Source: a virus. From it: a stretch of 61,422 nt of DNA. Under the pieces are notes generated by a model, which saw only the letters and a list, made by a program, of their open reading frames with translations, had not been told where the DNA came from and made no database searches. How positions within the stretch are numbered: the first letter of the stretch is position 1; every line of letters begins with the position of its first letter. Below are positions 1-61,422 of the stretch, piece by piece. The DNA is taken from positions 1 to 61,422 of IMG/VR virus record IMGVR_UViG_3300013126_000033; one strand, written 5' to 3'. Both the position numbers and the translations under genes were made by a program.

Positions 1-69
1 GGATATAGAGGCACACTAAACTTTGATACTCCAACAATGGGTGTATCATTCTTGACATTTACAGCTTAA
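1..69 (+). CDS. C-terminal end of an upstream gene (partial), probable virion protein
   Basis: An open frame runs in from the left edge and stops with TAA at 67-69, leaving 22 residues that end in GVSFLTFTA. Too little is present to name the family. The next two genes are conserved neighbours of structural genes in T4-like phages, so a virion protein is likely by context only. Confidence 0.5.
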   Translation, partial: GYRGTLNFDTPTMGVSFLTFTA

Positions 70-76
70 TCGAATA

Positions 77-96
77 TGGGGAGGGTAATCTCCCCA
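77..96 (+). other. Perfect 7-bp hairpin in a translation start region
   Basis: TGGGGAG (77-83) pairs with CTCCCCA (90-96) around a 6-nt loop, six bases before the preferred ATG at 103. The GAGGG that could serve as ribosome binding site lies in the stem and loop, so the hairpin could modulate initiation. It has no T-tract and is not an intrinsic terminator. Confidence 0.5.
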
Positions 97-102
97 ATCA
101 AC

Positions 103-477
103 ATGCAAAATTTGACTGAAGATAATTTTTTACAATATGCTATGAAGCACTATGATAATGCTCAGTGTTATAGCTTAGATGAATTTAATGATGATCTAAA
201 AAGATTCTTATATCTTAAAAAGTTATTTAATAGATATAAGAATGAATTAGATCTTAAAGAAACATTAATATTAAATCATATAATTGTTATTTATAATCTA
301 TTTGGAGAGCATGCTACAAACATGCTCTTCTTTAAGATTGATAAAGAGTGTTGGGATTCATTAACTACATTCTTAGTATTTTTAAATAGAATGCCAGAAG
401 AAGTCCCAAATCATAAGATTAAACTTTCAGAAATAGAATTAGACGAATACGTCATAAATGTACTTAGGAATATTTAA
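103..477 (+). CDS. Conserved T4-like phage protein of unknown function
   Basis: About 124 residues. The ATG at 103 (MQNLTEDNFLQYAMKHYDN) is preferred over the in-frame ATG at 76 because homologues I recall from marine T4-like phages begin at this NLTEDN motif and because a GAGGG sequence precedes it. The protein is Leu- and acid-rich, probably mostly helical, with no signal peptide or membrane segment. Its stop overlaps the next ATG by one base (TAATG), indicating translational coupling. The function is unknown. Confidence 0.7.
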   Translation: MQNLTEDNFLQYAMKHYDNAQCYSLDEFNDDLKRFLYLKKLFNRYKNELDLKETLILNHIIVIYNLFGEHATNMLFFKIDKECWDSLTTFLVFLNRMPEEVPNHKIKLSEIELDEYVINVLRNI

Positions 478-1049
478 TGTCAATAGTAGTAGACAATTTA
501 TTAGCTTTTCGTGTTTTATATATGTTGGTTACCCCATTTAAGGAAACTGATGCATATAAATTAGGTATTATTGACGAAACTGGTAAAAACCTAATTAAAC
601 CGTCTAAATTTAACACAACAGAACAGAAAGAAGCATATTCTTATCTTCATAGATTAGTTTTTAATATGAAAAGAATATTAGCCAAATTACCAGGTGGTGA
701 TAATAAATTAAAAAGTATTGTTGCTGCTTTGTATTTGATTAAAGAATACCATCAAGTTAAAGATAAATCATTAGATTTAATGGAAGAAAGACTAGATATT
801 ATTCTTAAATCAAATGCTATTCTAGTTGAAGAAACTCTTGAATTAGAAAAGTTTATGGAATCACCAGAATACTGTGATTCTTGTGATAGACTTAAAAAAG
901 ATTGCATCTGTAATGAATGTAAAGAAGAAGCACCAGCAAATGCAACAGGTGCTGCAGTAGCTACAGATAAACCAGCAATAAAACAAAAAGACATTGAAAA
1001 ATATAAATTAAAAAATGCAGGAATGTTGAAGTTCGTTAGAAGGAATTAA
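477..1049 (+). CDS. Conserved T4-like phage protein with a zinc-binding-like insert
   Basis: 190 residues. The N-terminal part (MSIVVDNLLAFRVLYMLVTP) and the later segments LAKLPGG and ATGAAVATDKP match, from memory, a protein widespread in marine T4-like phages, usually beside head or tail genes. Residues about 132-148 hold a CxxC, a CxC and further cysteines, consistent with a small zinc knuckle. A basic C-terminus (KLKNAGMLKFVRRN) could bind nucleic acid or scaffold. The role is not established; a structural or head-core role is a guess from context. Confidence 0.65.
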   Translation: MSIVVDNLLAFRVLYMLVTPFKETDAYKLGIIDETGKNLIKPSKFNTTEQKEAYSYLHRLVFNMKRILAKLPGGDNKLKSIVAALYLIKEYHQVKDKSLDLMEERLDIILKSNAILVEETLELEKFMESPEYCDSCDRLKKDCICNECKEEAPANATGAAVATDKPAIKQKDIEKYKLKNAGMLKFVRRN

Positions 1050-1050
1050 T

Positions 1051-1656
1051 ATGTGGATGTTGAGTTTTATACCTGATAGTGTATTACAAACACTTATCTT
1101 TATGATATTGTTTATTGGTGCTGGCGGGTTTATTTTAGGGTCATTTGGTAACCTATTTTTAGGTATTAGACCTTATAGTTCTTTAATTAAAACTATTTCA
1201 ACTATATTATTAGTTGCAGGTGTTTATTTCTATGGTGGTTATGGTGTAGAAATGGAATGGCGTAATAAGGCCAAAGAATTACAAGCAGAAATTGATAGAA
1301 AAGATGCAGTGTCTGCAGAAGTTACAGAAAAGATTGTTACACAATATGTTGAGAAAGTTAAAGTTGTTAAGGAGAAGGGTGATGTTATCATTAAGGAAGT
1401 TCCAAAATATGTTACTAAAGAATCTGATGCTAGTTGTGTTATCCCTAAGTCTTTTGTCGTGCTCCACGACAGTGCCAGTCGTAATGAAATTCCCGACGCC
1501 GCCAGACCAGTTGATGACTCCGCCTCAACCGTTAAACTCTCTAGAGTAATAGAAACAGTTGCAGGTAACTATACTATATACTATGAAACTGCCGAACAAT
1601 TAAAAGCCTTGCAAGATTGGGTGAATCAGCAAGAGAAAATCTATAATGGAAAATGA
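1051..1656 (+). CDS. Rz-like inner-membrane spanin (i-spanin)
   Basis: 201 residues. Two hydrophobic segments (about 6-33 and 44-65) are followed by a long charged coiled-coil stretch (about 66-120) and a periplasmic C-terminal part, as in Rz-type spanins that disrupt the outer membrane at lysis. The strongest support is the small lipoprotein gene embedded in its +1 frame at 1409-1549, the classic Rz/Rz1 arrangement. The coding sequence turns GC-rich only across that overlap (about 1440-1540), as expected where two frames are under selection. A second hydrophobic segment is unusual for Rz. Its 3' end overlaps the next gene by 11 nt. Confidence 0.75.
   Translation: MWMLSFIPDSVLQTLIFMILFIGAGGFILGSFGNLFLGIRPYSSLIKTISTILLVAGVYFYGGYGVEMEWRNKAKELQAEIDRKDAVSAEVTEKIVTQYVEKVKVVKEKGDVIIKEVPKYVTKESDASCVIPKSFVVLHDSASRNEIPDAARPVDDSASTVKLSRVIETVAGNYTIYYETAEQLKALQDWVNQQEKIYNGK
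1409..1549 (+). CDS. Rz1-like outer-membrane lipoprotein (o-spanin), nested in the Rz-like gene
   Basis: 46 residues read in the +1 frame of the i-spanin gene. The preferred ATG at 1409 has an AAGGAAG ribosome binding site about nine bases upstream and gives a short basic region (MLLKNL), a hydrophobic core and the lipobox LLSC, so Cys18 would be lipidated. The mature part is short and proline-rich (FPTPPDQLMTPPQP), typical of Rz1. An alternative start is ATG 1427, which would lack the lysine. It would form a periplasm-spanning complex with the host gene's product. Confidence 0.8.
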   Translation: MLLKNLMLVVLSLSLLSCSTTVPVVMKFPTPPDQLMTPPQPLNSLE

Positions 1657-1963
1657 TATGATTAATCCGGAGAGAATAGCTAAATTGGAAGCACAAGTAG
1701 ATAGTTTAAAAGAAGATGTAGCCGAGGTTAAATCGGATATCAGGGATCTTCATTCCAGAATTACAACGGGGAATAGAGAAATTATGGACAAATTGGATGA
1801 AAAGATTGACGAACTTGCTCGTAATGATAAAGTTCAACATGAGTCTTTAAGACAAGCTATGCTTGAAGTTAAATCTCGTGTAGATGTTCTTGAAAGATGG
1901 CGCTGGATGATTGTTGGTGCTGCTATGGTTGTTGGTTGGATTTTAAATAAAATGTTTTCATAA
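1646..1963 (+). CDS. XhlA-like coiled-coil protein with C-terminal membrane anchor (lysis cassette)
   Basis: 105 residues: an N-terminal heptad-rich region (about 8-80, IAKLEAQVDSLKEDVAEVK) followed by one membrane segment near residues 86-102 and a two-residue tail. This architecture matches hemolysin XhlA-type phage proteins, which sit at the cytoplasmic membrane and help holin and endolysin function. Position right after the spanin pair, overlapping it by 11 nt, supports a lysis role. No canonical holin is visible here; this protein could act as one. Confidence 0.65.
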   Translation: MENDMINPERIAKLEAQVDSLKEDVAEVKSDIRDLHSRITTGNREIMDKLDEKIDELARNDKVQHESLRQAMLEVKSRVDVLERWRWMIVGAAMVVGWILNKMFS

Positions 1964-1967
1964 TGTG

Positions 1968-1996
1968 TTTACATTAATTAAGCCTTATGATATAAT
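1968..1996 (+). promoter_or_regulatory. Sigma70-like early promoter
   Basis: TTTACA (1968-1973), 17-nt spacer starting TTAATTA, TATAAT (1991-1996) with an upstream TG (extended -10). First of fifteen near-identical promoters in the window; drives the gene at 2024. Confidence 0.85.
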
Positions 1997-2023
1997 AACA
2001 TATATTGAAAAGGCATTTATATT

Positions 2024-2254
2024 ATGAAAAAGTTTGATATTAAATGGGTCGCGATGGCCCTTTTTATTTTTGGTGGCACTTTGTTTGCCATTAAATCTCC
2101 TTTTATGAAATGGGGTGTTCCGTGTTTTGTTATTGGACATGCTATTCATCTCTATTATTTTATTACCCATCACCGTAGTAGGCCAATGATTCTACAAAAT
2201 CTATACTTCTTACTACTCAATATCTATGGTATCTATACTTGGTTTATCAAATAA
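2024..2254 (+). CDS. Small membrane protein with about three transmembrane segments
   Basis: 76 residues, almost entirely hydrophobic: segments at about 8-23, 29-48 and 56-74. It is the only gene between two early promoters, so it is probably made early and inserted in the host cytoplasmic membrane. I do not recognise a family. Roles such as superinfection exclusion are possible for early phage membrane proteins, but that is only inference. Confidence 0.65.
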   Translation: MKKFDIKWVAMALFIFGGTLFAIKSPFMKWGVPCFVIGHAIHLYYFITHHRSRPMILQNLYFLLLNIYGIYTWFIK

Positions 2255-2257
2255 ACA

Positions 2258-2286
2258 TTTACATTAATTACTATATGTGATATAAT
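2258..2286 (+). promoter_or_regulatory. Sigma70-like early promoter for the primase operon
   Basis: TTTACA (2258-2263), 17-nt spacer starting TTAATTA, TGTGA before TATAAT (2281-2286). The primase ATG lies 26 bases downstream of the -10. Confidence 0.85.
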
Positions 2287-2311
2287 TATATTATAAATTG
2301 AGGGTGAATTA

Positions 2312-3337
2312 ATGTTATGGATTGATCAAAAATATGTAAATCTTATTTCTTATAAACTAAGAAATTTTAAGTTGAAAAAGAAAAACTATTGGAATTTTTC
2401 TTGTCCAATTTGTGGTGACTCAAAGACTAATCAATTAAAAGCTCGTGGATTTGTATTCCTACATGATAACAGATTAGTTTATAAGTGTCATAACTGTGGT
2501 TATAGTTCCAATGTAGGTAATCTAATTAAACAACTAGATTCAACATTATATAATGAATATGTTTTGGAAAGATATAAAGAAACATCCAACTTACATAATG
2601 ACCATATTGATCTAAAAGAAACTACACTTGCAATTACAGCTACATCGGAACCAGTATTATATGATGCTATCCTAGATACATTGCAATTAGTAGAAACATT
2701 ACCAGAATCACATCAAGCAAAACAATACTTAATCACACGTAAAATTCCAAAAGATAAATGGAACCTATTTTACTATACGGATAAGTTTAAAGAATGGTCA
2801 AATCAATATAAATTTCAGTTTATGAATTTAGAAACTGATCACCCTAGATTGGTTATTCCATTCTTTAATAAACACGGTAAAGTGTTTATGTATCAAGGGC
2901 GCGCATTTGGTAATGAACAACCTAAATATATTTCAGTTAAACTAGATGATTCAGAGGATAAAGTATATGGACTTGACCGTGTTAACTACAAAAATCGTGT
3001 CTATGTGGTCGAAGGCCCGATTGATTCTATCTTCTTGCCCAACTGCCTCGCAGTGGGTGGAGCTGATTTTGATATTCCTATCATTGCTTCTATTAAATCT
3101 AATGTTACCTTGGTGAGTGATAATGAACCACGTAATAAAGAAATTGTTAAAATGATTGGCAAATTTATTGAAAAAGGTTATAGTGTATGTCTATGGCCAG
3201 ATACAGTAAATGAAAAAGATATTAATGAAATGGTACTTGCTGGTAAATCAATTGAATCAATTATGAACACAATAAATACAAACACATTCCAAGGAATTGA
3301 AGCTAAATTAAGATTTGCATCATGGAGAAAAATATGA
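2312..3337 (+). CDS. 61: DNA primase, T4 gp61-like
   Basis: 341 residues, almost the length of T4 gp61 (342). It makes RNA primers for lagging-strand synthesis with the gp41 helicase. A zinc ribbon is formed by CPIC at residue 31 and CHNCG near residue 57. The Toprim core follows: VVEGPID near residue 231 supplies the catalytic Glu and SDNEPRN near residue 269 the acidic metal ligands. An AGGGTGAA site precedes the ATG, and the gene is first in an early operon. Codons around the Toprim glutamate (about 2995-3065) are noticeably more GC-rich than the rest of the gene. Confidence 0.9.
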   Translation: MLWIDQKYVNLISYKLRNFKLKKKNYWNFSCPICGDSKTNQLKARGFVFLHDNRLVYKCHNCGYSSNVGNLIKQLDSTLYNEYVLERYKETSNLHNDHIDLKETTLAITATSEPVLYDAILDTLQLVETLPESHQAKQYLITRKIPKDKWNLFYYTDKFKEWSNQYKFQFMNLETDHPRLVIPFFNKHGKVFMYQGRAFGNEQPKYISVKLDDSEDKVYGLDRVNYKNRVYVVEGPIDSIFLPNCLAVGGADFDIPIIASIKSNVTLVSDNEPRNKEIVKMIGKFIEKGYSVCLWPDTVNEKDINEMVLAGKSIESIMNTINTNTFQGIEAKLRFASWRKI

Positions 3338-3588
3338 CACATATAGATATAGTTATAGATACACCTTGGTGGTTAATGAGAGTACTTACTAATAGATTAA
3401 AATCTTTTACTAAACCATTATTTTCATTCTTAGTTCCATTTACTAAAAAGAAACTAATGGCAGCTCTCGTAATTGAAACTATAACATCATTTAGACTTAG
3501 ACTAAACACAACTGAATTTGGTATTGGTACATTTAATTTAACATTTTGGATTATAAGGACAGATTATGAGAAAATTAGTAGCGAATAA
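3334..3588 (+). CDS. Small conserved hypothetical protein
   Basis: 84 residues starting at ATG 3334 (MTHIDIVIDTPWW), which overlaps the primase stop as ATGA and has GGAG at 3324-3327; an upstream in-frame ATG at 3322 is less likely. Basic middle section, no signal peptide, no recognised domain. Its last 23 bases overlap the next gene. It belongs to the primase operon. Confidence 0.6.
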   Translation: MTHIDIVIDTPWWLMRVLTNRLKSFTKPLFSFLVPFTKKKLMAALVIETITSFRLRLNTTEFGIGTFNLTFWIIRTDYEKISSE

Positions 3589-3943
3589 GATTATTACACC
3601 AGATGGTACAGTATTGCAAAGTTTTCATAAACACGACTATAAGTCTCATCTAGATAAGAATGGGTCTATTTACATGGTTGATGGAGGACTAGAATATCTG
3701 CGTCGAACTGTAAATGATGACCCGTTTACAGAGGCGTCAATATATAATGACGCCCCACATAATTTAATTAGATGTACTTTTCATTGGGGTACTAGAGGTA
3801 AGAATGGTAATCAGCCGCTAGAATGGAAGCAGTTAGAAAAATTAGACACAGATCACATTCAAGCCATTATAGATACTCAATCACACATACCAGAGTACAT
3901 AATGGATTTATTTAAGCAAGAATTAGAATGGAGAAATAAGTGA
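3566..3943 (+). CDS. Conserved T4-like phage protein of unknown function
   Basis: 125 residues (MRKLVANKIITPDGTVLQSF...). I recall similar proteins with the same start and the HHDYK/VDGGLEYLRR features in many T4-like phages, always without assigned function. AAGGAC precedes the ATG. The C-terminal part (DHIQAIIDTQ) looks helical. It overlaps both neighbours by a few bases, so it is translated with them. Confidence 0.7.
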   Translation: MRKLVANKIITPDGTVLQSFHKHDYKSHLDKNGSIYMVDGGLEYLRRTVNDDPFTEASIYNDAPHNLIRCTFHWGTRGKNGNQPLEWKQLEKLDTDHIQAIIDTQSHIPEYIMDLFKQELEWRNK

Positions 3944-4230
3944 AATTCCGAAAGAAACCAGTTGTAATTGAAGCTGTTCAATTCTTATATACAAGAGACC
4001 AAATTTCAGAATTAACTTATTTCTGTGGTCCTTATATTAGTAATATTGGCAAAATAAATGAATCAGGACAACATATTGCCGAAATTAGAACACTTGAAGA
4101 TGGTGATGGTGGTGTATATTCAGTGAAACATATAGCAACTGAAGGTGATTGGATTATTAAAGGTGTGCAAGGAGAGTTCTATGCATGCAAACCAGATATT
4201 TTTGAACAAACATATGAAAAGGTAGAATAA
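3940..4230 (+). CDS. Conserved phage protein (KFRKKPVVIEA family)
   Basis: 96 residues with a GTG start at 3940 that overlaps the previous stop (GTGA). The N-terminus MKFRKKPVVIEAVQF and the later GDWIIKGVQGEFYACKPDIF are hallmarks of a small protein found in many phages and prophages; the C-terminal block looks like a compact beta fold. The biochemical role is unknown. Confidence 0.75.
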   Translation: MKFRKKPVVIEAVQFLYTRDQISELTYFCGPYISNIGKINESGQHIAEIRTLEDGDGGVYSVKHIATEGDWIIKGVQGEFYACKPDIFEQTYEKVE

Positions 4231-4234
4231 TTTT

Positions 4235-4242
4235 TATAAATA
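4235..4242 (+). promoter_or_regulatory. T4-type late promoter
   Basis: TATAAATA 28 bases before the start of the HNH nuclease gene at 4271, in the short gap after the preceding stop codon. Confidence 0.7.
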
Positions 4243-4270
4243 ACATTATACTCAATAGGAGACCAGTGTT

Positions 4271-4861
4271 ATGAGACGTAAAAATTATAAAAAAATATGG
4301 GAAAAATATCACAATAAACTTCTTCCTAAAAATATGGAAATTCACCATATAGATGGAAATTTTAATAACAATGATCCCAGTAATCTTTTAGCAGTCACTA
4401 TAGAAGAACACCTAAATATACATTTAGATCAAAATGATTATTCAGCTGTTCAGGCAATATTGATGAGAATGGAAAGAACTGATGAAAATATATCCTTATT
4501 AAGAAGGGCTGCATCTGAACACCAGAAAAAATTATTAGAAGAAAATAGGCACAATTTTCAAAATAAAGAAAATAGGCTAAAACAAAAAGATTCTATTAAA
4601 AAACTTCATGAACAACGAAAAGAAGACGGTCAAGGCGCATTTTTGGGGATAGAAAATATTATTGAAAATAGTAGATATGCTGGAAAAAGAGCAGCAGAAT
4701 TAAATGCTGGGTTTTTAGATACTAATTCTCCTAATCATGGCAGTAAACATGTAAAAGGTACTAAATGGTGGACACATATATCAGGTGAGCGAATTCGCTC
4801 AAAAGAGTGTCCTGGTGATAATTGGAAACAAGGAATGAAATATGAAAGTACGACTAATTAG
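4271..4861 (+). CDS. HNH homing endonuclease (freestanding)
   Basis: 196 residues. The HNH core is at residues 22-52: MEIHHIDGNFNNN gives the His pair and the Asn-rich turn, then EEHLNIH supplies the final His. A charged linker follows and the C-terminus (KWWTHISGERIRSKECPGDN) resembles the short DNA-binding modules at the ends of the GIY-YIG nucleases in this window. It has its own late promoter and interrupts the operon between the KFRKKP gene and thyX, whose start it overlaps by 20 nt. This is typical of freestanding mobile nuclease genes that cut a homologous phage lacking them. Confidence 0.85.
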   Translation: MRRKNYKKIWEKYHNKLLPKNMEIHHIDGNFNNNDPSNLLAVTIEEHLNIHLDQNDYSAVQAILMRMERTDENISLLRRAASEHQKKLLEENRHNFQNKENRLKQKDSIKKLHEQRKEDGQGAFLGIENIIENSRYAGKRAAELNAGFLDTNSPNHGSKHVKGTKWWTHISGERIRSKECPGDNWKQGMKYESTTN

Positions 4862-5513
4862 TTATTCTCAACCGACTGATGAAATTAAAAATGAAGGAAT
4901 ACAGAATGTACAAGATTTAATTGCATTTTGTGCAAGGGTTTCAAATCCAGCAAATCAATATAATACAGAAACATCTGAAAAATTAATTAAATACTTAATT
5001 AAACATAAGCATTGGAGCCCCTTAGAAGTTACTTCTGCTTGTATGGAGATTGAGACTACACGAGATATTGCTCGTCAGATTCTACGTCATCGTTCATTCT
5101 CTTTCCAAGAGTTTAGTCAACGATATGCAGATCCTACAAAGGATTTATCTTTTGAACTACGTGAAGCACGTCTACAAGATACAGTCAATCGCCAGAACTC
5201 TGTAGAGACTGATGATTTTGCTTTAAAAGCAACATGGATTGAAAAGCAACAGGATGTTATTGCTGCAGCAAATCATGCATATAAATGGGCTATCGATAAT
5301 GGTATCGCTAAGGAACAAGCACGAGCAGTTCTTCCGGAAGGTAATACAGTTTCACGTATGTATATGAATGGAACTCTTCGTAGTTGGATTCACTTTTTGG
5401 AAGTAAGGTCGGGCCCAGAAACCCAAAAAGAGCATAGAGAAGTGGCTATAGCTGTTGCACAAGCAATTAGTGAAATTTTCCCTATGGTTGATGGGTTTGT
5501 GTGCGAGTCTTAG
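4842..5513 (+). CDS. thyX: FAD-dependent thymidylate synthase ThyX
   Basis: 223 residues. It converts dUMP to dTMP using methylenetetrahydrofolate, NADPH and FAD. The ThyX signature RHRSFSFQEFSQR lies at residues 80-92, and a second conserved block (LRSWIHFLEVR) contributes FAD and dUMP contacts near residue 180. T4 itself uses the unrelated ThyA-type Td. The gene sits with the ribonucleotide reductase genes and, further on, with fhs, which also feeds the folate one-carbon pool. Its last codons overlap the epimerase start. Confidence 0.92.
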   Translation: MKVRLISYSQPTDEIKNEGIQNVQDLIAFCARVSNPANQYNTETSEKLIKYLIKHKHWSPLEVTSACMEIETTRDIARQILRHRSFSFQEFSQRYADPTKDLSFELREARLQDTVNRQNSVETDDFALKATWIEKQQDVIAAANHAYKWAIDNGIAKEQARAVLPEGNTVSRMYMNGTLRSWIHFLEVRSGPETQKEHREVAIAVAQAISEIFPMVDGFVCES

Positions 5514-6358
5514 TAACCGGAGCAACAGGTTATATTGGATCCCATTTATGTAAAATTTTACATGATCGTGGGCACTCTGTAGTTGGATTAGATAAAAACT
5601 TTAATCAGAATAAAATCGGGAATTATTGTACAGAGATTATCAATCATGATATAATGGACACTAGTCGGTTAGGTAAGTTTGACGCTGTAATACATCTTGC
5701 CGGATATGCTTCAGTTGAAGAAAGTATGCAGTTTCCTTCTATGTATTATAAAAACAATATCATGAGCACATTAAAGATATTATCAGATTATCCTGATGCC
5801 CATATTTTGTTTGCTTCTACTTCCAATGCATTTGATCCTCAGTCTCCATATGCTAAATCTAAAGTGGCATGTGAAGATATTATTAAAGAATTAGCAGAAG
5901 ATTATACTATCTTTAGATTCTTTAATGTTGCTGGGTCGGATGGGAAGAATATGCAGATGGGTAATGCTACTCATCTTATTCGTATAGCTTCTGAATGTGC
6001 TATTGGTAAAAGAGATAAAGTGTTTATATTTGGAGATGATTATGACACAAAAGACGGAACGTGTGTTCGCGATTATATTCATGTTGTTGATATTGGGAAC
6101 GCTATTGCTAACGCTGTGGAACATGGTCCATTTAATACACCTTATGAATGTATTGGTTCAGGCAAAGGTTACACTGTTTTAGAAGTATTAAATACTATGA
6201 ACACACTATTTGATGTTAAATATGAAATTGCACCACGCAGACCTGGTGACCCTGCTAATTTAACTATTGATAACCAGTTCCCTTTATTAGAAGTTAAACA
6301 TAATTTATTAGATATGTGTACATCTGCAGTACAGGCAGAGAAAAATAGATATAAATAG
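5501..6358 (+). CDS. NAD-dependent sugar epimerase, GalE-like (extended SDR)
   Basis: 285 residues with a GTG start overlapping thyX. The Rossmann motif GATGYIGSH is at residues 7-15 and the catalytic YxxxK (YAKSK) near residue 116. C-terminal features (DGTCVRDYIHVVD, APRRPGDP) match UDP-glucose/UDP-galactose 4-epimerases; the protein is a little shorter than bacterial GalE (about 330). With the cytidylyltransferase that follows and the glycosyltransferases at 36.6 and 38.9 kb it suggests the phage modifies sugars, perhaps on its virion, its DNA or the host surface. The exact substrate cannot be read from sequence. Confidence 0.85.
   Translation: MRVLVTGATGYIGSHLCKILHDRGHSVVGLDKNFNQNKIGNYCTEIINHDIMDTSRLGKFDAVIHLAGYASVEESMQFPSMYYKNNIMSTLKILSDYPDAHILFASTSNAFDPQSPYAKSKVACEDIIKELAEDYTIFRFFNVAGSDGKNMQMGNATHLIRIASECAIGKRDKVFIFGDDYDTKDGTCVRDYIHVVDIGNAIANAVEHGPFNTPYECIGSGKGYTVLEVLNTMNTLFDVKYEIAPRRPGDPANLTIDNQFPLLEVKHNLLDMCTSAVQAEKNRYK
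6350..6357 (+). promoter_or_regulatory. T4-type late promoter
   Basis: TATAAATA overlapping the stop codon of the epimerase gene, 23 bases before the cytidylyltransferase ATG at 6373. Confidence 0.55.
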
Positions 6359-6372
6359 ATTGAGAATTTATT

Positions 6373-6786
6373 ATGAAAATAGGATTTACTTGCAGTACTT
6401 TTGATTTGCTCCACTCGGGTCATATTGCTATGTTAAGAGAAGCAAAAGAACATTGTGATTATTTAATATGTGGACTTCAAACTGACCCATCAGTAGATAG
6501 AAAAGAAAAAAATTCACCAATTCAAACAATAGTAGAACGTCAGGTGCAATTGTCAGCGGTGAAATTTGTAGATGAAGTTATAGTATATGAAACAGAAAAA
6601 GATTTGGAAGATATTCTTGAAATGTTTCATATAGATGTTAGAATATTAGGTGAAGAATATCGAGATAAAGACTTTACAGGAAAAGATATCTGTAAACGTA
6701 GAGGTATTCAGTTACATTTTAATAAACGTGATCATAGATTTTCATCATCTTCTTTAAGAAAAATAGTATTAGAAAAACAAAAATGA
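6373..6786 (+). CDS. Cytidylyltransferase, TagD/glycerol-3-phosphate type
   Basis: 137 residues, the size of TagD. Nucleotidyltransferase motif HSGH at residues 14-17 and the C-terminal RFSSSSLRK, equivalent to the ISTT region, bind the nucleotide. These enzymes make CDP-glycerol or related activated alcohols or sugars. It could alternatively be a nucleotidyltransferase acting on another phosphorylated substrate. Its stop overlaps the nrdA frame as ATGA. Confidence 0.8.
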   Translation: MKIGFTCSTFDLLHSGHIAMLREAKEHCDYLICGLQTDPSVDRKEKNSPIQTIVERQVQLSAVKFVDEVIVYETEKDLEDILEMFHIDVRILGEEYRDKDFTGKDICKRRGIQLHFNKRDHRFSSSSLRKIVLEKQK

Positions 6787-7943
6787 GGAATATTATGCAA
6801 GAAGCACATGGAATTAAAATAGACTTAAAAAGAGACAGTCTATTTGACCAATTAGGATTAATACGACTACGTGAATCCTATATGACAGAAGAAGAAACAT
6901 CACCGCAAGAAAGGTTTGCATATGTTAGTAAAACTTTTAGTAGTAATCCAGAGCACGCTCAACGTCTTTATGAGTATTCATCTAAACACTGGTTATCTTA
7001 TGCCACTCCTATCCTATCTTTTGGCCGTAGTAAGCGTGGGCTTCCTATTTCATGCTTCTTAAACTTTATTGAAGATACTGCTGATGGTTTAGTTGAAAAC
7101 TTATCAGAAACAAATTGGTTATCTATGTTAGGAGGCGGTGTTGGAATTGGTTTCGGTATTCGTAGTGCTGATGATAAGTCTACTGGTGTTATGCCTCATC
7201 TTAAAATGTATGATGCTAGTTCTCTCGCTTATCGTCAAGGTCGTACCCGTCGTGGTTCTTATGCTGCTTATTTGGATATTAGTCACCCAGATATTTTAAT
7301 GTTCTTGGAAATGAGAAAACCTACTGGTGATCAGAACATGCGTTGCTTGAATCTTCACCACGGAGTTAATATTCCAGATGCATTTATGGAAATCATTGAG
7401 CGTTGTATGCTTGATGAACACGCAGACGATTCATGGGAATTAAAAGACCCACATTCTGGTGTTGTTATTGATACTGTATCTGCAAAAGAACTATGGCAAA
7501 AACTATTAGAACTTCGTATGCAAACAGGTGAACCATATTTACACTTCATTGATGAATCTAATCGTAAATTACCACAATGGTTGAAATCAAAGGGATTAAA
7601 AGTACATCAATCAAATCTTTGTTTGACAGGCGATACTATAATCCAAGTATATGAAGTTAGAAGTGGTAATGTTTTATTAGTGCGTCTTGATGATTATATC
7701 AATAAACTCCATCCTAATGACCATTATAAAGTTTGGTCATATAATGAAGAAACTAATATTGCAGAATGGAAAGAAATTACTGCAGCAGCTATGACAAATC
7801 CTAATGCTGAAATATTAGAAATTGAAGATGAGGAAACTGGTAAAATTATTAGGTGTACACCAGAACATAAAATCTATACTAAAAATAGGGGTTATGTAAT
7901 GGCAAAAGATTTAAAAGAAGATGATGTATTAAATATTGCTTAA
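6783..7943 (+). CDS. nrdA: Ribonucleotide reductase large subunit, N-terminal part fused to N-half of a split intein
   Basis: Residues 1-279 are the N-extein of a class I NrdA without an ATP cone; GLPISCFLNF carries the first redox cysteine. At residue 280 (codon 7620-7622) the sequence changes to an intein: Cys1 in CLTGDTIIQV (block A) and TPEHKIYTKNRGYVM (block B, with the TxxH motif), ending after 107 residues at a stop codon. The matching C-half is at 8734. Splicing would join SNL to CSEI, so the intein interrupts the protein immediately before the catalytic thiyl-radical cysteine. The true start may be ATG 6795 (MQEAHGIKI), which has AGGAA five bases upstream. It reduces ribonucleotides together with NrdB. 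Confidence 0.9.
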   Translation: MRNIMQEAHGIKIDLKRDSLFDQLGLIRLRESYMTEEETSPQERFAYVSKTFSSNPEHAQRLYEYSSKHWLSYATPILSFGRSKRGLPISCFLNFIEDTADGLVENLSETNWLSMLGGGVGIGFGIRSADDKSTGVMPHLKMYDASSLAYRQGRTRRGSYAAYLDISHPDILMFLEMRKPTGDQNMRCLNLHHGVNIPDAFMEIIERCMLDEHADDSWELKDPHSGVVIDTVSAKELWQKLLELRMQTGEPYLHFIDESNRKLPQWLKSKGLKVHQSNLCLTGDTIIQVYEVRSGNVLLVRLDDYINKLHPNDHYKVWSYNEETNIAEWKEITAAAMTNPNAEILEIEDEETGKIIRCTPEHKIYTKNRGYVMAKDLKEDDVLNIA

Positions 7944-7968
7944 TTTAGTAGGTAGAAAAATCTAAAAT

Positions 7969-7976
7969 TATAAATA
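7969..7976 (+). promoter_or_regulatory. T4-type late promoter
   Basis: TATAAATA 28 bases before the GIY-YIG gene that lies between the two intein halves. The surrounding bases also contain an inverted TAGGTAG / CTACCTA pair (GTAGGTAG near 7949 and CTACCTAC near 7984). Confidence 0.65.
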
Positions 7977-8003
7977 GATATATCTACCTACTAAGGAATA
8001 AAA

Positions 8004-8750
8004 ATGTTAGTATATCGTGTAACTAATAAAATCAATGGTAAAGTTTATATTGGGATGACTTCTAGAACTTTAGAGCAACGTTGGAAATCACATTGTTCTG
8101 CTTCTAAAAATGGAAGTCGGTTTAGATTCCATGCCGCTATAAGAAAATACGGGGAAAAAGCATTTATACCAGAGGTATTATTTGATGATTTAAATATTGA
8201 TGAATGTAGAACAATTGAAGAACAAACTATTTCAGAATATAATGCAATGTCAAATGGGTATAATGCTAAACCTGGAGGTTGTGGTGGATGGATTGTACCA
8301 GATGAACATTATGATGAATGGTTAACTAAAATAACACTTGCTGTGACTAGAGAAAATAATCCAAAATGGTCTGGTTATTCTGATGATTTTATTTTAGATA
8401 ATTGTGTTTTGCTTTTTAAAGAATATGATGACCCAAAAGAATTTACTTATAAAGGAATACTAGATAAATTAAGAAGTAAATTTGATGGAATTCCTAAGCA
8501 TTTTTCTAAAAATAGGTTTAAAGATTATCAAAATAGTTTTAAATATGGATTATCAAGTAAATTGGGAATTCCTGTTGAAGAGTTGGATAAATTAAGCAAT
8601 TCCAAATCAGAAAATCATAGAAAGAGTTTATCAAATGTAAATGTTGGAAATTCTTGGTATAGTAATGACAATTTTATGATTAGTAAACAATCAAAAATTC
8701 ATCCTGGAGATGGATGGTATAGAGGAAGAAAATATGGCAATAAAAATTAG
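8004..8750 (+). CDS. GIY-YIG homing endonuclease between the split-intein halves
   Basis: 248 residues. The GIY-YIG domain opens the protein (VYRVTNKINGKVYIG, residues 3-17), followed by the catalytic Arg in LEQRWKSH, Glu in IEEQTISE and the NGYNAKPGG loop. The C-terminus (WYSNDNFMISKQSK, PGDGWYRGRK) is a DNA-binding module shared with the other nucleases here. It is a separate gene with its own late promoter and an AAGGAAT site, and its last 17 bases overlap the start of the C-intein gene. This is the layout of split-intein loci in which the nuclease is freestanding rather than part of the intein polypeptide. Confidence 0.88.
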   Translation: MLVYRVTNKINGKVYIGMTSRTLEQRWKSHCSASKNGSRFRFHAAIRKYGEKAFIPEVLFDDLNIDECRTIEEQTISEYNAMSNGYNAKPGGCGGWIVPDEHYDEWLTKITLAVTRENNPKWSGYSDDFILDNCVLLFKEYDDPKEFTYKGILDKLRSKFDGIPKHFSKNRFKDYQNSFKYGLSSKLGIPVEELDKLSNSKSENHRKSLSNVNVGNSWYSNDNFMISKQSKIHPGDGWYRGRKYGNKN

Positions 8751-9798
8751 AAAATTAGAACAAAGAGAAAAAGTATATGATATTACAGTAGAAGGAAATC
8801 ATAATTTTTATGCTAATGCTATATTAGTTCATAATTGTTCTGAAATTATCTTACCAACTAATGAAAAACGGACAGCTGTATGTTGTTTATCTTCTTTAAA
8901 CCTAGAATACTATGATGCTTGGAAAAACAATGACCAATTTCTTATGGATGTTGCAGAGATGTTGGATAACGTTTTGCAATATTTTATCGACAATGCTCCT
9001 AAATCTATTGCTCGTGCTGTTTATTCTGCTAAGCGTGAGCGTAGTATTGGTATTGGTGCTCTTGGTTGGCATGCTTTATTGCAAAGAAAAGGTATTCCCT
9101 GGGAAAGTTCATTAGCATCATCATTAAACAAACAAATATTTAAACATGTAAGGGCAAGATTAGATGAAGCAAATCAAGTATTGGGTCAAGAAAGAGGAGA
9201 AGCGCCAGATGCCGTGGGTACTGGTAATCGTTTTTCTCATCTTATGGCTATTGCCCCTAATGCTTCTAGCTCTATCCTTATGGGAAATACAAGTCCTTCT
9301 ATCGAACCTTTTAGAGCCAACGCTTACAGACAAGATACTCTATCCGGATCCCATCTTCACAAGAATCAATACTTAGATAAATTAATTAAATCTAAAACTA
9401 CTGATGAAGACGAATATAATGAAGTATGGTCATCTATTATTGCTAATGATGGTTCAGTACAACATTTAAATATTCTTACTGAAGATGAAAAGGATATATA
9501 TAAAACATCAATGGAAATTGATCAGCGTTGGGTAGTCCAACATGCTGCAGATAGACAAGAATATATTGACCAAGCTCAATCATTAAATGTATTCTTCCGA
9601 CCAGATGCACATATTAAATATATTCATGCTGTGCATTTCCAAGCATGGAAACAAAAACTTAAAACTATGTACTACTGCCGTTCAGATAAAATTGCTAAGG
9701 CAGATAAAGTAGCTAAGAAAATTGAACGTGAAATTATTCAAGAGATTAATATGCACGATTTAATGAATGAAACTACTTGCTTAGCATGTGAAGGTTGA
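8734..9798 (+). CDS. nrdA: C-half of split intein fused to C-terminal part of ribonucleotide reductase large subunit
   Basis: Start chosen at ATG 8734 with AGAGGA nine bases upstream. Residues 1-34 are the C-intein: KVYDITVEGNHNFYANA (block F) and AILVHN, whose Asn34 would cyclise. Residue 35 (codon 8836-8838) is the +1 nucleophile Cys, which is also the catalytic radical cysteine of NrdA (CSEIILP). The C-extein has 320 residues with AVCCLSSLN, the KTMYYCR tyrosine pair of the radical path and the C-terminal redox pair TCLACEG. Spliced NrdA would be about 599 residues. The intein must excise for any reductase activity. Confidence 0.9.
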   Translation: MAIKIRKLEQREKVYDITVEGNHNFYANAILVHNCSEIILPTNEKRTAVCCLSSLNLEYYDAWKNNDQFLMDVAEMLDNVLQYFIDNAPKSIARAVYSAKRERSIGIGALGWHALLQRKGIPWESSLASSLNKQIFKHVRARLDEANQVLGQERGEAPDAVGTGNRFSHLMAIAPNASSSILMGNTSPSIEPFRANAYRQDTLSGSHLHKNQYLDKLIKSKTTDEDEYNEVWSSIIANDGSVQHLNILTEDEKDIYKTSMEIDQRWVVQHAADRQEYIDQAQSLNVFFRPDAHIKYIHAVHFQAWKQKLKTMYYCRSDKIAKADKVAKKIEREIIQEINMHDLMNETTCLACEG

Positions 9799-9800
9799 TT

Positions 9801-9992
9801 ATGCCGTTTTATGATTATAAATGTGAACAATGTGGTCATTTAATTAAAGACCACAAAAAGGGAATTAGTGAACCACACCCAACAATCTGCCCAGAATGCC
9901 AGAAAGAAGGGTTGGTTCAATCTTATGAAAACTATGACTCCATCGTGCAATATAAGGGTGGTGGTTGGATGAAAACGGATGGGAAATATTAA
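9801..9992 (+). CDS. Small zinc-ribbon protein, FmdB-like
   Basis: 63 residues from ATG 9801 (MPFYDYKCEQCGH) with GAAGG upstream inside the nrdA end. CEQCG near residue 8 and CPEC near residue 33 form a zinc ribbon of the FmdB type. The function of such proteins in phages is unknown. It lies between nrdA and nrdB, overlapping nrdB by one base, as small zinc or redox genes often do in phage RNR operons. Confidence 0.7.
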   Translation: MPFYDYKCEQCGHLIKDHKKGISEPHPTICPECQKEGLVQSYENYDSIVQYKGGGWMKTDGKY

Positions 9993-10972
9993 TGGCAACC
10001 AGATTAACTGATCAACGAAGTTATTTTAAACCTTTTAATTATCCATGGGCATATGATGCATGGTTAAAACATGAACAGGCTCATTGGTTACACACAGAAA
10101 TTCCAATGGCAGAAGATGTTAAGGACTGGAAAAAGAAATTAACAGTAGAGGAAAAGAATTTTCTAACAAACATCTTTAGATTTTTCACTCAAGGTGATAT
10201 TGATGTTGCAGGTGGATATGTTAATAATTACTTACCATATTTCCCACAACCTGAAATTAGAATGATGTTAATGGGATTTGCTGCTAGAGAAGCATTACAT
10301 ATTGCAGCCTATTCACATTTAATTGAAACCTTAGGTTTACCAGAAACAACATATAATCAGTTCCTTGAATATCAAGCAATGAAGGACAAACACGATTATG
10401 TAACAGAACTATCGTCAAAGAATGGCACTCTCGAAAGTACGGCAAGGCACATCGCGGTCTTCTCGGCCTTCACGGAAGGGATGCAACTTTTTAGTTCTTT
10501 TATTATGTTGCTTAATTTTCCTCGTCATGGTCTTATGAAAGGTATGGGACAGGTTGTTACTTGGTCTATTGTTGATGAAACAATGCATGCTGAAAATATG
10601 ATCAAACTCTTTAAGACATTTATTAAAGAAAATAATGAAATTTGGAATGATGAACTTAAAGGGAAAATTTATACTATTGCTGAAAAGATGGTTGAATTAG
10701 AAGATAAGTTTATTGATTTATCTTTTGCTGATAGTCATATGAGAGAATTAGAAGCATCTGATGTTAAACAATACATTCGTTATATTGCTGACCGCCGTTT
10801 AATCAGCTTGGGTTTGAAAGGTATCTTTAAAGTTAAGAAGAACCCTTTACCTTGGGTTGAAGAGATGATTAATGCTCCAGTGCATGGTAATTTCTTTGAA
10901 AATAGAGTTACTGATTATGCCAAAGGTGCATTAAAGGGAGATTGGTCAGATGTTTGGGGCGCCGCTAGTTAA
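9992..10972 (+). CDS. nrdB: Ribonucleotide reductase small subunit (class I)
   Basis: 326 residues from ATG 9992 (MATRLTDQRSYFKPF), preferred because it overlaps the previous stop as TAATG; an upstream in-frame ATG is at 9965. Metal ligands and radical tyrosine are in REALHIAAYSHL (E99, H102, Y106 by this start), with FTEGMQLF and DETMHAENM supplying the other Glu and His ligands. It generates the tyrosyl radical for NrdA. A segment around 10425-10490 uses far more G and C at third positions than the rest of the gene. Confidence 0.92.
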   Translation: MATRLTDQRSYFKPFNYPWAYDAWLKHEQAHWLHTEIPMAEDVKDWKKKLTVEEKNFLTNIFRFFTQGDIDVAGGYVNNYLPYFPQPEIRMMLMGFAAREALHIAAYSHLIETLGLPETTYNQFLEYQAMKDKHDYVTELSSKNGTLESTARHIAVFSAFTEGMQLFSSFIMLLNFPRHGLMKGMGQVVTWSIVDETMHAENMIKLFKTFIKENNEIWNDELKGKIYTIAEKMVELEDKFIDLSFADSHMRELEASDVKQYIRYIADRRLISLGLKGIFKVKKNPLPWVEEMINAPVHGNFFENRVTDYAKGALKGDWSDVWGAAS

Positions 10973-10980
10973 TATAAATA
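10973..10980 (+). promoter_or_regulatory. T4-type late promoter
   Basis: TATAAATA just after the nrdB stop, 29 bases before the ATG of a small zinc-ribbon gene at 11002. Confidence 0.6.
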
Positions 10981-11001
10981 GGAAAAACAAAGGAAAGTAG
11001 T

Positions 11002-11151
11002 ATGGCGTCAACAAAGTATTTTGAATGTGAAACGTGTGATAGTTCTGGAAAAATAATAATCAAATCAGAAGATGTTCATGTGGATGATATTGTATATTGT
11101 CCAATTTGTGGTGGTGACATCTATGAAGAAGATGAAGATTATACAGAATAA
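11002..11151 (+). CDS. Small acidic zinc-ribbon protein
   Basis: 49 residues: CETC at residues 9-12 and CPIC at 33-36, separated by a short beta-like stretch, then an acidic tail (EEDEDYTE). AAAGGAAAG precedes the ATG and TATAAATA stands upstream. The stop overlaps the next ATG. Likely a one-zinc ribbon; the function is unknown. Confidence 0.75.
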   Translation: MASTKYFECETCDSSGKIIIKSEDVHVDDIVYCPICGGDIYEEDEDYTE

Positions 11152-11555
11152 TGACTTGGTTATATAAAGACGAAGTCTTCGAGACTACTCCAGAAGAATA
11201 TCAAGGCTTCGTCTATAAAATTACTGAAATAGATACTGGTAAAATGTATATCGGTAAAAAGTTCTTCTGGTCACCAAAAACACTTCCAGTCACAAAAACA
11301 AGGAAACGACGAATTAAAACCAGAGTCGAATCCGACTGGATGTCTTATTATGGTTCTAATAAAGAAGTTCAAGAATTAGTAAAACAAAAAGGTAAAGAAT
11401 CTTATAAAAGAGAAATTCTACACCTTTGTAAAACTAAAGGAGATTGCTCTTATTGGGAACTCTACGAACAAATGATTAATCATGTATTGATAAGTGAAAA
11501 CTATTATAATGAATTCGTTGGAGCTAAAATCCATTCAAAGCACGTAACTAAATGA
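11151..11555 (+). CDS. SegE-like GIY-YIG endonuclease family protein
   Basis: 134 residues. The GIY-YIG core is in GFVYKITEIDTGKMYIGKK (residues 19-37), with a later Glu in YWELYEQM as candidate catalytic residue. It resembles the compact SegE-like family found in many T4-like phages at conserved positions, so it may be a resident phage nuclease rather than a selfish element. It is coupled to both neighbours by 1-4 nt overlaps. Confidence 0.7.
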   Translation: MTWLYKDEVFETTPEEYQGFVYKITEIDTGKMYIGKKFFWSPKTLPVTKTRKRRIKTRVESDWMSYYGSNKEVQELVKQKGKESYKREILHLCKTKGDCSYWELYEQMINHVLISENYYNEFVGAKIHSKHVTK

Positions 11556-12667
11556 ATATCTTAATGCTTTTAGTAGCTTTAGCACTTTCTGCTATTGCTG
11601 CATACTATTCAATAGCGGGTTTAGCTGCAATATTTGCTGCAGCTGTAATTCCTATTGTTGTCATGGGGTCTATCTTAGAGATCTCGAAACTTGTACTTGC
11701 CTCTTGGTTATATCGCAATTGGTCTGATTTACCTAAGTTAATGAAATCATATTTCTTTACTGCGGTTATTGTTCTAATGTGTTTAACGTCTATGGGTATC
11801 TTTGGTTACTTATCAAAGGCACACTTAGACCAGGCAGTGCCAACCGGAGATGTAGCAGCTAAGGTTGCTATTATCGACGAAAAAATAAAAACCGAAAAGG
11901 AAATAATAAATGAAGCTCGTGCAACTCTTTCGCAACTTGATAAACAAGTTAATGAAACCATCAGTAGAACAGCCAACGACAACTCCACAAAAGGTGTTGA
12001 CCGAAGCGTCCAAATTAGGAAGCAACAGTCCAAAGAAAGAAAGCAACTCTACGAAACCATCAGCACCGCAAGCGCCAGTGTCTCAAGACTCAACGAAGAA
12101 AAAGCGCCACTATCCTCGCAAATCAGGAAAATCGAAGCCGAAGTCGGTCCAATCAAGTACATCGCAGCCCTCATCTACGGTGACCAAATCGACGAAACAA
12201 TCTTAGAAAAAGCAGTACGTATAGTTATTCTAATGATTGTATCAGTTTTTGACCCACTGGCAGTTCTTATGCTGGTGGGTTATAATTGGTCTATTAGGAA
12301 GAAAGATGATCCTGAAGCACAAGAATTCTTTGATCGAGGTAAAGAAATAGCAAAAGCTTTAGATGAAGCAGGTGCTACTGACTGGGTTAGAGATGATAAG
12401 TATATGGTTCCAGTAACTAAACCTGAACCTATTGATACCAAGGAAGAATTAGATCAATTAGATAAATTCCTTGAAGATGCATTTGATGAACCAGAATCTG
12501 ACCCTAATTTTGACTTTTTAAAAGGTGATGACTATATTGCTTCACCAGCACCTGTACCAGTGGAACCTACATTAGGTATTAAAACTATTGAACAGGAAGT
12601 AGAAGAATTACAGACACCCAAAGAAATGGGTAGATTTAGAGCTGCACTACAAAAGACTATTAAGTAA
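11552..12667 (+). CDS. Membrane protein with central coiled coil (T4-like cyanophage-type family)
   Basis: 371 residues: two or three N-terminal membrane segments (about 3-20, 24-42, 66-90), a long coiled-coil domain (about 100-205), another membrane segment (about 224-246) and an acidic cytoplasmic tail. I recall the same architecture and the motifs AYYSIAGLAAIFAAA and SMGIFGYLSKAH in marine T4-like phages, function unknown. Codons from about 11970 to 12205 switch to mainly C at third positions although the rest of the gene is AT-rich; this coincides with an open second frame (next entry). Confidence 0.75.
   Translation: MNILMLLVALALSAIAAYYSIAGLAAIFAAAVIPIVVMGSILEISKLVLASWLYRNWSDLPKLMKSYFFTAVIVLMCLTSMGIFGYLSKAHLDQAVPTGDVAAKVAIIDEKIKTEKEIINEARATLSQLDKQVNETISRTANDNSTKGVDRSVQIRKQQSKERKQLYETISTASASVSRLNEEKAPLSSQIRKIEAEVGPIKYIAALIYGDQIDETILEKAVRIVILMIVSVFDPLAVLMLVGYNWSIRKKDDPEAQEFFDRGKEIAKALDEAGATDWVRDDKYMVPVTKPEPIDTKEELDQLDKFLEDAFDEPESDPNFDFLKGDDYIASPAPVPVEPTLGIKTIEQEVEELQTPKEMGRFRAALQKTIK
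11910..12206 (+). CDS. Probable nested gene, 98 residues, in the +1 frame of the membrane-protein gene
   Basis: An open frame of 98 codons starts at ATG 11910 with AAAAGGAAA seven to ten bases upstream, a strong ribosome binding site. It lies wholly inside the 371-residue membrane gene. In this frame the host gene's third positions become second positions; their unusual C-richness gives many Ser, Thr, Pro and Ala residues. The unusual codon stretch ends exactly at the nested stop (12204-12206). The product would be basic and disordered (KKKRHYPRKSGKSKPKS near the middle). No family is recognised. Dual coding is inferred from composition, as in the Rz/Rz1 overlap at 1.4 kb. Confidence 0.6.
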   Translation: MKLVQLFRNLINKLMKPSVEQPTTTPQKVLTEASKLGSNSPKKESNSTKPSAPQAPVSQDSTKKKRHYPRKSGKSKPKSVQSSTSQPSSTVTKSTKQS

Positions 12668-12680
12668 TACAGCTCTAATA

Positions 12681-13190
12681 TTAGTTAGCTAATGGATTAT
12701 CCAATGCTTTTTGGATTCTCTTGTCAATATCATGTTTAAGTTTTTCTTGGTCATCAACTACGCGTTGAACTTTACCTTCAATATTCTTATTCATAATTTT
12801 TAAATCTTGATCAGTATCACGAGCAGATTGTTTTGCCTGGCGTTCTACTGAATCAACAACACTTTCAAGTCTACGGATATCACCTTTTAGATCATTCTTA
12901 ATATCCATTGTATACCCATTTGATTCATCAACTGATGTTTTAACACCTTCCATATCTTTCTTAATGACTGAAAGTTGCTCTTGTAAACCAGATAAGTCTG
13001 GTGTTACATAAGTCTGAACCTTTTCTTTCAAATCCATATAATCTTTGTATACCTCAAAAGCACCATATAAACCACCAAGTGTTGATGAAATTACTGCAAC
13101 TAATATAGTTAGTTTAGCAGGAGTAAAACTCCATTTGCCAATTTTAATAACAGTATTGGCAATCTGTTCGTCTAATTGTTCTTCTGACAT
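12681..13190 (-). CDS. Membrane-anchored coiled-coil protein
   Basis: 169 residues: one membrane segment (about 27-46, ILVAVISSTLGGLYGAF) followed by a long charged helical region to the C-terminus. Topology suggests an anchor in the cytoplasmic membrane with a coiled-coil stalk. It follows two exported-protein genes on the same strand, five bases after the last one. It converges with the plus-strand membrane gene with only 13 bases between their stops. Confidence 0.65.
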   Translation of the reverse strand: MSEEQLDEQIANTVIKIGKWSFTPAKLTILVAVISSTLGGLYGAFEVYKDYMDLKEKVQTYVTPDLSGLQEQLSVIKKDMEGVKTSVDESNGYTMDIKNDLKGDIRRLESVVDSVERQAKQSARDTDQDLKIMNKNIEGKVQRVVDDQEKLKHDIDKRIQKALDNPLAN

Positions 13191-13194
13191 TTCT

Positions 13195-14928
13195 TTATTC
13201 CTTATATTGTAAATTTATTAATTGTTCATGTAGTCTATCTGAAGGACCAGTAAGACCACTACTTAAATGTTTATTATCTACAGTTTTTTGATTTTTATAT
13301 ATTGTAAATGGTTTGTAACCATTACCATCAGGCATAACATAACTATAAGTTTGAAAACCAGGTGTATATCCCATTGCCGCCATAACAACATTCTGTACTT
13401 CAATCTGTGCTGCTAAGGAAGTAGCACTATCTAATTTAGCAGCTGCTTCTGCACCTGCTTTTACTGCAGTTTGCATTGCTGCTTCTTTACGTTTTGCTAC
13501 CATCTGTTCTCTTGCAGAAGGTTGACTAGGTTTACTATCAGTAGATGGTTTTGATCCAGTGTCTTCTTTCTTAGAACTAGATTTTTCTTCTTTCTTTTCT
13601 TCCTTTTTCTCTTCTTTCTTTTCTTCACTTGATGATTCTTTACTTGAACTAGAAGATTCAGAAGAACTAGAGTCAGTAGTTGTAGTAGTCATAGTAGTTG
13701 TAGTAGGTGCTGGAGTAGATACTAATGTAACCACTGGTGCTGCAGTAGCAGGTGAACTACTAGTTGTTGTAGTAGTAACAATAGAGTTAACTACTGGGTC
13801 TGCAACAACTGCTACAGGTGTGCTATTTGTGTTAGTAGTAATAACAATAGGTTGTTGTACTGGTTCAGATACTGTCGGTGTTGTTACAACTACATTAGCT
13901 AAAGCATAAGCTTCTGCATAATTAGGACATTCTCTATTATATAATCCGTCTAGAGCACATTGCTGAGCAAAATAAGCTTCTGCATATCCGTTACAGGTTG
14001 TAGAATATAATGGATCCAATGAACACTGATAATTTAAATATGCACCAGCATACCCTGGGCATCCAGAATCATATAGTTGATTAGCGTTACATTGTTGTGT
14101 ATAATATGCTTGCGCATATCCTGGGCATGAAGGATTATACAAAGCAGATATTGTACATTGTTGTGTCAAATAAGCAGCTGCATAACCAGAACATGTTGGT
14201 GATGACAACGGATTAGATAAACAAGGGTCAGCGCCAGTGAATCCGCCAGTAGTATTCCATCCAAATATGTTTGGCCCACCTGGAGTTACGTTTAATCCTT
14301 GACCATGATAATACTGATAATATTCACCATTAGCTAAATTACCAGACATACCAGAAGTGACAGCATTCCAATTAACTAATGCACCAGCAACTCTAGTGTC
14401 TACTGTACCTGCTGATGTAATCTTAATTTCAAAACTATTACCACCATTTGAACTACAACATTGACTTACATTATACCAACCATAAGTCATTTCATTATTA
14501 CCACGTAGATAATATTGGTTATTGCCATTCCAAGAATATAAATCAGAATGAACACCAAAGATTGTATAATTAAATCTTGGGTCTGTTGTGCGTGTTAAAT
14601 CAACACCTTGGCAACATCCACCACCAAGTCCAGATTGCCATGGGTCTTGAAACGTCACATATCCATTGGTTGCTGCCCACGAATTTGTAAACGTTTGACC
14701 AAAGTATGGGAATGCAAATCCTAATGGGACTTCAATAATATGATCATCCCAAGTGGTAATATTAACCGAATTAGGATTATTTTGTATATTTTCAAGCGGC
14801 AGTGCATTAATGCCTGTACCAACGGTTACAGACAGACCAGGAGCTCCTGGGATAGGTACAGTTACAATTTCAGCATTAGATAATAAAGAAGTACCTAGCA
14901 ACAATATTGCTAGTAATAACTTTTTCAT
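13195..14928 (-). CDS. Exported cysteine-repeat protein with Ser/Thr/Lys-rich region
   Basis: 577 residues. A signal peptide (MKKLLLAILLLGTSLLSNA, cleavage near residue 19) is followed by a beta-rich domain (about 40-230) with paired cysteines (GGCCQG, QCCSSNGG), then about five 21-residue repeats of the form CxGYAxAYxxQQC...LYxxxC (about 235-345), a low-complexity Ser/Thr and KKEEKKEEKK stretch (about 400-470) and an Ala-rich helical C-terminus. Similar CxGYxxAYxxQQC proteins occur in marine T4-like phages. Export with many disulfide-ready cysteines implies a periplasmic or cell-surface location. It is in a three-gene minus-strand operon. Confidence 0.7.
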   Translation of the reverse strand: MKKLLLAILLLGTSLLSNAEIVTVPIPGAPGLSVTVGTGINALPLENIQNNPNSVNITTWDDHIIEVPLGFAFPYFGQTFTNSWAATNGYVTFQDPWQSGLGGGCCQGVDLTRTTDPRFNYTIFGVHSDLYSWNGNNQYYLRGNNEMTYGWYNVSQCCSSNGGNSFEIKITSAGTVDTRVAGALVNWNAVTSGMSGNLANGEYYQYYHGQGLNVTPGGPNIFGWNTTGGFTGADPCLSNPLSSPTCSGYAAAYLTQQCTISALYNPSCPGYAQAYYTQQCNANQLYDSGCPGYAGAYLNYQCSLDPLYSTTCNGYAEAYFAQQCALDGLYNRECPNYAEAYALANVVVTTPTVSEPVQQPIVITTNTNSTPVAVVADPVVNSIVTTTTTSSSPATAAPVVTLVSTPAPTTTTMTTTTTDSSSSESSSSSKESSSEEKKEEKKEEKKEEKSSSKKEDTGSKPSTDSKPSQPSAREQMVAKRKEAAMQTAVKAGAEAAAKLDSATSLAAQIEVQNVVMAAMGYTPGFQTYSYVMPDGNGYKPFTIYKNQKTVDNKHLSSGLTGPSDRLHEQLINLQYKE

Positions 14929-15500
14929 TATCTATTCAAGAACGTTGCTGGACCAACTGGTGATTCGGTTCTCAAAGGTGTTATAATAACATCATCTTCA
15001 ACTTTAACTACAGAAGGTAATGGACCAGCAACTTGAACTGGTTTCTTTTCTTCTTTAATTTTACCACGTTTGATCCAAATTTCTCTAGCTTGTTCACCGA
15101 TTTTGCCTTCAACTGGACATGGAGTACCAGCATCAACCATGGCTTGAAATACGCGGTCATCTTGACATAGGTTAGCAACTGCAGCTACTTTCATGCCCAT
15201 ATCGTATAGATTTTTAGATAATTTAATTCGTTCACAATTCATATCACGCATAGTTCCGCCCATGGCAAAACCAAGAATTTGCGTTTGAACAGCACCAGAT
15301 GCGGCTACTGCACAAACATCATTATTGATGGTCGTGATTGATGGAGCTACTGCGGTTGGAGGTGGAGAAATAACTCTAGTTGTAGAGTCAGATTTTGTTG
15401 TTGAGTTGCTTGTTGAATCAGTTACAATAGGTTCAGCTTGGACCAAACCTGATAATATAGCCATAACAAAGATAGCAACTAAAGCTATCTTATTAGACAT
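14928..15500 (-). CDS. Exported protein, first gene of the secreted operon
   Basis: 190 residues with a signal peptide (hydrophobic to residue 22, VQAEP), a Ser/Thr-rich linker and a folded part with four cysteines (NDVCAVAAS, RDMNCER, ANLCQDD, GTPCPVEG), probably two disulfides. AAGGAA precedes the ATG. Its stop overlaps the start of the larger exported gene. Conserved next to that partner in related phages as far as I recall; the two products may work together outside the cytoplasm. Confidence 0.65.
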   Translation of the reverse strand: MSNKIALVAIFVMAILSGLVQAEPIVTDSTSNSTTKSDSTTRVISPPPTAVAPSITTINNDVCAVAASGAVQTQILGFAMGGTMRDMNCERIKLSKNLYDMGMKVAAVANLCQDDRVFQAMVDAGTPCPVEGKIGEQAREIWIKRGKIKEEKKPVQVAGPLPSVVKVEDDVIITPLRTESPVGPATFLNR

Positions 15501-15534
15501 TTCTTAGTTCCTTATAAATAGGTTATCCGTTTAT

Positions 15535-15542
15535 TATTTATA
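15535..15542 (-). promoter_or_regulatory. T4-type late promoter, minus strand
   Basis: TATAAATA read on the minus strand, 35 bases before the ATG of the exported-protein operon. A plus-strand TATAAATA at 15513-15520 lies between it and the gene and is probably coincidental. Confidence 0.6.
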
Positions 15543-15551
15543 CAAAATAAT

Positions 15552-15580
15552 TTTACATTAAATACTTAGGGTGATATTAT
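15552..15580 (+). promoter_or_regulatory. Sigma70-like promoter, possibly leaderless
   Basis: TTTACA (15552-15557), 17-nt spacer, TATTAT (15575-15580). The expected transcription start, about seven bases on, coincides with the ATG at 15587, so the transcript would begin at or near the start codon. Confidence 0.65.
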
Positions 15581-15586
15581 ATCTAT

Positions 15587-16309
15587 ATGAGATGGGTTAA
15601 GTTAATATTATTGTTAATCATTAGTAATATATGTTATGCGGGTAATATATCCGCTCAATCATGGTTAGTTACTGATGAAAATTATCAAGTAATTGCTGGT
15701 GAAAACATAGATGAAATAAGATCAATTGCATCTATTACTAAACTAATTACAGTTATAACAGTTATTGAATCAGGTATTGATTTATCTGAAGTAATTGTAA
15801 CTAAGAAATTTGGTAAGATCACTAGATCAAATTTAATTGATATGGCCATAGTTAAGTCTAATAATGATGCAGCTAGACTCTTATGTGAAACATATCCAGG
15901 TGGTTATGCCTTATGTATTAGTGATATGAATAAAACATTAAATAGACTTGAAATGAAAAGTTCTATTGTATATGATTCAGTAGGTTTGGATATCAGAAAT
16001 AAATCTACTGGGTTAGATCTTATTAAGTTATTAGATGCTTCAGAACACTACCCAGAGATTGTTTCAGCATCACACAAAACTGGTATTAAAGTAAAGATTA
16101 GAAAGAAATGGATCTTCTTTAATAATACCAATCCTCTTATAGGCAGAAGACACGATATTATAGTAAGTAAGACTGGGTTTACTAATCCAGCAGGTGGTTG
16201 TCTTGTTATGCTTATGTCTACAGACAAAGGGAAGCGCGCAGTCGTTGTCCTAGGCTCTAAAAATACAAAAACACGTATTCCCGAAGCAGATTTTATTGCA
16301 AATATGTGA
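15587..16309 (+). CDS. Exported D-Ala-D-Ala endopeptidase/carboxypeptidase (peptidase S11, PBP7-like)
   Basis: 240 residues with a signal peptide to about residue 18 (CYA-GN). All three penicillin-binding motifs are present: SITK (residues 49-52), SNN (near 90) and KTG (near 197, SKTGFTNPAGG). Length and motif spacing fit PbpG-type endopeptidases that trim peptidoglycan cross-links in the periplasm. It lacks the C-terminal beta domain and amphipathic anchor of PBP5. In a phage it could remodel the wall during infection or help lysis. No ribosome binding site is visible and the promoter sits directly on the ATG. Confidence 0.85.
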   Translation: MRWVKLILLLIISNICYAGNISAQSWLVTDENYQVIAGENIDEIRSIASITKLITVITVIESGIDLSEVIVTKKFGKITRSNLIDMAIVKSNNDAARLLCETYPGGYALCISDMNKTLNRLEMKSSIVYDSVGLDIRNKSTGLDLIKLLDASEHYPEIVSASHKTGIKVKIRKKWIFFNNTNPLIGRRHDIIVSKTGFTNPAGGCLVMLMSTDKGKRAVVVLGSKNTKTRIPEADFIANM

Positions 16310-16318
16310 AAATAATTG

Positions 16319-16347
16319 TTTACATTAAATATTAATTATGGTATAAT
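16319..16347 (+). promoter_or_regulatory. Sigma70-like early promoter
   Basis: TTTACA (16319-16324), 17-nt spacer, TATAAT (16342-16347). Drives four tiny genes from 16377 to 16965. Confidence 0.85.
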
Positions 16348-16376
16348 GTACTTATTAAATCAACAAGGGATTAAAA

Positions 16377-16475
16377 ATGATTGAAAATACATATATCGTA
16401 GTTATTGGTTTTATTGGTATCTTGTCTATTTTAGTAGTTACATGTTTTATGGCAGAAAAATTAGGTTGGGAATAA
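16377..16475 (+). CDS. 32-residue single-span membrane peptide
   Basis: Residues 5-26 form one membrane segment (YIVVIGFIGILSILVVTCFM), followed by a short polar tail. AAGGGA lies upstream and the stop overlaps the next ATG (TAATG). Early operon position. Function unknown. Confidence 0.6.
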   Translation: MIENTYIVVIGFIGILSILVVTCFMAEKLGWE

Positions 16476-16615
16476 TGCGATACAATCTAAAAGGTAAATT
16501 TAAATGGTGTTTTAATCCTAAGAATGGATGGATTCGCATTGGTAAGGTTATCTTTAGATGGAATGATACAGTAGATAAGAAATTTAAGACTTTATTTTCT
16601 ATAGAGGTCATGTAA
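16475..16615 (+). CDS. Small basic protein, 46 residues
   Basis: Trp- and Lys-rich (KFKWCFNPKNGWIRIGKVIF), no membrane span. Coupled to both neighbours by one-base overlaps of stop and start. No family recognised. Confidence 0.6.
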   Translation: MRYNLKGKFKWCFNPKNGWIRIGKVIFRWNDTVDKKFKTLFSIEVM

Positions 16616-16782
16616 TGAATAAGAAAATTTATCCTGGCGATATATTTAAAGATATTATTAATGGTGATATGGATGAAGAAGAATTTATGGCGTGGTATAC
16701 TTCAGAAATGGCTAAAGCACATTCATTAGGTTATAGTCAAGGTTCTGATTATGCATATCGTAGAGAAGAAGGTTTATACTAG
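16615..16782 (+). CDS. Small acidic protein, 55 residues
   Basis: Start overlaps the previous stop. The protein (DIINGDMDEEEFMAWY...) is acidic in the first half, with an Arg-rich end. Part of the early small-gene cluster; function unknown. Confidence 0.6.
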   Translation: MNKKIYPGDIFKDIINGDMDEEEFMAWYTSEMAKAHSLGYSQGSDYAYRREEGLY

Positions 16783-16791
16783 GAGATTATT

Positions 16792-16965
16792 ATGGCAGGT
16801 AAAGCAAAATCATGTTATTTAACTGTTGCTGATAAGGTAACACATAAATCAGTTCTAAATCGAATGTTCCTTAAAATGGGTGACTTGAATGACTTTGTTA
16901 AAACAGAGGAATTCCTAGAAAAATACCCAGCTGATAAGTTTTATATTGTAAAAGAAACATATTAA
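16792..16965 (+). CDS. Small protein, 57 residues
   Basis: AGGAG lies six bases before the ATG. The sequence is Lys-rich and probably helical (VLNRMFLKMGDLNDFVKTEE). Last gene of the early cluster begun at 16377. Function unknown. Confidence 0.6.
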   Translation: MAGKAKSCYLTVADKVTHKSVLNRMFLKMGDLNDFVKTEEFLEKYPADKFYIVKETY

Positions 16966-16979
16966 TTATAATTCTTTTG

Positions 16980-17008
16980 TTTACATTAATTGATTTTTGT
17001 GGTATAAT
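16980..17008 (+). promoter_or_regulatory. Sigma70-like early promoter
   Basis: TTTACA (16980-16985), 17-nt spacer starting TTAATTG, TGTGG then TATAAT (17003-17008). Confidence 0.85.
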
Positions 17009-17037
17009 AACTCTATTAAATCAGAAAAGGAAATACT

Positions 17038-17199
17038 ATGAGTAAAGATTTAGAATTTGAACAAGCAATGAATGAATTTCTATCTAATGGTGGTGAAGTT
17101 CAAGAATTAGATTATAATGGTCCTAAGTTTGTAGAAAAAACTGCTCGTGCTCCTGGTTATATTGCTTCAATTCGTACTAAGGAAGAAGCTAATGAGTGA
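17038..17199 (+). CDS. Small acidic protein, 53 residues
   Basis: AAAGGAAA precedes ATG 17038. Acidic N-terminal half (EFEQAMNEFLSNGGEVQELD) with an RxPGYIASIR segment. Its end overlaps the following gene by 8 nt. Function unknown. Confidence 0.65.
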   Translation: MSKDLEFEQAMNEFLSNGGEVQELDYNGPKFVEKTARAPGYIASIRTKEEANE

Positions 17200-17677
17200 T
17201 GTTAAAACCTATCTTATGGAATACTTATCCATGGGTGGGAAATTTAATTATAAGAAACACAAAGAAATTCCCAAAGTACTTATTAAAGTAATTGAAGATT
17301 ATGGTATTGATTATACTGACGTTCCAGTTGGAATAATTAATGATATTTTAAATGATATAATGGAAGATATTATGACAGAACAAAATTTAGTAAATGGTGT
17401 AGATGTAGACGGCCGTCGTGAACAAATTACTCAGTATCTACGTGAAGGTACAATTACAGTGGGGTTCACTAAAAAAGATGGTGAAGACCGTCGTATGAAT
17501 TGTACATTGGTTAATATCCCATCTGATATGCAACCAAAGGGTGAAACCCCTGAACGTAAAGGTACTGCATTGGCAGTATTTGATGTTGATAAACAAGGTT
17601 GGCGTTCTTTTAATTTAGAAAATGTTTTTGAATTAAAAGTTGGTGATAATTATATTTTTCAAACGGTAGGTAAATAA
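17192..17677 (+). CDS. SH3-like WYL_2-type phage protein
   Basis: 161 residues from ATG 17192 (MSDVKTYLMEYLSM); the longer in-frame start at 17147 lies inside the preceding gene. Residues about 70-150 (REQITQYLREG, VGFTKKDGEDRRMNCTLV, LAVFDVDKQGWRSFN) match small SH3-barrel proteins common in T4-like phages, which resemble the WYL/Sm fold and are thought to bind nucleic acid or regulate. The N-terminal 70 residues are additional. Stop overlaps the groES ATG. Confidence 0.75.
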   Translation: MSDVKTYLMEYLSMGGKFNYKKHKEIPKVLIKVIEDYGIDYTDVPVGIINDILNDIMEDIMTEQNLVNGVDVDGRREQITQYLREGTITVGFTKKDGEDRRMNCTLVNIPSDMQPKGETPERKGTALAVFDVDKQGWRSFNLENVFELKVGDNYIFQTVGK

Positions 17678-17943
17678 TGAATGTAACTCCATTAAAAGAC
17701 ATTGTATTAGTAGCGGAAAATAAGCGTGAAAATACAACAGCATCAGGTATTGTTATTGAATCTGCTGCTGGGTTAGGTGAATCTAAATCTGCTACAGTAC
17801 TAGCAGTTGGTCCTAAAGTAGAATCAGTAGTTATTGGTGATAAAGTTCTATTAATGTGGAACAAAGGGCAAGTTGTTACTATTGATGGTGCACAACGTGT
17901 TATGATTAAAGAAGAAGATATTGTTGCAGTTTTAGAAGACTAA
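17677..17943 (+). CDS. GroES-like co-chaperonin
   Basis: 88 residues. The pattern VTPLKDIVLVAENK, a mobile-loop region with the hydrophobic tripeptide IVI (TTASGIVIESA) and the C-terminal strand VMIKEEDIVAVLED match GroES. It would cap host GroEL to fold phage proteins, the role of gp31 in T4, but its sequence is closer to bacterial GroES than to gp31. It lacks the longer roof loop. Directly upstream of the structured leader and fhs. Confidence 0.85.
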   Translation: MNVTPLKDIVLVAENKRENTTASGIVIESAAGLGESKSATVLAVGPKVESVVIGDKVLLMWNKGQVVTIDGAQRVMIKEEDIVAVLED

Positions 17944-17949
17944 AGTTTT

Positions 17950-18040
17950 TGGGATCCACGCCACTTAATAAAATATATGCGGAGGCATTCTAGATGGCGC
18001 CCTTCCGCGGGTTAGAGTTGACGGACTCGAGTGGATCCCA
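17950..18040 (+). promoter_or_regulatory. GC-rich structured RNA leader before fhs (possible riboswitch)
   Basis: A perfect 10-bp helix closes the element: TGGGATCCAC (17950-17959) with GTGGATCCCA (18031-18040). Inside, GCGGAGG (17979-17985) pairs with CTTCCGC (18002-18008) around a 16-nt loop, and GAGT (18015-18018) with ACTC (18025-18028). The region is far more GC-rich than its surroundings and has no open frame. The fhs ribosome binding site AAAGGA (18045-18050) follows. Folate (THF) and ZTP riboswitches often control fhs, but I cannot match either consensus, so the ligand is open. Confidence 0.6.
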
Positions 18041-18055
18041 CCCTAAAGGATAAGT

Positions 18056-19606
18056 ATGAACCCAGATTTTCTGATAAATCAACAAGCTAAACTTGAAGTT
18101 ATCGCTAATGTAGCTGAAGATATTGGTATATGGGATGTTGAATTCTATACTAGATATATTGCTAAAGTTGATTATGAATATTTCAAGGATAGACCTAGAA
18201 AAGCTAAATTAGTTTTAGTTACAGCAATTAATCCTACTCCCGCTGGAGAAGGTAAAACAACTACTACTATTGGTTTATCAGATGCACTATGTGAATTAGG
18301 ACATAAATCTATTGTATGTTTACGTGAACCTGCAATGGGCCCAGTTTTTGGCATCAAAGGTGGAGCAACTGGTGGAGGTTACTCTCAGGTAGCACCTTCA
18401 GATAAAATTAATCTCCACTTTACGGGTGACTTCGCAGCGATAGCGGCCGCTCATAACTTACTAGCAGCTATGGTTGAAAATCATATTTGGCAAGGTAACA
18501 GTCTAAATATTGACAGAGTAACATGGCGCCATGTAATTGATATGAACGACCGCTCGCTGCGTGACAGATTTGATATTGTTGTGGCTTCAGAAGTCATGGC
18601 AATTTTATGTTTAGCAAAAGATTTAGATAATCTTAAATGGCGATTGAGTAAGATTGTTATTGGTACAGATTATGAAGGTAAAGAAGTTACAGCACAAGAT
18701 TTAAAAGCTGTTGGAGCTATGACGGCATTATTAGTTGAAGCATTTAAGCCTAACTTAGTACAAACATTAGAAAACAATCCAGCATTTGTGCATGGTGGTC
18801 CATTTGCTAATATAGCACACGGATGTAATTCAGTTGTATCTACTGATTTGGCTATGAAACTTGGTGATTGGGTAGTTACTGAAGCAGGATTTGCTTCTGA
18901 ATTGGGTGCTGAAAAGTTCTTAAGTATCAAACGTAGAATGTCACAACTTAATCCTGATATTGTAGTTATTGTAGCAACTGTTAGAGCTTTAAGACATCAT
19001 GGTAATGGCAATTTGATGTCGGGGGTTCCTCATCTTGGAGAACATATTAATAATATTAAAGATAATTTTGGGCTTCCTGTAGTTGTATGTATTAATAAAT
19101 TCTCAGATGATCAACAAGCTGAATTAGATATGATCCAAGAATATGCTAAAAAACTAGCAGATGACTGTGTGGTATCAACACATTGGGCTAATGGATCCGA
19201 AGGTGCGCTTGATTTAGCTAATTCAGTGGTTAATACTGTTAAGATACATGGCACGCAGAAACAGCGTTATCTTTATGATCTAAATGATCATTATATTGAA
19301 AAGATTCAAAAGATTTGTACCAAAGTTTATGGCATTAAACAAGTATTGTTTCCATTAAATGTACAACTTAAGTTAAGAGATTGGCAAGAAGCACACCCTG
19401 ATTTACCAGTATGTATTTCTAAAACTCCAAAGAAAATGGATCCATCGGATGATGGTATCATATGGGTTGACGGAGTAGAATTAAAAGCTGGTGCTGGATA
19501 TATTGTAGTTAAACTAGGTAAGGTTATTACATTGCCTGGGTTACCAGAAGAACCTTCGGCAGAATCTATTGATGTTATTGATGGTAAGATTGTAGGGATT
19601 AACTAA
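18056..19606 (+). CDS. fhs: Formate-tetrahydrofolate ligase (formyl-THF synthetase)
   Basis: 516 residues (bacterial enzymes about 555). It makes 10-formyl-THF from formate, ATP and THF. The P-loop TPAGEGKTTT is at residues 61-70 and the folate/formyl-phosphate block EPAMGPVFGIKGGATGGG near 98, followed by INLHFTGDF and AHNLLAA. Where most Fhs have GDFHAI, this protein has GDFAAI, so one conserved His is replaced. It would support purine and thymidylate synthesis with ThyX. I know of no phage family in which fhs is usual, so it looks like an auxiliary metabolic gene. Patches near 18415 and 18530 are GC-rich. Confidence 0.93.
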   Translation: MNPDFLINQQAKLEVIANVAEDIGIWDVEFYTRYIAKVDYEYFKDRPRKAKLVLVTAINPTPAGEGKTTTTIGLSDALCELGHKSIVCLREPAMGPVFGIKGGATGGGYSQVAPSDKINLHFTGDFAAIAAAHNLLAAMVENHIWQGNSLNIDRVTWRHVIDMNDRSLRDRFDIVVASEVMAILCLAKDLDNLKWRLSKIVIGTDYEGKEVTAQDLKAVGAMTALLVEAFKPNLVQTLENNPAFVHGGPFANIAHGCNSVVSTDLAMKLGDWVVTEAGFASELGAEKFLSIKRRMSQLNPDIVVIVATVRALRHHGNGNLMSGVPHLGEHINNIKDNFGLPVVVCINKFSDDQQAELDMIQEYAKKLADDCVVSTHWANGSEGALDLANSVVNTVKIHGTQKQRYLYDLNDHYIEKIQKICTKVYGIKQVLFPLNVQLKLRDWQEAHPDLPVCISKTPKKMDPSDDGIIWVDGVELKAGAGYIVVKLGKVITLPGLPEEPSAESIDVIDGKIVGIN

Positions 19607-19815
19607 TGAAAATTAGACCAGTTATTTACAAACTACAAAAACAAGCATTAGATTATGCGGCCAATGAACTTGCAGATAGCGATATTGGTGGAATTGCTAG
19701 GTTTAATGATTTATTTACTGAAAAATTTGCTGAATTAATTATTAATGAGTGCTGTAGAGAAGTTCCATACGGATATGCTGAATTTATTAGAGAACACTTT
19801 GGGATAGAACAATGA
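19606..19815 (+). CDS. Small conserved phage protein
   Basis: 69 residues overlapping the fhs stop (TAATG). The pattern of a helical Ala/Leu region, FNDLFTEKFAELIINEC and a C-terminal EHFGIE recurs in small proteins of many phages, from memory. No enzymatic motif. Function unknown. Confidence 0.65.
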   Translation: MKIRPVIYKLQKQALDYAANELADSDIGGIARFNDLFTEKFAELIINECCREVPYGYAEFIREHFGIEQ

Positions 19816-19949
19816 TAGTATTAGCAATGATTTATAATTTAATTTTATTAGTAGGTACTGCCTATCTAGTAGGTTGGCAAAATTGGAACCCATGGTGGTT
19901 TCTATTAACACTAAGCATTTTAGCTGGTAGAAAAGATATTAAAAAATAA
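19812..19949 (+). CDS. Small membrane protein, 45 residues
   Basis: Starts at ATG 19812 overlapping the previous stop (ATGA). Two hydrophobic stretches (about 2-20 and 28-39) with Trp-rich linker NWNPWW. Function unknown. Confidence 0.6.
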   Translation: MIVLAMIYNLILLVGTAYLVGWQNWNPWWFLLTLSILAGRKDIKK

Positions 19950-19950
19950 T

Positions 19951-19979
19951 TTTACATTTAATTCAATTTTGTATATAAT
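19951..19979 (+). promoter_or_regulatory. Sigma70-like early promoter
   Basis: TTTACA (19951-19956), 17-nt spacer, TATAAT (19974-19979). Confidence 0.85.
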
Positions 19980-19983
19980 TACA

Positions 19984-19991
19984 TATAAATA
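19984..19991 (+). promoter_or_regulatory. Possible T4-type late promoter
   Basis: TATAAATA directly after the early promoter and 24 bases before ATG 20008; the gene could be read both early and late. Confidence 0.45.
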
Positions 19992-20007
19992 AATTTTTAG
20001 GACTGAT

Positions 20008-20184
20008 ATGAAAACTGATAAGAACTTTAATTTAAGTAAACCAACTAAACGTATTCTTGCTTCTATTACAGATAAAGAACAACGTAGAGTTTATAAAAAG
20101 GTTATGATTGAAGCTGAAGCTTCTCGTGAAGAATTAAAGAAACGTCAACCTAAAGAACGAGATAAAAAAGTAGAAGTAGATTAA
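20008..20184 (+). CDS. Small basic protein, 58 residues
   Basis: TAGGAC lies upstream of ATG 20008. Highly charged and probably helical (LASITDKEQRRVYKKVMIEA, KKRQPKERDKK). Nucleic-acid binding is possible from the charge; no family recognised. Confidence 0.65.
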   Translation: MKTDKNFNLSKPTKRILASITDKEQRRVYKKVMIEAEASREELKKRQPKERDKKVEVD

Positions 20185-20224
20185 AGAATTAGGAAAGTGT
20201 TATATAACACGAGTACTTACAAGT

Positions 20225-20301
20225 TGCGGGTTGGGGAAGGGGTCTATCCTGTTAGCCTCATAAGCTGAAGATCGTTGGTTCGAATCCAACACCCGCTACC
20301 A
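20225..20301 (+). tRNA. tRNA with CAT anticodon (Met or lysidine-type Ile)
   Basis: Cloverleaf folds with anticodon loop CTCATAA, T-arm GTTGG/TTCGAAT/CCAAC and encoded CCA. The first acceptor pair is a T-T mismatch, initiator-like, but the anticodon stem lacks the initiator GC triplet. A 14-nt perfect palindrome (20197-20210) lies just upstream. Confidence 0.85.
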
Positions 20302-20302
20302 G

Positions 20303-20409
20303 TTTAAGATAGTAGATTGACAAGAGATTTACCAATACTGTAATATTGGATCCTCAAGTTAACTTACAGGTTGATGCCATATATGGAGCATCCAATCTAC
20401 TATCTTAAA
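20303..20409 (+). ncRNA. Structured element closed by a 17-bp perfect stem
   Basis: The arm 20303-20319 (TTTAAGATAGTAGATTG) pairs perfectly with 20393-20409. The 73-nt interior folds further: CCAATA/TATTGG (near 20331-20348) and GATGC/GCATC (near 20373-20392), giving a multi-branched RNA. It follows a tRNA directly and is tRNA-sized but has no usable anticodon or acceptor end. It could be a processed small RNA, an RNase III site or a degenerate tRNA. Confidence 0.6.
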
Positions 20410-20447
20410 AATATTTTTAAAATAATGTAAAATCATCGGAAATTTTG

Positions 20448-20455
20448 TATAAATA
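20448..20455 (+). promoter_or_regulatory. T4-type late promoter
   Basis: TATAAATA 13 bases before the small gene at 20461. Confidence 0.6.
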
Positions 20456-20460
20456 ATTTT

Positions 20461-20589
20461 ATGACTAAACTAATACAACAACTCGGAACTTGCCACTCGC
20501 AGCTAAGTAATTTAGCGACGATGAATATTGCTCCGCGCAATGAGTTTGTAGGTTCATGGGATTATAAACCAAGGACACGGGTTAGTTAA
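20461..20589 (+). CDS. Small late protein, 42 residues
   Basis: ATG 20461 to TAA 20587-20589 (MTKLIQQLGTCHSQLSNLAT, ending DYKPRTRVS). It forms a complete unit with a late promoter and a strong terminator, which argues that it is real, although no ribosome binding site is obvious. Codon use is more GC-rich than usual here. Function unknown. Confidence 0.5.
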   Translation: MTKLIQQLGTCHSQLSNLATMNIAPRNEFVGSWDYKPRTRVS

Positions 20590-20615
20590 AGTTTAAGTAA
20601 TAAAAGAATTTTACC

Positions 20616-20645
20616 AAACCCGAGATTAAACACCTCGGGTTTTTT
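20616..20645 (+). terminator. Intrinsic terminator
   Basis: AAACCCGAG (20616-20624) pairs with CTCGGGTTT (20634-20642), followed by a T-run. It ends the small late gene and insulates the tRNA operon promoter that follows. Confidence 0.85.
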
Positions 20646-20687
20646 GTTTTAGAAATACAAAAAGTTACAAAATAGTTTTAAAAACAC

Positions 20688-20716
20688 TTTACATTAATTA
20701 ATAATTATGTTATAAT
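20688..20716 (+). promoter_or_regulatory. Sigma70-like early promoter of the tRNA array
   Basis: TTTACA (20688-20693), 17-nt spacer starting TTAATTA, TATAAT (20711-20716). First promoter before tRNA-Glu and the long array. Confidence 0.88.
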
Positions 20717-20778
20717 GACTTTATTAAATTAATTGATGTGTTAAATTAATTGCTCTTTAAAAATTTATATTTTATTAT

Positions 20779-20853
20779 GTTCCGTTCGACTTCAGGTGAG
20801 GTCACTACCCTTTCAAGGTAGCTAGATGGGATCGATACCCATACGGAACACCA
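20779..20853 (+). tRNA. tRNA-Glu (TTC)
   Basis: Acceptor GTTCCGT/ACGGAAC, anticodon stem CTACC/GGTAG with loop CTTTCAA, T-loop ATCGATA, CCA encoded. Its CCA also forms the first bases of the long repeat arm at 20851. Confidence 0.95.
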
Positions 20854-20974
20854 TATTAAAACATATTTGACGGATAGGATATCTGCAATGCGCAGAGTCT
20901 TATTCGGTGAAGCTGACACTTTGCGAAAATCTATGTTGTCAGACATAGAAAATATTGAGTATGTTTTAATATGG
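20851..20974 (+). repeat. Long-helix repeat element, copy 1
   Basis: Arm 20851-20869 (CCATATTAAAACATATTTG) pairs with 20957-20974 (GAGTATGTTTTAATATGG). The 87-nt insert contains hairpins TCTGC/GCAGA (20882-20896) and TCTATGT/ACATAGA (20930-20949). The arms are shared with the copies at 21054 and 21340; the inserts are unrelated. The 3' ATATGGT can instead pair with ACCATAT at 21053-21059, an alternative fold. Confidence 0.65.
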
Positions 20975-21053
20975 TTGAACGGGGTGGTATGTAGGAACGA
21001 ATCGATTAAGTTCTGAGGACCGGGATGGCTCCCCAGCCTAGCAACACTAGGCA

Positions 21054-21140
21054 CCATATAAAAGCACATTGTACTGCACTCGATTTTAGTTGTACGTAGG
21101 ATACACCGAGTGGCAATCCTACCAGTGTGTTTTTATATGG
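21054..21140 (+). repeat. Long-helix repeat element, copy 2
   Basis: Arm 21054-21071 (CCATATAAAAGCACATTG) pairs with 21123-21140 (CAGTGTGTTTTTATATGG). The 51-nt insert contains a 7-bp hairpin GTAGGAT/ATCCTAC (21096-21122) next to the 3' arm, in the position of a T-arm, but without a T-loop sequence. Too short for a full cloverleaf. Confidence 0.65.
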
Positions 21141-21339
21141 TAAAAGTTAGTAAGACTATGGTGCCTGGTCTAGACCACCAGGAGTGTTCGCCTAAACCTT
21201 ATTGCTTTACTGCTTGGTCGGCAGAACCATATATGGTAGTGTAATGGCAAAAGTGTGGATTAATTACCCACGTTAGTAGCGACCTGGAAGCGGATGGACG
21301 GACGTGACTGTAGGCCATCAAGGTAGTCAACATTACAGA
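21141..21339 (+). other. Structured spacer between repeat copies 2 and 3, no gene seen
   Basis: About 200 nt without a credible protein or canonical tRNA. It contains the palindrome ACCATATATGGT (21226-21237), which repeats the helix-arm ends, a CCTGGT/ACCAGG hairpin near 21164 with a 7-nt loop, and TGTAATG (near 21239) pairing with CATTACA (near 21331). The sequence is dense in stems and could hold one or two noncanonical tRNA-like units. Confidence 0.45.
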
Positions 21340-21468
21340 CCATATAAAAACACATTGGGTGCGTGGGAATTGGGTATACCGCGACGGCTGGACTGGAGGC
21401 TTAAACCAGTTGAAATAAACCGTAGCAATGTCTAGGTTCGAATCCTAGTCTAGTGTGTTTCTATATGG
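21340..21468 (+). repeat. Long-helix repeat element, copy 3 (encloses a tRNA-like domain)
   Basis: Arm 21340-21357 (CCATATAAAAACACATTG) pairs with 21451-21468 (TAGTGTGTTTCTATATGG) with one mismatch and wobble pairs. The insert is the tRNA-like element at 21353-21456. Confidence 0.65.
21353..21456 (+). ncRNA. tRNA-like element with Leu-type D-arm and enlarged anticodon arm
   Basis: Acceptor CATTGGG/TCTAGTG (four Watson-Crick and three GU pairs), D-stem CGTGG/CCGCG with the Leu-like loop GAATTGGGTATA, and a textbook T-arm CTAGG/TTCGAAT/CCTAG. Between them the anticodon arm is about 26 nt too long: ACGG (21384) pairs with CCGT (21420) and inside it CTGG/CCAG holds a 14-nt loop (21392-21405). 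No CCA is encoded. Either an unusual tRNA with an insert or a tRNA mimic. Confidence 0.55.
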
Positions 21469-21558
21469 TAGTAACTATATCGAGGAGACTTCTTAGGGTT
21501 CAATTCCCATTAGCTGATCCCTACGATGGTTCGGAGGTTTCCGTGATATAGTTATTAT
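21469..21558 (+). other. Structured spacer with T-arm-like hairpin, no gene seen
   Basis: TAACTATATC (21472-21481) pairs with GATATAGTTA (21545-21554). Inside lies GGG/TTCAATT/CCC (21496-21508), a T-loop consensus in a hairpin, but it is not followed by an acceptor strand. I could not fold a linear or permuted tRNA from it. Confidence 0.4.
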
Positions 21559-21642
21559 GCGTGGTAGGTCATAATGGTATGACACCTGACTGTAAATCAG
21601 ACGCCCCTGGCATAGTAGGTTCGATCCCTACACCACGCACCA
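21559..21642 (+). tRNA. tRNA-Tyr (GTA)
   Basis: Acceptor GCGTGGT/ACCACGC, anticodon GTA, long variable arm, T-loop TTCGATC, CCA encoded. Confidence 0.95.
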
Positions 21643-21648
21643 AGTATT

Positions 21649-21750
21649 TGCGGAGTTTGGTACTAATCTAGGCTGCAGCCATAATCCTTGCTAATCGCGG
21701 TTAGTGACAGATTATGAAAACTAGATGACAAGGTTCAATTCCTTACCGCA
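21649..21750 (+). ncRNA. tRNA-like element with a hairpin insert in the anticodon arm
   Basis: TGCGG (21649) pairs with CCGCA (21746-21750); a mini D-arm AGT/TTGGT/ACT follows; the T-arm has the consensus loop TTCAATT (21734-21740). The middle is about 40 nt too long: ATCTAG (21666-21671) pairs with CTAGAT (21721-21726), and within it CATAATC (21680-21686) pairs with GATTATG (21710-21716) around a 23-nt loop that begins CTTGCTA, which would present TGC (Ala), an anticodon missing from the canonical set. Assignment is speculative. Confidence 0.5.
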
Positions 21751-21760
21751 TCTTATTTTT

Positions 21761-21883
21761 AAGACTGAAGCATTCTGACGTGATGCTAGGGAATAAGGAT
21801 AATAGATACCTCGAGCGATTTCTATTATAGATAAACCCGACTTGTAGATCAAGTGAAGTTTGGTGCGAGTCCAAACCAGTTTT
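21761..21883 (+). ncRNA. tRNA-like element with an 8-bp hairpin in the anticodon position
   Basis: D-arm-like AGCAT/ATGCT (21769-21787), then ATAATAGA (21799-21806) pairing with TCTATTAT (21821-21828) around a 14-nt loop, a variable-arm hairpin ACTTG/CAAGT (21840-21854) and a T-arm TTTGG/TGCGAGT/CCAAA (21859-21875). The acceptor is weak (AAGACTG with CAGTTT). Order and arm types match a class II tRNA with an enlarged anticodon arm. Confidence 0.45.
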
Positions 21884-21889
21884 AGTTTT

Positions 21890-21965
21890 AGGAGTATAGT
21901 ATAACGACTTATTACATCTGGCTTTTAACCAGTCTATCAGGGTTTGATTCCCTGTGCTCCTACCA
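21890..21965 (+). tRNA. tRNA-Lys (TTT)
   Basis: Acceptor AGGAGTA/TGCTCCT, anticodon loop CTTTTAA, T-loop TTTGATT, CCA encoded. Confidence 0.93.
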
Positions 21966-21973
21966 AGTTTTAT

Positions 21974-22048
21974 AGCGGTTAAATCGAATGGCTCAGATAC
22001 TACTCTTTGAAAGTAGGTAAGATGGATCGTAACCATCAACCGCTGCCA
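21974..22048 (+). tRNA. tRNA-Gln (TTG)
   Basis: Acceptor AGCGGTT/AACCGCT, anticodon loop CTTTGAA, T-arm GATGG/ATCGTAA/CCATC, CCA encoded. Confidence 0.95.
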
Positions 22049-22058
22049 AGTTTTAAAT

Positions 22059-22149
22059 GGAAGGTGATGTAACCGGGGATGTTACGGCTGTTTTGAAAGC
22101 AGCGCGAGCCTGAAAAGGCCAGGAGTTCGATTCTGCCCTCCTTCCGCCA
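22059..22149 (+). tRNA. tRNA-Ser (TGA)
   Basis: Anticodon loop TTTGAAA, class II variable arm GCCT/AGGC, acceptor GGAAGG/CCTTCC. The D-stem is unusually long (GTAAC/GTTAC) and the T-stem has a bulge. CCA encoded. Confidence 0.88.
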
Positions 22150-22266
22150 GTTTTATGTATCTTATAGTTTACAAACTATATGTTTTGTATATTATAAGAA
22201 ACAGTTTGAGAGAAACCTGTAACATTATGTATTCGAGGTTAGGAGAGTACAGGAAACCGCTCAATT
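22150..22266 (+). other. Structured spacer of tRNA size, no gene seen
   Basis: Contains ATAGTTT/AAACTAT (near 22165), TCTTATA/TATAAGA (near 22160-22200), CAG-TTT/AAAC-CTG (near 22204) and CCTGTA/TACAGG (near 22217-22254). No cloverleaf could be drawn. Neighbouring canonical tRNAs are spaced only 5-10 nt apart, so this 117-nt gap stands out. Confidence 0.4.
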
Positions 22267-22356
22267 GGAAGTTTATCTAGTCTGGGAAACTAGCGAAGTT
22301 TGCTAAACTTTAGGAGCCTATAAGGGCCGAGGGTTCGATTCCCTAAACTTCCGCCA
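22267..22356 (+). tRNA. tRNA-Ser (GCT)
   Basis: Acceptor GGAAGTT/AACTTCC, D-stem CTAG/CTAG, anticodon loop TTGCTAA, class II variable arm, T-loop TTCGATT, CCA encoded. Confidence 0.93.
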
Positions 22357-22361
22357 GATTT

Positions 22362-22438
22362 GCCCTTGTGATGGAATTGGGATACATGTTAGTCTTAGAA
22401 ACTAAATTTTGCGGGTTCGACTCCCGCTGAGGGCACCA
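22362..22438 (+). tRNA. tRNA-Leu (TAG) with short variable loop
   Basis: Anticodon loop CTTAGAA in stem TTAGT/ACTAA, Leu-type D-loop (GAATTGGGATA), T-arm GCGGG/TTCGACT/CCCGC, CCA encoded. The variable loop is only about five bases, whereas bacterial tRNA-Leu is class II. Confidence 0.88.
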
Positions 22439-22512
22439 GAGCAAACATCATAGGATACTATGGTCAACGGTTGTAAGTGACGATGGGTGATATCGGAACT
22501 TTCAAGAACAAT
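22439..22512 (+). other. Structured spacer, no gene seen
   Basis: CATAG/CTATG hairpin near 22450 and GTCA/TGAC near 22464. No cloverleaf found. Confidence 0.35.
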
Positions 22513-22590
22513 TGTGGTAGAGCAAGCAAGGTGTAAGCGACTGACTGTTAATCAGTATAGAGCTAGGTTCGATTCCTAGTACCACAGCCA
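22513..22590 (+). tRNA. tRNA-Asn (GTT)
   Basis: Acceptor TGTGGTA/TACCACA, anticodon loop CTGTTAA in CTGA/TCAG, T-loop TTCGATT, CCA encoded. Confidence 0.93.
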
Positions 22591-22595
22591 GAATA

Positions 22596-22667
22596 CTCTC
22601 AGTGGGCCAGAGGTTGGTCACTACGTTTGGGGCGTAGACGATGTAGGTTCGAGTCCTACCTGAGAGA
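22596..22667 (+). tRNA. tRNA-Pro (TGG)
   Basis: Acceptor CTCTCAG/CTGAGAG, anticodon loop TTTGGGG in CTACG/CGTAG, T-arm GTAGG/TTCGAGT/CCTAC. CCA is not encoded. Confidence 0.93.
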
Positions 22668-22705
22668 CATTTAGTTCGAGTTTGAAAAAGTATATTGAAG
22701 AATAT

Positions 22706-22779
22706 AGTTCATTAGCTCAAAAGTAGAGCATACGACTGATAATCGTAAGACATAGGAGCATTACCTATATGAACTACCA
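22706..22779 (+). tRNA. tRNA-Ile (GAT)
   Basis: Acceptor AGTTCAT/ATGAACT, D-arm GCTC/GAGC, anticodon loop CTGATAA, T-arm ATAGG/CCTAT, CCA encoded. Confidence 0.94.
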
Positions 22780-22784
22780 GTTTT

Positions 22785-22859
22785 GCCCTTGAAACATAAA
22801 CAGTGATGTGCCTGCCTTGTAAGCAGGATAACCCGGCGCAAGTCCGGGCAAGGGCTCCA
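22785..22859 (+). tRNA. tRNA-Thr (TGT)
   Basis: Acceptor GCCCTTG/CAAGGGC, anticodon loop CTTGTAA in CCTGC/GCAGG, T-arm CCCGG/CGCAAGT/CCGGG, CCA encoded. Confidence 0.94.
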
Positions 22860-22867
22860 GTTTAAAT

Positions 22868-22940
22868 GCCTCGTTGATATAGTGGTTTATTATGTCCGCC
22901 TGTCTAGTGGAACAGAGGAGTTCGATTCTCCTACGAGGCG
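22868..22940 (+). tRNA. tRNA-Asp (GTC)
   Basis: Acceptor GCCTCGT/ACGAGGC, anticodon loop CTGTCTA, T-loop TTCGATT. CCA not encoded (CCC follows). Confidence 0.92.
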
Positions 22941-22970
22941 CCCTTGAGTTGATGTCAAGACTCGAACTTT

Positions 22971-22978
22971 TATAAATA
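22971..22978 (+). promoter_or_regulatory. T4-type late promoter
   Basis: TATAAATA 20 bases before the GIY-YIG gene at 22998, inside the early tRNA array. Confidence 0.7.
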
Positions 22979-22997
22979 GAGTATATAGGAGAAAACT

Positions 22998-23624
22998 ATG
23001 TACTTTACAATTTATAAAATAACAAACAAGATTGATGGCAAATTCTATATTGGAAGCCATAAGACCAAAGATCTTGATGACAATTATATAGGTTCAGGTA
23101 AATATCTGAAATATGCTCAAGAAAAATATGGATTAGAATATTTTGAAAAAGAAATTCTACACGTATTTCAAACACCTGAAGAAATGTATGCTAAAGAAGC
23201 TGAAATAGTTAATGAAGATTTTTTAGCATCAGCAAATACGTATAACTTAAAAATAGGTGGATTTGGTGGATGGGATTATTTAAATGAAACTGGTTTAAAT
23301 AATTCAACTAAGTCAAAAGAACAATTGCAACGAGGTGGATTTAAGAATAAAGGTAAAGAGAATCCATTTGCATCTAGACAAATGAAACAAAAACATTTAG
23401 ATGGAAAAATTAAGTATAATACATTTACAGGTAAAACACATACAGATGAAACTAAACAAAAAATCGGTGAAAAGAATTCTATAAATCAATCTGGTGAAAA
23501 AAATTCACAGTATGGTACTATGTGGATTAATAATGGTTTAGTGAATAAAAAGATTAAAAAAGAAGATATTATTCCAGATGGTTGGAATAAAGGTAGAAAG
23601 ATAAAACAAGTTATACCCTCTTAG
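22998..23624 (+). CDS. GIY-YIG homing endonuclease in the tRNA array
   Basis: 208 residues. GIY-YIG core at the N-terminus (IYKITNKIDGKFYIG), catalytic Glu region KEAEIVNE, NTYNLKIGGFGG, then NUMOD-like DNA-binding segments (GKTHTDETKQKIGEKNS, MWINNGLVNKKIKK). AGGAG precedes the ATG. It is inserted between tRNA-Asp and tRNA-Arg and uses a late promoter. Its last 10 bases, including the TAG stop (23622-23624), lie inside the tRNA-Arg gene, so the tRNA supplies the stop codon. Confidence 0.9.
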   Translation: MYFTIYKITNKIDGKFYIGSHKTKDLDDNYIGSGKYLKYAQEKYGLEYFEKEILHVFQTPEEMYAKEAEIVNEDFLASANTYNLKIGGFGGWDYLNETGLNNSTKSKEQLQRGGFKNKGKENPFASRQMKQKHLDGKIKYNTFTGKTHTDETKQKIGEKNSINQSGEKNSQYGTMWINNGLVNKKIKKEDIIPDGWNKGRKIKQVIPS

Positions 23625-23691
23625 CACAATGGATTAGTGCAACGGTCTACGAAGCCGTAGGTTGTAGGTTCAAGTCCTACAGAGGGTGCCA
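23615..23691 (+). tRNA. tRNA-Arg (ACG)
   Basis: Acceptor ACCCTCT/AGAGGGT, anticodon loop CTACGAA, T-loop TTCAAGT, CCA encoded. Decoding all CGN-box codons it serves would need A34 deamination by host TadA. The 5' end overlaps the nuclease gene by 10 nt. Confidence 0.94.
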
Positions 23692-23696
23692 GTTAT

Positions 23697-23772
23697 ACTC
23701 GGTTAGCTCAGCGGTAGCAGCAGCGCCCTTACAAGGCGAAGGTCGTAAGTTCAATCCTTACACCGAGTACCA
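23697..23772 (+). tRNA. tRNA-Val (TAC)
   Basis: Acceptor ACTCGGT/ACCGAGT, anticodon loop CTTACAA, T-loop TTCAATC, CCA encoded. Confidence 0.94.
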
Positions 23773-23778
23773 TATAAT

Positions 23779-23854
23779 GGATCTCAGACCAATCTGGTGA
23801 TGGTGCAAGTCTGAAAAGCTTGAAAGCTCGGATCGAAACCGAGGGGATCCACCA
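23779..23854 (+). tRNA. tRNA-Phe (GAA)
   Basis: Acceptor GGATCTC/GGGATCC, D-stem ACCA/TGGT, anticodon loop CTGAAAA in CAAGT/GCTTG, T-arm CTCGG/ATCGAAA/CCGAG, CCA encoded. Confidence 0.93.
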
Positions 23855-23864
23855 AAAATATTTG

Positions 23865-23893
23865 TTTACATTAATTAAATCTTATGATATAAT
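23865..23893 (+). promoter_or_regulatory. Sigma70-like early promoter
   Basis: TTTACA (23865-23870), 17-nt spacer starting TTAATTA, TGA then TATAAT (23888-23893). Confidence 0.87.
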
Positions 23894-23923
23894 GTACTTA
23901 TAAATTGATAAAGGAATTATAAT

Positions 23924-24250
23924 ATGTTTTTACATATCATCAAAACAATTCTGGTGGTAATTTTGCAGTAGGTGATTCAGTGGCTCATACTGTTATTATT
24001 GAAGCAAAAACTGCAGAACAAGCAGATGATAAAGCACAAGAAATTGGTATCTATTTTAATGGTTGTGAAGAAGAAATAGATTGTCCTTGTTGTGGTGATC
24101 GTTGGACTACTGCCTGTGAGGGCACCGCAACCCCCATTAATTTATAGTACCCCAGCTGAAGAATATTACGAAAATTGGGGAAAAATTGGTGAAGTTTATT
24201 GCTATATCTATATGGCAGATGGAACTGTTAAAAAATTAATTAAAGAATGA
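23924..24250 (+). pseudogene. Conserved T4-like small protein gene with two compensating single-base indels
   Basis: From ATG 23924 the frame starts MFLHIIKT and then hits a stop; the neighbouring frame continues as NSGGNFAVGDSVAHTVIIEA with CPCCGDRW, and the last part returns to the first frame as YSTPAEEYYENWGKIGEVYC to TGA 24248-24250. Adding one A near 23946 and removing one C from the C-run near 24131-24135 restores one 109-codon gene. I recall this family intact in T4-like phages. Either a decayed gene or two homopolymer sequencing errors. AAAGGAA precedes the start, under an early promoter. Confidence 0.7.
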
Positions 24251-24555
24251 AATACAAATACGGCGGAAAGATATTCGTAGTTACTGGTAATAAAGCAGAG
24301 TTTATGGTATATAGAAATAAAACTCTTAAGGAAGTTGCCAACTATGGTGAACATTATAGGATTAGTGATATAATTTATGTTGCTCAACCTATAACTTTAA
24401 AAGGTTGTAGAGATGTTCATGGTGTATTTTATGGTAACTGGAAACAACATCCATACATTATAGATATTATACATCAAATAGTTATTTGTAATTCTGCAAC
24501 ACCAACAAATTTACCAGATTGTATTAGAAATTTTTATTTAGAGAATATAAAATGA
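24247..24555 (+). CDS. Hypothetical protein, 102 residues
   Basis: Start overlaps the previous stop (ATGA). Tyr-rich, basic, no signal peptide; the middle (ITLKGCRDVHGVFYGNWK) may be beta. No family recognised. In the early operon begun at 23924. Confidence 0.6.
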   Translation: MKYKYGGKIFVVTGNKAEFMVYRNKTLKEVANYGEHYRISDIIYVAQPITLKGCRDVHGVFYGNWKQHPYIIDIIHQIVICNSATPTNLPDCIRNFYLENIK

Positions 24556-24722
24556 CACAAATATATAAAGTGATTAAAGAAAATGATATGATCACATTCC
24601 AACGAGAGGTAAATAGTTATCTTTCAGCTGGATGGAGACTTAATGGCGGAATGACTGTAACAATACAACATACAACAGCAATGTATTATCAATCTTTATA
24701 TAAAGAAGTGTCAAATGATTAA
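24552..24722 (+). CDS. Small DUF1737-like protein
   Basis: 56 residues from ATG 24552 overlapping the previous stop. The pattern FQREVNSYLSAGWRLNGGM resembles the short DUF1737 fold (helix, GW, GG). Function unknown. Overlaps the next gene by 8 nt. Confidence 0.6.
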   Translation: MTQIYKVIKENDMITFQREVNSYLSAGWRLNGGMTVTIQHTTAMYYQSLYKEVSND

Positions 24723-25137
24723 AAGAAATCAATTAGGAGTTATTTTTAATGTTTACCAAGGAAAACATAGAAAGGTGCTTACTGTGTGTAGCGCTGGTTG
24801 TCTTCGTAGTCCTACCGCTGCTCATATCCTTAGTTCCGAACCTTGGAACTTTAATACTAGATGTGCGGGAACCAGTGAGGAATATGCTATTGTTCCAGTA
24901 ACAGAAGCACTAGTTGCATGGGCAGATGTTATTCTAGTGATGGATCAGTTTCAATGGAAATACATTATGGATATGCAGAATAAGATGTTCAATGAAACTC
25001 AATTAGGTATGCATGAGTTTGAATTTACACCAATCCATAATTTAGAAATTGAAGATGAATTCAGTTACAGAGATCCTAAATTAGTTGAAATTATGACAGA
25101 GAAATTTAAGGAATTATTTCCTATAGATAAGGAATAG
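24715..25137 (+). CDS. Low-molecular-weight protein tyrosine phosphatase-like protein
   Basis: 140 residues. The P-loop VCSAGCLRS (C25 to R31, C-x5-R) and a late RDP (general acid) match the LMW phosphatase/arsenate reductase fold. Reduced length and substitutions between these motifs make the substrate uncertain. Early operon position suggests action on a host phosphoprotein or phosphometabolite, which is inference. Confidence 0.75.
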   Translation: MIKRNQLGVIFNVYQGKHRKVLTVCSAGCLRSPTAAHILSSEPWNFNTRCAGTSEEYAIVPVTEALVAWADVILVMDQFQWKYIMDMQNKMFNETQLGMHEFEFTPIHNLEIEDEFSYRDPKLVEIMTEKFKELFPIDKE

Positions 25138-25140
25138 ATT

Positions 25141-25350
25141 ATGACTGAATTTGTAGATGTTAAATGGTATTGTGCTGGTCACGGTAATGTAGGCATCGTA
25201 AAAGTAAATGACAATTATGATGGAATCAAATACTACATTGGTTCTTTTCCTGGTGAAGAAAAAGGGCACAATGAGGAAGAAGACATCCAATGGATCATGG
25301 ATTGGGGTTCAACATTCCCAAAAGAAGCAGGTGATTTATTATTTGGATAG
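25141..25350 (+). CDS. Conserved small T4-like phage protein ending inside a tRNA gene
   Basis: 69 residues (VDVKWYCAGHGNVGIVKV, then an acidic EEEDIQWIMDW). I recall the KWYCAG...NVGIV start in T4-like phages. AAGGAA lies upstream. The last two codons, including TAG at 25348-25350, lie in the first six bases of tRNA-Cys. Function unknown. Confidence 0.7.
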   Translation: MTEFVDVKWYCAGHGNVGIVKVNDNYDGIKYYIGSFPGEEKGHNEEEDIQWIMDWGSTFPKEAGDLLFG

Positions 25351-25422
25351 ATGCCCGAGAGGCCTAAGGGAACTGATTGCAAACCAGTAAGATCGTCGGT
25401 TCGAATCCGACTCTATCCTCCA
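25345..25422 (+). tRNA. tRNA-Cys (GCA)
   Basis: Acceptor GGATAGA/TCTATCC, anticodon loop TTGCAAA, T-arm GTCGG/TTCGAAT/CCGAC, CCA encoded. D-arm (GCCCGAGAGGCCTAAGGGA) is Ser-like. Overlaps the preceding CDS by 6 nt. Confidence 0.92.
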
Positions 25423-25468
25423 GTTTTATTCCGGGTAAGTGTTACGGTAGCACAGAAGTTTCACATTT

Positions 25469-25476
25469 TATAAATA
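25469..25476 (+). promoter_or_regulatory. T4-type late promoter
   Basis: TATAAATA 19 bases before the GIY-YIG gene at 25495; AGGAGG ribosome binding site follows. Confidence 0.7.
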
Positions 25477-25494
25477 TAAGTAGGAGGATCAAAA

Positions 25495-26112
25495 ATGATT
25501 TACTACTTATATAAAATAACAAACTTAGTGAATGATAAGATTTACATAGGTGTCCATAAAACTAAAGATTTGAATGATGGATATATGGGATCTGGAAAAG
25601 TTATTAAAGATGCTATTAAAAAGTATGGCAATGATAACTTTAAAAAGGAAATATTAGAATTTTTTGATAATCAAGATCAAATGTTTCTAAGAGAAAAAGA
25701 AGTAGTCAATGAGGAATTTATTCTTAGAGAAGATACTTATAATCTTAGACGAGGAGGTTTTGGTGGATTTGATTATCTAAATTCTAAAAAAACTTTTGAA
25801 GATAGAAGTAAAATGGGCAAAAGATGCCATGAGCTTCATCCAGATTTAGCTATGAAAAATTTATCTAAAGGGTGGACAAAGGAAGCTCATATTAAAGGTG
25901 CTTCTACAATGAAACAAAAATATGGTGAAGATTATTACCAAAAAATTGGTGGAATATTAAAACCAAAATCTGAAGACCATAAGAAACAAATTAGTGAATC
26001 TTTAAAAGGATTTAAACAAAAGCAAGTTGAATGTCCTCATTGCGGTAAAGTAGGTGGAGAAAATGCAATGAATAGACATCACTTTAATAAGTGTAAGAAT
26101 ATTACCCGTTAG
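25495..26112 (+). CDS. GIY-YIG homing endonuclease with C-terminal zinc finger
   Basis: 205 residues. N-terminal GIY-YIG core (LYKITNLVNDKIYIGVHKT), Glu in LREKEVVNE, DTYNLRRGGFGGFDY. The C-terminus is a zinc finger (VECPHCGKVGGENAMNRHHF then C). Paralogous to the nuclease at 22998 over the first 100 residues, with a different DNA-binding end. Inserted between tRNA-Cys and tRNA-Trp; its TAG stop (26110-26112) lies inside tRNA-Trp, an overlap of 10 nt. Confidence 0.9.
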   Translation: MIYYLYKITNLVNDKIYIGVHKTKDLNDGYMGSGKVIKDAIKKYGNDNFKKEILEFFDNQDQMFLREKEVVNEEFILREDTYNLRRGGFGGFDYLNSKKTFEDRSKMGKRCHELHPDLAMKNLSKGWTKEAHIKGASTMKQKYGEDYYQKIGGILKPKSEDHKKQISESLKGFKQKQVECPHCGKVGGENAMNRHHFNKCKNITR

Positions 26113-26178
26113 TTTAAGTTGGTAAAACGAGAGTCTCCAAAACTTTAGTCGGCGGATCGTCACCGTCACGGGTAGCCA
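26103..26178 (+). tRNA. tRNA-Trp (CCA)
   Basis: Acceptor TACCCGT/ACGGGTA, anticodon loop CTCCAAA in AGAGT/ACTTT, T-arm GGCGG/ATCGTCA/CCGTC, CCA encoded. 5' end overlaps the nuclease gene. Confidence 0.93.
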
Positions 26179-26282
26179 GAATTTACAGGGGTAGGCGCTT
26201 ATGCCTGTAGACGTTGTATGGGAATATGAGTACGTGAAGCTCATATACGTTGCAATCCGAGAAGGGGGAGCGCATCATCAAT
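26179..26282 (+). other. Structured spacer of tRNA size, no gene seen
   Basis: TACAGG/CCTGTA (near 26187-26213) and ATATGAG/CTCATAT (near 26224-26247, extended by GTAT/ATAC across a GGGA bulge) form two strong hairpins. No cloverleaf or protein is visible in these 104 nt. Confidence 0.4.
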
Positions 26283-26358
26283 GGTGATATTAATGTAGTG
26301 GTTAGCATATTAGGCTGTGAACCTTATAGGACGAGTTCGAATCTCGTATATCACCCCA
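26283..26358 (+). tRNA. tRNA-His (GTG)
   Basis: Encodes the extra G at -1 (26283) opposite C73, acceptor GTGATAT/ATATCAC, anticodon loop CTGTGAA, T-loop TTCGAAT, CCA encoded. Confidence 0.94.
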
Positions 26359-26372
26359 ATTAAGGATATATT

Positions 26373-26555
26373 ATGATTATTAATGAAACCCATAAAGAAG
26401 ATTGCACGTGCAGTTATTGCTATGGATATAGTAAACTGCATTATGGTTTAAATGTTCCAAGACGATGGAAAGAATTTAATTCTTGGTATGTGATTAAATA
26501 CTGGAAACGGTCTTACTTTAAATGGACCAATACTTGGTTGAGGTATTTTAAATGA
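26373..26555 (+). CDS. Small Tyr/Trp-rich protein
   Basis: 60 residues; AAGGA precedes the ATG. CTCSYC near residue 11 could bind zinc; the C-terminal half is rich in Trp, Tyr and Lys. Overlaps the next ATG (ATGA). No family recognised. Confidence 0.55.
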   Translation: MIINETHKEDCTCSYCYGYSKLHYGLNVPRRWKEFNSWYVIKYWKRSYFKWTNTWLRYFK

Positions 26556-26965
26556 AATTTCATAAAGATGGTAGCAGACCTTTATTTGGTCATATATTTG
26601 TGTTCGGTTCTAATCTAGCTGCTATTCATGTCGCTGGCGCTGCATTGGCAGCAAAAATGTATTATGGTGCATCTTATGATGTTCCATCTGGACCATGTAA
26701 CCACAGTTATGCCATACCAACAAAAGACATGGAATTTGAATGTTTATCTTTAGATAAGATTAATCAATTTGTTATACATTTCGTTAACTACACTCAGCTG
26801 CATCCAACTAAACAATTCTTTGTCACTAGAGTTGGTTGTGGTTTAGCAGGTAATAGAGATGAAGACATAGCACCTATGTTCAGAGGATGTGGTGATAATT
26901 GCAGTTTCGCTGAAGAATGGCGAGAGTATTTAGAAGATAAACCTGTAGAGAATAGATTATATTAA
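26552..26965 (+). CDS. Macro-domain-like protein (A1S_2505-type phage family)
   Basis: 137 residues. The motifs IFVFGSNLAAIHVAGAALAA, HSYAIPTKDMEF and VTRVGCGLAGNRDEDIAPMF match, from memory, a small macro-like family scattered in phages and bacteria. Macro folds bind or cleave ADP-ribose adducts, so a role in countering ADP-ribosylation or NAD-based defence is conceivable, but activity is not shown. In most members the first motif is GSNLAGRHGAGAA; here AAIHVAGAA. Confidence 0.65.
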   Translation: MKFHKDGSRPLFGHIFVFGSNLAAIHVAGAALAAKMYYGASYDVPSGPCNHSYAIPTKDMEFECLSLDKINQFVIHFVNYTQLHPTKQFFVTRVGCGLAGNRDEDIAPMFRGCGDNCSFAEEWREYLEDKPVENRLY

Positions 26966-27178
26966 ATGAAGTCTCTTCCAGGAAATATAGGTAACGTAAA
27001 AATGAATGGCAAGAAACATAAACTGTTATCTTGTGGATGTTGTGAGTGTCAAGACTTCAGAGACAAATACAACATGGAATTAATGAGAAAAGATATTGAA
27101 AGTTATAATTCTCTAGACACTAAAGAGCAAGTCGAAGAATTATACAAAGAAGAAACTGGTAATGTAGGACAATGGTAG
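26966..27178 (+). CDS. Small Cys-rich phage protein ending inside a tRNA gene
   Basis: 70 residues with CGCCECQDFRDKY near residue 23, a compact metal-binding-like cluster. It starts directly at the previous stop. The last 21 bases (coding GNVGQW and TAG) lie within tRNA-Met at 27158, so the protein tail is dictated by tRNA sequence. Function unknown. Confidence 0.6.
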   Translation: MKSLPGNIGNVKMNGKKHKLLSCGCCECQDFRDKYNMELMRKDIESYNSLDTKEQVEELYKEETGNVGQW

Positions 27179-27232
27179 TCCACCACCCTCATAAGGTGTT
27201 TGTTAGTGGTTCAAGTCCACTCATTACCACCA
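27158..27232 (+). tRNA. tRNA-Met (CAT)
   Basis: Acceptor GGTAATG/CATTACC, anticodon loop CTCATAA in CACC/GGTG, T-loop TTCAAGT, CCA encoded. The acceptor starts with a normal G-C pair. Overlaps the preceding CDS by 21 nt. Confidence 0.93.
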
Positions 27233-27234
27233 AC

Positions 27235-27325
27235 ACTCCTGTAGTTTAATGGTAAAACGGCGGATTTATATCCGTAAGCAACAGATAATTGGTTCATCTG
27301 AGTTCGAATCTCAGCAGGAGTACCA
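27235..27325 (+). tRNA. Class II-like tRNA with abnormal anticodon loop (specificity unclear)
   Basis: Acceptor ACTCCTG/CAGGAGT, D-arm GTTT/AAAC, T-arm CTGAG/TTCGAAT/CTCAG and CCA are normal. The anticodon stem pairs best as GCGGA/TCCGT or CGGAT/ATCCG, leaving a loop of six (TTTATA) or four bases rather than seven, and about 22 nt follow before the T-arm. No anticodon can be assigned safely (TTA or TAT are candidates). Confidence 0.75.
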
Positions 27326-27331
27326 ATGATT

Positions 27332-27370
27332 TATTAATGTTACATTACATAAACATATGTAACATTAATA
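27332..27370 (+). other. 14-bp perfect hairpin between tRNAs
   Basis: TATTAATGTTACAT (27332-27345) pairs with 27357-27370 around an 11-nt loop, seven bases before tRNA-Leu. No T-tract, so a processing signal is more likely than a terminator. Confidence 0.55.
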
Positions 27371-27377
27371 TTACAAT

Positions 27378-27466
27378 GCAGGTGTGGTGGAATTGGTATA
27401 CACAACAGACTTAAAATCTGTCGGGAATAAAGTCCCATGAGGGTTCAAGTCCCTCTTCCTGCACCA
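27378..27466 (+). tRNA. tRNA-Leu (TAA)
   Basis: Class II with variable arm GGGA/TCCC, anticodon loop CTTAAAA, D-loop GAATTGGTATA, T-arm GAGGG/TTCAAGT/CCCTC, CCA encoded. One acceptor mismatch (T6-T67). Confidence 0.93.
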
Positions 27467-27474
27467 AATAATTG

Positions 27475-27503
27475 TTTACTTTAATTAATATATGTGTTAT
27501 AAT
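27475..27503 (+). promoter_or_regulatory. Sigma70-like early promoter
   Basis: TTTACT (27475-27480), 17-nt spacer starting TTAATTA, TGTGT then TATAAT (27498-27503). Confidence 0.85.
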
Positions 27504-27527
27504 GTACATATAAATTAAAGGAATAAT

Positions 27528-27743
27528 ATGTCTTTAGAAGTTATTAAAGAAGTTACAGTGTGGAAAGTTGATTTTCGTCAACCAAATCACATATATCTAA
27601 TGGAAGGTTCTAGACCCATAGCATATCAAAAATGGGGTGAAGGTGATCCAATTTATTATAGTAATAAACAAAAATTAGATAAACGTTATCGTAAATTTAT
27701 TACTATACCATTAAAGGATAGTGTGTTTAAGGATATATCATGA
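27528..27743 (+). CDS. Small conserved phage protein
   Basis: 71 residues (VTVWKVDFRQPNHIYLMEGS, then PIAYQKWGEGDPIYY), probably beta-rich. AAAGGAA precedes the ATG and the early promoter is 25 bases upstream. Overlaps the next start (ATGA). Function unknown. Confidence 0.65.
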   Translation: MSLEVIKEVTVWKVDFRQPNHIYLMEGSRPIAYQKWGEGDPIYYSNKQKLDKRYRKFITIPLKDSVFKDIS

Positions 27744-28018
27744 GTAAATATTTTGAATTAAAACGCCTTTCTTGGGGTGATGATTTAGATGGATTAACAT
27801 TAGAAAAGGCTAAAGACTATATTGATGGTCTAATTGCAACATTTAATTCCGATGCTAAATTAGTAATAGAATATGAATGGGAAGGTGTTAATTTTCTTAT
27901 TGAAGTAGAACGTGAAGCAACATTAGAAGAAAAAGAAGCAGATAGAATTAAGAAAGAAAAGAAAGAAAAAGCTGACCGGGTTAAATTTGATAAACTAAAA
28001 GCTGAATACGGTTGGTAA
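27740..28018 (+). CDS. Small charged protein
   Basis: 92 residues: a mixed N-terminal domain (SWGDDLDGLTLEKAKDYIDG, IEYEWEGVNFLIEV) and a highly charged C-terminal helix. Translationally coupled to the preceding gene. No family recognised. Confidence 0.6.
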   Translation: MSKYFELKRLSWGDDLDGLTLEKAKDYIDGLIATFNSDAKLVIEYEWEGVNFLIEVEREATLEEKEADRIKKEKKEKADRVKFDKLKAEYGW

Positions 28019-28046
28019 TAAATAGAAATTATTAACAGAGGTTATC

Positions 28047-28610
28047 ATGGAACTAAGAATTCTTGGACTAGATATATCAGGACAACCCTTTAAGTGGTTG
28101 ACAGCTGAAGAAGCCGTACATTACTATGCATCAAATAAAGTAGTGTGGGATCTAGGTGAAGACTTACAAACGTTCCATGGTGGCTTTCAAAACAGTGGCG
28201 AACAATCTACTATTGCGGTTAAACCTATCATTGCTGTAAAAGGTGAAACTAAAAGATCGTACGAAAGAGCTACTATCAATACACATGGTAACTACTTGTT
28301 ATTCCGTAGAGATCATCATCTATGTGCATACTGTGGGTCAGAATATGCTCCATCAGAATTAACTAGAGACCATGTTCATCCAAGAAGTCGTGGTGGTTCT
28401 AATGATTGGGTTAACTCAGTAACTGCATGTAAAACATGTAATATGAGAAAAGCTAATAAAACACCAGAAGAAGCTGATATGCATCTATTGTTTGTACCAT
28501 ACAGACCATGTAGATGGGAACACTTTATTCTACAGAATAGAAATGTTATAGCTGACCAAATGGAATACCTTAAAGCTAAGCTTCCAAAATACTCTAGGTA
28601 TGCTGCATAA
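28047..28610 (+). CDS. HNH nuclease with four-cysteine zinc site (McrA-like)
   Basis: 187 residues. CAYCGSEY (near 92), RDHVHPRSRGGSND (near 109), TACKTCNMRKANKTP (near 128) form a classic Cys4-type HNH motif. The N-terminal 70 residues are family-specific. It could be a homing nuclease, but it lacks the C-terminal modules of the others and resembles HNH proteins of phages and cyanobacteria that may act in DNA repair or degradation. Preceded by AATAAATA at about 28017, a weak late-promoter-like word. Confidence 0.8.
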   Translation: MELRILGLDISGQPFKWLTAEEAVHYYASNKVVWDLGEDLQTFHGGFQNSGEQSTIAVKPIIAVKGETKRSYERATINTHGNYLLFRRDHHLCAYCGSEYAPSELTRDHVHPRSRGGSNDWVNSVTACKTCNMRKANKTPEEADMHLLFVPYRPCRWEHFILQNRNVIADQMEYLKAKLPKYSRYAA

Positions 28611-28630
28611 GAATTGTTAAATTTTTGTTA

Positions 28631-28672
28631 AAAATCTCTTTTAGTTATTAAATATTTAATAAAGGAGATTTT
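28631..28672 (+). promoter_or_regulatory. Hairpin that would sequester a ribosome binding site
   Basis: AAAATCTC (28631-28638) pairs with GAGATTTT (28665-28672); inside, TTATTAAA (28645-28652) pairs with TTTAATAA (28655-28662). The AAAGGAG site (28661-28667) of the peptide gene at 28675 is buried in the stem, so translation may need unfolding. Confidence 0.5.
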
Positions 28673-28674
28673 TA

Positions 28675-28746
28675 ATGATACTAACAGAACTTTGGTTTTT
28701 CCAACTAATAGGTAGTTTAATATTAATTTGGGCTATATTAATTTAA
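28675..28746 (+). CDS. 23-residue membrane peptide
   Basis: ATG 28675 with AAAGGAG upstream; nearly all hydrophobic (FFQLIGSLILIWAILI), one membrane span. Its stop abuts the next early promoter. Too small for a family assignment. Confidence 0.5.
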   Translation: MILTELWFFQLIGSLILIWAILI

Positions 28747-28749
28747 TTG

Positions 28750-28778
28750 TTTACATTAATTAAAACTTGTGGTATAAT
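28750..28778 (+). promoter_or_regulatory. Sigma70-like early promoter
   Basis: TTTACA (28750-28755), 17-nt spacer starting TTAATTA, TGTGG then TATAAT (28773-28778). Confidence 0.87.
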
Positions 28779-28805
28779 GACTTTATTAAATCAATAAGGG
28801 TTGTT

Positions 28806-29288
28806 ATGTATAAGTGTAAAGAACATGCAATTGCTACAGAAATTATAGTTAAATACCATAAAAGATATAAAAGAAATAATTATAAGAAAAAAGATATTAT
28901 TTCTAATTATATGGATTTTAAAGTTGAAAGGTTAGTTGAAGAATCACTGGCCAATGTTGGTGGGTATGAATGGGTTGATAAGGCTCACTTTGACTTTTCT
29001 GATTTAAGTGATAGTAAAACTGCTAGTATATCTATCAACCCTTCAAAAGCTGGTAGTAGTTATTGTGGTGAAATCACTAATGTTAGTGGTAAAATGGGTG
29101 CTTTAAGAGTAGTTATTTGGAACCCACATAAAGCAGAATTACTTTATTACTTTTTACCAAAATCATTTTGGGAAAATAATGTTACTCGTACTGCCAAAGG
29201 TTTTGGGAAAATCACATTTACTTATAATGTGAATAAAGGTATTATATCTAGGTTTAATGAATATAGAGTTAAGAATTTTTACAATTAG
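28806..29288 (+). CDS. Hypothetical protein, 160 residues
   Basis: Start at ATG 28806 with AAGGG upstream; the longer frame from 28767 would begin in the promoter. Basic N-terminus (KYHKRYKRNNYKKK) and a mixed alpha/beta body with several Trp and Gly residues. No recognised motif or homologue. First gene of an early transcript. Confidence 0.6.
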   Translation: MYKCKEHAIATEIIVKYHKRYKRNNYKKKDIISNYMDFKVERLVEESLANVGGYEWVDKAHFDFSDLSDSKTASISINPSKAGSSYCGEITNVSGKMGALRVVIWNPHKAELLYYFLPKSFWENNVTRTAKGFGKITFTYNVNKGIISRFNEYRVKNFYN

Positions 29289-29300
29289 CTAGGGCATAAT

Positions 29301-29438
29301 ATGTCAGAACAAATGATTAAATCTAATATCAAGTATTATAAAGCATTACAAGATAAGTATGCTAAACTTTATAAAGATGCTTTAGATAAAGAAATTCAAT
29401 TATTAATTGAATTATCTAAAAATAATATTGTACATTAA
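29301..29438 (+). CDS. Small helical protein, 45 residues
   Basis: ATG 29301 after AGGGC; Lys- and Leu-rich, probably one long helix (KALQDKYAKLYKDALDKEIQ). Overlaps the next promoter's -35. Function unknown. Confidence 0.55.
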   Translation: MSEQMIKSNIKYYKALQDKYAKLYKDALDKEIQLLIELSKNNIVH

Positions 29439-29457
29439 TTATAGTTTGTGTTATAAT
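29429..29457 (+). promoter_or_regulatory. Sigma70-like promoter for tRNA-Arg and RNA ligase
   Basis: TGTACA (29429-29434), 17-nt spacer starting TTAATTA, TGTGT then TATAAT (29452-29457). tRNA-Arg begins 21 bases later. Confidence 0.82.
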
Positions 29458-29477
29458 TACATTAAGTTAAAAATTAC

Positions 29478-29554
29478 GTCCTGATAGCTCAATTGGATAG
29501 AGCCACGGATTTCTACTCCGTAGGTTGGGGGTTCGACTCCCTCTCGGGACACCA
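29478..29554 (+). tRNA. tRNA-Arg (TCT)
   Basis: Acceptor GTCCTGA/TCGGGAC, anticodon loop TTTCTAC in ACGGA/TCCGT, T-loop TTCGACT, CCA encoded. Cotranscribed with the RNA ligase gene just downstream. Confidence 0.94.
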
Positions 29555-29572
29555 TATTATGGGAGTGTTATT

Positions 29573-30076
29573 ATGACTATTGAATTTAAAGCATGGCCAA
29601 AAATTCCAAGACTGTATAATGAGAAGATCTTTATCACAGAAAAGATTGATGGTACTAATGCTTGTATCATAATTGATGAAGAAGGTAACTTTGGATGTCA
29701 ATCTCGCTCTAGGATTATCACCCCAGATGACGATAACTACGGATTTGCTCGATGGGCATATGATAATAAAGAAGATCTAATGAAACTGGGACATGGTCAT
29801 CACTACGGTGAATGGTGGGGTCTTGGAATTCAACGTAATTATGATATGAAAGAAAAGCGATTTAGTCTGTTTAATACTGCTCGTTGGAACACAGAAGGTC
29901 AAGTTAAACCAGATTGTTGTCATGTAGTTCCAATGATTGAAGGTACGATCGAAGAAGCATTGGAAACATTAAAGACAAAAGGTTCTTTTGCATCTCCTGG
30001 ATTTATGAGAGTTGAAGGTATTATCGTTTATAACAGTTTAGCTAAAAGTTATTATAAAGTAATTATTGACAAGTGA
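29573..30076 (+). CDS. RNA ligase (covalent nucleotidyltransferase superfamily)
   Basis: 167 residues from ATG 29573 (MTIEFKAWPKIPRL); longer frames start inside the tRNA. The nucleotidyl-lysine motif KIDG is at residues 24-27 (ITEKIDGTNA). Motif III-like YGEWWGLGIQ, motif IV VEGIIVY and a terminal Lys-containing motif V (YYKVIIDK) complete the set. It is short compared with T4 Rnl2 (334), essentially only the catalytic domain. Placement directly behind a tRNA gene in a tRNA-rich region suggests repair or maturation of cleaved tRNAs. Confidence 0.85.
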   Translation: MTIEFKAWPKIPRLYNEKIFITEKIDGTNACIIIDEEGNFGCQSRSRIITPDDDNYGFARWAYDNKEDLMKLGHGHHYGEWWGLGIQRNYDMKEKRFSLFNTARWNTEGQVKPDCCHVVPMIEGTIEEALETLKTKGSFASPGFMRVEGIIVYNSLAKSYYKVIIDK

Positions 30077-30085
30077 GGTATAATT

Positions 30086-30271
30086 ATGTTTTGGACTTTA
30101 ATTTTGTTTGCACACGCTGGTATGATGACTGACAACGATTCAATGGCACTTACTCGTGTTGAAGGATTTAAATCGCAACAAGAGTGTATAGCAGCAGGCA
30201 CGGAATCGCAGAAGATGGCGAAAATGACAACTAAAGTTATTAAATTTACATGTGTGAAAGTGGAGAAATAA
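30086..30271 (+). CDS. Small protein with N-terminal hydrophobic segment
   Basis: 61 residues; hydrophobic start (MFWTLILFAHAG) may be a signal peptide or anchor. Two cysteines (QECIAAG, KFTCVKV) could form a disulfide. This pattern recurs in tiny phage proteins of unknown role. AGGT lies before the ATG; stop overlaps the next ATG. Confidence 0.55.
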   Translation: MFWTLILFAHAGMMTDNDSMALTRVEGFKSQQECIAAGTESQKMAKMTTKVIKFTCVKVEK

Positions 30272-30840
30272 TGAAGATTACATTGAGAAAAGCTAATGCA
30301 CTACAACAAAATATCAACGAAACTCTTCGTGGTATCCGTTTAGAACCAACTGTAACCATTACAGAGTTTGAAGATGTAGTAACTAAGATTGATCAAGCAA
30401 ATGAATTGATCTTCAATGAAGTTAATCGTCAAGTAGATCTAAACTTGGCACTATATACAATCCGTGGTTTGGTTGGTCAAGCTAATGCGGCAGAAATCGA
30501 TGGTTTGTTAACACAAATCGCCCATAACGAAAAGATGATTGCTTTAAATAATCATCTAGTTACTACACCAAAACGAGTAGCATTGGATGTATTAAAAGGT
30601 AAACTTGAGAAGATCAAGACTACACCAAAGGACAATATTCGTTCTGTGTATAGTCGTGATGAAGAAGTAAGCACTGGTGTTTTCAGTGATGACGCTTTCA
30701 AAGCATTTAAAGCTACAATCTTAAAATTGAAGAAAGAGAAACAAAAGCTTCAAGATAAAGTCTTGGAATTAAATATCAAAACTGAAATTGAATTGCCTAC
30801 AGAAGTAGTGGCAATCCTACAGGGTGAAGATTTGATTTAA
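30271..30840 (+). CDS. Conserved helical phage protein
   Basis: 189 residues from ATG 30271 with GGAG upstream (MKITLRKANALQQNINETLR). Mostly helical with coiled-coil potential (LKLKKEKQKLQDKVLELN near 150-170). I recall similar proteins starting ITLRKANALQ in T4-like phages; function unknown. Confidence 0.7.
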   Translation: MKITLRKANALQQNINETLRGIRLEPTVTITEFEDVVTKIDQANELIFNEVNRQVDLNLALYTIRGLVGQANAAEIDGLLTQIAHNEKMIALNNHLVTTPKRVALDVLKGKLEKIKTTPKDNIRSVYSRDEEVSTGVFSDDAFKAFKATILKLKKEKQKLQDKVLELNIKTEIELPTEVVAILQGEDLI

Positions 30841-30935
30841 GTTTTTCTGGTAGGTTTACTTATAAAATCTACCCAGATGAAGGAAAGAAAAAGGAAAGAG
30901 CATCTATCGATGATATGGAACCTAGTTCCTATTAC
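30840..30935 (+). pseudogene. Possible 3' remnant of a phage gene
   Basis: A frame without a start codon encodes SFSGRFTYKIYPDEGKKK and ends RASIDDMEPSSYYR before TGA (30933-30935). It reads like the C-terminus of a real protein but nothing precedes it in frame. It lies in the 281-nt gap between the helical protein and tRNA-Gly, whose remainder (to 31121) shows only an AACGT/ACGTT hairpin near 30966. Confidence 0.35.
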
Positions 30936-31121
30936 CGATGACTAATTTTAGCTCCCACAGCTAATAACGTCCTGAAAACGTTCTTCGTGTTCCAGTTAAA
31001 CATACTATTTGTCTATTGCTACTGGGTATATGAGGGTTTTGCATATTGTAGGTTGCAGGTTGTCTAGAGTTATTCTATGCACATTGTCCTGCTTTTTACT
31101 TACTTTTCTTTGTCTGTTATT

Positions 31122-31195
31122 GCGGGTATGGTGTAGTGGTAACATTACAGTCTTCCAAACTGTTGTCACGGGTTCGAACCCCGTTACCCGCTCCA
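31122..31195 (+). tRNA. tRNA-Gly (TCC)
   Basis: Acceptor GCGGGTA/TACCCGC, anticodon loop CTTCCAA, T-loop TTCGAAC, CCA encoded. Confidence 0.95.
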
Positions 31196-31201
31196 AACAT
31201 T

Positions 31202-31278
31202 GTCCTGATAACTCACTAGGTTGAGAGTGCCGTGCTCATAACGCGGGAGGCAGGGTTCGAATCCCTGGCGGGACACCA
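31202..31278 (+). tRNA. tRNA with CAT anticodon
   Basis: Anticodon loop CTCATAA in CCGTG/CGCGG, T-arm CAGGG/TTCGAAT/CCCTG, acceptor GTCCTGA with GCGGGAC (last pair A-G), CCA encoded. Third CAT tRNA of the window; Met or lysidine-type Ile. Confidence 0.92.
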
Positions 31279-31296
31279 ATTTATTATGGAATTTAT

Positions 31297-31539
31297 ATGA
31301 ACTATACAATACCAACACAAAAGCATATAATCAATATGCCACCAAACTCTATTCAAACTGCAGAGTTATGGATCCCTCAAGGTATATCATATTCTTTTGT
31401 TGTGGTAGAATACATAGATTCTAATAATAAAGTAGTAAAATCCAGACTGGAAACACAAAGAAATATTCATGACCAGTATGGAAACATTCAATATTCAGAC
31501 CCATGGTTTGAAGTCCCTCGTATTCAACGACCAATCTAA
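31297..31539 (+). CDS. Hypothetical protein, 80 residues
   Basis: Beta-rich sequence (SIQTAELWIPQGISYSFVVV) without a known motif. No strong ribosome binding site. Located between the last tRNA and dsbA. Confidence 0.55.
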   Translation: MNYTIPTQKHIINMPPNSIQTAELWIPQGISYSFVVVEYIDSNNKVVKSRLETQRNIHDQYGNIQYSDPWFEVPRIQRPI

Positions 31540-31550
31540 GGAGATATATA

Positions 31551-31805
31551 ATGCAATTACTTGATCAAGACCGTAAGAAAATTAAAGATGCAATGCAAGA
31601 AGCTTCTAATAGCTTTATTCGTATTGATGCTGAGCGAGACTTAGTTAAAAATATCATTGCCGATTTAAATGATGCTTACAAAATCCCAAAGAAAACAATT
31701 AATAAGATGATTAAAGTTTACCACAAAAATTCATTCCAAGAAGAAGTAGCAGAAGCAGATGAGTTTGAAACTCTTTATGAAACTGTTACTGGATCATCAA
31801 ATTAA
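31551..31805 (+). CDS. dsbA: DsbA-like double-stranded DNA binding protein
   Basis: 84 residues, like T4 DsbA (89), which binds late promoters and helps late transcription. The pattern of N-terminal helices, IPKKTINKMIKVYHKNSFQE and an acidic C-terminus (EFETLYETV) matches DsbA of T4 and marine relatives. AAGGAGA precedes the ATG. It heads a T4-like cluster with rnh, 33, 59 and 32 further on. Confidence 0.8.
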   Translation: MQLLDQDRKKIKDAMQEASNSFIRIDAERDLVKNIIADLNDAYKIPKKTINKMIKVYHKNSFQEEVAEADEFETLYETVTGSSN

Positions 31806-31812
31806 AAATATG

Positions 31813-31841
31813 TTTACTTTAATTAAGGCATGATATATAAT
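31813..31841 (+). promoter_or_regulatory. Sigma70-like early promoter
   Basis: TTTACT (31813-31818), 17-nt spacer starting TTAATTA, TATAAT (31836-31841). Confidence 0.84.
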
Positions 31842-31873
31842 AACACATCAAGTCAAAAATTAAGGACTAAATT

Positions 31874-32998
31874 ATGGCATCAGAATTTCAAATGGAAAAG
31901 AAACGTGCACGTGTTGAACGTGCACAGGAAAAATTAGCAGGTGGTGGCGCGCCAGTAGTAACACAAGAAAACTATCGTATTGATTTGATGGTTGCATTGT
32001 GTTATTATAATGCTAATATGGAAAACAAAGAACGTGTTAAAACTGTAATGAATTATCTAAAGAAAAACAATAAACCATATTATGATGTATTATCAAATGC
32101 ACCAGATTATGAATTTATGACATTAGGTTCTTTACTTACAATTAAAAACAAAGGTGAATACTTATCTGATGAAGATAATTCACGTATTCAGTCAAAGTTG
32201 GACTTCTTGTTCGAGAAGTATAAAGCTAAACAAGCAGCTGTTCAAGTTGAAGACACTACACCAAAAGCTCCAGTAATATCTGTTGAGCAACGTGTCATTG
32301 AATCAGCAAGAAAACAATCTGAAGAGATTGACTATGCTATTGATGCTTTCTTTAAGAACAAGAAGTCTGACTTTTCCACTAAAACATTCTTATCTTCTAA
32401 TGGAATTTCTGGTGCCGTAGCTAAACGTATTGGTGAATATTATAAATCAACTTTATCTGAACTTGATGAAGCAATGGTAGGTAAGGATGAACAATTAGTT
32501 GAAGCATATTCATTCTTGACTAAAACTGAACTGAAACGTTTTAGAGACTTTATTGCATCTATTATTGAGGATTGTACAAATGCTTCACTTGCAGCTAAAT
32601 CTGCTCGTGCACCTCGAGTTAAGAAAGCTAAACCACCAGCAAAACAAGTTGAAAAACTAAAATACTTATTGGAATTTACTGAACTTGGACTTAAATCAGT
32701 GCACCCAACTAAAATTGTAGGTGCGCAACAATTATGGGTATATAATACTAAGAATAAGAAACTTGGAGTTTACTATTCCAGTGGACCAGCAGGGTTTAGT
32801 GTTAAGGGTTCATCAATTCTTGGATGGGATCCTGAAACAAGTTCTCAAAACGGTTTACGTAAACCGGCAGACGTCTTACCTAAGGTACTAGAAGGTGGTA
32901 AGATCGTTCTCAATAAACTATTGTCAACATTGACTACTATCAATACCAAAATGAATGGTCGAATTAATGCTGATACTATCTTAGTGAGGGTATTATAA
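31874..32998 (+). CDS. Conserved T4-like phage protein of unknown function
   Basis: 374 residues. N-terminal basic helical region, a central Lys/Ala-rich linker (ARAPRVKKAKPPAKQ near 240) and a C-terminal mixed domain (HPTKIVGAQQLWVYNTKNKKLGVYY). Related proteins occur in marine T4-like phages, as far as I recall, unassigned. AAGGAC precedes the ATG; first gene of an early operon to rnh. The basic linker suggests nucleic-acid contact. Confidence 0.65.
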   Translation: MASEFQMEKKRARVERAQEKLAGGGAPVVTQENYRIDLMVALCYYNANMENKERVKTVMNYLKKNNKPYYDVLSNAPDYEFMTLGSLLTIKNKGEYLSDEDNSRIQSKLDFLFEKYKAKQAAVQVEDTTPKAPVISVEQRVIESARKQSEEIDYAIDAFFKNKKSDFSTKTFLSSNGISGAVAKRIGEYYKSTLSELDEAMVGKDEQLVEAYSFLTKTELKRFRDFIASIIEDCTNASLAAKSARAPRVKKAKPPAKQVEKLKYLLEFTELGLKSVHPTKIVGAQQLWVYNTKNKKLGVYYSSGPAGFSVKGSSILGWDPETSSQNGLRKPADVLPKVLEGGKIVLNKLLSTLTTINTKMNGRINADTILVRVL

Positions 32999-33195
32999 TG
33001 TCTAAATGGAAAGTACAATTTGGTATTGGTGCTTCATGTTTTGAAGATAGCTTTGAAGCTGATGAATATGAAACAACATCTTCTGGGTGGTTAATGTTTT
33101 ATAAAATATCGTGGTCTTCTGATGGAGTTAATAAGCGTAAACACACTGTGGCAATGTATAACACCACAGATATTAGAGCTATAATGGGAGATTAA
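32998..33195 (+). CDS. Small protein, 65 residues
   Basis: Start overlaps the previous stop (TAATG). Aromatic, probably beta (WKVQFGIGASCFEDSFEADE). No family recognised. Confidence 0.6.
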   Translation: MSKWKVQFGIGASCFEDSFEADEYETTSSGWLMFYKISWSSDGVNKRKHTVAMYNTTDIRAIMGD

Positions 33196-33309
33196 ATGAC
33201 TAATCCGTTATGTAATAGGTTTGCTGATCCATATTATGGATATGACGTAAAGGTAATCATTACACCCAAAAAGACTAAGCCTAAGAAGGCTAAAAAGGAT
33301 AAGAAATGA
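33196..33309 (+). CDS. Small protein with Lys-rich tail, 37 residues
   Basis: ATG 33196 directly after the preceding stop. Short N-terminal part (CNRFADPYYGYDVKVI) and a poly-basic tail (PKKTKPKKAKKDKK). Stop overlaps the next ATG. Possibly nucleic-acid binding from charge. Confidence 0.55.
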   Translation: MTNPLCNRFADPYYGYDVKVIITPKKTKPKKAKKDKK

Positions 33310-33647
33310 CACCAGAACAATTTGCTTATTGGTTACAAGGCTTTGCAGAAATTCATAACTCTGCACCTACTACGCAGGAATGGACTATCATTAAGGATCA
33401 TCTTGCTACAGTTTTTAAAAAGATAACACCTGATAGACAACCTTATCCGCTTGGTCCAGGCGTTGCAGAACCTTACCGCGGTCCAGTAAACCCAATGATT
33501 AACCCAATTGGCCCATATGTAACACCCGCACCTTGGGTTACAAGTCCAACTTGGCCAGGTACCAAACCAGAAATTATTTGTTCTGCATCAGTTAATGATG
33601 CAGGTGGTATGGGATTCAGTGGTATTAAAATTGAGGATTTAAAATGA
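33306..33647 (+). CDS. Proline-rich phage protein (MTPEQFAYWLQGFAE family)
   Basis: 113 residues. The N-terminal MTPEQFAYWLQGFAE is a widespread start of small phage proteins; a proline-rich middle (PYPLGPGVAEPYRGP) follows. Function unknown. Overlaps the RNase H gene by 4 nt. Confidence 0.7.
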   Translation: MTPEQFAYWLQGFAEIHNSAPTTQEWTIIKDHLATVFKKITPDRQPYPLGPGVAEPYRGPVNPMINPIGPYVTPAPWVTSPTWPGTKPEIICSASVNDAGGMGFSGIKIEDLK

Positions 33648-34540
33648 TTATCCTAGATTATAGTCAAATTGCACTTAGCAATATATTACCATTTCAGAAT
33701 GACATTAAACGACAGTCTCCAGAAGAGATTAAAAACTTAATCCGTCATACAACATTATCAACTATTAAATCTTATAAAAAGAAATATAGTAAAGAATATG
33801 GTCAACTAGTTGTTGCATGTGATGGCCAAAATTACTGGCGTCGTACTGCTTTTGCTCCTTATAAGGCAGGTCGTAAAGCTCATAGAGAAAAATCTGACCT
33901 TGATTGGAAAACTATTTTTGAAACTCTATCAGAACTACGCCAAGACTTAATTGATCATTTCCCATATAAAGTTATTCATGTTGATACAGCAGAAGCAGAT
34001 GATGTTATTGCTTGTCTAACAAAATATACCCAGGATAATGAGTTAACACAAGATGGGTTATATGATGCAAAACAAAAGGTATTGATTGTATCATCAGATA
34101 AAGACTTTATCCAATTACAGAAATATGATAATGTTAGACAGTGGTCGCCTATGCAAAAGAAATTTGTGCAAGGTTCAGCAAAAGATGTTAGAGAATATAC
34201 TATCCAACATATTGTTAAAGGTGATACCGGTGACGGCATTCCTAATATCCTTTCAGCTGATAATACATTCATTGATAAAGAACGTCAAAAACCTATTTCA
34301 TCTAAACGTCTAGTTGAATTCTTTGAAAAAGGAATTGATGCTTGTAAAAATGATGATGAACGTAGGAACTATCAACGTAATCAAATGTTAGTTAACTTTG
34401 AATCTATACCAGAAACACTTTATAATTCTATCATAAGTACATATCAGAATTCTACACCTAAGGGTGACAGAAATTCTATTATGAACTATTTGATTAAACA
34501 CCAATGCCGACTATTGTTGGATGACCTAGAGGACTTTTAA
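33644..34540 (+). CDS. rnh: RNase H / 5' flap nuclease, T4 Rnh-like
   Basis: 298 residues (T4 RNase H 305). It removes RNA primers and DNA flaps at lagging-strand junctions. FEN-family acidic sites are visible: ILDYSQIA (Asp5), VACDGQNYWRR, AEADDVIA (near 118), SSDKDFIQL (near 151) and GDTGDGIPN (near 193). Next in T4-like order after dsbA. Confidence 0.92.
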   Translation: MIILDYSQIALSNILPFQNDIKRQSPEEIKNLIRHTTLSTIKSYKKKYSKEYGQLVVACDGQNYWRRTAFAPYKAGRKAHREKSDLDWKTIFETLSELRQDLIDHFPYKVIHVDTAEADDVIACLTKYTQDNELTQDGLYDAKQKVLIVSSDKDFIQLQKYDNVRQWSPMQKKFVQGSAKDVREYTIQHIVKGDTGDGIPNILSADNTFIDKERQKPISSKRLVEFFEKGIDACKNDDERRNYQRNQMLVNFESIPETLYNSIISTYQNSTPKGDRNSIMNYLIKHQCRLLLDDLEDF

Positions 34541-34541
34541 T

Positions 34542-34958
34542 ATGGCAAAATTTTTAACAGAAATTTTAGATGAAATTAATGATGATGTAAAGAAGATTAA
34601 TTCTTATAAAGATGATCAAGCATTACGTTATGTATTTGAATACGCATTTGATAAAGATAAGAAAATGGATCTACCAGCTGGTGATCCCCCATTTAAACCA
34701 GATGGTGCACCAGATTTTGGTATGGCACCAGCAAACTTACGTATGGAAACTAAAAAGTTTTATGTGTACCTACGTAAAGATCTTAAACCAATCCGTAAAG
34801 AACAATTGTTTATTAGTTTATTAGAAGCAGTTCACCCTAAAGAAGCAAAACTATTAATTGCTATTAAAGACCAAAAACTAGATAAACTTTATAAAAAGAT
34901 CACTAGGAAACTACTTGAAGGAACTGGGTTTATTAAAACTGAAACTAAAGAAAAATAG
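34542..34958 (+). CDS. Conserved protein beside RNase H (DUF6433-like)
   Basis: 138 residues starting one base after the rnh stop. N-terminal FLTEILDEINDD and the C-terminal ISLLEAVHPKEAKLLIAIKD match, from memory, a family that accompanies rnh in marine T4-like phages. Mostly helical. A replication role is plausible by context only. Confidence 0.7.
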   Translation: MAKFLTEILDEINDDVKKINSYKDDQALRYVFEYAFDKDKKMDLPAGDPPFKPDGAPDFGMAPANLRMETKKFYVYLRKDLKPIRKEQLFISLLEAVHPKEAKLLIAIKDQKLDKLYKKITRKLLEGTGFIKTETKEK

Positions 34959-34961
34959 TTG

Positions 34962-34990
34962 TTTACATTAAATACAAACTGTGATATAAT
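34962..34990 (+). promoter_or_regulatory. Sigma70-like early promoter
   Basis: TTTACA (34962-34967), 17-nt spacer starting TTAAATA, TGTGA then TATAAT (34985-34990). Confidence 0.85.
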
Positions 34991-35017
34991 TATACTATTA
35001 AATCAAAAGGAACATAA

Positions 35018-35386
35018 GTGAAATACGAACACCCATTTAAACAAGTAGAAGATTTTTTAGTAGCATTTGATCAAACGGTTGACTCAGATAATGATAAACA
35101 ACGTGTTTTATATGCAAAATTAGTATCAGAAGAGTTTGCAGAATTCCTTCAAGCTTATTTTGAAAAAGATAATGTTGAACAATTAGATGCAGTATGTGAC
35201 CTAATTTGGGTACTGGTTGGATATGCTAAATCTCGTGGTTGGGATATTGGGGGTGCGTTTGATGAAGTTGCTCGTAGTAATATGTCAAAACTTGACCCTG
35301 AAACTGGTAAACCAATCAAACGTGAAGATGGTAAAGTATTAAAAGGTGCTAATTTCTTTAGACCTGAATTGGAAAAATATCTATAA
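35018..35386 (+). CDS. MazG-like nucleotide pyrophosphohydrolase
   Basis: 122 residues, GTG start at 35018 with AAAGGAA upstream. The metal-binding pattern EEFAEFLQAY (near 42) and LDAVCDLIWVLVGYA (near 58) is the EExxE...ExxD-type helix pair of MazG/PRA-PH enzymes. It would hydrolyse NTPs, dNTPs or an alarmone-like nucleotide. Stop overlaps the next start. Confidence 0.85.
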   Translation: MKYEHPFKQVEDFLVAFDQTVDSDNDKQRVLYAKLVSEEFAEFLQAYFEKDNVEQLDAVCDLIWVLVGYAKSRGWDIGGAFDEVARSNMSKLDPETGKPIKREDGKVLKGANFFRPELEKYL

Positions 35387-35898
35387 TGCTTAAAATTTAC
35401 TTAGACATGGATGGTGTATTAACAAACTTTGATAAAGAATATGTCAAAGTTAACGGTATGCCACCTTCTCTTGCTAGACGTGATAGTAAGGGTACAGATA
35501 ATATGTGGGATAAATTTGTACTAAGTAACAGTTTTGAAAAATTAGATTATTGGCCAGGTGCTGAACTATTACTTAAAGTTGTAGCACAACTAGCAACTGA
35601 CCCAGATGTTAAGGTTGAAATATTATCTTCATCTGGTGGTACTAAGTATCATGATAGTGTAACAGCACAAAAAACTAAGTGGCTTAAAGATCATGATATT
35701 ACATATAAGGCTAATATTGTTGCTGGTAGATCTAAAAAGAAAAACTATGCTGATAAGAATTCAGTATTGATTGATGATACTGAAGATGTTATTGAATCAT
35801 TTACAGCTGCTGGTGGATATGCTATTCTACATAAAGATGTATATGATACAATCCAAAAATTAATGATGATATATAAAGAGGTGAAAAATGGATTATAA
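35386..35898 (+). CDS. HAD-family 5'-nucleotidase-like phosphatase
   Basis: 170 residues. HAD motif I YLDMDGVLTNFD (Asp7, Asp9), motif II ILSSSG, a motif III Lys (GRSKKKNYA) and motif IV LIDDTED are all present. Closest in style to 5'(3')-deoxyribonucleotidases, which would recycle nucleotides. Overlaps its neighbours by 1 and 11 nt. Confidence 0.85.
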   Translation: MLKIYLDMDGVLTNFDKEYVKVNGMPPSLARRDSKGTDNMWDKFVLSNSFEKLDYWPGAELLLKVVAQLATDPDVKVEILSSSGGTKYHDSVTAQKTKWLKDHDITYKANIVAGRSKKKNYADKNSVLIDDTEDVIESFTAAGGYAILHKDVYDTIQKLMMIYKEVKNGL

Positions 35899-36091
35899 TT
35901 TACTTGGTAAATCAGTAGTAACTATTTTTGGTATTGCAATCTTTGCTGTTATTGTGGTTAATTTATTGCTTTGGATTGTTGCAAACTTTTCACCAATGGT
36001 TCTAGCAGGTATTCTTATCACAGTTTTAATGGGATTGCTTATTGCTATTGACTATGAGCGCCGCAAATTCTTGAAAGCTTGCGGCAAGTGA
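35888..36091 (+). CDS. Small membrane protein with two spans
   Basis: 67 residues; hydrophobic segments at about 9-31 and 35-53, then a basic tail (YERRKFLKACGK). GAGGTG precedes the ATG inside the previous gene. Function unknown. Confidence 0.6.
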   Translation: MDYNLLGKSVVTIFGIAIFAVIVVNLLLWIVANFSPMVLAGILITVLMGLLIAIDYERRKFLKACGK

Positions 36092-36627
36092 ATATCTTTA
36101 TTCTAGACCGCAGTCCAGCAATTGCTGCACAATATCATGTAGACAAGCATTGTGTTAAGATGATTTTAGAGTCTGCACAACTCTTGTCTACAGCTCATCG
36201 TATTGTTGATGGAATAGAGACAACAACAATATCTCAATCTAATCGTAGAAAACGCGTCTGGCACCTTCCAGATCATCGTCAATCTATTTTGTATGATGCA
36301 ACACACGTTAATCACCCTTGTGCAATATGGGCTAGAACTTCTAAAGACAATTACTTATGGTTATATCAACTATTTGTAGCTCTATGTAAGGAATACACGT
36401 ATCGATATGAAAAAGTTCATAAGTGTGAGAGTAGTCTTATGTTTAATCAGTTGTCATATCCTCCGTCAGGAATAAGCACTGGTCCTATGTCAGAACCTGC
36501 ATTAGCAATGCCAGATCAGTACAAAGTACTAGGCGACTCAGTTCAATCTTACCGCAACTATTACAATGGTGAAAAGCAAAGAATGTTTGCTTGGAAAAAT
36601 AGACCCACCCCAGATTGGATTAAATGA
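36088..36627 (+). CDS. Conserved phage protein (AAQYHVDKHCVKMILE family)
   Basis: 179 residues with a GTG start at 36088 overlapping the previous stop (GTGA); a TTG at 36079 is less likely. Motifs NIFILDRSP, AAQYHVDKHCVKMILESAQL, HPCAIWARTSKDNYLWL and RNYYNGEKQRMFAW recur in many phages and bacteria. The family has been linked to pyrimidine-dimer glycosylase-like annotations; activity unproven. Confidence 0.7.
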   Translation: MNIFILDRSPAIAAQYHVDKHCVKMILESAQLLSTAHRIVDGIETTTISQSNRRKRVWHLPDHRQSILYDATHVNHPCAIWARTSKDNYLWLYQLFVALCKEYTYRYEKVHKCESSLMFNQLSYPPSGISTGPMSEPALAMPDQYKVLGDSVQSYRNYYNGEKQRMFAWKNRPTPDWIK

Positions 36628-37223
36628 AGATAATTTCTTTTTATACCGGTCATTATGAATGGGATGCTAAACAACTTATTAAATCAATGAATAAGTTGGG
36701 TATGTCTAACTATATCGTTGAATATAAAGACCGCATTGGATCTTGGGAACGAAATACCCAGATGAAAGCTAGGTTCATTCTAGAGAAATTACAAAATGAA
36801 GATGCAGTTGTTTGGACTGATGCTGATTCACGTATTCACCAAATCCCATCTTTATTTGATACTATAATTGATGATATTGGTATTTTCTATTTACCAAAAG
36901 AACTGGCAGGTGAGTTTACGTTACCAGACCATGCTTGTATTAAAGATGTAGAGTATTATTTGCAGTCTGGTACTATGTACTTTAAGAATAATACTAGAGT
37001 TATTAAACTATTAGAACGATGGATAGAATTAAATGATGAAGATCCTAGACAGTGGGACCAATGGACTTTACAAAAAGCTATAATTGAAAGTGACGTTTCT
37101 ATTACCCAATTACCACCAGAATACATTTGGATTGATGGTATTAGTATGCAGGTCTATGGAAATAGAATACCAGTCATTGAACATCTTCAGGCAAGTCGAA
37201 AATATAAGAATAAAATAGTATAA
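36624..37223 (+). CDS. Putative glycosyltransferase (GT-A-like)
   Basis: 199 residues. WTDADSRIHQIP (near 71) is a DxD-type nucleotide-sugar site; LQSGTMYFKN and WDQWTLQKAI follow as in family 8/DUF-type glycosyltransferases. Could modify phage DNA, virion or host glycans together with the epimerase at 5.5 kb. Overlaps the preceding gene by 4 nt. Confidence 0.72.
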   Translation: MKIISFYTGHYEWDAKQLIKSMNKLGMSNYIVEYKDRIGSWERNTQMKARFILEKLQNEDAVVWTDADSRIHQIPSLFDTIIDDIGIFYLPKELAGEFTLPDHACIKDVEYYLQSGTMYFKNNTRVIKLLERWIELNDEDPRQWDQWTLQKAIIESDVSITQLPPEYIWIDGISMQVYGNRIPVIEHLQASRKYKNKIV

Positions 37224-37226
37224 ATA
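37219..37226 (+). promoter_or_regulatory. T4-type late promoter
   Basis: TATAAATA across the stop of the glycosyltransferase gene, 28 bases before ATG 37254. Confidence 0.6.
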
Positions 37227-37253
37227 AAATAATATTAGTGACTAAGGAATATT

Positions 37254-37502
37254 ATGCCTTTGTATGAATTTCGTAATAAAGAAACAGGTGAAGTTTTTGA
37301 AAAGATGATGTCAATATCTTCGAAAGAAGATTATTTAAAAGAAAATCCAAATATAGAATCTGTTATAACATCAGCACCACCAACAATAGATTCTGTCAGA
37401 CTAGGTGTTCGTAAAACCGACCAAGGGTTTAAAGAGGTACTACAACGTATCCATGAAAAAACACCAGGCAGTCAATTAAACCAAACAACAAAACAACTAT
37501 AA
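37254..37502 (+). CDS. FmdB-like N-terminus protein without zinc cysteines
   Basis: 82 residues beginning MPLYEFRNKETGEVFEKMM, the usual FmdB-like start, but lacking the zinc-binding cysteines. The C-terminal part (DQGFKEVLQRIHEKTPGSQL) matches small T4-like phage proteins upstream of phoH. AAGGAAT lies before the ATG. Confidence 0.65.
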   Translation: MPLYEFRNKETGEVFEKMMSISSKEDYLKENPNIESVITSAPPTIDSVRLGVRKTDQGFKEVLQRIHEKTPGSQLNQTTKQL

Positions 37503-37511
37503 AGGTAATAT

Positions 37512-38279
37512 ATGGCGCGACGTGCTAAACCGCAACTTCTTGTTGTTGAGAATGAAGCGGATAATAAACTCCAACAACAGAAACCTAGTAATCATTTGAA
37601 ATTAAGAATTGATGATTTAAAAACTTTCCAACCATTAACAGAAAATCAAAAGAAATTCTTTGATGCATATAAAATGGGAGATTATTTTGTTGCATTACAT
37701 GGAGTTGCTGGTACAGGTAAAACATTCTGTGCTCTTTATAAAGCTATCGAAGAGGTACTAGATAAAGGTAATCCATTTAATAAGATTATTGTTGTTCGTT
37801 CAGCAGTTCAGTCTCGTGAAATCGGTCACTTACCTGGTGATGTTAATGAAAAGATGGAAATCTATCAACAACCATATCGTCAGATTTGTGAAACATTATT
37901 TGGCCGTAAAGATGCATGGGATAGATTAGAAGAACAACATCATATTGAGTTTATTTCAACGTCTTTTATTCGTGGTATGTCATTTGATGATGCTATTATT
38001 ATTGTCGACGAAATGCAAAATTTGACCTTCGAAGAAATTGATACAGTTATGACTCGTGTTGGTTATCGCTCAAAGATTATCTGGTGTGGTGATTATCGTC
38101 AAACAGATTTAAATAAGAAAAAGAATGATGTTACTGGTATTCTAAAATTCTTTGATATTGCTTACCATATGTCAGCATTTACTAGAATTGAATTCACGCC
38201 AGATGATATTGTTCGTTCATCATTAGTTAAGGATTATATCCTTGCTAAAATGCATTATGAAGACACTAATGATAAATAA
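37512..38279 (+). CDS. phoH: PhoH-like ATPase
   Basis: 255 residues. Walker A GVAGTGKT (near 63) and Walker B IIIVDEMQN (near 162), with the typical SAVQSREIGHLPGD and WCGDYRQTD segments. PhoH-like proteins are common in marine and other phages; an RNA-related helicase/nuclease role is suspected but unproven. A basic N-terminal extension (MARRAKPQLLVVENEAD) precedes the core. Confidence 0.92.
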   Translation: MARRAKPQLLVVENEADNKLQQQKPSNHLKLRIDDLKTFQPLTENQKKFFDAYKMGDYFVALHGVAGTGKTFCALYKAIEEVLDKGNPFNKIIVVRSAVQSREIGHLPGDVNEKMEIYQQPYRQICETLFGRKDAWDRLEEQHHIEFISTSFIRGMSFDDAIIIVDEMQNLTFEEIDTVMTRVGYRSKIIWCGDYRQTDLNKKKNDVTGILKFFDIAYHMSAFTRIEFTPDDIVRSSLVKDYILAKMHYEDTNDK

Positions 38280-38296
38280 AAGTTTAGGAGGATTAT

Positions 38297-38923
38297 ATGC
38301 AATTAACAGAAGAACAATTTAAAGAATTATTTCCTAAGAACCCTAACGCTAAAGAATGGGTAGAAGCAATGAATGATATTCTACCAGACTTTGAAATTGA
38401 TACACCTAAGCGTGTAGCGGCGTTTCTTGCGCAATGTGGCCATGAGTCTGGTGGGTTTATGACTCTTAAGGAAAACTTAAACTATTCGGCACAAGGGTTG
38501 GTTAATATTTTTAAGAAGTATTTCCCTACTGTAATTGATGCCGAACCATATGCACGACAACCAGAAAAGATTGCTAATAAGGTTTATGCAAACCGTATGG
38601 GTAATGGTAATGAAGCTAGTGGAGACGGTTGGAGATATCGTGGTCGCGGACCAATTCAATTGACAGGTAAAGATAATTATAGAGCATTTGCTAATGATTA
38701 TTTTGATGATCCGGAAACATTATTAAATGATCCTGATCTATTAATTGATCATATTCCTACATCTCTATTAGCAGCAGTATGGTTCTGGCAAAAGAATAAA
38801 TTAAATACATATGCTGATACCGGTGATATTAAAACTATGACTAAGCGAATCAACGGTGGATTTATTGGTTTAGAAGATCGTATTAAACATTACGAACACG
38901 CTTTACATGTATTTGGTGCCTAA
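38297..38923 (+). CDS. Endolysin, glycoside hydrolase family 19
   Basis: 208 residues. Catalytic Glu in CGHESGGFMTL (near 51), YRGRGPIQLTGKDNYRAF (near 114) and NGGFIGLEDR are GH19 hallmarks. It would cleave the glycan strands of peptidoglycan. No signal peptide, so release needs a holin. AGGAGG precedes the ATG. A related GH19 domain is built into the hub protein at 52.5 kb. Confidence 0.92.
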   Translation: MQLTEEQFKELFPKNPNAKEWVEAMNDILPDFEIDTPKRVAAFLAQCGHESGGFMTLKENLNYSAQGLVNIFKKYFPTVIDAEPYARQPEKIANKVYANRMGNGNEASGDGWRYRGRGPIQLTGKDNYRAFANDYFDDPETLLNDPDLLIDHIPTSLLAAVWFWQKNKLNTYADTGDIKTMTKRINGGFIGLEDRIKHYEHALHVFGA

Positions 38924-39417
38924 TGAAATGTGCAGTATTGGGTAATGGCCCTAGTTTAAATTTATATTATTCGTCTGAAGTTAAATATGATAAAATTATA
39001 GGGTGCAATATTCCATGGACTGTAGTAGATTTTACAGTTATTATGGATGAAGAAATTGTAGATCTATGGGCAAAAAACTATAATTTAATTCTAGTGCCAG
39101 CATATTTTAGTATTAAAGCATGGGGTAGAACTGATAGATCTAATCTTAGACAATTTTTATTAGATAATAATTTGTTTCTAGGATTAATTAAAGATAGAGA
39201 TCTTATTTCTACTGGACATATGGCAGCTAAAAAAGTTATTGAGTTGGGTGCTAATGAATTAGATTTATATGGATTTGATTCATACCATAATGAAACTATA
39301 GATTCAATTACATGGGATTATATAAAGAATAATCCAACTAATAATTCAAAATATTGGATTAAAGCTTGGAATAATATTATGAAAAATAATCCAAATATAG
39401 TATTTAATTTTATTTAA
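38923..39417 (+). CDS. DUF115/sialyltransferase-like protein
   Basis: 164 residues. LGNGPSLN (near 6) and TGHMAAKKVIELGANELDLY with YGFD resemble DUF115 / GT42-type nucleotide-sugar-using enzymes. A role in glycan or lipid-head modification is possible. Its start overlaps the endolysin stop (TAATG). Confidence 0.6.
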   Translation: MKCAVLGNGPSLNLYYSSEVKYDKIIGCNIPWTVVDFTVIMDEEIVDLWAKNYNLILVPAYFSIKAWGRTDRSNLRQFLLDNNLFLGLIKDRDLISTGHMAAKKVIELGANELDLYGFDSYHNETIDSITWDYIKNNPTNNSKYWIKAWNNIMKNNPNIVFNFI

Positions 39418-39427
39418 GGAATTAAGA

Positions 39428-39658
39428 ATGTTCAATTTTAAGTTCAAAAGATTAAGTTTAGCTGTATGCTTAACTCTTTCATCATTTATTTTTGCTCAAG
39501 CGGTTTATGCTGCACCTACAGCAAAGAAACAAGAAGTAAAGAAAGTTGAAAAGAAACCAGTTAAATCTGCAGCTAAGAAAAAAGAAGATGGTAAAATTAA
39601 GCCTTTGGAAGAAGGCCGTAAGATTCCAACTTTGAAAAAGAAATATAAGAAAGACTAA
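39428..39658 (+). CDS. Exported Lys-rich small protein
   Basis: 76 residues with a signal peptide (cleavage near AVYA-AP, residue 28); the mature 48 residues are mostly Lys, Glu and Pro, thus basic and disordered. AAGGAAT lies before the ATG. Could bind the cell envelope; function unknown. Confidence 0.6.
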   Translation: MFNFKFKRLSLAVCLTLSSFIFAQAVYAAPTAKKQEVKKVEKKPVKSAAKKKEDGKIKPLEEGRKIPTLKKKYKKD

Positions 39659-40300
39659 TTGAAGAACTTTATTCGTCATGAGTTTCCAGTAGTAAAAAGA
39701 ATAACTACACCTGAGTTAAGGTTATATGAAACACCTAATGGTGACCGTTATCCTTCAGTTACTACTATCACTGGACAGTTATCTCAAAACCACATTGCAG
39801 AATGGCGCAAAAGAGTTGGTGATGAGGTAGCTGACCATATATCTAAACAGGCAGCTGATCGCGGAACTAGAATCCATAGTTACTGTGAAAATTTCCTATT
39901 AAGTGAATCATATGAAGTTGATATGTTTGACTATGATTTTTGGAAATCAATGCAACCTGTTGTAGATAGAATAGACAACATTCATGCTCTAGAAGCCATG
40001 TTGTATTCCGACCAATTAAGAATGGCAGGAACTGTAGACTGTATTGGTGAATATAATGGATTATTATCAGTAATTGATTTTAAAACATCTAAGAAACCAA
40101 AACGTATTGAAGATATTCAACATTATTTCATACAGGCCACTGCTTATTCTGTTATGTTTGAAGAACTATTTGGTATTACAGTTCCAGACATAACAATAAT
40201 CATAGGAGTAGACGATGACTTACCTCAAGTTTTCCAGCAACGTCGTAGTAAATATATTAAAAGATTAGTTGAACTACGTCAGTCATTTACACAAAAATAA
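39659..40300 (+). CDS. PD-(D/E)XK exonuclease, RecB/MGME1-like
   Basis: 213 residues, TTG start at 39659 overlapping no other candidate ATG. Motifs GTRIHSYCE (near 79), GTVDCIGEYNGLLSVIDFKTS (near 122) and a following Lys form the RecB/Cas4-like nuclease core. Similar proteins in T4-like phages are annotated as exonucleases. Probable role in DNA degradation, recombination or repair. Confidence 0.8.
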   Translation: MKNFIRHEFPVVKRITTPELRLYETPNGDRYPSVTTITGQLSQNHIAEWRKRVGDEVADHISKQAADRGTRIHSYCENFLLSESYEVDMFDYDFWKSMQPVVDRIDNIHALEAMLYSDQLRMAGTVDCIGEYNGLLSVIDFKTSKKPKRIEDIQHYFIQATAYSVMFEELFGITVPDITIIIGVDDDLPQVFQQRRSKYIKRLVELRQSFTQK

Positions 40301-40303
40301 TAG

Positions 40304-40332
40304 TGTACATTAAATAAACTTTTTGATATAAT
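40304..40332 (+). promoter_or_regulatory. Sigma70-like promoter
   Basis: TGTACA (40304-40309), 17-nt spacer starting TTAAATA, TATAAT (40327-40332). Confidence 0.8.
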
Positions 40333-40364
40333 ATACTTATAATCAATAAAACAAGGAGACTCTT

Positions 40365-40910
40365 ATGAGAAACCTAGTAATATTATTATCTGTGTTATTG
40401 GTACCAAGTAGTTCTATTGCTAATTCAGAACATACTTTTATTGACAAACTTGTCAGTATAGTTAAACCAGAACCTAAAGAACCTATAATACAAGTGAAAG
40501 ATAAGAAACAAATAGAATGTTTAGCACAAAATATCTATTGGGAAGCAGGGTTAGAACCTTATCGTGGCCAACTAGCAGTAGCCATGGTAACAATGAGAAG
40601 AGTTAAATCATCTCATTTTCCAAAGACAGTTTGTGGAGTAGTTAAACAAAAGGTTAAACAAACCTGTCAGTTCTCTTGGTGGTGTGAAGATGCTAAAAGA
40701 GAAAAAGCAATTAATAATAAATTCAATCCAAAAGAAAGAATGTTATTAGAAGATGTAAGAAGTGTAGCACAATATGCTTTCTTACATTATAAAGATATTC
40801 ATGATGAAACTAAGGGTGCATTATTTTATCACAATACCTCAGTAAATCCTGAATGGAAACTTAAACGTACCACAAAAATTGGAAATCACATTTTTTATAA
40901 GAAGGGTTAA
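40365..40910 (+). CDS. Exported SleB-type cell wall hydrolase
   Basis: 181 residues with a signal peptide (to about SSIANS). LAQNIYWEAGLEPYRGQLAV (near 54) with catalytic Glu, TVCGVVKQ, QFSWWCED and a C-terminal GALFYHNTSVNPEW match the hydrolase_2 (SleB/CwlJ) family. Being exported on its own, it could act in the periplasm early, unlike the holin-dependent GH19 endolysin. AAGGAGA precedes the ATG. Confidence 0.85.
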   Translation: MRNLVILLSVLLVPSSSIANSEHTFIDKLVSIVKPEPKEPIIQVKDKKQIECLAQNIYWEAGLEPYRGQLAVAMVTMRRVKSSHFPKTVCGVVKQKVKQTCQFSWWCEDAKREKAINNKFNPKERMLLEDVRSVAQYAFLHYKDIHDETKGALFYHNTSVNPEWKLKRTTKIGNHIFYKKG

Positions 40911-40912
40911 TT

Positions 40913-41593
40913 ATGGTAGCAAAATTAGGTAAAGACGATAATCCAGGAAATATTTTAGCTGGATTAATGAAACACGTCCAGATTAATACCCAAGAAACTA
41001 TATTAAGAACTCATGATGTATACTTGGATGATGAAATCACTGAATCATCTAATTACAGAGAACTAATTTCACTATTAATGAATGCTGGTCCTGAAGATCA
41101 GATTAACCTTTACATTAATTCACCTGGTGGTAATTTAGATGCAGCATGTGCTATTATTACTGCTATCCAATGTTCAAATGCAGATGTTAAAGCCTATTTA
41201 ATGGGTGCAGCTCACTCTGCAGCTTCAATGATTACCATGTATTGTACTCAAGTCCATGTATTCAATCATGCTTATATGATGGCCCATACTGCTTCATTTG
41301 GCTCATCTGGTAATACTTCAACTGTTAAATCACATACTGACTTTACTGTAACTCAAGTGGAAAAATTACTTGATGATGCATATGAAGGTTTCTTATCTAA
41401 AGATGAGTTATCAAAGGTTAAAAACGGTGTTGAAGTTTGGTTTGATAATGAACAGATTATTAAACGTTTGCAAGGCCGTATGAAAGTGTTACAGAAACGT
41501 TATGATGATGCTAATGGATTTTCAAAGCCAGAAAAACCTAAGAAACCAGTAACCAAGAAGGTAACCAAGGAAGTAACTAAGGAAACCGAATAA
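40913..41593 (+). CDS. ClpP-like serine protease
   Basis: 226 residues. LYINSPGGNLDAACAI (near 64), GAAHSAASM (near 98, nucleophile Ser) and YMMAHTASFG (His, near 123) follow the ClpP/S14 pattern. Beyond the fold a Lys/Pro/Thr-rich tail is present. In tailed phages such enzymes often process prohead proteins; here no capsid genes are nearby, so host-protein turnover is also possible. Confidence 0.82.
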   Translation: MVAKLGKDDNPGNILAGLMKHVQINTQETILRTHDVYLDDEITESSNYRELISLLMNAGPEDQINLYINSPGGNLDAACAIITAIQCSNADVKAYLMGAAHSAASMITMYCTQVHVFNHAYMMAHTASFGSSGNTSTVKSHTDFTVTQVEKLLDDAYEGFLSKDELSKVKNGVEVWFDNEQIIKRLQGRMKVLQKRYDDANGFSKPEKPKKPVTKKVTKEVTKETE

Positions 41594-41598
41594 AGTTG

Positions 41599-41627
41599 TT
41601 TACATTAATTACATTATGATTTATAAT
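41599..41627 (+). promoter_or_regulatory. Sigma70-like early promoter
   Basis: TTTACA (41599-41604), 17-nt spacer starting TTAATTA, TATAAT (41622-41627). Confidence 0.82.
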
Positions 41628-41661
41628 ATATGTACTATGTTATAATAAAGGTGATATTATC

Positions 41662-41922
41662 ATGAGTATTAAAAATGCAATTTTGGAATCATATCGACAT
41701 CGTAATAAAGATGAACTGTTATCAATCCAAAAAGAACTTAATCAAACCATAGAAACTCTAGATATCTTCTTTGAGGAATATCTAGAGGTTTTCTCTGATC
41801 AGATGAACACAACCGAAGACACTAAATCTCCTATATGGATTGCTTATAAAGAAAAATATAAGGAAAGTCAAGATGCCAAGGAAAATTTAAAACTGACTAA
41901 TTATTATCTGGGGATGTTGTAA
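41662..41922 (+). CDS. Small helical protein
   Basis: 86 residues, acidic and probably a helical bundle (LLSIQKELNQTIETLDIFFE). AAAGGTG lies upstream. Coupled to gp33 by a one-base overlap. No family recognised. Confidence 0.6.
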   Translation: MSIKNAILESYRHRNKDELLSIQKELNQTIETLDIFFEEYLEVFSDQMNTTEDTKSPIWIAYKEKYKESQDAKENLKLTNYYLGML

Positions 41923-42149
41923 TGGAAGGTAAAATATTTAAAAATACTAATGAGTTTTCTTTATTCATTGAAGAAATTGTACGTGATAAAAGAATGACTC
42001 ACATGGAAGCAGTATTAAAATATTGTGAACAAAACTTTATTGATCCCGAAGACATATCATCATTAATTAATAAGAACCTTAAGGCAAAGATCGAATTAAA
42101 CATGATCGAAAATAACTTATTACCTAAACGTGGAGTATTAGATATATGA
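41922..42149 (+). CDS. 33: Late promoter transcription accessory protein, gp33-like
   Basis: 75 residues. The pattern FSLFIEEIVRDKRMTHMEAV, then YCEQNFIDPEDISSLINKNL and LPKRG matches the short gp33 of marine T4-like phages. gp33 bridges RNA polymerase and the sliding clamp during late transcription from TATAAATA promoters. Position before 59 and 32 follows T4 order. Confidence 0.82.
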   Translation: MEGKIFKNTNEFSLFIEEIVRDKRMTHMEAVLKYCEQNFIDPEDISSLINKNLKAKIELNMIENNLLPKRGVLDI

Positions 42150-42583
42150 TTAAACAGTCAGCATGGCATTATAAATTAGCAAACTTTGGTAGCGAACGAG
42201 TTTATCCTGGAACAAAGGTTAACTTCTGTAATTATTTTAGATATGTAGTATATGGTACATTACATCTACTTGCAGCAATGGTAGTATTGGGAATGTTCAT
42301 CGAAAGTTTTTATCAATTCTATATGTGGTGTGCATATGGAACTAAAATGGATGATGTAGCAATTGCCTTTGTTGTAGTTACTATATGTGGACTTATTGGA
42401 ATTACTGGCGGTTATGGTGTTTATAAGTATTTAGAATTAACAGAAGATTCTCGGGCAGAAAAGAGAAGACTAAAACGTATTGAAAAACAAAATAGAGAAC
42501 CTGGATTCTTTTCTATGGCTTATCGTAAGTTTAAAGATAAAACATGTTTCATGATTAAGATCGAAGACGATGAACGGGTTTAA
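42146..42583 (+). CDS. Membrane protein with two spans
   Basis: 145 residues; membrane segments at about 33-56 and 70-92 and a basic cytoplasmic tail. It sits between 33 and 59, overlapping both, a place without a membrane protein in T4. Function unknown. Confidence 0.65.
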   Translation: MIKQSAWHYKLANFGSERVYPGTKVNFCNYFRYVVYGTLHLLAAMVVLGMFIESFYQFYMWCAYGTKMDDVAIAFVVVTICGLIGITGGYGVYKYLELTEDSRAEKRRLKRIEKQNREPGFFSMAYRKFKDKTCFMIKIEDDERV

Positions 42584-43175
42584 AGCATATAGATATCATC
42601 TAGCATTAAAATTACATTTTACTAGTGAAAAATATAATGTTTTTGAAAACAGAGGCAATATTAAGGTTTCACTAGATGCCTATAAGAATAGGAATGATCA
42701 CTTCCTATTTGAAAAATTATCTAGGAAGTTTGATAGTGATCAAGAGTATATTCAGTATATTGTTTCTAATTATGCTTATGATAATGCAAACTTTCTATAT
42801 AATGAATCTATAGCAGAAAGTAATTTTACTAGATGGATTAAGGTTAAGGAATCCATTACTAAAACATTTACAGATGATATTAATACTATTTTATATGAAG
42901 CAGATAAACATAACATAGGAAATATATCAAAAATTAATTGTACAAATAATGATATTCCTTTTATAATTAAACTATATTTGGCAAATCAAATACAACCTCA
43001 AACTATATCTATATTAAATGATTTTACTAATATGATTGATAATTGGCAGAGTGATTCTACTATGTCAATGTTATTTCAAAATAATATGGTAAGACTTAAA
43101 AAGATAAAGGGTTTCTTTTCATATGATAAAGAAAAACTTGAAAAAATTTATGAATCACATAAAAGTGAGTTATAA
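42570..43175 (+). CDS. 59: Helicase loader, gp59-like
   Basis: 201 residues (T4 gp59 217). NDHFLFEKLSRKF (near 41), YIQYIVSNYAYDNA and the C-terminal FLLxIxxxD-like NDFTNMID segment correspond to T4 gp59, which loads the gp41 helicase on gp32-coated forks. Directly upstream of gene 32, as in T4. Confidence 0.8.
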   Translation: MNGFKAYRYHLALKLHFTSEKYNVFENRGNIKVSLDAYKNRNDHFLFEKLSRKFDSDQEYIQYIVSNYAYDNANFLYNESIAESNFTRWIKVKESITKTFTDDINTILYEADKHNIGNISKINCTNNDIPFIIKLYLANQIQPQTISILNDFTNMIDNWQSDSTMSMLFQNNMVRLKKIKGFFSYDKEKLEKIYESHKSEL

Positions 43176-43178
43176 ATA
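43171..43178 (+). promoter_or_regulatory. T4-type late promoter
   Basis: TATAAATA overlapping the gene 59 stop, 75 bases before gene 32. Confidence 0.5.
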
Positions 43179-43245
43179 GTAATGGATATTAATTATCCTA
43201 TACATAGCAATACAAATTATACAACGTTAATACAAAGGAAATACG

Positions 43246-44193
43246 ATGGACATTAATACACTTCGCAATTCGCGCAATCAAGACTTTGGCAGTATCAGTT
43301 CAGCTTTTGATAAAATCGCCAATCCATCCTCAGAACAAAGATCATTTGAAGATAATCGTTTCTGGAAATTAGAAAAAGATAAAGCAGGTAATGGTTCAGC
43401 AGTCATTCGTTTTCTACCTCGTGTAGAAGGTGATGAATTACCATGGGTTAAAATCTTTTCACATGGTTTCAAAGGTCCTACTGGCCGTTGGTATATTGAA
43501 AATAGTTTAACTACATTTGGTGAAAATGACCCAGTAGGTGAGTTGAATACTCGTCTATGGAATGAATCAACTGATGATAATTCTCCAGGTCGTAAACAAG
43601 CGCGTGATCAGAAGAGACGCTTAGGTTTCATTTCAAATATTTTGGTTGTGTCTGACCCTAAACACCCAGAAAATGAAGGTAAAGTATTCTTATTCCGCTA
43701 TGGCAAGAAAATCTTTGATAAGATTATGAATAAGGCTAAACCTACATTTGAAGATGAACGCCCAGTGAATGTGTTTGACTTATGGGAAGGTGCAAACTTT
43801 AAACTACGTATGCGTAATGTTGAAGGTTACCCTAACTATGATGAGTCAGTATTTGCTGAACCAGCACCAGTTGCACCTTCAGATGAACAAATTTTAGCAG
43901 TTGTTAATTCACAACATAAATTATCAGAATTTTTGGATCGTAAAAACTTCAAGACTTATGATGAATTAAAAGCTAAACTTGAATCAGTATTGAGTGGTGA
44001 TGCAGCTCCAACTCAAACTGCTGCACAAATGGCAGCTGATCCAGTTCCTGTTGCTCAACCACGTCAGTTTGCTGAAACACCAGCACCTACATTTACTTCT
44101 GCTCCAGCACCTAGTGCTAAGATCCCAGAGATTAATGATGGTGATGATGACGATATGATGGCTATGTTCCAACGTATTGCCAATGAAGACTAG
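43246..44193 (+). CDS. 32: Single-stranded DNA-binding protein, gp32-like
   Basis: 315 residues (T4 gp32 301). N-terminal basic cooperativity region, OB core with FKGPTGRWYIENSLTTFG and FLFRYGKKIFDKIMNKA, and an acidic C-terminal tail (DGDDDDMM) that recruits partner proteins. The four zinc ligands of T4 gp32 are absent, as in marine relatives. AAAGGAAA precedes the ATG; a 70-base leader follows gene 59. Ends at a bidirectional terminator. Confidence 0.93.
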   Translation: MDINTLRNSRNQDFGSISSAFDKIANPSSEQRSFEDNRFWKLEKDKAGNGSAVIRFLPRVEGDELPWVKIFSHGFKGPTGRWYIENSLTTFGENDPVGELNTRLWNESTDDNSPGRKQARDQKRRLGFISNILVVSDPKHPENEGKVFLFRYGKKIFDKIMNKAKPTFEDERPVNVFDLWEGANFKLRMRNVEGYPNYDESVFAEPAPVAPSDEQILAVVNSQHKLSEFLDRKNFKTYDELKAKLESVLSGDAAPTQTAAQMAADPVPVAQPRQFAETPAPTFTSAPAPSAKIPEINDGDDDDMMAMFQRIANED

Positions 44194-44208
44194 ATTAATC
44201 TAGTTTAA

Positions 44209-44238
44209 AAAGAAGGGAGCTTAGTGCTCCCTTTTTTC
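44209..44238. terminator. Bidirectional intrinsic terminator
   Basis: AAGGGAGC (44213-44220) pairs with GCTCCCTT (44226-44233), loop TTAGT, with A-run before and T-run after, between the convergent genes 32 and the tape measure. Confidence 0.9.
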
Positions 44239-45894
44239 TTATATATTAAAGACTGAATTTAGATACCTATTATGGGTGCTATCATTATTTCTTATTGACG
44301 TTTTCATAAAGGCATTTTGAGTTTGATTATTAACCTGTTGAGTATTAACAACTGTTGGTGATGTTAATGGAACAGATTTTTTATCTTTGACTGAATCAAT
44401 TTGTTGATTGTATTTCTGTACTTTATCTCCTGTATTTACTGGAGAAATAACATTTTTACTAAATATCTTAGAAAATTCAGGATCTTTATTCATGGCAGGA
44501 GTAGTTTTACTTGCTCCCTCAACCTTAGTTTCTTTACCATCAACTGGTGTTAACCCCAAGAATTTTCTAATAGAATCTATAGGGTGTTTAAAGAATTCCC
44601 AAATTTTTTCGTATAAATCAACCATGTAATCTACAAATTTATTATATGTAGTAACGAACGAAAATGAATCTAATGATTTTTTAATCTTATCAAACCCAAG
44701 TTTTCCAGAAACCCAGGCCAATCCATTTTTAACTAAATCTAATAAATCACCTATCATAAATTTAAATGCACCTTTACTAAAAGCACCTGCTGCCTTTAAT
44801 AAAGAACCAGTCTTTTTATATTCTTTAAACCCATCAAACAATCCAACAATTCCACCGATAATCTGATTAATAACTGGTAACCTTGCGCCAATACTCTTAC
44901 CAACAGAAAATACTTTTCCAATAATAGATAATTTAGATGCCACAGTATTAAAGAAACCCGTTATTTTAGAAACTATACTAAAAGATGATCCAGATTTACT
45001 GAATAGTGCTATAGCTTGTCTAAATGGTGCAAAGAAATTAGATACAGCGAGTCTAAATTTATTAAATGTAGATACTACTGAAATCTTAATTGAATTAATT
45101 ACACCGGTTACTACTTTAAATGCTGTAATTATTTTAGACTGAATTGCTTTTGCAAAATTAGATATACTAATAATGGCTTTTTCTAAAGATGCAACTTGTT
45201 TTGGAAATCTATTTTTAAAGAATTCTTTAAATGACCCAAATGCATGTGTTACATTTATTGTTAAAATATCGTATGTATTTTTTACAAATTTAACAAATCT
45301 TGGTCCTAAATCTTTAATATATTTAGGTGTTATAAGTGAAGTAAAATCTTTAACTGCTTCGCCAATAGTTTTAGTTATATTCCATAACATCTTAGTATAT
45401 GCTTTAATTGCACCAAAACTAATACCTAATGATAATACAGTTAAAGTAGATAATGCGCTTAATTTACCAATACCTATTTTGAATTTAGGGAGTTCTTCTT
45501 TCTTTTCTTCACTTTTCTGACCAAAATTTCTTGTGTTTTCTTCAATCTTTTCTAGTAGTCTAATCTGTCTAGCATTAACTTTATCTATTTCAATTTCTCT
45601 TTCTGTTAAATCTGCAGATTGTATATTAACAGATTTATTTACTTCTGATTTTTTAGATAATGCTGTAGTATTAAGTTCAATGGTCTTAATTAATTTGACT
45701 ATATTTTTGTTTAAGAGAGTATAATCGGACTTAGTTTTAGGTGTAGTTACTGGTTTATTTTCTTTAATAGATGCCTGTACTTCCGCCTGAGCAGCTTCCA
45801 AAATTGCAGCGTGAGCAGGATTCATCTTTAAATTAGATGATTGAAGTGAGGCCGCGAATTCACTAAATGATAACTTATCCGATTTTTTTGCCAT
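44239..45894 (-). CDS. 29: Tail tape measure / baseplate hub protein, gp29-like
   Basis: 551 residues (T4 gp29 590). Long helical protein with coiled-coil N-terminal third (LTEREIEIDKVNARQIRLLE), hydrophobic helical centre (about 140-410) and a Gln/Asn-rich C-terminus. Assignment rests on length, composition and position: directly behind the gp26/gp51 pair, as tape measures follow their chaperones. Its ATG overlaps the stop of the gp51-like gene. Confidence 0.7.
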   Translation of the reverse strand: MAKKSDKLSFSEFAASLQSSNLKMNPAHAAILEAAQAEVQASIKENKPVTTPKTKSDYTLLNKNIVKLIKTIELNTTALSKKSEVNKSVNIQSADLTEREIEIDKVNARQIRLLEKIEENTRNFGQKSEEKKEELPKFKIGIGKLSALSTLTVLSLGISFGAIKAYTKMLWNITKTIGEAVKDFTSLITPKYIKDLGPRFVKFVKNTYDILTINVTHAFGSFKEFFKNRFPKQVASLEKAIISISNFAKAIQSKIITAFKVVTGVINSIKISVVSTFNKFRLAVSNFFAPFRQAIALFSKSGSSFSIVSKITGFFNTVASKLSIIGKVFSVGKSIGARLPVINQIIGGIVGLFDGFKEYKKTGSLLKAAGAFSKGAFKFMIGDLLDLVKNGLAWVSGKLGFDKIKKSLDSFSFVTTYNKFVDYMVDLYEKIWEFFKHPIDSIRKFLGLTPVDGKETKVEGASKTTPAMNKDPEFSKIFSKNVISPVNTGDKVQKYNQQIDSVKDKKSVPLTSPTVVNTQQVNNQTQNAFMKTSIRNNDSTHNRYLNSVFNI

Positions 45895-46034
45895 TATTGA
45901 CTACTTTCTATCCTTTGCTTTTCTTCTTCTAAGAATTGCATTAGTAATGAAACATAAATTTCTCTCTCAAATGGAATCATATTTTCAATATCTTCTAATG
46001 AATACTTATGGTATTGCATTAAAGCAAAATTCAT
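45894..46034 (-). CDS. 51: gp51-like hub assembly chaperone (probably made as a -1 frameshift extension of gp26)
   Basis: 46 residues from ATG 46034 (MNFALMQYHKYSLEDIENMI, then FEREIYVSLLMQFLEEEKQ). The frame is open further upstream to 46076 and reads LVNLSHENLYNFYK before the Met, which looks like real protein. No ribosome binding site precedes ATG 46034. A run of eight T at the end of gp26 offers a -1 slip into this frame, giving a 60-residue extension. IPFEREIY resembles gp51 and tail-chaperone sequences of T4-like phages. Stop overlaps the tape-measure ATG (TAATG). Confidence 0.7.
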   Translation of the reverse strand: MNFALMQYHKYSLEDIENMIPFEREIYVSLLMQFLEEEKQRIESSQ

Positions 46035-46072
46035 TTTATAGAAATTATACAGGTTTTCATGTGAGAGATTAA

Positions 46073-46783
46073 CTAAAAAAAACTAGAAATACCTTCTAAA
46101 ACTTTGTTGTGTTCTTTACCACATACTGGGCATTTATAATTTAATTCTTTCTTAAGTTTTGGCATTGTTTCAAAGAATGATTGAATTTTTGCAAATTGCT
46201 CTGAAGTTAAATTATTCAAGAAGTCCATCAAATCTTCTCTTGTTTGCTCTTTAGCATGATAAATTTCTTCAGCAGTATAAATGCTATCAATACAATCTAC
46301 AACAATATCAAACATTCCATCTATTGAATCTTGTCCAATTTCTAATTTAGTAATTGTATCTAATGATGGGTATTTCATAATAACACCAACACCATCAAAT
46401 AAATTAATATTTGTACTATGGCCAACTGGTGTTTCTACTTTAAGTTGAGTAAGGTCCAATCTAATTGGAGTTACTGCTTTTTCATCTTCACATACGTCAC
46501 ATTTTAAAAATAATTCTACATCTTCACCCACTGATATAGCTCTTAATTGGGTGAAAATATATTCTAAATCAAACATAGCTAAAGACTCTACATCTATAGC
46601 ATTAAAAGTACATGACTTGATAACACCCTTTAGTGTATCCATCATGACTTTTGGGTTGTCAGATTGCTGTGCAATCAATAAAGCTTTTTCTTCTTTAATT
46701 AAGAATGATCTAAATTTAACCTCTTTACCTGTAGATGGAACAATTAAACTATAGGTTGGTGAAGTATTAATTGGTAGTGCCAT
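46073..46783 (-). CDS. 26: Baseplate hub assembly protein, gp26-like
   Basis: 236 residues (T4 gp26 208). Conserved start (SPTYSLIVPSTGKEVKFRSF, FLIKEEKALL) and two CxxC pairs (CDVCED near 100; CPVCGKEH near 222) that could bind zinc are typical of the T4 gp26 family. The gene ends AGT TTT TTT TAG, a T7 slippery run at the stop codon (46075-46082). Confidence 0.83.
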   Translation of the reverse strand: MALPINTSPTYSLIVPSTGKEVKFRSFLIKEEKALLIAQQSDNPKVMMDTLKGVIKSCTFNAIDVESLAMFDLEYIFTQLRAISVGEDVELFLKCDVCEDEKAVTPIRLDLTQLKVETPVGHSTNINLFDGVGVIMKYPSLDTITKLEIGQDSIDGMFDIVVDCIDSIYTAEEIYHAKEQTREDLMDFLNNLTSEQFAKIQSFFETMPKLKKELNYKCPVCGKEHNKVLEGISSFF

Positions 46784-46787
46784 AATG

Positions 46788-47225
46788 TTACTCTCCTTTA
46801 TTCATATTATGAATCAGCTTATTCAATTCAGATGTACTGCCAACAAATATTGCATTGTTGTTTGTTACTGTTTTAGTGGGACCACCGTCAGAAGATTCTT
46901 TCGGTGCATCCAATTTTTGTTTCTTCTCACTTAATTTCAATAGCTTTTCATTAATATCAGCTAATTGATTCATTAAGTTACCTACAACTTCAAATGCTCT
47001 AGGGTGTTCAGAACTCTTTGCAACCTCTAAAGCATGCATCAAAGCTTCTTGTCCAGTAGCTAGAAGATCATGAAGATTCTTTCTAGTTTTATCATAGTCA
47101 TAATCTATTTTTTCATTTATACTATTTGTTTCTGGAATTATTACTTCACCAGACCGAGTAATCACTTCAGTTGGTTCCACAGGTTCTATATCAAATACCT
47201 GTGAAAGGTTATCATCAATTTTCAT
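46788..47225 (-). CDS. 16: Small terminase subunit, gp16-like
   Basis: 145 residues (T4 gp16 164). The central helical block DYDKTRKNLHDLLATGQEAL and KSSEHPRAFEVVGNLMNQLA is characteristic of T4-like small terminases, which form rings that stimulate gp17 and recognise DNA for packaging. Here it lies among baseplate genes; no large terminase is in the window. AAGGAT is upstream of the ATG. Confidence 0.88.
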   Translation of the reverse strand: MKIDDNLSQVFDIEPVEPTEVITRSGEVIIPETNSINEKIDYDYDKTRKNLHDLLATGQEALMHALEVAKSSEHPRAFEVVGNLMNQLADINEKLLKLSEKKQKLDAPKESSDGGPTKTVTNNNAIFVGSTSELNKLIHNMNKGE

Positions 47226-47237
47226 ATTATATCCTAA

Positions 47238-47747
47238 TTACGAAATTTTCTTTCTTGTTGGGGTTGGTCTTGTTGTAGTAGTTTCAACTGGTGCAACTGG
47301 TTCTTCAACCGTTGGTTTAGGTGTTTCAATTACAGGTTTAGGCGTAGGCGCTGGTGTTGGTCTTTGCGGCGGAACAGCTGGTGCTGGCGCCGCTTCAGTC
47401 TTTTTTGCTGCTGAATAAGCATTAGCTCCAAAGAATACACCTACTAAAGCTGAAATAGCTACAAAATATGTAGGTGCAATATCACCTACAATCTTAGCTG
47501 CATCGTCTACATCTAACCATGATGTAAATACAATAACTATTGGGTATAATAACATCCCAAATAAAGCAAACCAAGTCATCTTACGCATAGCGTCACGTTG
47601 AGCATCTTGATCTTCAAGTTCTCTACGTTTGAATTCCAAATACATTGATAATTCTTCACTACTTACGTAACCATCACCATTTGTATCTGCTTCTTGTAGT
47701 TGGGCATAAGCTTGATGGCTTACACCTTGCTTTTTATAATCTTCCAT
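47238..47747 (-). CDS. Membrane protein with EF-hand
   Basis: 169 residues. An EF-hand calcium loop (ADTNGDGYVSSEEL, residues 20-33), two membrane segments (about 58-76 and 92-108) and a Pro/Thr-rich C-terminal tail. EF-hand proteins of this layout occur in marine T4-like phages. Location in the structural operon suggests late expression; function unknown. Confidence 0.7.
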   Translation of the reverse strand: MEDYKKQGVSHQAYAQLQEADTNGDGYVSSEELSMYLEFKRRELEDQDAQRDAMRKMTWFALFGMLLYPIVIVFTSWLDVDDAAKIVGDIAPTYFVAISALVGVFFGANAYSAAKKTEAAPAPAVPPQRPTPAPTPKPVIETPKPTVEEPVAPVETTTTRPTPTRKKIS

Positions 47748-47756
47748 TTATAGTCC

Positions 47757-48482
47757 TTATATAATAGTTGGATCATAACCACCACCAGACGGAACGTTTG
47801 GTGCACCCGGGATATAACCGCCTCTATAGTCTGGTGCTGCTAGACCACCGCTATACCCATAAGGATCAATTTTTGCTGTATTACCATTTGTTTGCAATTT
47901 TTCTTTTGCATTTTCAATTACTGTGCCGGTATTATCATCTTTAATAGCACTACCGGCTAACCAATATTTATAATTGATTGATACCTGTATTTTCATTACA
48001 TCTCTTGCACTATAATCCATTTGAATTGGACTAATAGATTTAGGGTAACACTCATACAATTTAACTTTATACTGTTCTTTATTTTGTTTATCTAACACGT
48101 AAATAGTTATATCTGAAATGTAATCATTATAATAATTAAATTGACGAGTTACTGGGTCCTGAATAGAATTAATCCATGCATCCCATAATGCTTTACTATC
48201 CATTGAATTATCAACATAAAAAGTAAGATTAATATTATCAAATAATCTTTCATATGGCATTTCTCTAAATTCACCATACATTTTAGATTGTTGAGTAGAA
48301 ATACTCATCCCAGGCAACTGTACTGAATCACAATACATCAATACTGTACGTAAATCACCTACATAATTATAGGTATTTTTAGATGCTGCTAAGGCTGGAG
48401 GTAATGAAAATTCGACCTTATATCTATTAGTGGTCATTAACCCTTTGCTTTTAATACTAGCTACAAAGTTATTTAATTTCAT
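47757..48482 (-). CDS. Tail tube-like protein (gp19/gp54 family)
   Basis: 241 residues. N-terminal MTTNRYKVEFSLPP, CDSVQLPGMSISTQQ and the beta-rich body (INLTFYVDNSMDSKALWDAW, RQFNYYNDYISDITIYVLD, VKLYECYPKSISPIQMDY) match the T4 tail tube fold. Neighbourhood with baseplate hub genes favours a gp54-type tube initiator over the main tube protein gp19; length lies between them. A Gly/Pro-rich tail ends the protein. Confidence 0.78.
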   Translation of the reverse strand: MKLNNFVASIKSKGLMTTNRYKVEFSLPPALAASKNTYNYVGDLRTVLMYCDSVQLPGMSISTQQSKMYGEFREMPYERLFDNINLTFYVDNSMDSKALWDAWINSIQDPVTRQFNYYNDYISDITIYVLDKQNKEQYKVKLYECYPKSISPIQMDYSARDVMKIQVSINYKYWLAGSAIKDDNTGTVIENAKEKLQTNGNTAKIDPYGYSGGLAAPDYRGGYIPGAPNVPSGGGYDPTII

Positions 48483-49069
48483 ATCATTGACCTCTTAGAA
48501 TCCTGCCAAACTTTATTTTTATTTGCACCAACAAATGATTCAACTGGAAGCATCATAGCTGTCGCCCAGTCCTGAGCTGGTATTAATTTGAATGCTGAAC
48601 GAACATGTGAATTTAAATATTGTTTAATACAAGGTTCAGCTGCTTTAAATTTTGAAACTCCTCCTATTAGTGACCATGAGTATTTTAGTCTAGTGGTTTC
48701 ATCCATTCTTTTATTATTAGCAAATTGCATTAATCTATCCAATAATTGAACTCGCATCTGATATGGTAGATAGTGCATATTTAATCCCATAAACCCATCT
48801 TTAGTTTTTTCATATGGGAATACTAATGGAAACATATCCCAATACGGTAATGTGTCTTTAGTTTTTGCATCATATAAAAACATATATAAGTTACCAGGTT
48901 TAATACTATTGGTAAGTCCTTGTCCTTTAAGAATATTCTTCGAAGTAATATTCTGTTGTCTAATTAACAATGCTTGTTGTTGATACCAAGAATTGGATTT
49001 TTTGACAACATTTTTTAAATCGTATTGGTTACGTTTAAAAATGTCAGAAAGAGAAGTATTTTGTTCCAT
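48479..49069 (-). CDS. Conserved virion-associated protein of unknown function
   Basis: 196 residues. IKPGNLYMFLYDAKTKDTLP, YWDMFPLVFPYEKTKDGFMG and LNMHYLPYQMRVQLLDRLM are strong blocks found in T4-like phages near gene 4 and baseplate genes. No named T4 counterpart is certain. A minus-strand TATAAATA (49076-49083) ends only seven bases before the ATG, so a transcript from it would be nearly leaderless; otherwise the gene is read from 49564. Confidence 0.7.
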   Translation of the reverse strand: MEQNTSLSDIFKRNQYDLKNVVKKSNSWYQQQALLIRQQNITSKNILKGQGLTNSIKPGNLYMFLYDAKTKDTLPYWDMFPLVFPYEKTKDGFMGLNMHYLPYQMRVQLLDRLMQFANNKRMDETTRLKYSWSLIGGVSKFKAAEPCIKQYLNSHVRSAFKLIPAQDWATAMMLPVESFVGANKNKVWQDSKRSMI

Positions 49070-49089
49070 ATATTATATTTATATACTAT

Positions 49090-49527
49090 TTAAAGACCTA
49101 ATTCTTTTTCTGTTATTATCTTAAATTCCCAACCGCGTTCTTTACAATATTGAACTGCCGCTTCCCATTTTGATTGATTCTTAACAAAAGTCATAGCTTC
49201 AGTAATATATCTTTTTGTTCTTCTTCCGGGAAATACGGGAGGCATTGTCTGTGTTGATGGCTTAACTTCAACCAAATATGTTTTGGAACCATTTGTCTTT
49301 GTTTTTACTTGTATTTTAAAATCAATAAAATATCTATGTAATCTATTATCTGTTCCACATCTATAAGGTATTATAGTTTCTTCACTAGACCATTTTATAA
49401 CTGCTGAATTAGAATCACACCAGTTCATAAAACGCAATTCCCAAGACGAACGATAGATGATATTTGTTGGATCACCAGCGTATTTTTCTGGGAATTTAAT
49501 ATTATATTTGCCTTGATGATACTTCAT
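49090..49527 (-). CDS. 4: Head completion nuclease-fold protein, gp4-like
   Basis: 145 residues (T4 gp4 150). SSWELRFMNWCDSN, WSSEETIIPYRC, HRYFIDFKI, KTYLVEVKPSTQT and the C-terminal WEAAVQYCKERGWEFKIIT match the gp4/gp50 family, a PD-(D/E)XK-like fold (D in FIDF, ExK in VEVK). It finishes heads before tail joining. Confidence 0.9.
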   Translation of the reverse strand: MKYHQGKYNIKFPEKYAGDPTNIIYRSSWELRFMNWCDSNSAVIKWSSEETIIPYRCGTDNRLHRYFIDFKIQVKTKTNGSKTYLVEVKPSTQTMPPVFPGRRTKRYITEAMTFVKNQSKWEAAVQYCKERGWEFKIITEKELGL

Positions 49528-49534
49528 AACCTAT

Positions 49535-49542
49535 TATAAATA
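49535..49542 (+). promoter_or_regulatory. T4-type late promoter, plus strand
   Basis: TATAAATA 31 bases before gene 48 (49573), reading toward the plus-strand baseplate genes. Confidence 0.72.
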
Positions 49543-49556
49543 ATTAACAATAACCC

Positions 49557-49564
49557 TATTTATA
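49557..49564 (-). promoter_or_regulatory. T4-type late promoter, minus strand
   Basis: TATAAATA on the minus strand, about 30 bases before gene 4 (49527). It and the plus-strand promoter point across each other in a 45-nt gap. Confidence 0.72.
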
Positions 49565-49572
49565 GAACTTAT

Positions 49573-50736
49573 ATGGCAGACCAATACGCACCATCATTTA
49601 TGCAAGGTAAACCGATGACTCAAAGAGATGCTTTAGCATCTAAGTCAGGTGATCCTATTAATGATAGAATAAAACTGCAAAATACTAGATCCTCATTTAA
49701 TCAGAATGGACAGTATTCTGTATCTAATTTGATGTACCCCGAAAATTTAATTAGTGTAAATTCTAATTCAAAACACCCTAATGTTGGTGGTACAGAGTAT
49801 GGTAATAATTATGTTATATTCTATATTAATATTAGCGACAGTTCTAAACTTATAAAAGAACAAAAACAAGAAACCGTTTCTGATATCCCTCAAATTGATA
49901 AAACTCGTTTAGCAGGTCAAAAGATAACAGAAGATCAAGCGGCAACTGGCATGACAGTTGAAGGTATGGTTGCTGGTGGAGCATTAAGGGGTGATACTAG
50001 TGGTGCCGTAATTGGTGGTGGTATTGGTAATTTTGGTGCTAAAGTTATTGGAACACAATCACCTACGTTTAGTAAACAAATGAAACGTCTTGCCGCGGCA
50101 ATTGCTTTACATACACCAAATCAACATTCAGCAAGATATTCTGCAAATTATGATGATGTATCTACTTCTGCGTTTCAATTAGCTATGAAAGGTGGAGAAG
50201 GTTTCATTAGAGCTGTTACTGAAGGTGTAAGTAAACGAGCAATTAGTAATGAAAGTTCTCAATTAACTAAAGATATTGCAGCAACTGTGGTTATGAATAC
50301 TTTACCTGGCAAAGATTCTATGTCAGCAATTACAGGTTTGGCAACTAACCCTAAAAAGGAACAAGTTTTTAGAGGTGTAGATTTTAGAACATGGAACTTC
50401 GAGTACCAATTCTTCCCAAGATCACGACAAGAAATGGAAAATGTTCAGAACATTATTTATATGTTCAAATTACATATGCACCCAGAATATAAAGATGCAA
50501 ATAATTTCTTGTATATTTACCCATCGGAATTTGATATTGTTCACTATAATGGTACTACAGAAAACTTAAATTTACCTAGACATACTTCATGTGTATTAAC
50601 TGAAATGGTTGTTAACTATACACCACAAACTCAATTTACCTCATTTGAATATGGTGCACCAACTCAAATTAATATTCAATTGACGTTTAAAGAACTTGTT
50701 CAGATGTCTAAAGAAAGAATCCAAGAGGGTTACTAA
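49573..50736 (+). CDS. 48: Baseplate tube cap, gp48-like
   Basis: 387 residues (T4 gp48 364). NLMYPENLISVNSNSKHPNV and NYVIFYINI near the start, and a C-terminal tube-like domain (FRTWNFEYQFFPRSRQEMEN, PSEFDIVHYNG, VLTEMVVNYTPQTQF) match gp48, which caps the hub and starts the tail tube. First gene of the plus-strand baseplate operon. Confidence 0.88.
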   Translation: MADQYAPSFMQGKPMTQRDALASKSGDPINDRIKLQNTRSSFNQNGQYSVSNLMYPENLISVNSNSKHPNVGGTEYGNNYVIFYINISDSSKLIKEQKQETVSDIPQIDKTRLAGQKITEDQAATGMTVEGMVAGGALRGDTSGAVIGGGIGNFGAKVIGTQSPTFSKQMKRLAAAIALHTPNQHSARYSANYDDVSTSAFQLAMKGGEGFIRAVTEGVSKRAISNESSQLTKDIAATVVMNTLPGKDSMSAITGLATNPKKEQVFRGVDFRTWNFEYQFFPRSRQEMENVQNIIYMFKLHMHPEYKDANNFLYIYPSEFDIVHYNGTTENLNLPRHTSCVLTEMVVNYTPQTQFTSFEYGAPTQINIQLTFKELVQMSKERIQEGY

Positions 50737-50739
50737 CAA

Positions 50740-51231
50740 ATGTACTTTAAAGACTTTGATAAAATATTTTATGATTTTAATATTAATGGTGAAAGTAAGT
50801 TAGAAGTAATAACTGATATTACTCGTAATGTTAGATTCAGAAAAGAAATTCTTGCCAATATTACTATATATGATGAATATGATATTATGGATGGAGAAAC
50901 ACCAGAGATCATAGCTGAAAAGGTGTATGGGAATCCAAATTATCATTGGATTATTATGTTAGTAAATGAACGATATGATTATCTAACTGAATTTCCGTTA
51001 CCTATTTACCAATTAGAAAAATTTATTAAAGACAAATATGGTGATGCAAATGTTTATGCTACACACCACTATATAAATGAAAATGGTTTTGTTGTAGATT
51101 CAAGTTATTCTGGTGCAATTTCAGTTTCAAATTATGAATATGAAGATAGAATTAATGAATCTAAACGTAGAATAAAATTAGTATCAAAAGATATTATCGA
51201 TACAATATTGAAAAACTTTAAAGAACTATAA
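50740..51231 (+). CDS. 53: Baseplate wedge protein, gp53-like
   Basis: 163 residues (T4 gp53 196). MYFKDFDKIFYDF, TPEIIAEKVYGNPNYHWIIM and FPLPIYQLEKFI are typical of gp53, which clamps wedges around the hub. Coupled to the next gene by one base. Confidence 0.88.
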   Translation: MYFKDFDKIFYDFNINGESKLEVITDITRNVRFRKEILANITIYDEYDIMDGETPEIIAEKVYGNPNYHWIIMLVNERYDYLTEFPLPIYQLEKFIKDKYGDANVYATHHYINENGFVVDSSYSGAISVSNYEYEDRINESKRRIKLVSKDIIDTILKNFKEL

Positions 51232-52511
51232 TGATTCAAACTAATGAGATTAGGTTTGCTGGTGATATATCAGTTGATAATATAACTGTAATTACATCAA
51301 AGGGTCTAAAACAAAATATTACTAATCAAGTCTTAGCTATTGAAATCTATGAAGACTTGTATTCACCATTTATGTCTGGCGTTTTGACAGTAAATGATTC
51401 ATTTGATATGGTTAACTTATTTCCATTTATTGGTGAAGAATATTTAAATGTTCATTTATATACCCCATCTCTTGATATTAAAGATCATATCGACTCACAA
51501 TTTTATATCTATAAAGTATCTAATAGAATTATAATAGGTGATAGAACAGTAGTTTATCAAATCCATTTTATCTCAAAAGAAGCTATTGTTGATGTAAATA
51601 AACATGTTAGTAGAGCATATTCAGGAAAAGTTTCTGATATTGCAAAGGAAATCATTACAAATAAAAATTATGGTTTAGAAACTAATAAAAAAGAAATAAT
51701 AGAACCAACAGGTAATGTAACTAAATTTATATCAAATTATTGGACTCCTATTCAGAACATTAATTACGCAGCAGGTACAGCTGTTTCAGTGTCTGGTGCA
51801 TCAAATTATGTTTTCTTTGAGAATAGAAATGGTTTTAATTTTGTTTCAATGGATTATCTATATAAACAAGAAGTGAAACAAGAATTCAAATATGATAACT
51901 ATGCTAGAGATGTAAGATCAAATGGTAGTTCTGTTATTAATTTAACGGAAGATTATAAAAGAATTTTAGATTTAGATGTACCAGTAGTTCAAGATTATAT
52001 GGAAAGAGCACGTTCTGGTATGTTTGCATCTAAAATAATTACTCATGATATTTTAACAAAGAATTATAATTCTAAAAACTTTGATATAGCTACTGATTAT
52101 TCTAAAACTACACATATGAACCCTAATGGTATCATATCAAATAATAATGTAAGACATCCAAATTCTAAGATTATTAATATGTCTAAATATTATGGTGTAT
52201 TTGATAAGTATACAGACGTTTCAAATGCAAAATCTATTCAGCGTAGAATATCACAATTAGCACAAGCAGAAACTACTAAAATAAATATTGTAGTTCTTGG
52301 GCGTACTGATTATACAGTTGGTATGAAAGTTAAATTAGATTTAAATAAAATTGAACCTATTGCTAAAGATGAAAATGATATACAAGATAAAATATTTTCA
52401 GGCAATTATATCATATCTGCTATTAATCACTATATCAATAAAGAAAAACATGAATGTAATATGGAATTAATTAAAGATTCTTATATTATGAATCTCAATG
52501 AGGGTAAATAA
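51231..52511 (+). CDS. 27: Baseplate central hub protein, gp27-like
   Basis: 426 residues (T4 gp27 391). VLAIEIYEDLYSPFMSGVLT and the following hub-domain pattern (FPFIGEEYLNVHLYTP, FISKEAIVDVNKHVSRAY) match gp27, the trimer that holds gp5 and connects to the tube. It ends in overlap with gene 5. Confidence 0.85.
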   Translation: MIQTNEIRFAGDISVDNITVITSKGLKQNITNQVLAIEIYEDLYSPFMSGVLTVNDSFDMVNLFPFIGEEYLNVHLYTPSLDIKDHIDSQFYIYKVSNRIIIGDRTVVYQIHFISKEAIVDVNKHVSRAYSGKVSDIAKEIITNKNYGLETNKKEIIEPTGNVTKFISNYWTPIQNINYAAGTAVSVSGASNYVFFENRNGFNFVSMDYLYKQEVKQEFKYDNYARDVRSNGSSVINLTEDYKRILDLDVPVVQDYMERARSGMFASKIITHDILTKNYNSKNFDIATDYSKTTHMNPNGIISNNNVRHPNSKIINMSKYYGVFDKYTDVSNAKSIQRRISQLAQAETTKINIVVLGRTDYTVGMKVKLDLNKIEPIAKDENDIQDKIFSGNYIISAINHYINKEKHECNMELIKDSYIMNLNEGK

Positions 52512-55228
52512 TGAATTTATATCAGGGTGTAGTTGAAAATAGAAATGACCCTCTTAAACTTGGACGTTGCCAAGTACGTGTTGTTGGGTTACATACTCAT
52601 GATAAATTAGCTCTTCCCACTGAAGATTTACCATGGGCATATCCAATGCAACCAGTTACATCAGCTGCTATGTCTGGTATTGGCCAATCACCAGTTGGAC
52701 CAGTTGAAGGTACATGGGTTGTTATCATGTTTTCGGACTCTGATGAACAGTACCCAATTATCCTTGGTACTCTTGGTGGCATTCCTCAAACATTTACTTC
52801 TGTTGATCAAGATTCAACTGGTATTTTATTAAAAGATGAAGAACTAGATATAGTTTCAAATACAGAATCGGTAACTACAAATAATTCTGTTATTCCTGTA
52901 GCAACAGAATTAACACCACAACAGCAAGCGCAAAATATATTACAACCTGGAATGAATACAGTTACTACTGACATTCCAACTATACCACCAAGTGATTGGA
53001 AGGGTGATATAAAAGCTGCATCAAATGGAATTAAAGCTTTACTAGCAGCGTGTGATGCTGCTGGTTTTACTACAAGAGAACAAAAATGTTCAGTACTAGC
53101 TATAGCTGGTGGTGAATGCGGTTGGATCCCACAAGAAGAATTATATAGTTATGATGTTAATGGACTACGTTCTACATTTAATACTACATTTGTCAAAAAC
53201 CACCCAGAATTAGTTGAAGACTATGCTCGTGCACCTAAGAAAGGAATGTCAAGAGAAACATTCTTTGATTTTGTTTATGCACCAGAAAATAATGGTAAAC
53301 AATTAGGTAATAATCAAATAGGCGATGGTGGTAAATTTTATGGACGCGGATTTATTCAATTAACTGGTAGAGCAAATTATACAAAATACGGTGAAATGGC
53401 CGGTGTTGATTTACTTAATAATCCTCAATTATTAAATGATTTATCAGCTGGTGCTAAAGTTGCCGTTGCATATATAAAAGACAGAACTTCAAAGAAAGTA
53501 TCTACTACTGCTCACCCCGATTATTTCTATGCAGTTAAATCTGGTATTGGTCATGATACCGGCAATGGTGCAGCAATCAGATTAAAGTATTATGAATATT
53601 TTTATGGTACTAAAACTGTTTCAGCTTATACAGAAGATAAATCCCCTGAACCTGTAACTGCACCTACAGAAACACAAAAGTATAATCAACCAGCTCCGAC
53701 CAGTGTTACAGGGCCTATAGGTTTCAGAGACCCAAATAACAAATACCCATTAAAAAGTTTCATTAATGAACCAGATACTAATAGATTAGCTCGTGGTATT
53801 AAGAAAGGGACTATCCACCCAATTAAGGATTCTAATCGTGCATTGGATATTCCAAAAGCTTTAACTAGTGAAACTTATGATGAACCAGCTTCTTCATATG
53901 CCGCTAAATATCCATATAATCATGTTTTGGAAACTGAATCTGGACATGTACAAGAATGGGATGATACACCAGGTCACGAAAGAACTTTAACTTATCATCG
54001 TAAAGGTACATTTACCGAAGTAGATGCTAATGGTTCTGAAGTACACCATATCGTTGGAGATAGTTATACTATTATTGATAGAAATGGGTGTATCTTTATT
54101 ACTGGTGAAGCAAACCTAACAGTAAATGGAAATATTAACATTTTTAGTAAAGCAAATGTTAATTTAGAAGTTACTGGTGATTTAAATGCTACAGTTGGTG
54201 GTGATTACAATTTAGGTGTTGCTGGAGATATGACTGTTGCTGTTGGTGGGTCTTATAAGGTCCAATCAGAGGGGTCAATGTTCCATCAATCAAATTCAGA
54301 ATTGCATTCAGTATCACTTGGTAATCTTTATTATTACTCATCAGAAGATATGCATCTTAAAGCTAGTGGTAATTTCAATATGGATGCTACTCGTGTTGAT
54401 CTTTCTGATAATAAATCTACTGCCGCAACAAGCATTAATTTAGTTGCTCCTAATGCTGGTGTAGTTAGTAGTCCAAGTTTACCATATTTAATTGCTCCAG
54501 TTTCAGAAGGTGAATCAGTATTCCTATTGGAAACAGAAGAAGAATGGGCAAGTCCGGCTGGTGTAGCAAAAATTGCAGAAATAGAAAAACAATATGGGCC
54601 GCCGCCAGCACCAAATGATACTGCTGATTCTGTTGGTGGAACAAATACTAATAATGTAGTATCTTGTCAGATAGTCCAAGGTACAGAGAATTTTACCAAT
54701 GATTTTAGATTATCACCTAATTTTACTTTAGGTATGTTAATTGACGGTGGAGTTTCTGGTAAAAATACTTTACGTGACCAAAATGGATTAACTAAACAAC
54801 AGATTGTATGTAATTTATCACAATTATGCATTAATATATTAGAACCTATGTTAACAGTATTGCCAGGTGGTATTGGTGGTTATAAAAAGCAATGGCAAAT
54901 TAATTCAGGCTATAGAATTTCTTCTAATATACCAGCCGGTGGTGTTGCTAAATCTGATCACATGCTAGGTAGAGCTATTGATTTTACACTATTACCTTAT
55001 GATAATACTAAAGCTGAGCGTAATTATAATTTTGCACAAGAAATAGAAAAAATTCTACCATATGATCAAATTATTATGGAATATATGAGTGGAGGGTCTA
55101 ATTGGATTCACATTGGATATCGTGGTATTAAAGATGGTGATACTTCTGGTGGTGGTTTAAATCGCAAGATGGCATTTACTATGTCAAACGGTAAAACAAT
55201 TAAAAGCAATGGGTTTGCATTATTATAA
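52511..55228 (+). CDS. 5: Baseplate hub spike, gp5-like, with GH19 and M15 peptidoglycan hydrolase domains
   Basis: 905 residues (T4 gp5 575). Residues about 1-100 are the OB domain (YQGVVENRNDPLKLGRCQVR, YPIILGTLGG). About 165-375 form a GH19 lysozyme-like domain (GGECGWIP, FYGRGFIQLTGRANY) instead of T4's GH24. About 480-660 give the spike beta-helix with repeating TVNGN/VEVTGD-type strands. The C-terminal 180 residues are an M15 zinc peptidase (SGYRISSN, SDHMLGRAIDF, WIHIGYRG), which T4 lacks. The virion thus carries both a glycosidase and a D-Ala-type peptidase to pierce the wall on entry. Confidence 0.88.
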   Translation: MNLYQGVVENRNDPLKLGRCQVRVVGLHTHDKLALPTEDLPWAYPMQPVTSAAMSGIGQSPVGPVEGTWVVIMFSDSDEQYPIILGTLGGIPQTFTSVDQDSTGILLKDEELDIVSNTESVTTNNSVIPVATELTPQQQAQNILQPGMNTVTTDIPTIPPSDWKGDIKAASNGIKALLAACDAAGFTTREQKCSVLAIAGGECGWIPQEELYSYDVNGLRSTFNTTFVKNHPELVEDYARAPKKGMSRETFFDFVYAPENNGKQLGNNQIGDGGKFYGRGFIQLTGRANYTKYGEMAGVDLLNNPQLLNDLSAGAKVAVAYIKDRTSKKVSTTAHPDYFYAVKSGIGHDTGNGAAIRLKYYEYFYGTKTVSAYTEDKSPEPVTAPTETQKYNQPAPTSVTGPIGFRDPNNKYPLKSFINEPDTNRLARGIKKGTIHPIKDSNRALDIPKALTSETYDEPASSYAAKYPYNHVLETESGHVQEWDDTPGHERTLTYHRKGTFTEVDANGSEVHHIVGDSYTIIDRNGCIFITGEANLTVNGNINIFSKANVNLEVTGDLNATVGGDYNLGVAGDMTVAVGGSYKVQSEGSMFHQSNSELHSVSLGNLYYYSSEDMHLKASGNFNMDATRVDLSDNKSTAATSINLVAPNAGVVSSPSLPYLIAPVSEGESVFLLETEEEWASPAGVAKIAEIEKQYGPPPAPNDTADSVGGTNTNNVVSCQIVQGTENFTNDFRLSPNFTLGMLIDGGVSGKNTLRDQNGLTKQQIVCNLSQLCINILEPMLTVLPGGIGGYKKQWQINSGYRISSNIPAGGVAKSDHMLGRAIDFTLLPYDNTKAERNYNFAQEIEKILPYDQIIMEYMSGGSNWIHIGYRGIKDGDTSGGGLNRKMAFTMSNGKTIKSNGFALL

Positions 55229-55743
55229 TGGTTGGATTCTTACCAGTAAATACTGTTCTTAATACTTTAAATGAAAAAAATTCTTTTTCTCATACAATAT
55301 CATACACTGATAATCTTGGTGTTAGTTACCCAGTAACAATAACACCCAGTGAAATTAATAATACAGTTACTATTTCTGGCGGTTTAATTTCGGGTAATTA
55401 TACTAACGTGTTTGATGAAACTATAGATTATAGAATCATTAATGAAGATTCAAGGAATGATGAATTTAAAACAGTTTATAGTTTTAATGATATATCAATA
55501 AATAATTTTGAGATTTATCACTATAATGCTAGTGCTGTAACTTCTAAGACATATACCTATATTGCTGAAGCAAATGGTCAGACTCAATCATATACAATAA
55601 TAGTTGAAAACGATTGGTCTACTGGTAGAAACGAATTAAGACAAAAATTAGGTTTATCACCATTATATGCTTATTGGGTTAATATTTCTAATCAGAGAAT
55701 AAAATGGATAAATGCTTCTGGCATTGAAGTAAACTGGAGATAA
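55228..55743 (+). CDS. Beta-rich structural protein
   Basis: 171 residues following gene 5 with a one-base overlap. Repeated Thr/Ile/Asn beta strands (VTITPSEINNTVTISGG) and a conserved end (LRQKLGLSPLYAYWVNISNQ). Similar genes sit between 5 and 25 in marine T4-like phages, probably baseplate-associated. No motif with known activity. Confidence 0.6.
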   Translation: MVGFLPVNTVLNTLNEKNSFSHTISYTDNLGVSYPVTITPSEINNTVTISGGLISGNYTNVFDETIDYRIINEDSRNDEFKTVYSFNDISINNFEIYHYNASAVTSKTYTYIAEANGQTQSYTIIVENDWSTGRNELRQKLGLSPLYAYWVNISNQRIKWINASGIEVNWR

Positions 55744-55744
55744 C

Positions 55745-55990
55745 ATGGCTGTACCAAATACATTTAAAAATAAAACAGGTGATATATCATTAGAAGAATT
55801 AGATGATAATTTTACTGCATTAGATAATTCAATAACGGCTATTAATACTAAAATAACGCTATCTGCATGGACAGTTATTGAAACCGATGGCGTATTATGT
55901 TTCAAATATAATGGTGTTAACAAAATGAAATTAGATTCTAGTGGCAATCTTAGTGTTGCCGGTGATGTTATTGCGTATGAGACTTTATAA
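55745..55990 (+). CDS. Short tail-fibre-like protein
   Basis: 81 residues. The start MAVPNTFKNKTGDISLEELD with NFTALDNSITAIN is typical of phage fibre N-termini and the end (MKLDSSGNLSVAGDVIAYETL) is a beta-helical fibre motif. Probably a short fibre or fibre attachment protein. Overlaps the adhesin gene by one base. Confidence 0.65.
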   Translation: MAVPNTFKNKTGDISLEELDDNFTALDNSITAINTKITLSAWTVIETDGVLCFKYNGVNKMKLDSSGNLSVAGDVIAYETL

Positions 55991-57054
55991 TGGCATTACA
56001 ATCATCTGGTAAAATATCTTTAAGCAATGTTAACTCTGAATTGAATCTTGCAACTAATACTAGAAGATCATTAGGACAAACTGCGACGCGCAATTTATTT
56101 GGAATTGCTAGTGGAAGAATTAAATTAAGTAATGGTTATGGTAAATCTAATAGTTTTACTTTTAATAAAATAATATTAACAAACACACAAAACTACAACC
56201 TACGTTCAGATGCTATAGCTGCTGGATGGGATGGTGTTGTTGTGTTAAATGCCACAGTCACAGTCAATGCTGGTATATATGTATGGAGCGATAGTACAGC
56301 CACAGCTGGATTTGATACGGGTAGTATACCAGTTGGATCTACGATTATTATTATAAACAACGGGTATATCATTGGTAAAGGTGGTAATGGGGTGTATCGA
56401 GCAAATGGAACAGATGGCGGTCCGGCTATGAATATTAGTTACCCAGTATCAATAACCAACAACAGTTATATTGCTGGCGGGGGTGGAGGCGGAGGCTCTA
56501 CTGGCGGAGTAAATGTTAATTATTATATAGCCAGTGGAGGAGGCGGCGCCGGTGGCGGAGAAGGTGGCTCAGGTATTGAAGCAGGCACAGGTGGTGCAGG
56601 TGGGACCCCAGGTCAAGCGGGTACAGCCGGTGTTTATTACACCGCCACCAATATAGGGTGGTGCGGCGGCGGAGGTGGTGGACGCATATTACCCGGTGTC
56701 GGCGGGCCAGCAACTGTCATAACATCAGGATTTGGTACTACAAGAAAAGAAGGTGCTCCTGGGGGAGGAGCTGGTGGTGCTGGCGGGGTTGGAAATTTGG
56801 TCGGATCATCTTCACCTGGAGGAGCCGGAGGAAGTGCAAATAATCCGGGAACACCTGGAATATTTACTGGCGCCGGAATTGGGTTTATTGCTGGCGGCGG
56901 AGGAGGTGGTTGGGGAGCTAGTGGGGGCAATAGTGCCGGCAACCTTACGGGGGTAAATTATACATCTGCCGGAGCAGGCGGTAAAGCTGTAAACTTAAAC
57001 GGCAACACGGTAACTTGGATTGCTACAGGAACAAGATGGGGAGCAATTAGCTAA
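55990..57054 (+). CDS. Glycine-rich adhesin-like tail fibre protein
   Basis: 354 residues. N-terminal fibre-type segment (ALQSSGKISLSNVNSELN) and a beta region, then from about 150 onward many glycine runs (GGGGGGG, GGGGAGGG, GGAGG) separated by short segments. This resembles the polyglycine-helix adhesins of gp38 type at the tips of T-even fibres, whose variable loops choose the receptor. DNA here is the most GC-rich of the structural region because of glycine codons. Confidence 0.7.
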   Translation: MALQSSGKISLSNVNSELNLATNTRRSLGQTATRNLFGIASGRIKLSNGYGKSNSFTFNKIILTNTQNYNLRSDAIAAGWDGVVVLNATVTVNAGIYVWSDSTATAGFDTGSIPVGSTIIIINNGYIIGKGGNGVYRANGTDGGPAMNISYPVSITNNSYIAGGGGGGGSTGGVNVNYYIASGGGGAGGGEGGSGIEAGTGGAGGTPGQAGTAGVYYTATNIGWCGGGGGGRILPGVGGPATVITSGFGTTRKEGAPGGGAGGAGGVGNLVGSSSPGGAGGSANNPGTPGIFTGAGIGFIAGGGGGGWGASGGNSAGNLTGVNYTSAGAGGKAVNLNGNTVTWIATGTRWGAIS

Positions 57055-57254
57055 TGACAACAAAATATGCAGTATTAAATCCATTGAAAGGTGAATATGA
57101 ATTTGTAGATAGTACTGAAGAAGTTTTATCTCGAGCACAGACAATTGCTTGGCAATTTTATCTATCACAAACTCATAGTGCTCCAGTATCACAAGTAGAC
57201 ATGAACGCAGAAGGCGCAGAAACTTGGACAGCATTTGACGTAAGTACACTATAA
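57054..57254 (+). CDS. Small protein after the adhesin gene
   Basis: 66 residues overlapping the adhesin stop (TAATG). Mixed alpha/beta (KYAVLNPLKGEYEFVDSTEE) with no recognised motif. Possibly a fibre assembly or virion protein from position. A tiny 13-codon frame (57262-57303, MTMKYPKLSRVTQ) lies between it and the PAAR gene. Confidence 0.6.
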   Translation: MTTKYAVLNPLKGEYEFVDSTEEVLSRAQTIAWQFYLSQTHSAPVSQVDMNAEGAETWTAFDVSTL

Positions 57255-57301
57255 CAGAGAATGACTATGAAATACCCTAAACTTAGTAGAGTAACTCAAT
57301 A

Positions 57302-57586
57302 ATGTCAGCAGCAACTAGGATAGGTGATGAATGCACGGGACATGGATGTTGGGGTCCTAGAATATGTGACCAGGGTTCAGAAAATGTTTTCATCAATGGT
57401 TTACCAGCTCATAGAGTAGGTGATCATTGGACCACACATTGCTGCGGTCCGGCATGTCATGATTCAGTAGCATCTTCTGGGTCATCTAAAGTGTTTATAA
57501 ATGGTAAAGCGGCAGTAAGAATAGGTGATGAAATTGAATGCGGTTCTGTTGTTGCTCAAGGTTCATCTAATGTTTTCTTCGGATAA
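57302..57586 (+). CDS. 5.4: PAAR-domain spike tip protein, gp5.4-like
   Basis: 94 residues, like T4 gp5.4 (97). Repeated GSENVFINGLPAHRVGDHW and SSKVFINGKAAVRIGDE units and several Cys/His (HGCWG, HCCGPACH) match PAAR proteins, which bind metal and sharpen the tip of the gp5 spike. Confidence 0.92.
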   Translation: MSAATRIGDECTGHGCWGPRICDQGSENVFINGLPAHRVGDHWTTHCCGPACHDSVASSGSSKVFINGKAAVRIGDEIECGSVVAQGSSNVFFG

Positions 57587-57591
57587 GTCAG

Positions 57592-57599
57592 TATAAATA
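57592..57599 (+). promoter_or_regulatory. T4-type late promoter
   Basis: TATAAATA 13 bases before the gene 25 ATG (57605), a very short leader. Confidence 0.65.
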
Positions 57600-57604
57600 A
57601 TATA

Positions 57605-57997
57605 ATGGCACGAAATACTAGAACATTTTCAGATTTGGACTTTAACTTCACTAGACATCCAGTGACGAATGACGTTACGATGAAGTTTGATGAAGAAGCA
57701 ATTAAACAGTCAGTAAGAAATTTAGTTTTAACTCAAAACTATGAAAGACCATTTCATTCAGAAATAGGTTCACAGATTAGAGGTCTGTTATTTGAACATG
57801 CACTTCCTATGACTACAATATTATTGGAACGAGCAATTTCAGATACAATAATTAATTTTGAACCAAGAGTTAATTTAATAAGTGTCCAAGCACAATATAC
57901 ACCAGATGAAAATGGTGTTAATGTAACAATTATATTTTCAATAGTTAACACAATTAGACCGATAACTGTTAACTTAGTCTTAACGAGAACCCGCTAA
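57605..57997 (+). CDS. 25: Baseplate wedge protein, gp25-like
   Basis: 130 residues (T4 gp25 132). FSDLDFNFTRHPVTNDV, YERPFHSEIGSQIRGLLFE and the beta hairpin end match gp25, the lysozyme-like-named wedge core present in all contractile tails (EPR-type motif FEPRVNLI). Confidence 0.93.
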   Translation: MARNTRTFSDLDFNFTRHPVTNDVTMKFDEEAIKQSVRNLVLTQNYERPFHSEIGSQIRGLLFEHALPMTTILLERAISDTIINFEPRVNLISVQAQYTPDENGVNVTIIFSIVNTIRPITVNLVLTRTR

Positions 57998-59838
57998 TGA
58001 AAAACAGAAAAATATCTACAGCTGAGTTAGATTTTGATAATATTAAATCTAATTTAAAATCTTTCTTGAAGGGACAAACTGAATTTCAAGATTACGACTT
58101 TGAAGGTTCATCACTTTCTGTTTTATTAGATGTCCTTGCTTATAATACACATTATAATGCATTGTATACTAACCTTGCAGTTAATGAATCATTTTTAGAC
58201 TCTGCTTCAAAAAGAAGTAGTGTTGTATCTAGAGCTAAAGAAATTGGGTATATTCCAGGTTCAGCTAAGTGTGCTACTGCAACTGTTGATATTACAGTTT
58301 CATCTACTACATCTACTCCAGCAACACTAATATTACCAAAATATTCAACATTTTCTACTACTGTTGATGGTCAAGCATATAATTTTTATACGTTAGAAGA
58401 TAATCAAGCATTACTTACTTCTAATAATACATATGAATTTACAGATATTGAAATTAAAGAAGGTACTCCATTATCATTTAAATATGAAGTTTCTGATTCT
58501 CAAAGATATGTAATACCAAATATGGATGTTGATTTATCAACTGTTTCTGTTAGAGTTCAAGAAACTTCAACAAGTACAACATTTGAAACATTTAATAGAA
58601 ATGAAGATTTACTAAGTATTAATTCTACTGACCCTATTTACTTTATTAAAGAAATTGAAAGTGAATTTTATGAATTAGAATTTGGTAATGGTGTAATAGG
58701 TAAACAATTATCCACTGGTAATATAGTTAATATTTCATATTTTGTTTCAAGTAAAGATGCCCCAAATGGTGCTCGTCTATTTTCTTATAATGGTTCAACA
58801 TTATTAGGCGGCATTGTTTCTATAGTCCCTAAATTGCCAGCTTCTGGTGGAGTTGATAGAGAAGATATAGATACAATTAGATTTAATGCACCAAGAGCAT
58901 ATTCAACACAAAATCGTGGGGTTACAGTTAATGATTATAAATCTATAATTTTAACTAAATATGATGAAGCAGAGTCTGTTAACGTATGGGGTGGAGAAGA
59001 TAATATCCCACCAGTCTACGGAAAGGTATTTGTTTCTATTAAACCTAAATCTTCAGAAACGTTAACAACTATTCAGAAACAATTCATTATTAATAATATT
59101 CTTAAACCGAGAAATGTTGTTACTATAACACCAGAGATTGTTGACCCAGAATATATTGACTTAGAATTAAATACAACGGTTTACTATAACCCAAAAATCA
59201 CTACTAGAACTATTAACGAATTAAACACTTTAGTTAAACAATCTATAACAAACTATTCAGATAATTATTTAAATTCTTTTGATGGGATTTTTAGATTCTC
59301 ACAATATAGTAGAGAAATAGATAGAACAGAGGAATCAATTGTTAGTTCTATTACTACAGTTAAACTTCGTAGATTAGTTCAACCTAAATATAATCTGTCA
59401 GCAAACTATAGAATTGATTTAGTTAATCCCATTTATTTTTCTGGTGTTCCTGAACAGTCAATTCTTACTACTGGATTTTATTTAGCAGGATATACTAATA
59501 TTATGTATCTAGAAGATTTACCATTAGATAATAATACTGGTACATTTAGAATATTCTATTATGATATCGATTTAAATAAACAATATCTAGAAGAAACAAT
59601 AGGCACAATTAATTATTCAACTGGTACAATTGATATTTCTGGTTTAACTATTACTGGTATCACTAGTGATACTTGGGATTTTATTGTTAAACCGCAATCA
59701 AATGATGTAGTGTCTATTAGAAATCAATTAGTAAGAATTCTAGAACAACATGTAACAGTTAATGTCATTATTGATAAGGTTTCTGTGGGTGATGCAGCTG
59801 GTAACTCAAGTTACATATTTACTTCAAGTAGAAATTAA
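57997..59838 (+). CDS. 6: Baseplate wedge protein, gp6-like
   Basis: 613 residues (T4 gp6 660). DFDNIKSNLKSFLKGQTEFQ, YDFEGSSLSVLLDVLAYNTH and FNAPRAYSTQNRGVTVNDYK are signature blocks of gp6/gpJ, which forms the inner baseplate ring with gp25. Starts with overlap to gene 25. Confidence 0.93.
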   Translation: MKNRKISTAELDFDNIKSNLKSFLKGQTEFQDYDFEGSSLSVLLDVLAYNTHYNALYTNLAVNESFLDSASKRSSVVSRAKEIGYIPGSAKCATATVDITVSSTTSTPATLILPKYSTFSTTVDGQAYNFYTLEDNQALLTSNNTYEFTDIEIKEGTPLSFKYEVSDSQRYVIPNMDVDLSTVSVRVQETSTSTTFETFNRNEDLLSINSTDPIYFIKEIESEFYELEFGNGVIGKQLSTGNIVNISYFVSSKDAPNGARLFSYNGSTLLGGIVSIVPKLPASGGVDREDIDTIRFNAPRAYSTQNRGVTVNDYKSIILTKYDEAESVNVWGGEDNIPPVYGKVFVSIKPKSSETLTTIQKQFIINNILKPRNVVTITPEIVDPEYIDLELNTTVYYNPKITTRTINELNTLVKQSITNYSDNYLNSFDGIFRFSQYSREIDRTEESIVSSITTVKLRRLVQPKYNLSANYRIDLVNPIYFSGVPEQSILTTGFYLAGYTNIMYLEDLPLDNNTGTFRIFYYDIDLNKQYLEETIGTINYSTGTIDISGLTITGITSDTWDFIVKPQSNDVVSIRNQLVRILEQHVTVNVIIDKVSVGDAAGNSSYIFTSSRN

Positions 59839-61295
59839 TGAGTGTTAAATTAAAAACCGTAGTTTCAAAACAATTCCCTGATTTTGTCAGTGAAGATTAT
59901 CCGTATTTTATCCAATTTATTGAAGCATATTATCAATATTTAGACCAATACGAGAAAAGAAATCTAACTGAAGTTAGAGATATTGACCTGACTGTTGATA
60001 GTTTTACTCAATATTTCAAAAAAGAGTTAAACATTTTTGGTGAATCATCATATGATTATATCAATAATATTCTTTTAATGAGAAAAATTAAACAGATTTA
60101 TACAGCAAAGGGTTCAGAACCTGCTTATAAGTTTATATTTAATGTTATATTTGGTAAAAGTGTAGATATTAGTTATCCATGGGACCAAGTATTAAAAGCA
60201 TCTGATGGTAAATGGAAACAAGAACATTCAATTTTTCTAAAAGTATTAACGGGTGATATTAATACTATCCCGGGTAATAATATAAATATTAATAGTAATA
60301 CTACTAAAATTAAAGTTTATGTTGAACGAATAACATTAGTTAGAGATAATATTTACGAAGTATTTATTGATAGAAACTATTATGGAACTATTAATTTAAC
60401 TGATTCTGTTTCATTTGGAACCTTTACTGCCCAACTTCTTTCTACTACCGTAGGATATACCATAGAAAAACCTGGCAGTGGATATAAAATTGGTGATTTA
60501 ATTACAGCTGAAACTATTTCAGGTTCAACTACTATTAATTCATTAATGAAGGTTACAAAGGTTGATGAAAATGGTGGTATTGTAAAATTATCTACTATTA
60601 AATTTGGTACTGGGTATTCAGATGATTTTTTTGTTTTATTAACTAAATCTTCATTTAACAATACTTCATCATTTTCATTAACTAAGAATTCAGTCCCACA
60701 ATTTAATAATTTACCAGATAATTCATATTTAGAAAAATATAATGAATTTGGATATATCATAAATCCTGATTATTCTGATCCTAGTTACTCTGATCCGTCT
60801 TATGTTGGTATATTACTGAGAGAATTCTATAATCAAACATTAAATAACCAATCAAACCCAGATTTTTGTTTAATTAGATTTAATATAGGTTCTGTAGCTA
60901 AATATCAAGGCTATTATGTGACAAATGATGGGTTTTTAGATGATTCTATCAAAATACAGGATAGTTATTATTATCAAAAATATTCATATTTACTAACAGT
61001 TGATGAAAGACTAGAAGATTACTCCACTATTCTTAAATCATATTTACATACTGCTGGTTTAAAATTATTTGGTGAATATCAAATCCAAAATAATTATATT
61101 TTAAACATTTCTGGTAATTTAACAGTAGAAGAATATAAATCTAAAGCTACCTTTAATACAATAAATAAAAATATTACAAACAACTTTGTAAATATTTCTG
61201 GTGGTACTGGAAGATTTAGAATTAATCCATATGATGAGGGCGACTATTTTGAAGCTTCATATAACCCAGATACATACCACGAATTTACAGGATAA
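59838..61295 (+). CDS. Baseplate wedge component in gp7 position
   Basis: 485 residues. KQFPDFVSEDYPYFIQFIEA, YYQYLDQ and YTAKGSEPAYKFIFNVIFG form the conserved N-terminal region of a large wedge protein in T4-like phages; beta-rich repeats (GSGYKIGDLITAE, GTGYSDDFFVLL) follow. T4 gp7 is about 1032 residues, so this is either a shorter form or only partly equivalent. A direct repeat codes NPDYSDPSYSDPSY near residue 305. Confidence 0.72.
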   Translation: MSVKLKTVVSKQFPDFVSEDYPYFIQFIEAYYQYLDQYEKRNLTEVRDIDLTVDSFTQYFKKELNIFGESSYDYINNILLMRKIKQIYTAKGSEPAYKFIFNVIFGKSVDISYPWDQVLKASDGKWKQEHSIFLKVLTGDINTIPGNNININSNTTKIKVYVERITLVRDNIYEVFIDRNYYGTINLTDSVSFGTFTAQLLSTTVGYTIEKPGSGYKIGDLITAETISGSTTINSLMKVTKVDENGGIVKLSTIKFGTGYSDDFFVLLTKSSFNNTSSFSLTKNSVPQFNNLPDNSYLEKYNEFGYIINPDYSDPSYSDPSYVGILLREFYNQTLNNQSNPDFCLIRFNIGSVAKYQGYYVTNDGFLDDSIKIQDSYYYQKYSYLLTVDERLEDYSTILKSYLHTAGLKLFGEYQIQNNYILNISGNLTVEEYKSKATFNTINKNITNNFVNISGGTGRFRINPYDEGDYFEASYNPDTYHEFTG

Positions 61296-61306
61296 TAGGA
61301 AAAGTT

Positions 61307-61422
61307 ATGAATTTTCACTCAACAATTAAAATGACCGGTGAATTAAAGGTTCAAAAATTTAATTCAAATAATGAAGTTATAGAACAAAGAGATGTTTCTA
61401 ATTTAGTTGTTACAGTCGGTAA
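61307..61422 (+). CDS. Structural protein, N-terminal part (runs off the window)
   Basis: ATG 61307 after AGGAAAAG; 38 codons remain to the right edge (FHSTIKMTGELKVQKFNSNN, then VSNLVVTVG). The start resembles N-termini of T4-like fibre or wedge proteins. Too short to name. Confidence 0.5.
   Translation, partial: MNFHSTIKMTGELKVQKFNSNNEVIEQRDVSNLVVTVG

What the first reader, a model, noticed from the sequence alone, without database searches (positions are those of the whole stretch)
20851..21468. Three long-helix elements with near-identical arms and different inserts inside the tRNA array
In the 705-nt stretch between tRNA-Glu and tRNA-Tyr, three pairs of arms of the form CCATATAAAAACACATTG and CAGTGTGTTTTTATATGG (20851/20957, 21054/21123, 21340/21451) each enclose an unrelated insert of 87, 51 and 93 nt. 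One insert has a Leu-type D-arm and a perfect T-arm. The arm ends ATATGG can also pair with the next CCATAT, so neighbouring units offer mutually exclusive folds. Conserved arms with changing cargo looks like a duplicating RNA scaffold or a tRNA-carrying module, and I know no description of it.
Basis: seen in the sequence. Interest (0 to 1): 0.8.

Follow-up and report, generated by a model that had tools for sequence, protein, structure and literature searches.

The report
Clamped RNA cassettes between phage tRNAs
Large bacteriophages carry, wedged exactly between their tRNA genes, small RNA elements that share one conserved 18-base-pair clamp (starting on the CCA tail of the tRNA in front) but hold more than a hundred unrelated inserts; this looks like an undescribed, widespread class of modular phage RNA whose job is unknown.

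Summary
Three helices of 18 paired positions (20851-20974, 21054-21140, 21340-21468) sit between tRNA-Glu and tRNA-Tyr. The arm sequence alone retrieves about 180 viral loci, essentially all large phage tRNA arrays; the 6 exact matches away from tRNAs have no partner arm. In 108 of 167 non-redundant elements the 5' arm starts on the CCA of the preceding tRNA, which pairs with UGG at the far end; the UGG often doubles as the first bases of the next tRNA. Fifteen of 18 pairs show double-sided compensatory change. Inserts (mostly 27-150 nt) fall into about 141 sequence families. Two families searched by insert alone occur only inside such clamps. Near-identical arrays carry unrelated inserts at the same site, or none. 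Elements prefer tRNA-Lys, -Glu and -Gln. No Rfam family matches. I conclude these are modular small-RNA cassettes acting as RNA. Co-transcription with tRNAs, release by RNase III/RNase P and a counter-defence or translation-related core are inference only. The 'tRNA-carrying' reading is not supported: a T-arm motif occurs in 15 of 208 distinct inserts.

The parts
20779..20853 (+). tRNA-Glu(UUC); its 3' CCA (20851-20853) is also the first three bases of the clamp of unit 1
   Evidence: ARAGORN; Rfam tRNA
20851..20974 (+). Unit 1: clamp arms 20851-20868 and 20957-20974, 88-nt insert; the clamp has paired changes relative to the consensus
   Evidence: fold z = -8.06; insert has no relative among 263 others
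20975..21053 (+). Linker between units 1 and 2, ending in a hairpin followed by the ACCA on which unit 2 starts; similar linkers next to 3' arms in L071 and L021
   Evidence: not significantly folded alone
21054..21140 (+). Unit 2: clamp arms 21054-21071 and 21123-21140, 51-nt insert
   Evidence: fold z = -4.99
21240..21337 (+). Module with a 7-bp closing stem (TGTAATG/CATTACA) followed by GACCA; homologous module in the same place in L077 (88% over 59 nt)
21340..21468 (+). Unit 3: clamp arms 21340-21357 and 21451-21468 with the A.C mismatch at pair 8; 93-nt insert with a T-arm-like hairpin; T-arm-plus-arm segment shared with L188, L077, L157, L023
   Evidence: fold z = -3.25
21469..21558 (+). 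Separate long hairpin with unrelated arms, filling the gap up to tRNA-Tyr
   Evidence: I3; fold z = -6.0
21559..21642 (+). tRNA-Tyr(GUA), downstream border
   Evidence: ARAGORN

Best explanation
The units are small-RNA cassettes of phage tRNA arrays. SHOWN: each has a constant part, an 18-bp clamp whose first three bases are usually the CCA tail of the preceding tRNA (or of a tRNA-like module), and a variable core from one of many unrelated families; the clamp is kept as a base-paired helix by selection on the strand read with the tRNAs; cores differ, or the element is absent, at the same site in closely related arrays. INFERRED: the cassette is transcribed in the tRNA precursor. The clamp marks and protects the RNA and is the cleavage substrate, double-strand cutting (RNase III type) in the clamp plus RNase P and 3' trimming at the tRNA borders, so that one cut matures the tRNA in front and frees a stable hairpin RNA carrying the core. 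The core is the effector; rapid replacement of cores suggests an arms race, for example decoys or inhibitors of host RNases or tRNA-targeting defences, or factors tuning tRNA-Lys/Glu/Gln supply.
For: Arm pattern: 19 of 19 exact 20-mer hits in viral contigs lie in tRNA arrays with a partner arm. Of 106 exact 18-mer hits 100 are within 2 kb of a tRNA, the other 6 have no partner; partner downstream in 83 of 91, mirror control 5 of 91. In 108 of 167 non-redundant elements a tRNA ends exactly on the CCA of the arm. Covariation: 15 of 18 pairs changed on both sides, score 0.357 against 0.144 +/- 0.008 shuffled and at most 0.117 slid. Where no tRNA precedes, CCA/TGG is often replaced by CTA/TAG, TTA/TAA, CTT/AAG, GCA/TGC. 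G.U exceeds A.C 27 to 10 on the tRNA strand, both counted alike, outside pairs 8, 16 and 18. About 141 insert families. Insert-only searches for two families land only inside clamps, after different tRNAs, with co-varying arms. Swaps: L043/L080 (flanks 97% over 297 nt and 100% over 74 nt), L034/L120 (99%, 100%); empty sites L199 against L168 and L043. In a sample of arrays not chosen by arm, 5 of 356 tRNAs have a CCA helix, 0 of 356 shuffled.
Against: No expression data exist here. Processing enzymes were not tested, and RNase III needs little sequence, so it does not explain why the clamp sequence itself (AAACACATT) is so conserved, nor the conserved A.C mismatch at pair 8 (98 of 142). The Lys/Glu/Gln bias is not explained by a general processing role. 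No core matches a known inhibitor. About a third of elements do not directly follow a called tRNA. Elements in the covariation set were required to pair at 16 of 18 positions, which inflates the percentage paired.
Confidence: 0.5

Rival explanations
1. The clamp acts on the tRNA in front: by pairing the CCA with UGG it masks the 3' end of mainly tRNA-Lys, -Glu and -Gln, delaying RNase P/3' trimming and charging, or making uncharged decoy tRNAs for anticodon or CCA-tail nucleases; the insert is mostly a spacer.
For: CCA is inside the helix in 108 of 167 elements; upstream tRNA is Lys in 57 of 108, Gln 13, Glu 10; helix rate Lys-UUU 71%, Glu-UUC 45%, Gln-UUG 26%, most others 7% or less, in loci selected by arm. 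Unrelated larger RNAs also start on the CCA of tRNA-Glu. Host nucleases that cut tRNA-Lys or CCA tails are known (PMC11555353, PMC12851939).
Against: Two insert families have invariant cores kept while arms change, so the insert matters. Elements also occur in tandem or without a tRNA in front.
Confidence: 0.25
2. A DNA-level mobile or recombination cassette: the arms are terminal inverted repeats or hairpin recombination sites and the inserts are passengers.
For: Near-identical inverted arms, unrelated inserts, empty sites and swapped inserts at one site.
Against: Always in the orientation of the tRNAs apart from near-perfect palindromes, which have no orientation; G.U is tolerated over A.C on the tRNA strand; arms change in compensating pairs with a constant insert (F3); the first three arm bases follow the preceding tRNA; no transposase gene was looked for beyond the sizes searched (inserts up to 320 nt only).
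Confidence: 0.12
3. Degenerate tRNA genes whose acceptor stems were overgrown by a repeat.
For: Unit 3 has a T-arm-like hairpin next to its 3' arm, shared with several loci.
Against: T-arm motif in only 15 of 208 distinct inserts; no Rfam tRNA match in the units; other cores are conserved non-tRNA structures.
Confidence: 0.05
4. Spacer hairpins that merely separate tRNAs or block exonucleases or read-through, with no sequence-specific function.
For: Long stable hairpins between tRNAs.
Against: Sequence conservation of the clamp across many arrays and strictly conserved cores exceed what a spacer needs; most tRNA gaps in the arrays have no such element.
Confidence: 0.08

Closest known systems
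Bacteriophage T4 stable RNAs rnaC/rnaD (species 1 and 2)
   Same: Small non-tRNA RNAs of unknown function in a phage tRNA cluster, directly after a tRNA; one has a T-arm-like hairpin
   Different: No helix starting on the tRNA's CCA and no shared clamp; not a family of interchangeable inserts
GOLLD (RF02032) and ROOL RNAs
   Same: Structured non-coding RNAs in or near phage tRNA arrays (PMC12286853); GOLLD occurs in three of the arrays found here
   Different: Hundreds of nucleotides with one conserved structure that forms cages; no match to the units
Unannotated 139-nt element of Aeh1-like Aeromonas phages
   Same: Clamp of 18 bp starting on CCA after a tRNA-like sequence, present in 12 phage records (10 isolates); ZPAH1 has the same core with different but still pairing arms
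   Different: Clamp sequence differs from the CCATATAAAAACACATTG type; one core family only
CRISPR arrays, integron attC sites
   Same: Constant part with variable cargo
   Different: Here constant arms are inverted, enclose one insert, are conserved as an RNA helix and sit between tRNAs; no integrase or Cas context was tested for (comparison from own knowledge)

Membership tests
Rfam families (4227) | Score at or above the gathering cut-off | tested here: not met
   Only tRNAs in the window and in 14 element-bearing loci; nothing relevant in the units at E up to 10
tRNA / tRNA-like | Acceptor, D, anticodon and T arms recognised by ARAGORN or the Rfam model | tested here: not met
   No call in any unit; T-arm motif in 15 of 208 distinct inserts
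GOLLD / ROOL | Match to the covariance model | tested here: not met
   GOLLD found elsewhere in three arrays, not in the units
T4 rnaC/rnaD-like stable RNAs | Discrete stable RNA accumulating in infected cells | not testable with these tools
   No transcript data available
T4 rnaC/rnaD-like stable RNAs | Shared architecture with the units (helix starting on CCA) | tested here: not met
   T4 sequence and fold
Clamped tRNA-array RNA (class described here) | Long helix starting on a CCA that ends a tRNA or tRNA-like module and closing with UGG | tested here: met
   Unit 1 directly on tRNA-Glu; units 2 and 3 on ACCA at the end of tRNA-like modules
Terminal-inverted-repeat mobile element | Insertion without regard to RNA strand; target-site duplication | tested here: inconclusive
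   Fixed orientation relative to tRNAs; empty sites seen but target duplications not resolved

The most novel reading that the evidence does not exclude
A standardised RNA scaffold that phages use to mount, swap and express a large repertoire of small effector RNAs (counter-defence decoys or inhibitors), launched from the CCA ends of tRNA-Lys, -Glu and -Gln so that tRNA maturation and effector release are one event.
Probability: 0.3. Interest if true: 0.92.

Novelty: categorically new. Interest (0 to 1): 0.8.

Why it matters
Stable non-tRNA RNAs in phage tRNA clusters have been known since T4 and remain unexplained. Here a shared, easily searched clamp ties together more than a hundred unrelated cores in many large phages, gives exact borders, a comparative structure and natural swap experiments, and shows a strong link to three tRNA isotypes (Lys, Glu, Gln) that in bacteria share 2-thiouridine chemistry at the wobble base (own knowledge). 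An isolate-based model (Aeh1-like Aeromonas phages) makes function directly testable.

Tried and rejected
Rfam at gathering and at E = 10: no family. Named phages and plasmids with the arms alone or several cores (the last stretch of that query was mistyped and should be ignored): no match, so the exact clamp type is so far seen only in metagenomic phages. One scan of 84,980 bacterial and archaeal genomes: five exact arm hits, none near a tRNA, so chance. Related loci through the neighbouring formate-THF ligase protein: none. Discriminator base as the cause of the isotype bias: rejected, Lys, Leu, Ala and Met all have mostly A73. Degenerate-tRNA reading: rejected for the class. Terminator reading: no run of T after the 3' arm (sequence). 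Papers: searches for phage tRNA arrays with structured RNAs found GOLLD/ROOL work and T4-related reviews but no description of this clamp; subscription papers are not held, so an earlier description cannot be excluded.

Full report
What was checked. The window is a 61.4-kb virus record, T4-like by its baseplate genes, with a tRNA array from 20225 to 31278. The three units exist as described, and their inserts are unrelated to each other. Each unit folds better than shuffled sequence (z = -8.1, -5.0, -3.3).

The arm is a genuine, widespread signal. The exact pattern CACCATATAAAANCACATTG gave 19 viral contigs; all 19 are tRNA arrays and all 19 have a matching 3' arm downstream. The 18-mer gave 106 hits in the loci held: 100 lie within 2 kb of a tRNA and the 6 others have no partner arm, as expected of chance hits. 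Among hits in tRNA orientation 83 of 91 have a partner downstream against 5 of 91 in the mirror control. A bacterial genome collection gave five hits, none near a tRNA. In viral loci picked by a tRNA pattern and not by the arm, 38 loci with six or more tRNAs held 5 such helices on 356 CCA ends, with none after shuffling. So the element is present in a minority of tRNA arrays, in about 180 of the loci fetched, from contigs of up to 525 kb.

Anatomy. In 108 of 167 non-redundant elements a called tRNA ends exactly three bases into the 5' arm: the CCA tail is the start of the clamp and pairs with UGG at the other end. In 46 the downstream tRNA begins inside that end (offset -1 or -2), because it starts with G or GG. 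The consensus clamp is CCATATAAAAACACATTN/NAGTGTGTTTCTATATGG. Pair 8 is an A.C mismatch in 98 of 142 elements and pair 16 a U.G in 102 of 142; the base after UGG faces A73 as U in 101 of 142. Inserts fall into about 141 families among 263 elements, 99 of them seen as a single sequence.

It works as RNA. On 79 distinct arm pairs, 15 of 18 base pairs show changes on both sides; the covariation score is 0.357, against 0.144 +/- 0.008 for shuffles and at most 0.117 for slid partners (most elements had been required to pair at 16 of 18 positions, which raises the percentage paired). When no tRNA precedes, the CCA/UGG end is often replaced by other pairs. Counting G.U and A.C alike, G.U wins 27 to 10 on the tRNA strand outside the special pairs 8, 16 and 18.

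Cores are conserved and exchanged. Searching viral contigs for two insert cores alone returned them only inside clamps in tRNA arrays, after different tRNAs and with different, still pairing arms. In family F3 a 34-nt core is invariant across 13 distinct elements while clamp pairs and an outer helix change in compensation, giving a predicted three-way junction. Arrays with near-identical flanks carry unrelated inserts at the same place (L043/L080, L034/L120), and other arrays have the two tRNAs side by side with a few bases between (L199 against L168 and L043: CCAGTTTATGG). L077 is the nearest relative of the window's block and shows the same alternation of clamped units and tRNA-like linkers with different inserts.

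Link to tRNA identity. In the loci held, a helix of score 11 or more starts on the CCA of 71% of tRNA-Lys(UUU), 45% of tRNA-Glu(UUC), 26% of tRNA-Gln(UUG) and 26% of tRNA-Lys(CUU), 13% of Leu(UAG), 10% of Ala, and 7% or less of the rest (301 helices against 4 in shuffled controls). The loci were chosen by arm, so the overall rate is inflated, but the contrast between isotypes is not explained by that alone. Relatedness between arrays was reduced by counting distinct inserts (57 Lys, 13 Gln, 10 Glu, 10 Leu of 108) but not modelled on a tree. Other, larger RNA families also start on CCA, several of them mainly after tRNA-Glu.

Isolated phages. Aeh1 and related Aeromonas phage isolates (12 records) have an unannotated element of the same architecture with another clamp sequence; ZPAH1 keeps the core with exchanged, pairing arms. 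T4's rnaC and rnaD lack such a clamp.

Mechanism. Shown: a conserved RNA helix on the CCA, variable but conserved cores, replacement at fixed sites. Inferred: co-transcription with the tRNAs, release by double-strand cutting in the clamp together with RNase P and trimming, and an effector role of the core. The main rival is that the clamp controls or disguises the tRNA in front. A DNA mobile element is less likely because of strand orientation, G.U tolerance and compensatory arms.

Novelty. No Rfam family and no paper found describes it; subscription literature was not searchable. I rate the architecture, one clamp with very many exchangeable cores delimited by tRNA ends, as categorically new, while noting that non-tRNA RNAs in phage tRNA clusters are a known phenomenon and that function is open.

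Noticed in passing
L007 311-775, L160 7933-8393, L166 2699-3162: GOLLD RNA (RF02032) lies in three of the same phage tRNA arrays; in L160 a tRNA match lies inside it.
   Followed up: no
e.g. L094, L015, L181 (about 150 nt); L138, L111 (about 124 nt); L117, L120 (about 230-270 nt); L112, L043, L066 (about 235 nt): At least four further, larger RNA families closed by a helix from CCA to UGG, mostly after tRNA-Glu, with conserved internal sequence.
   Followed up: partly
window 20303-20409: 17-bp perfect inverted repeat directly after tRNA-Met enclosing 73 nt; another structured spacer in the array.
   Followed up: no
window 22059-22145 and 22785-22856: Two tRNA genes that ARAGORN missed: a Ser(UGA)-like gene and a Thr(UGU)-like gene (Rfam).
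   Followed up: no
window 22998-23624 and 25495-26112: Two homing endonuclease genes inside the tRNA array (PHROG 314).
   Followed up: no
window 18056-19606: Phage-borne formate-tetrahydrofolate ligase (Pfam FTHFS, E 5e-193) directly upstream of the array.
   Followed up: no
window 8710-9798: Ribonucleotide reductase fragment with an intein-like N-terminal part (below Pfam's cut-off for the intein).
   Followed up: no
window 21643-21889: Between tRNA-Tyr and tRNA-Lys lie further uncalled stretches with T-arm-like motifs.
   Followed up: no
pair 8 of the clamp in most loci: A conserved A.C mismatch at the eighth pair from the CCA end, almost never replaced by G.U (98 A.C, 1 G.T of 142); unexplained, possibly a protein or cleavage determinant.
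   Followed up: partly
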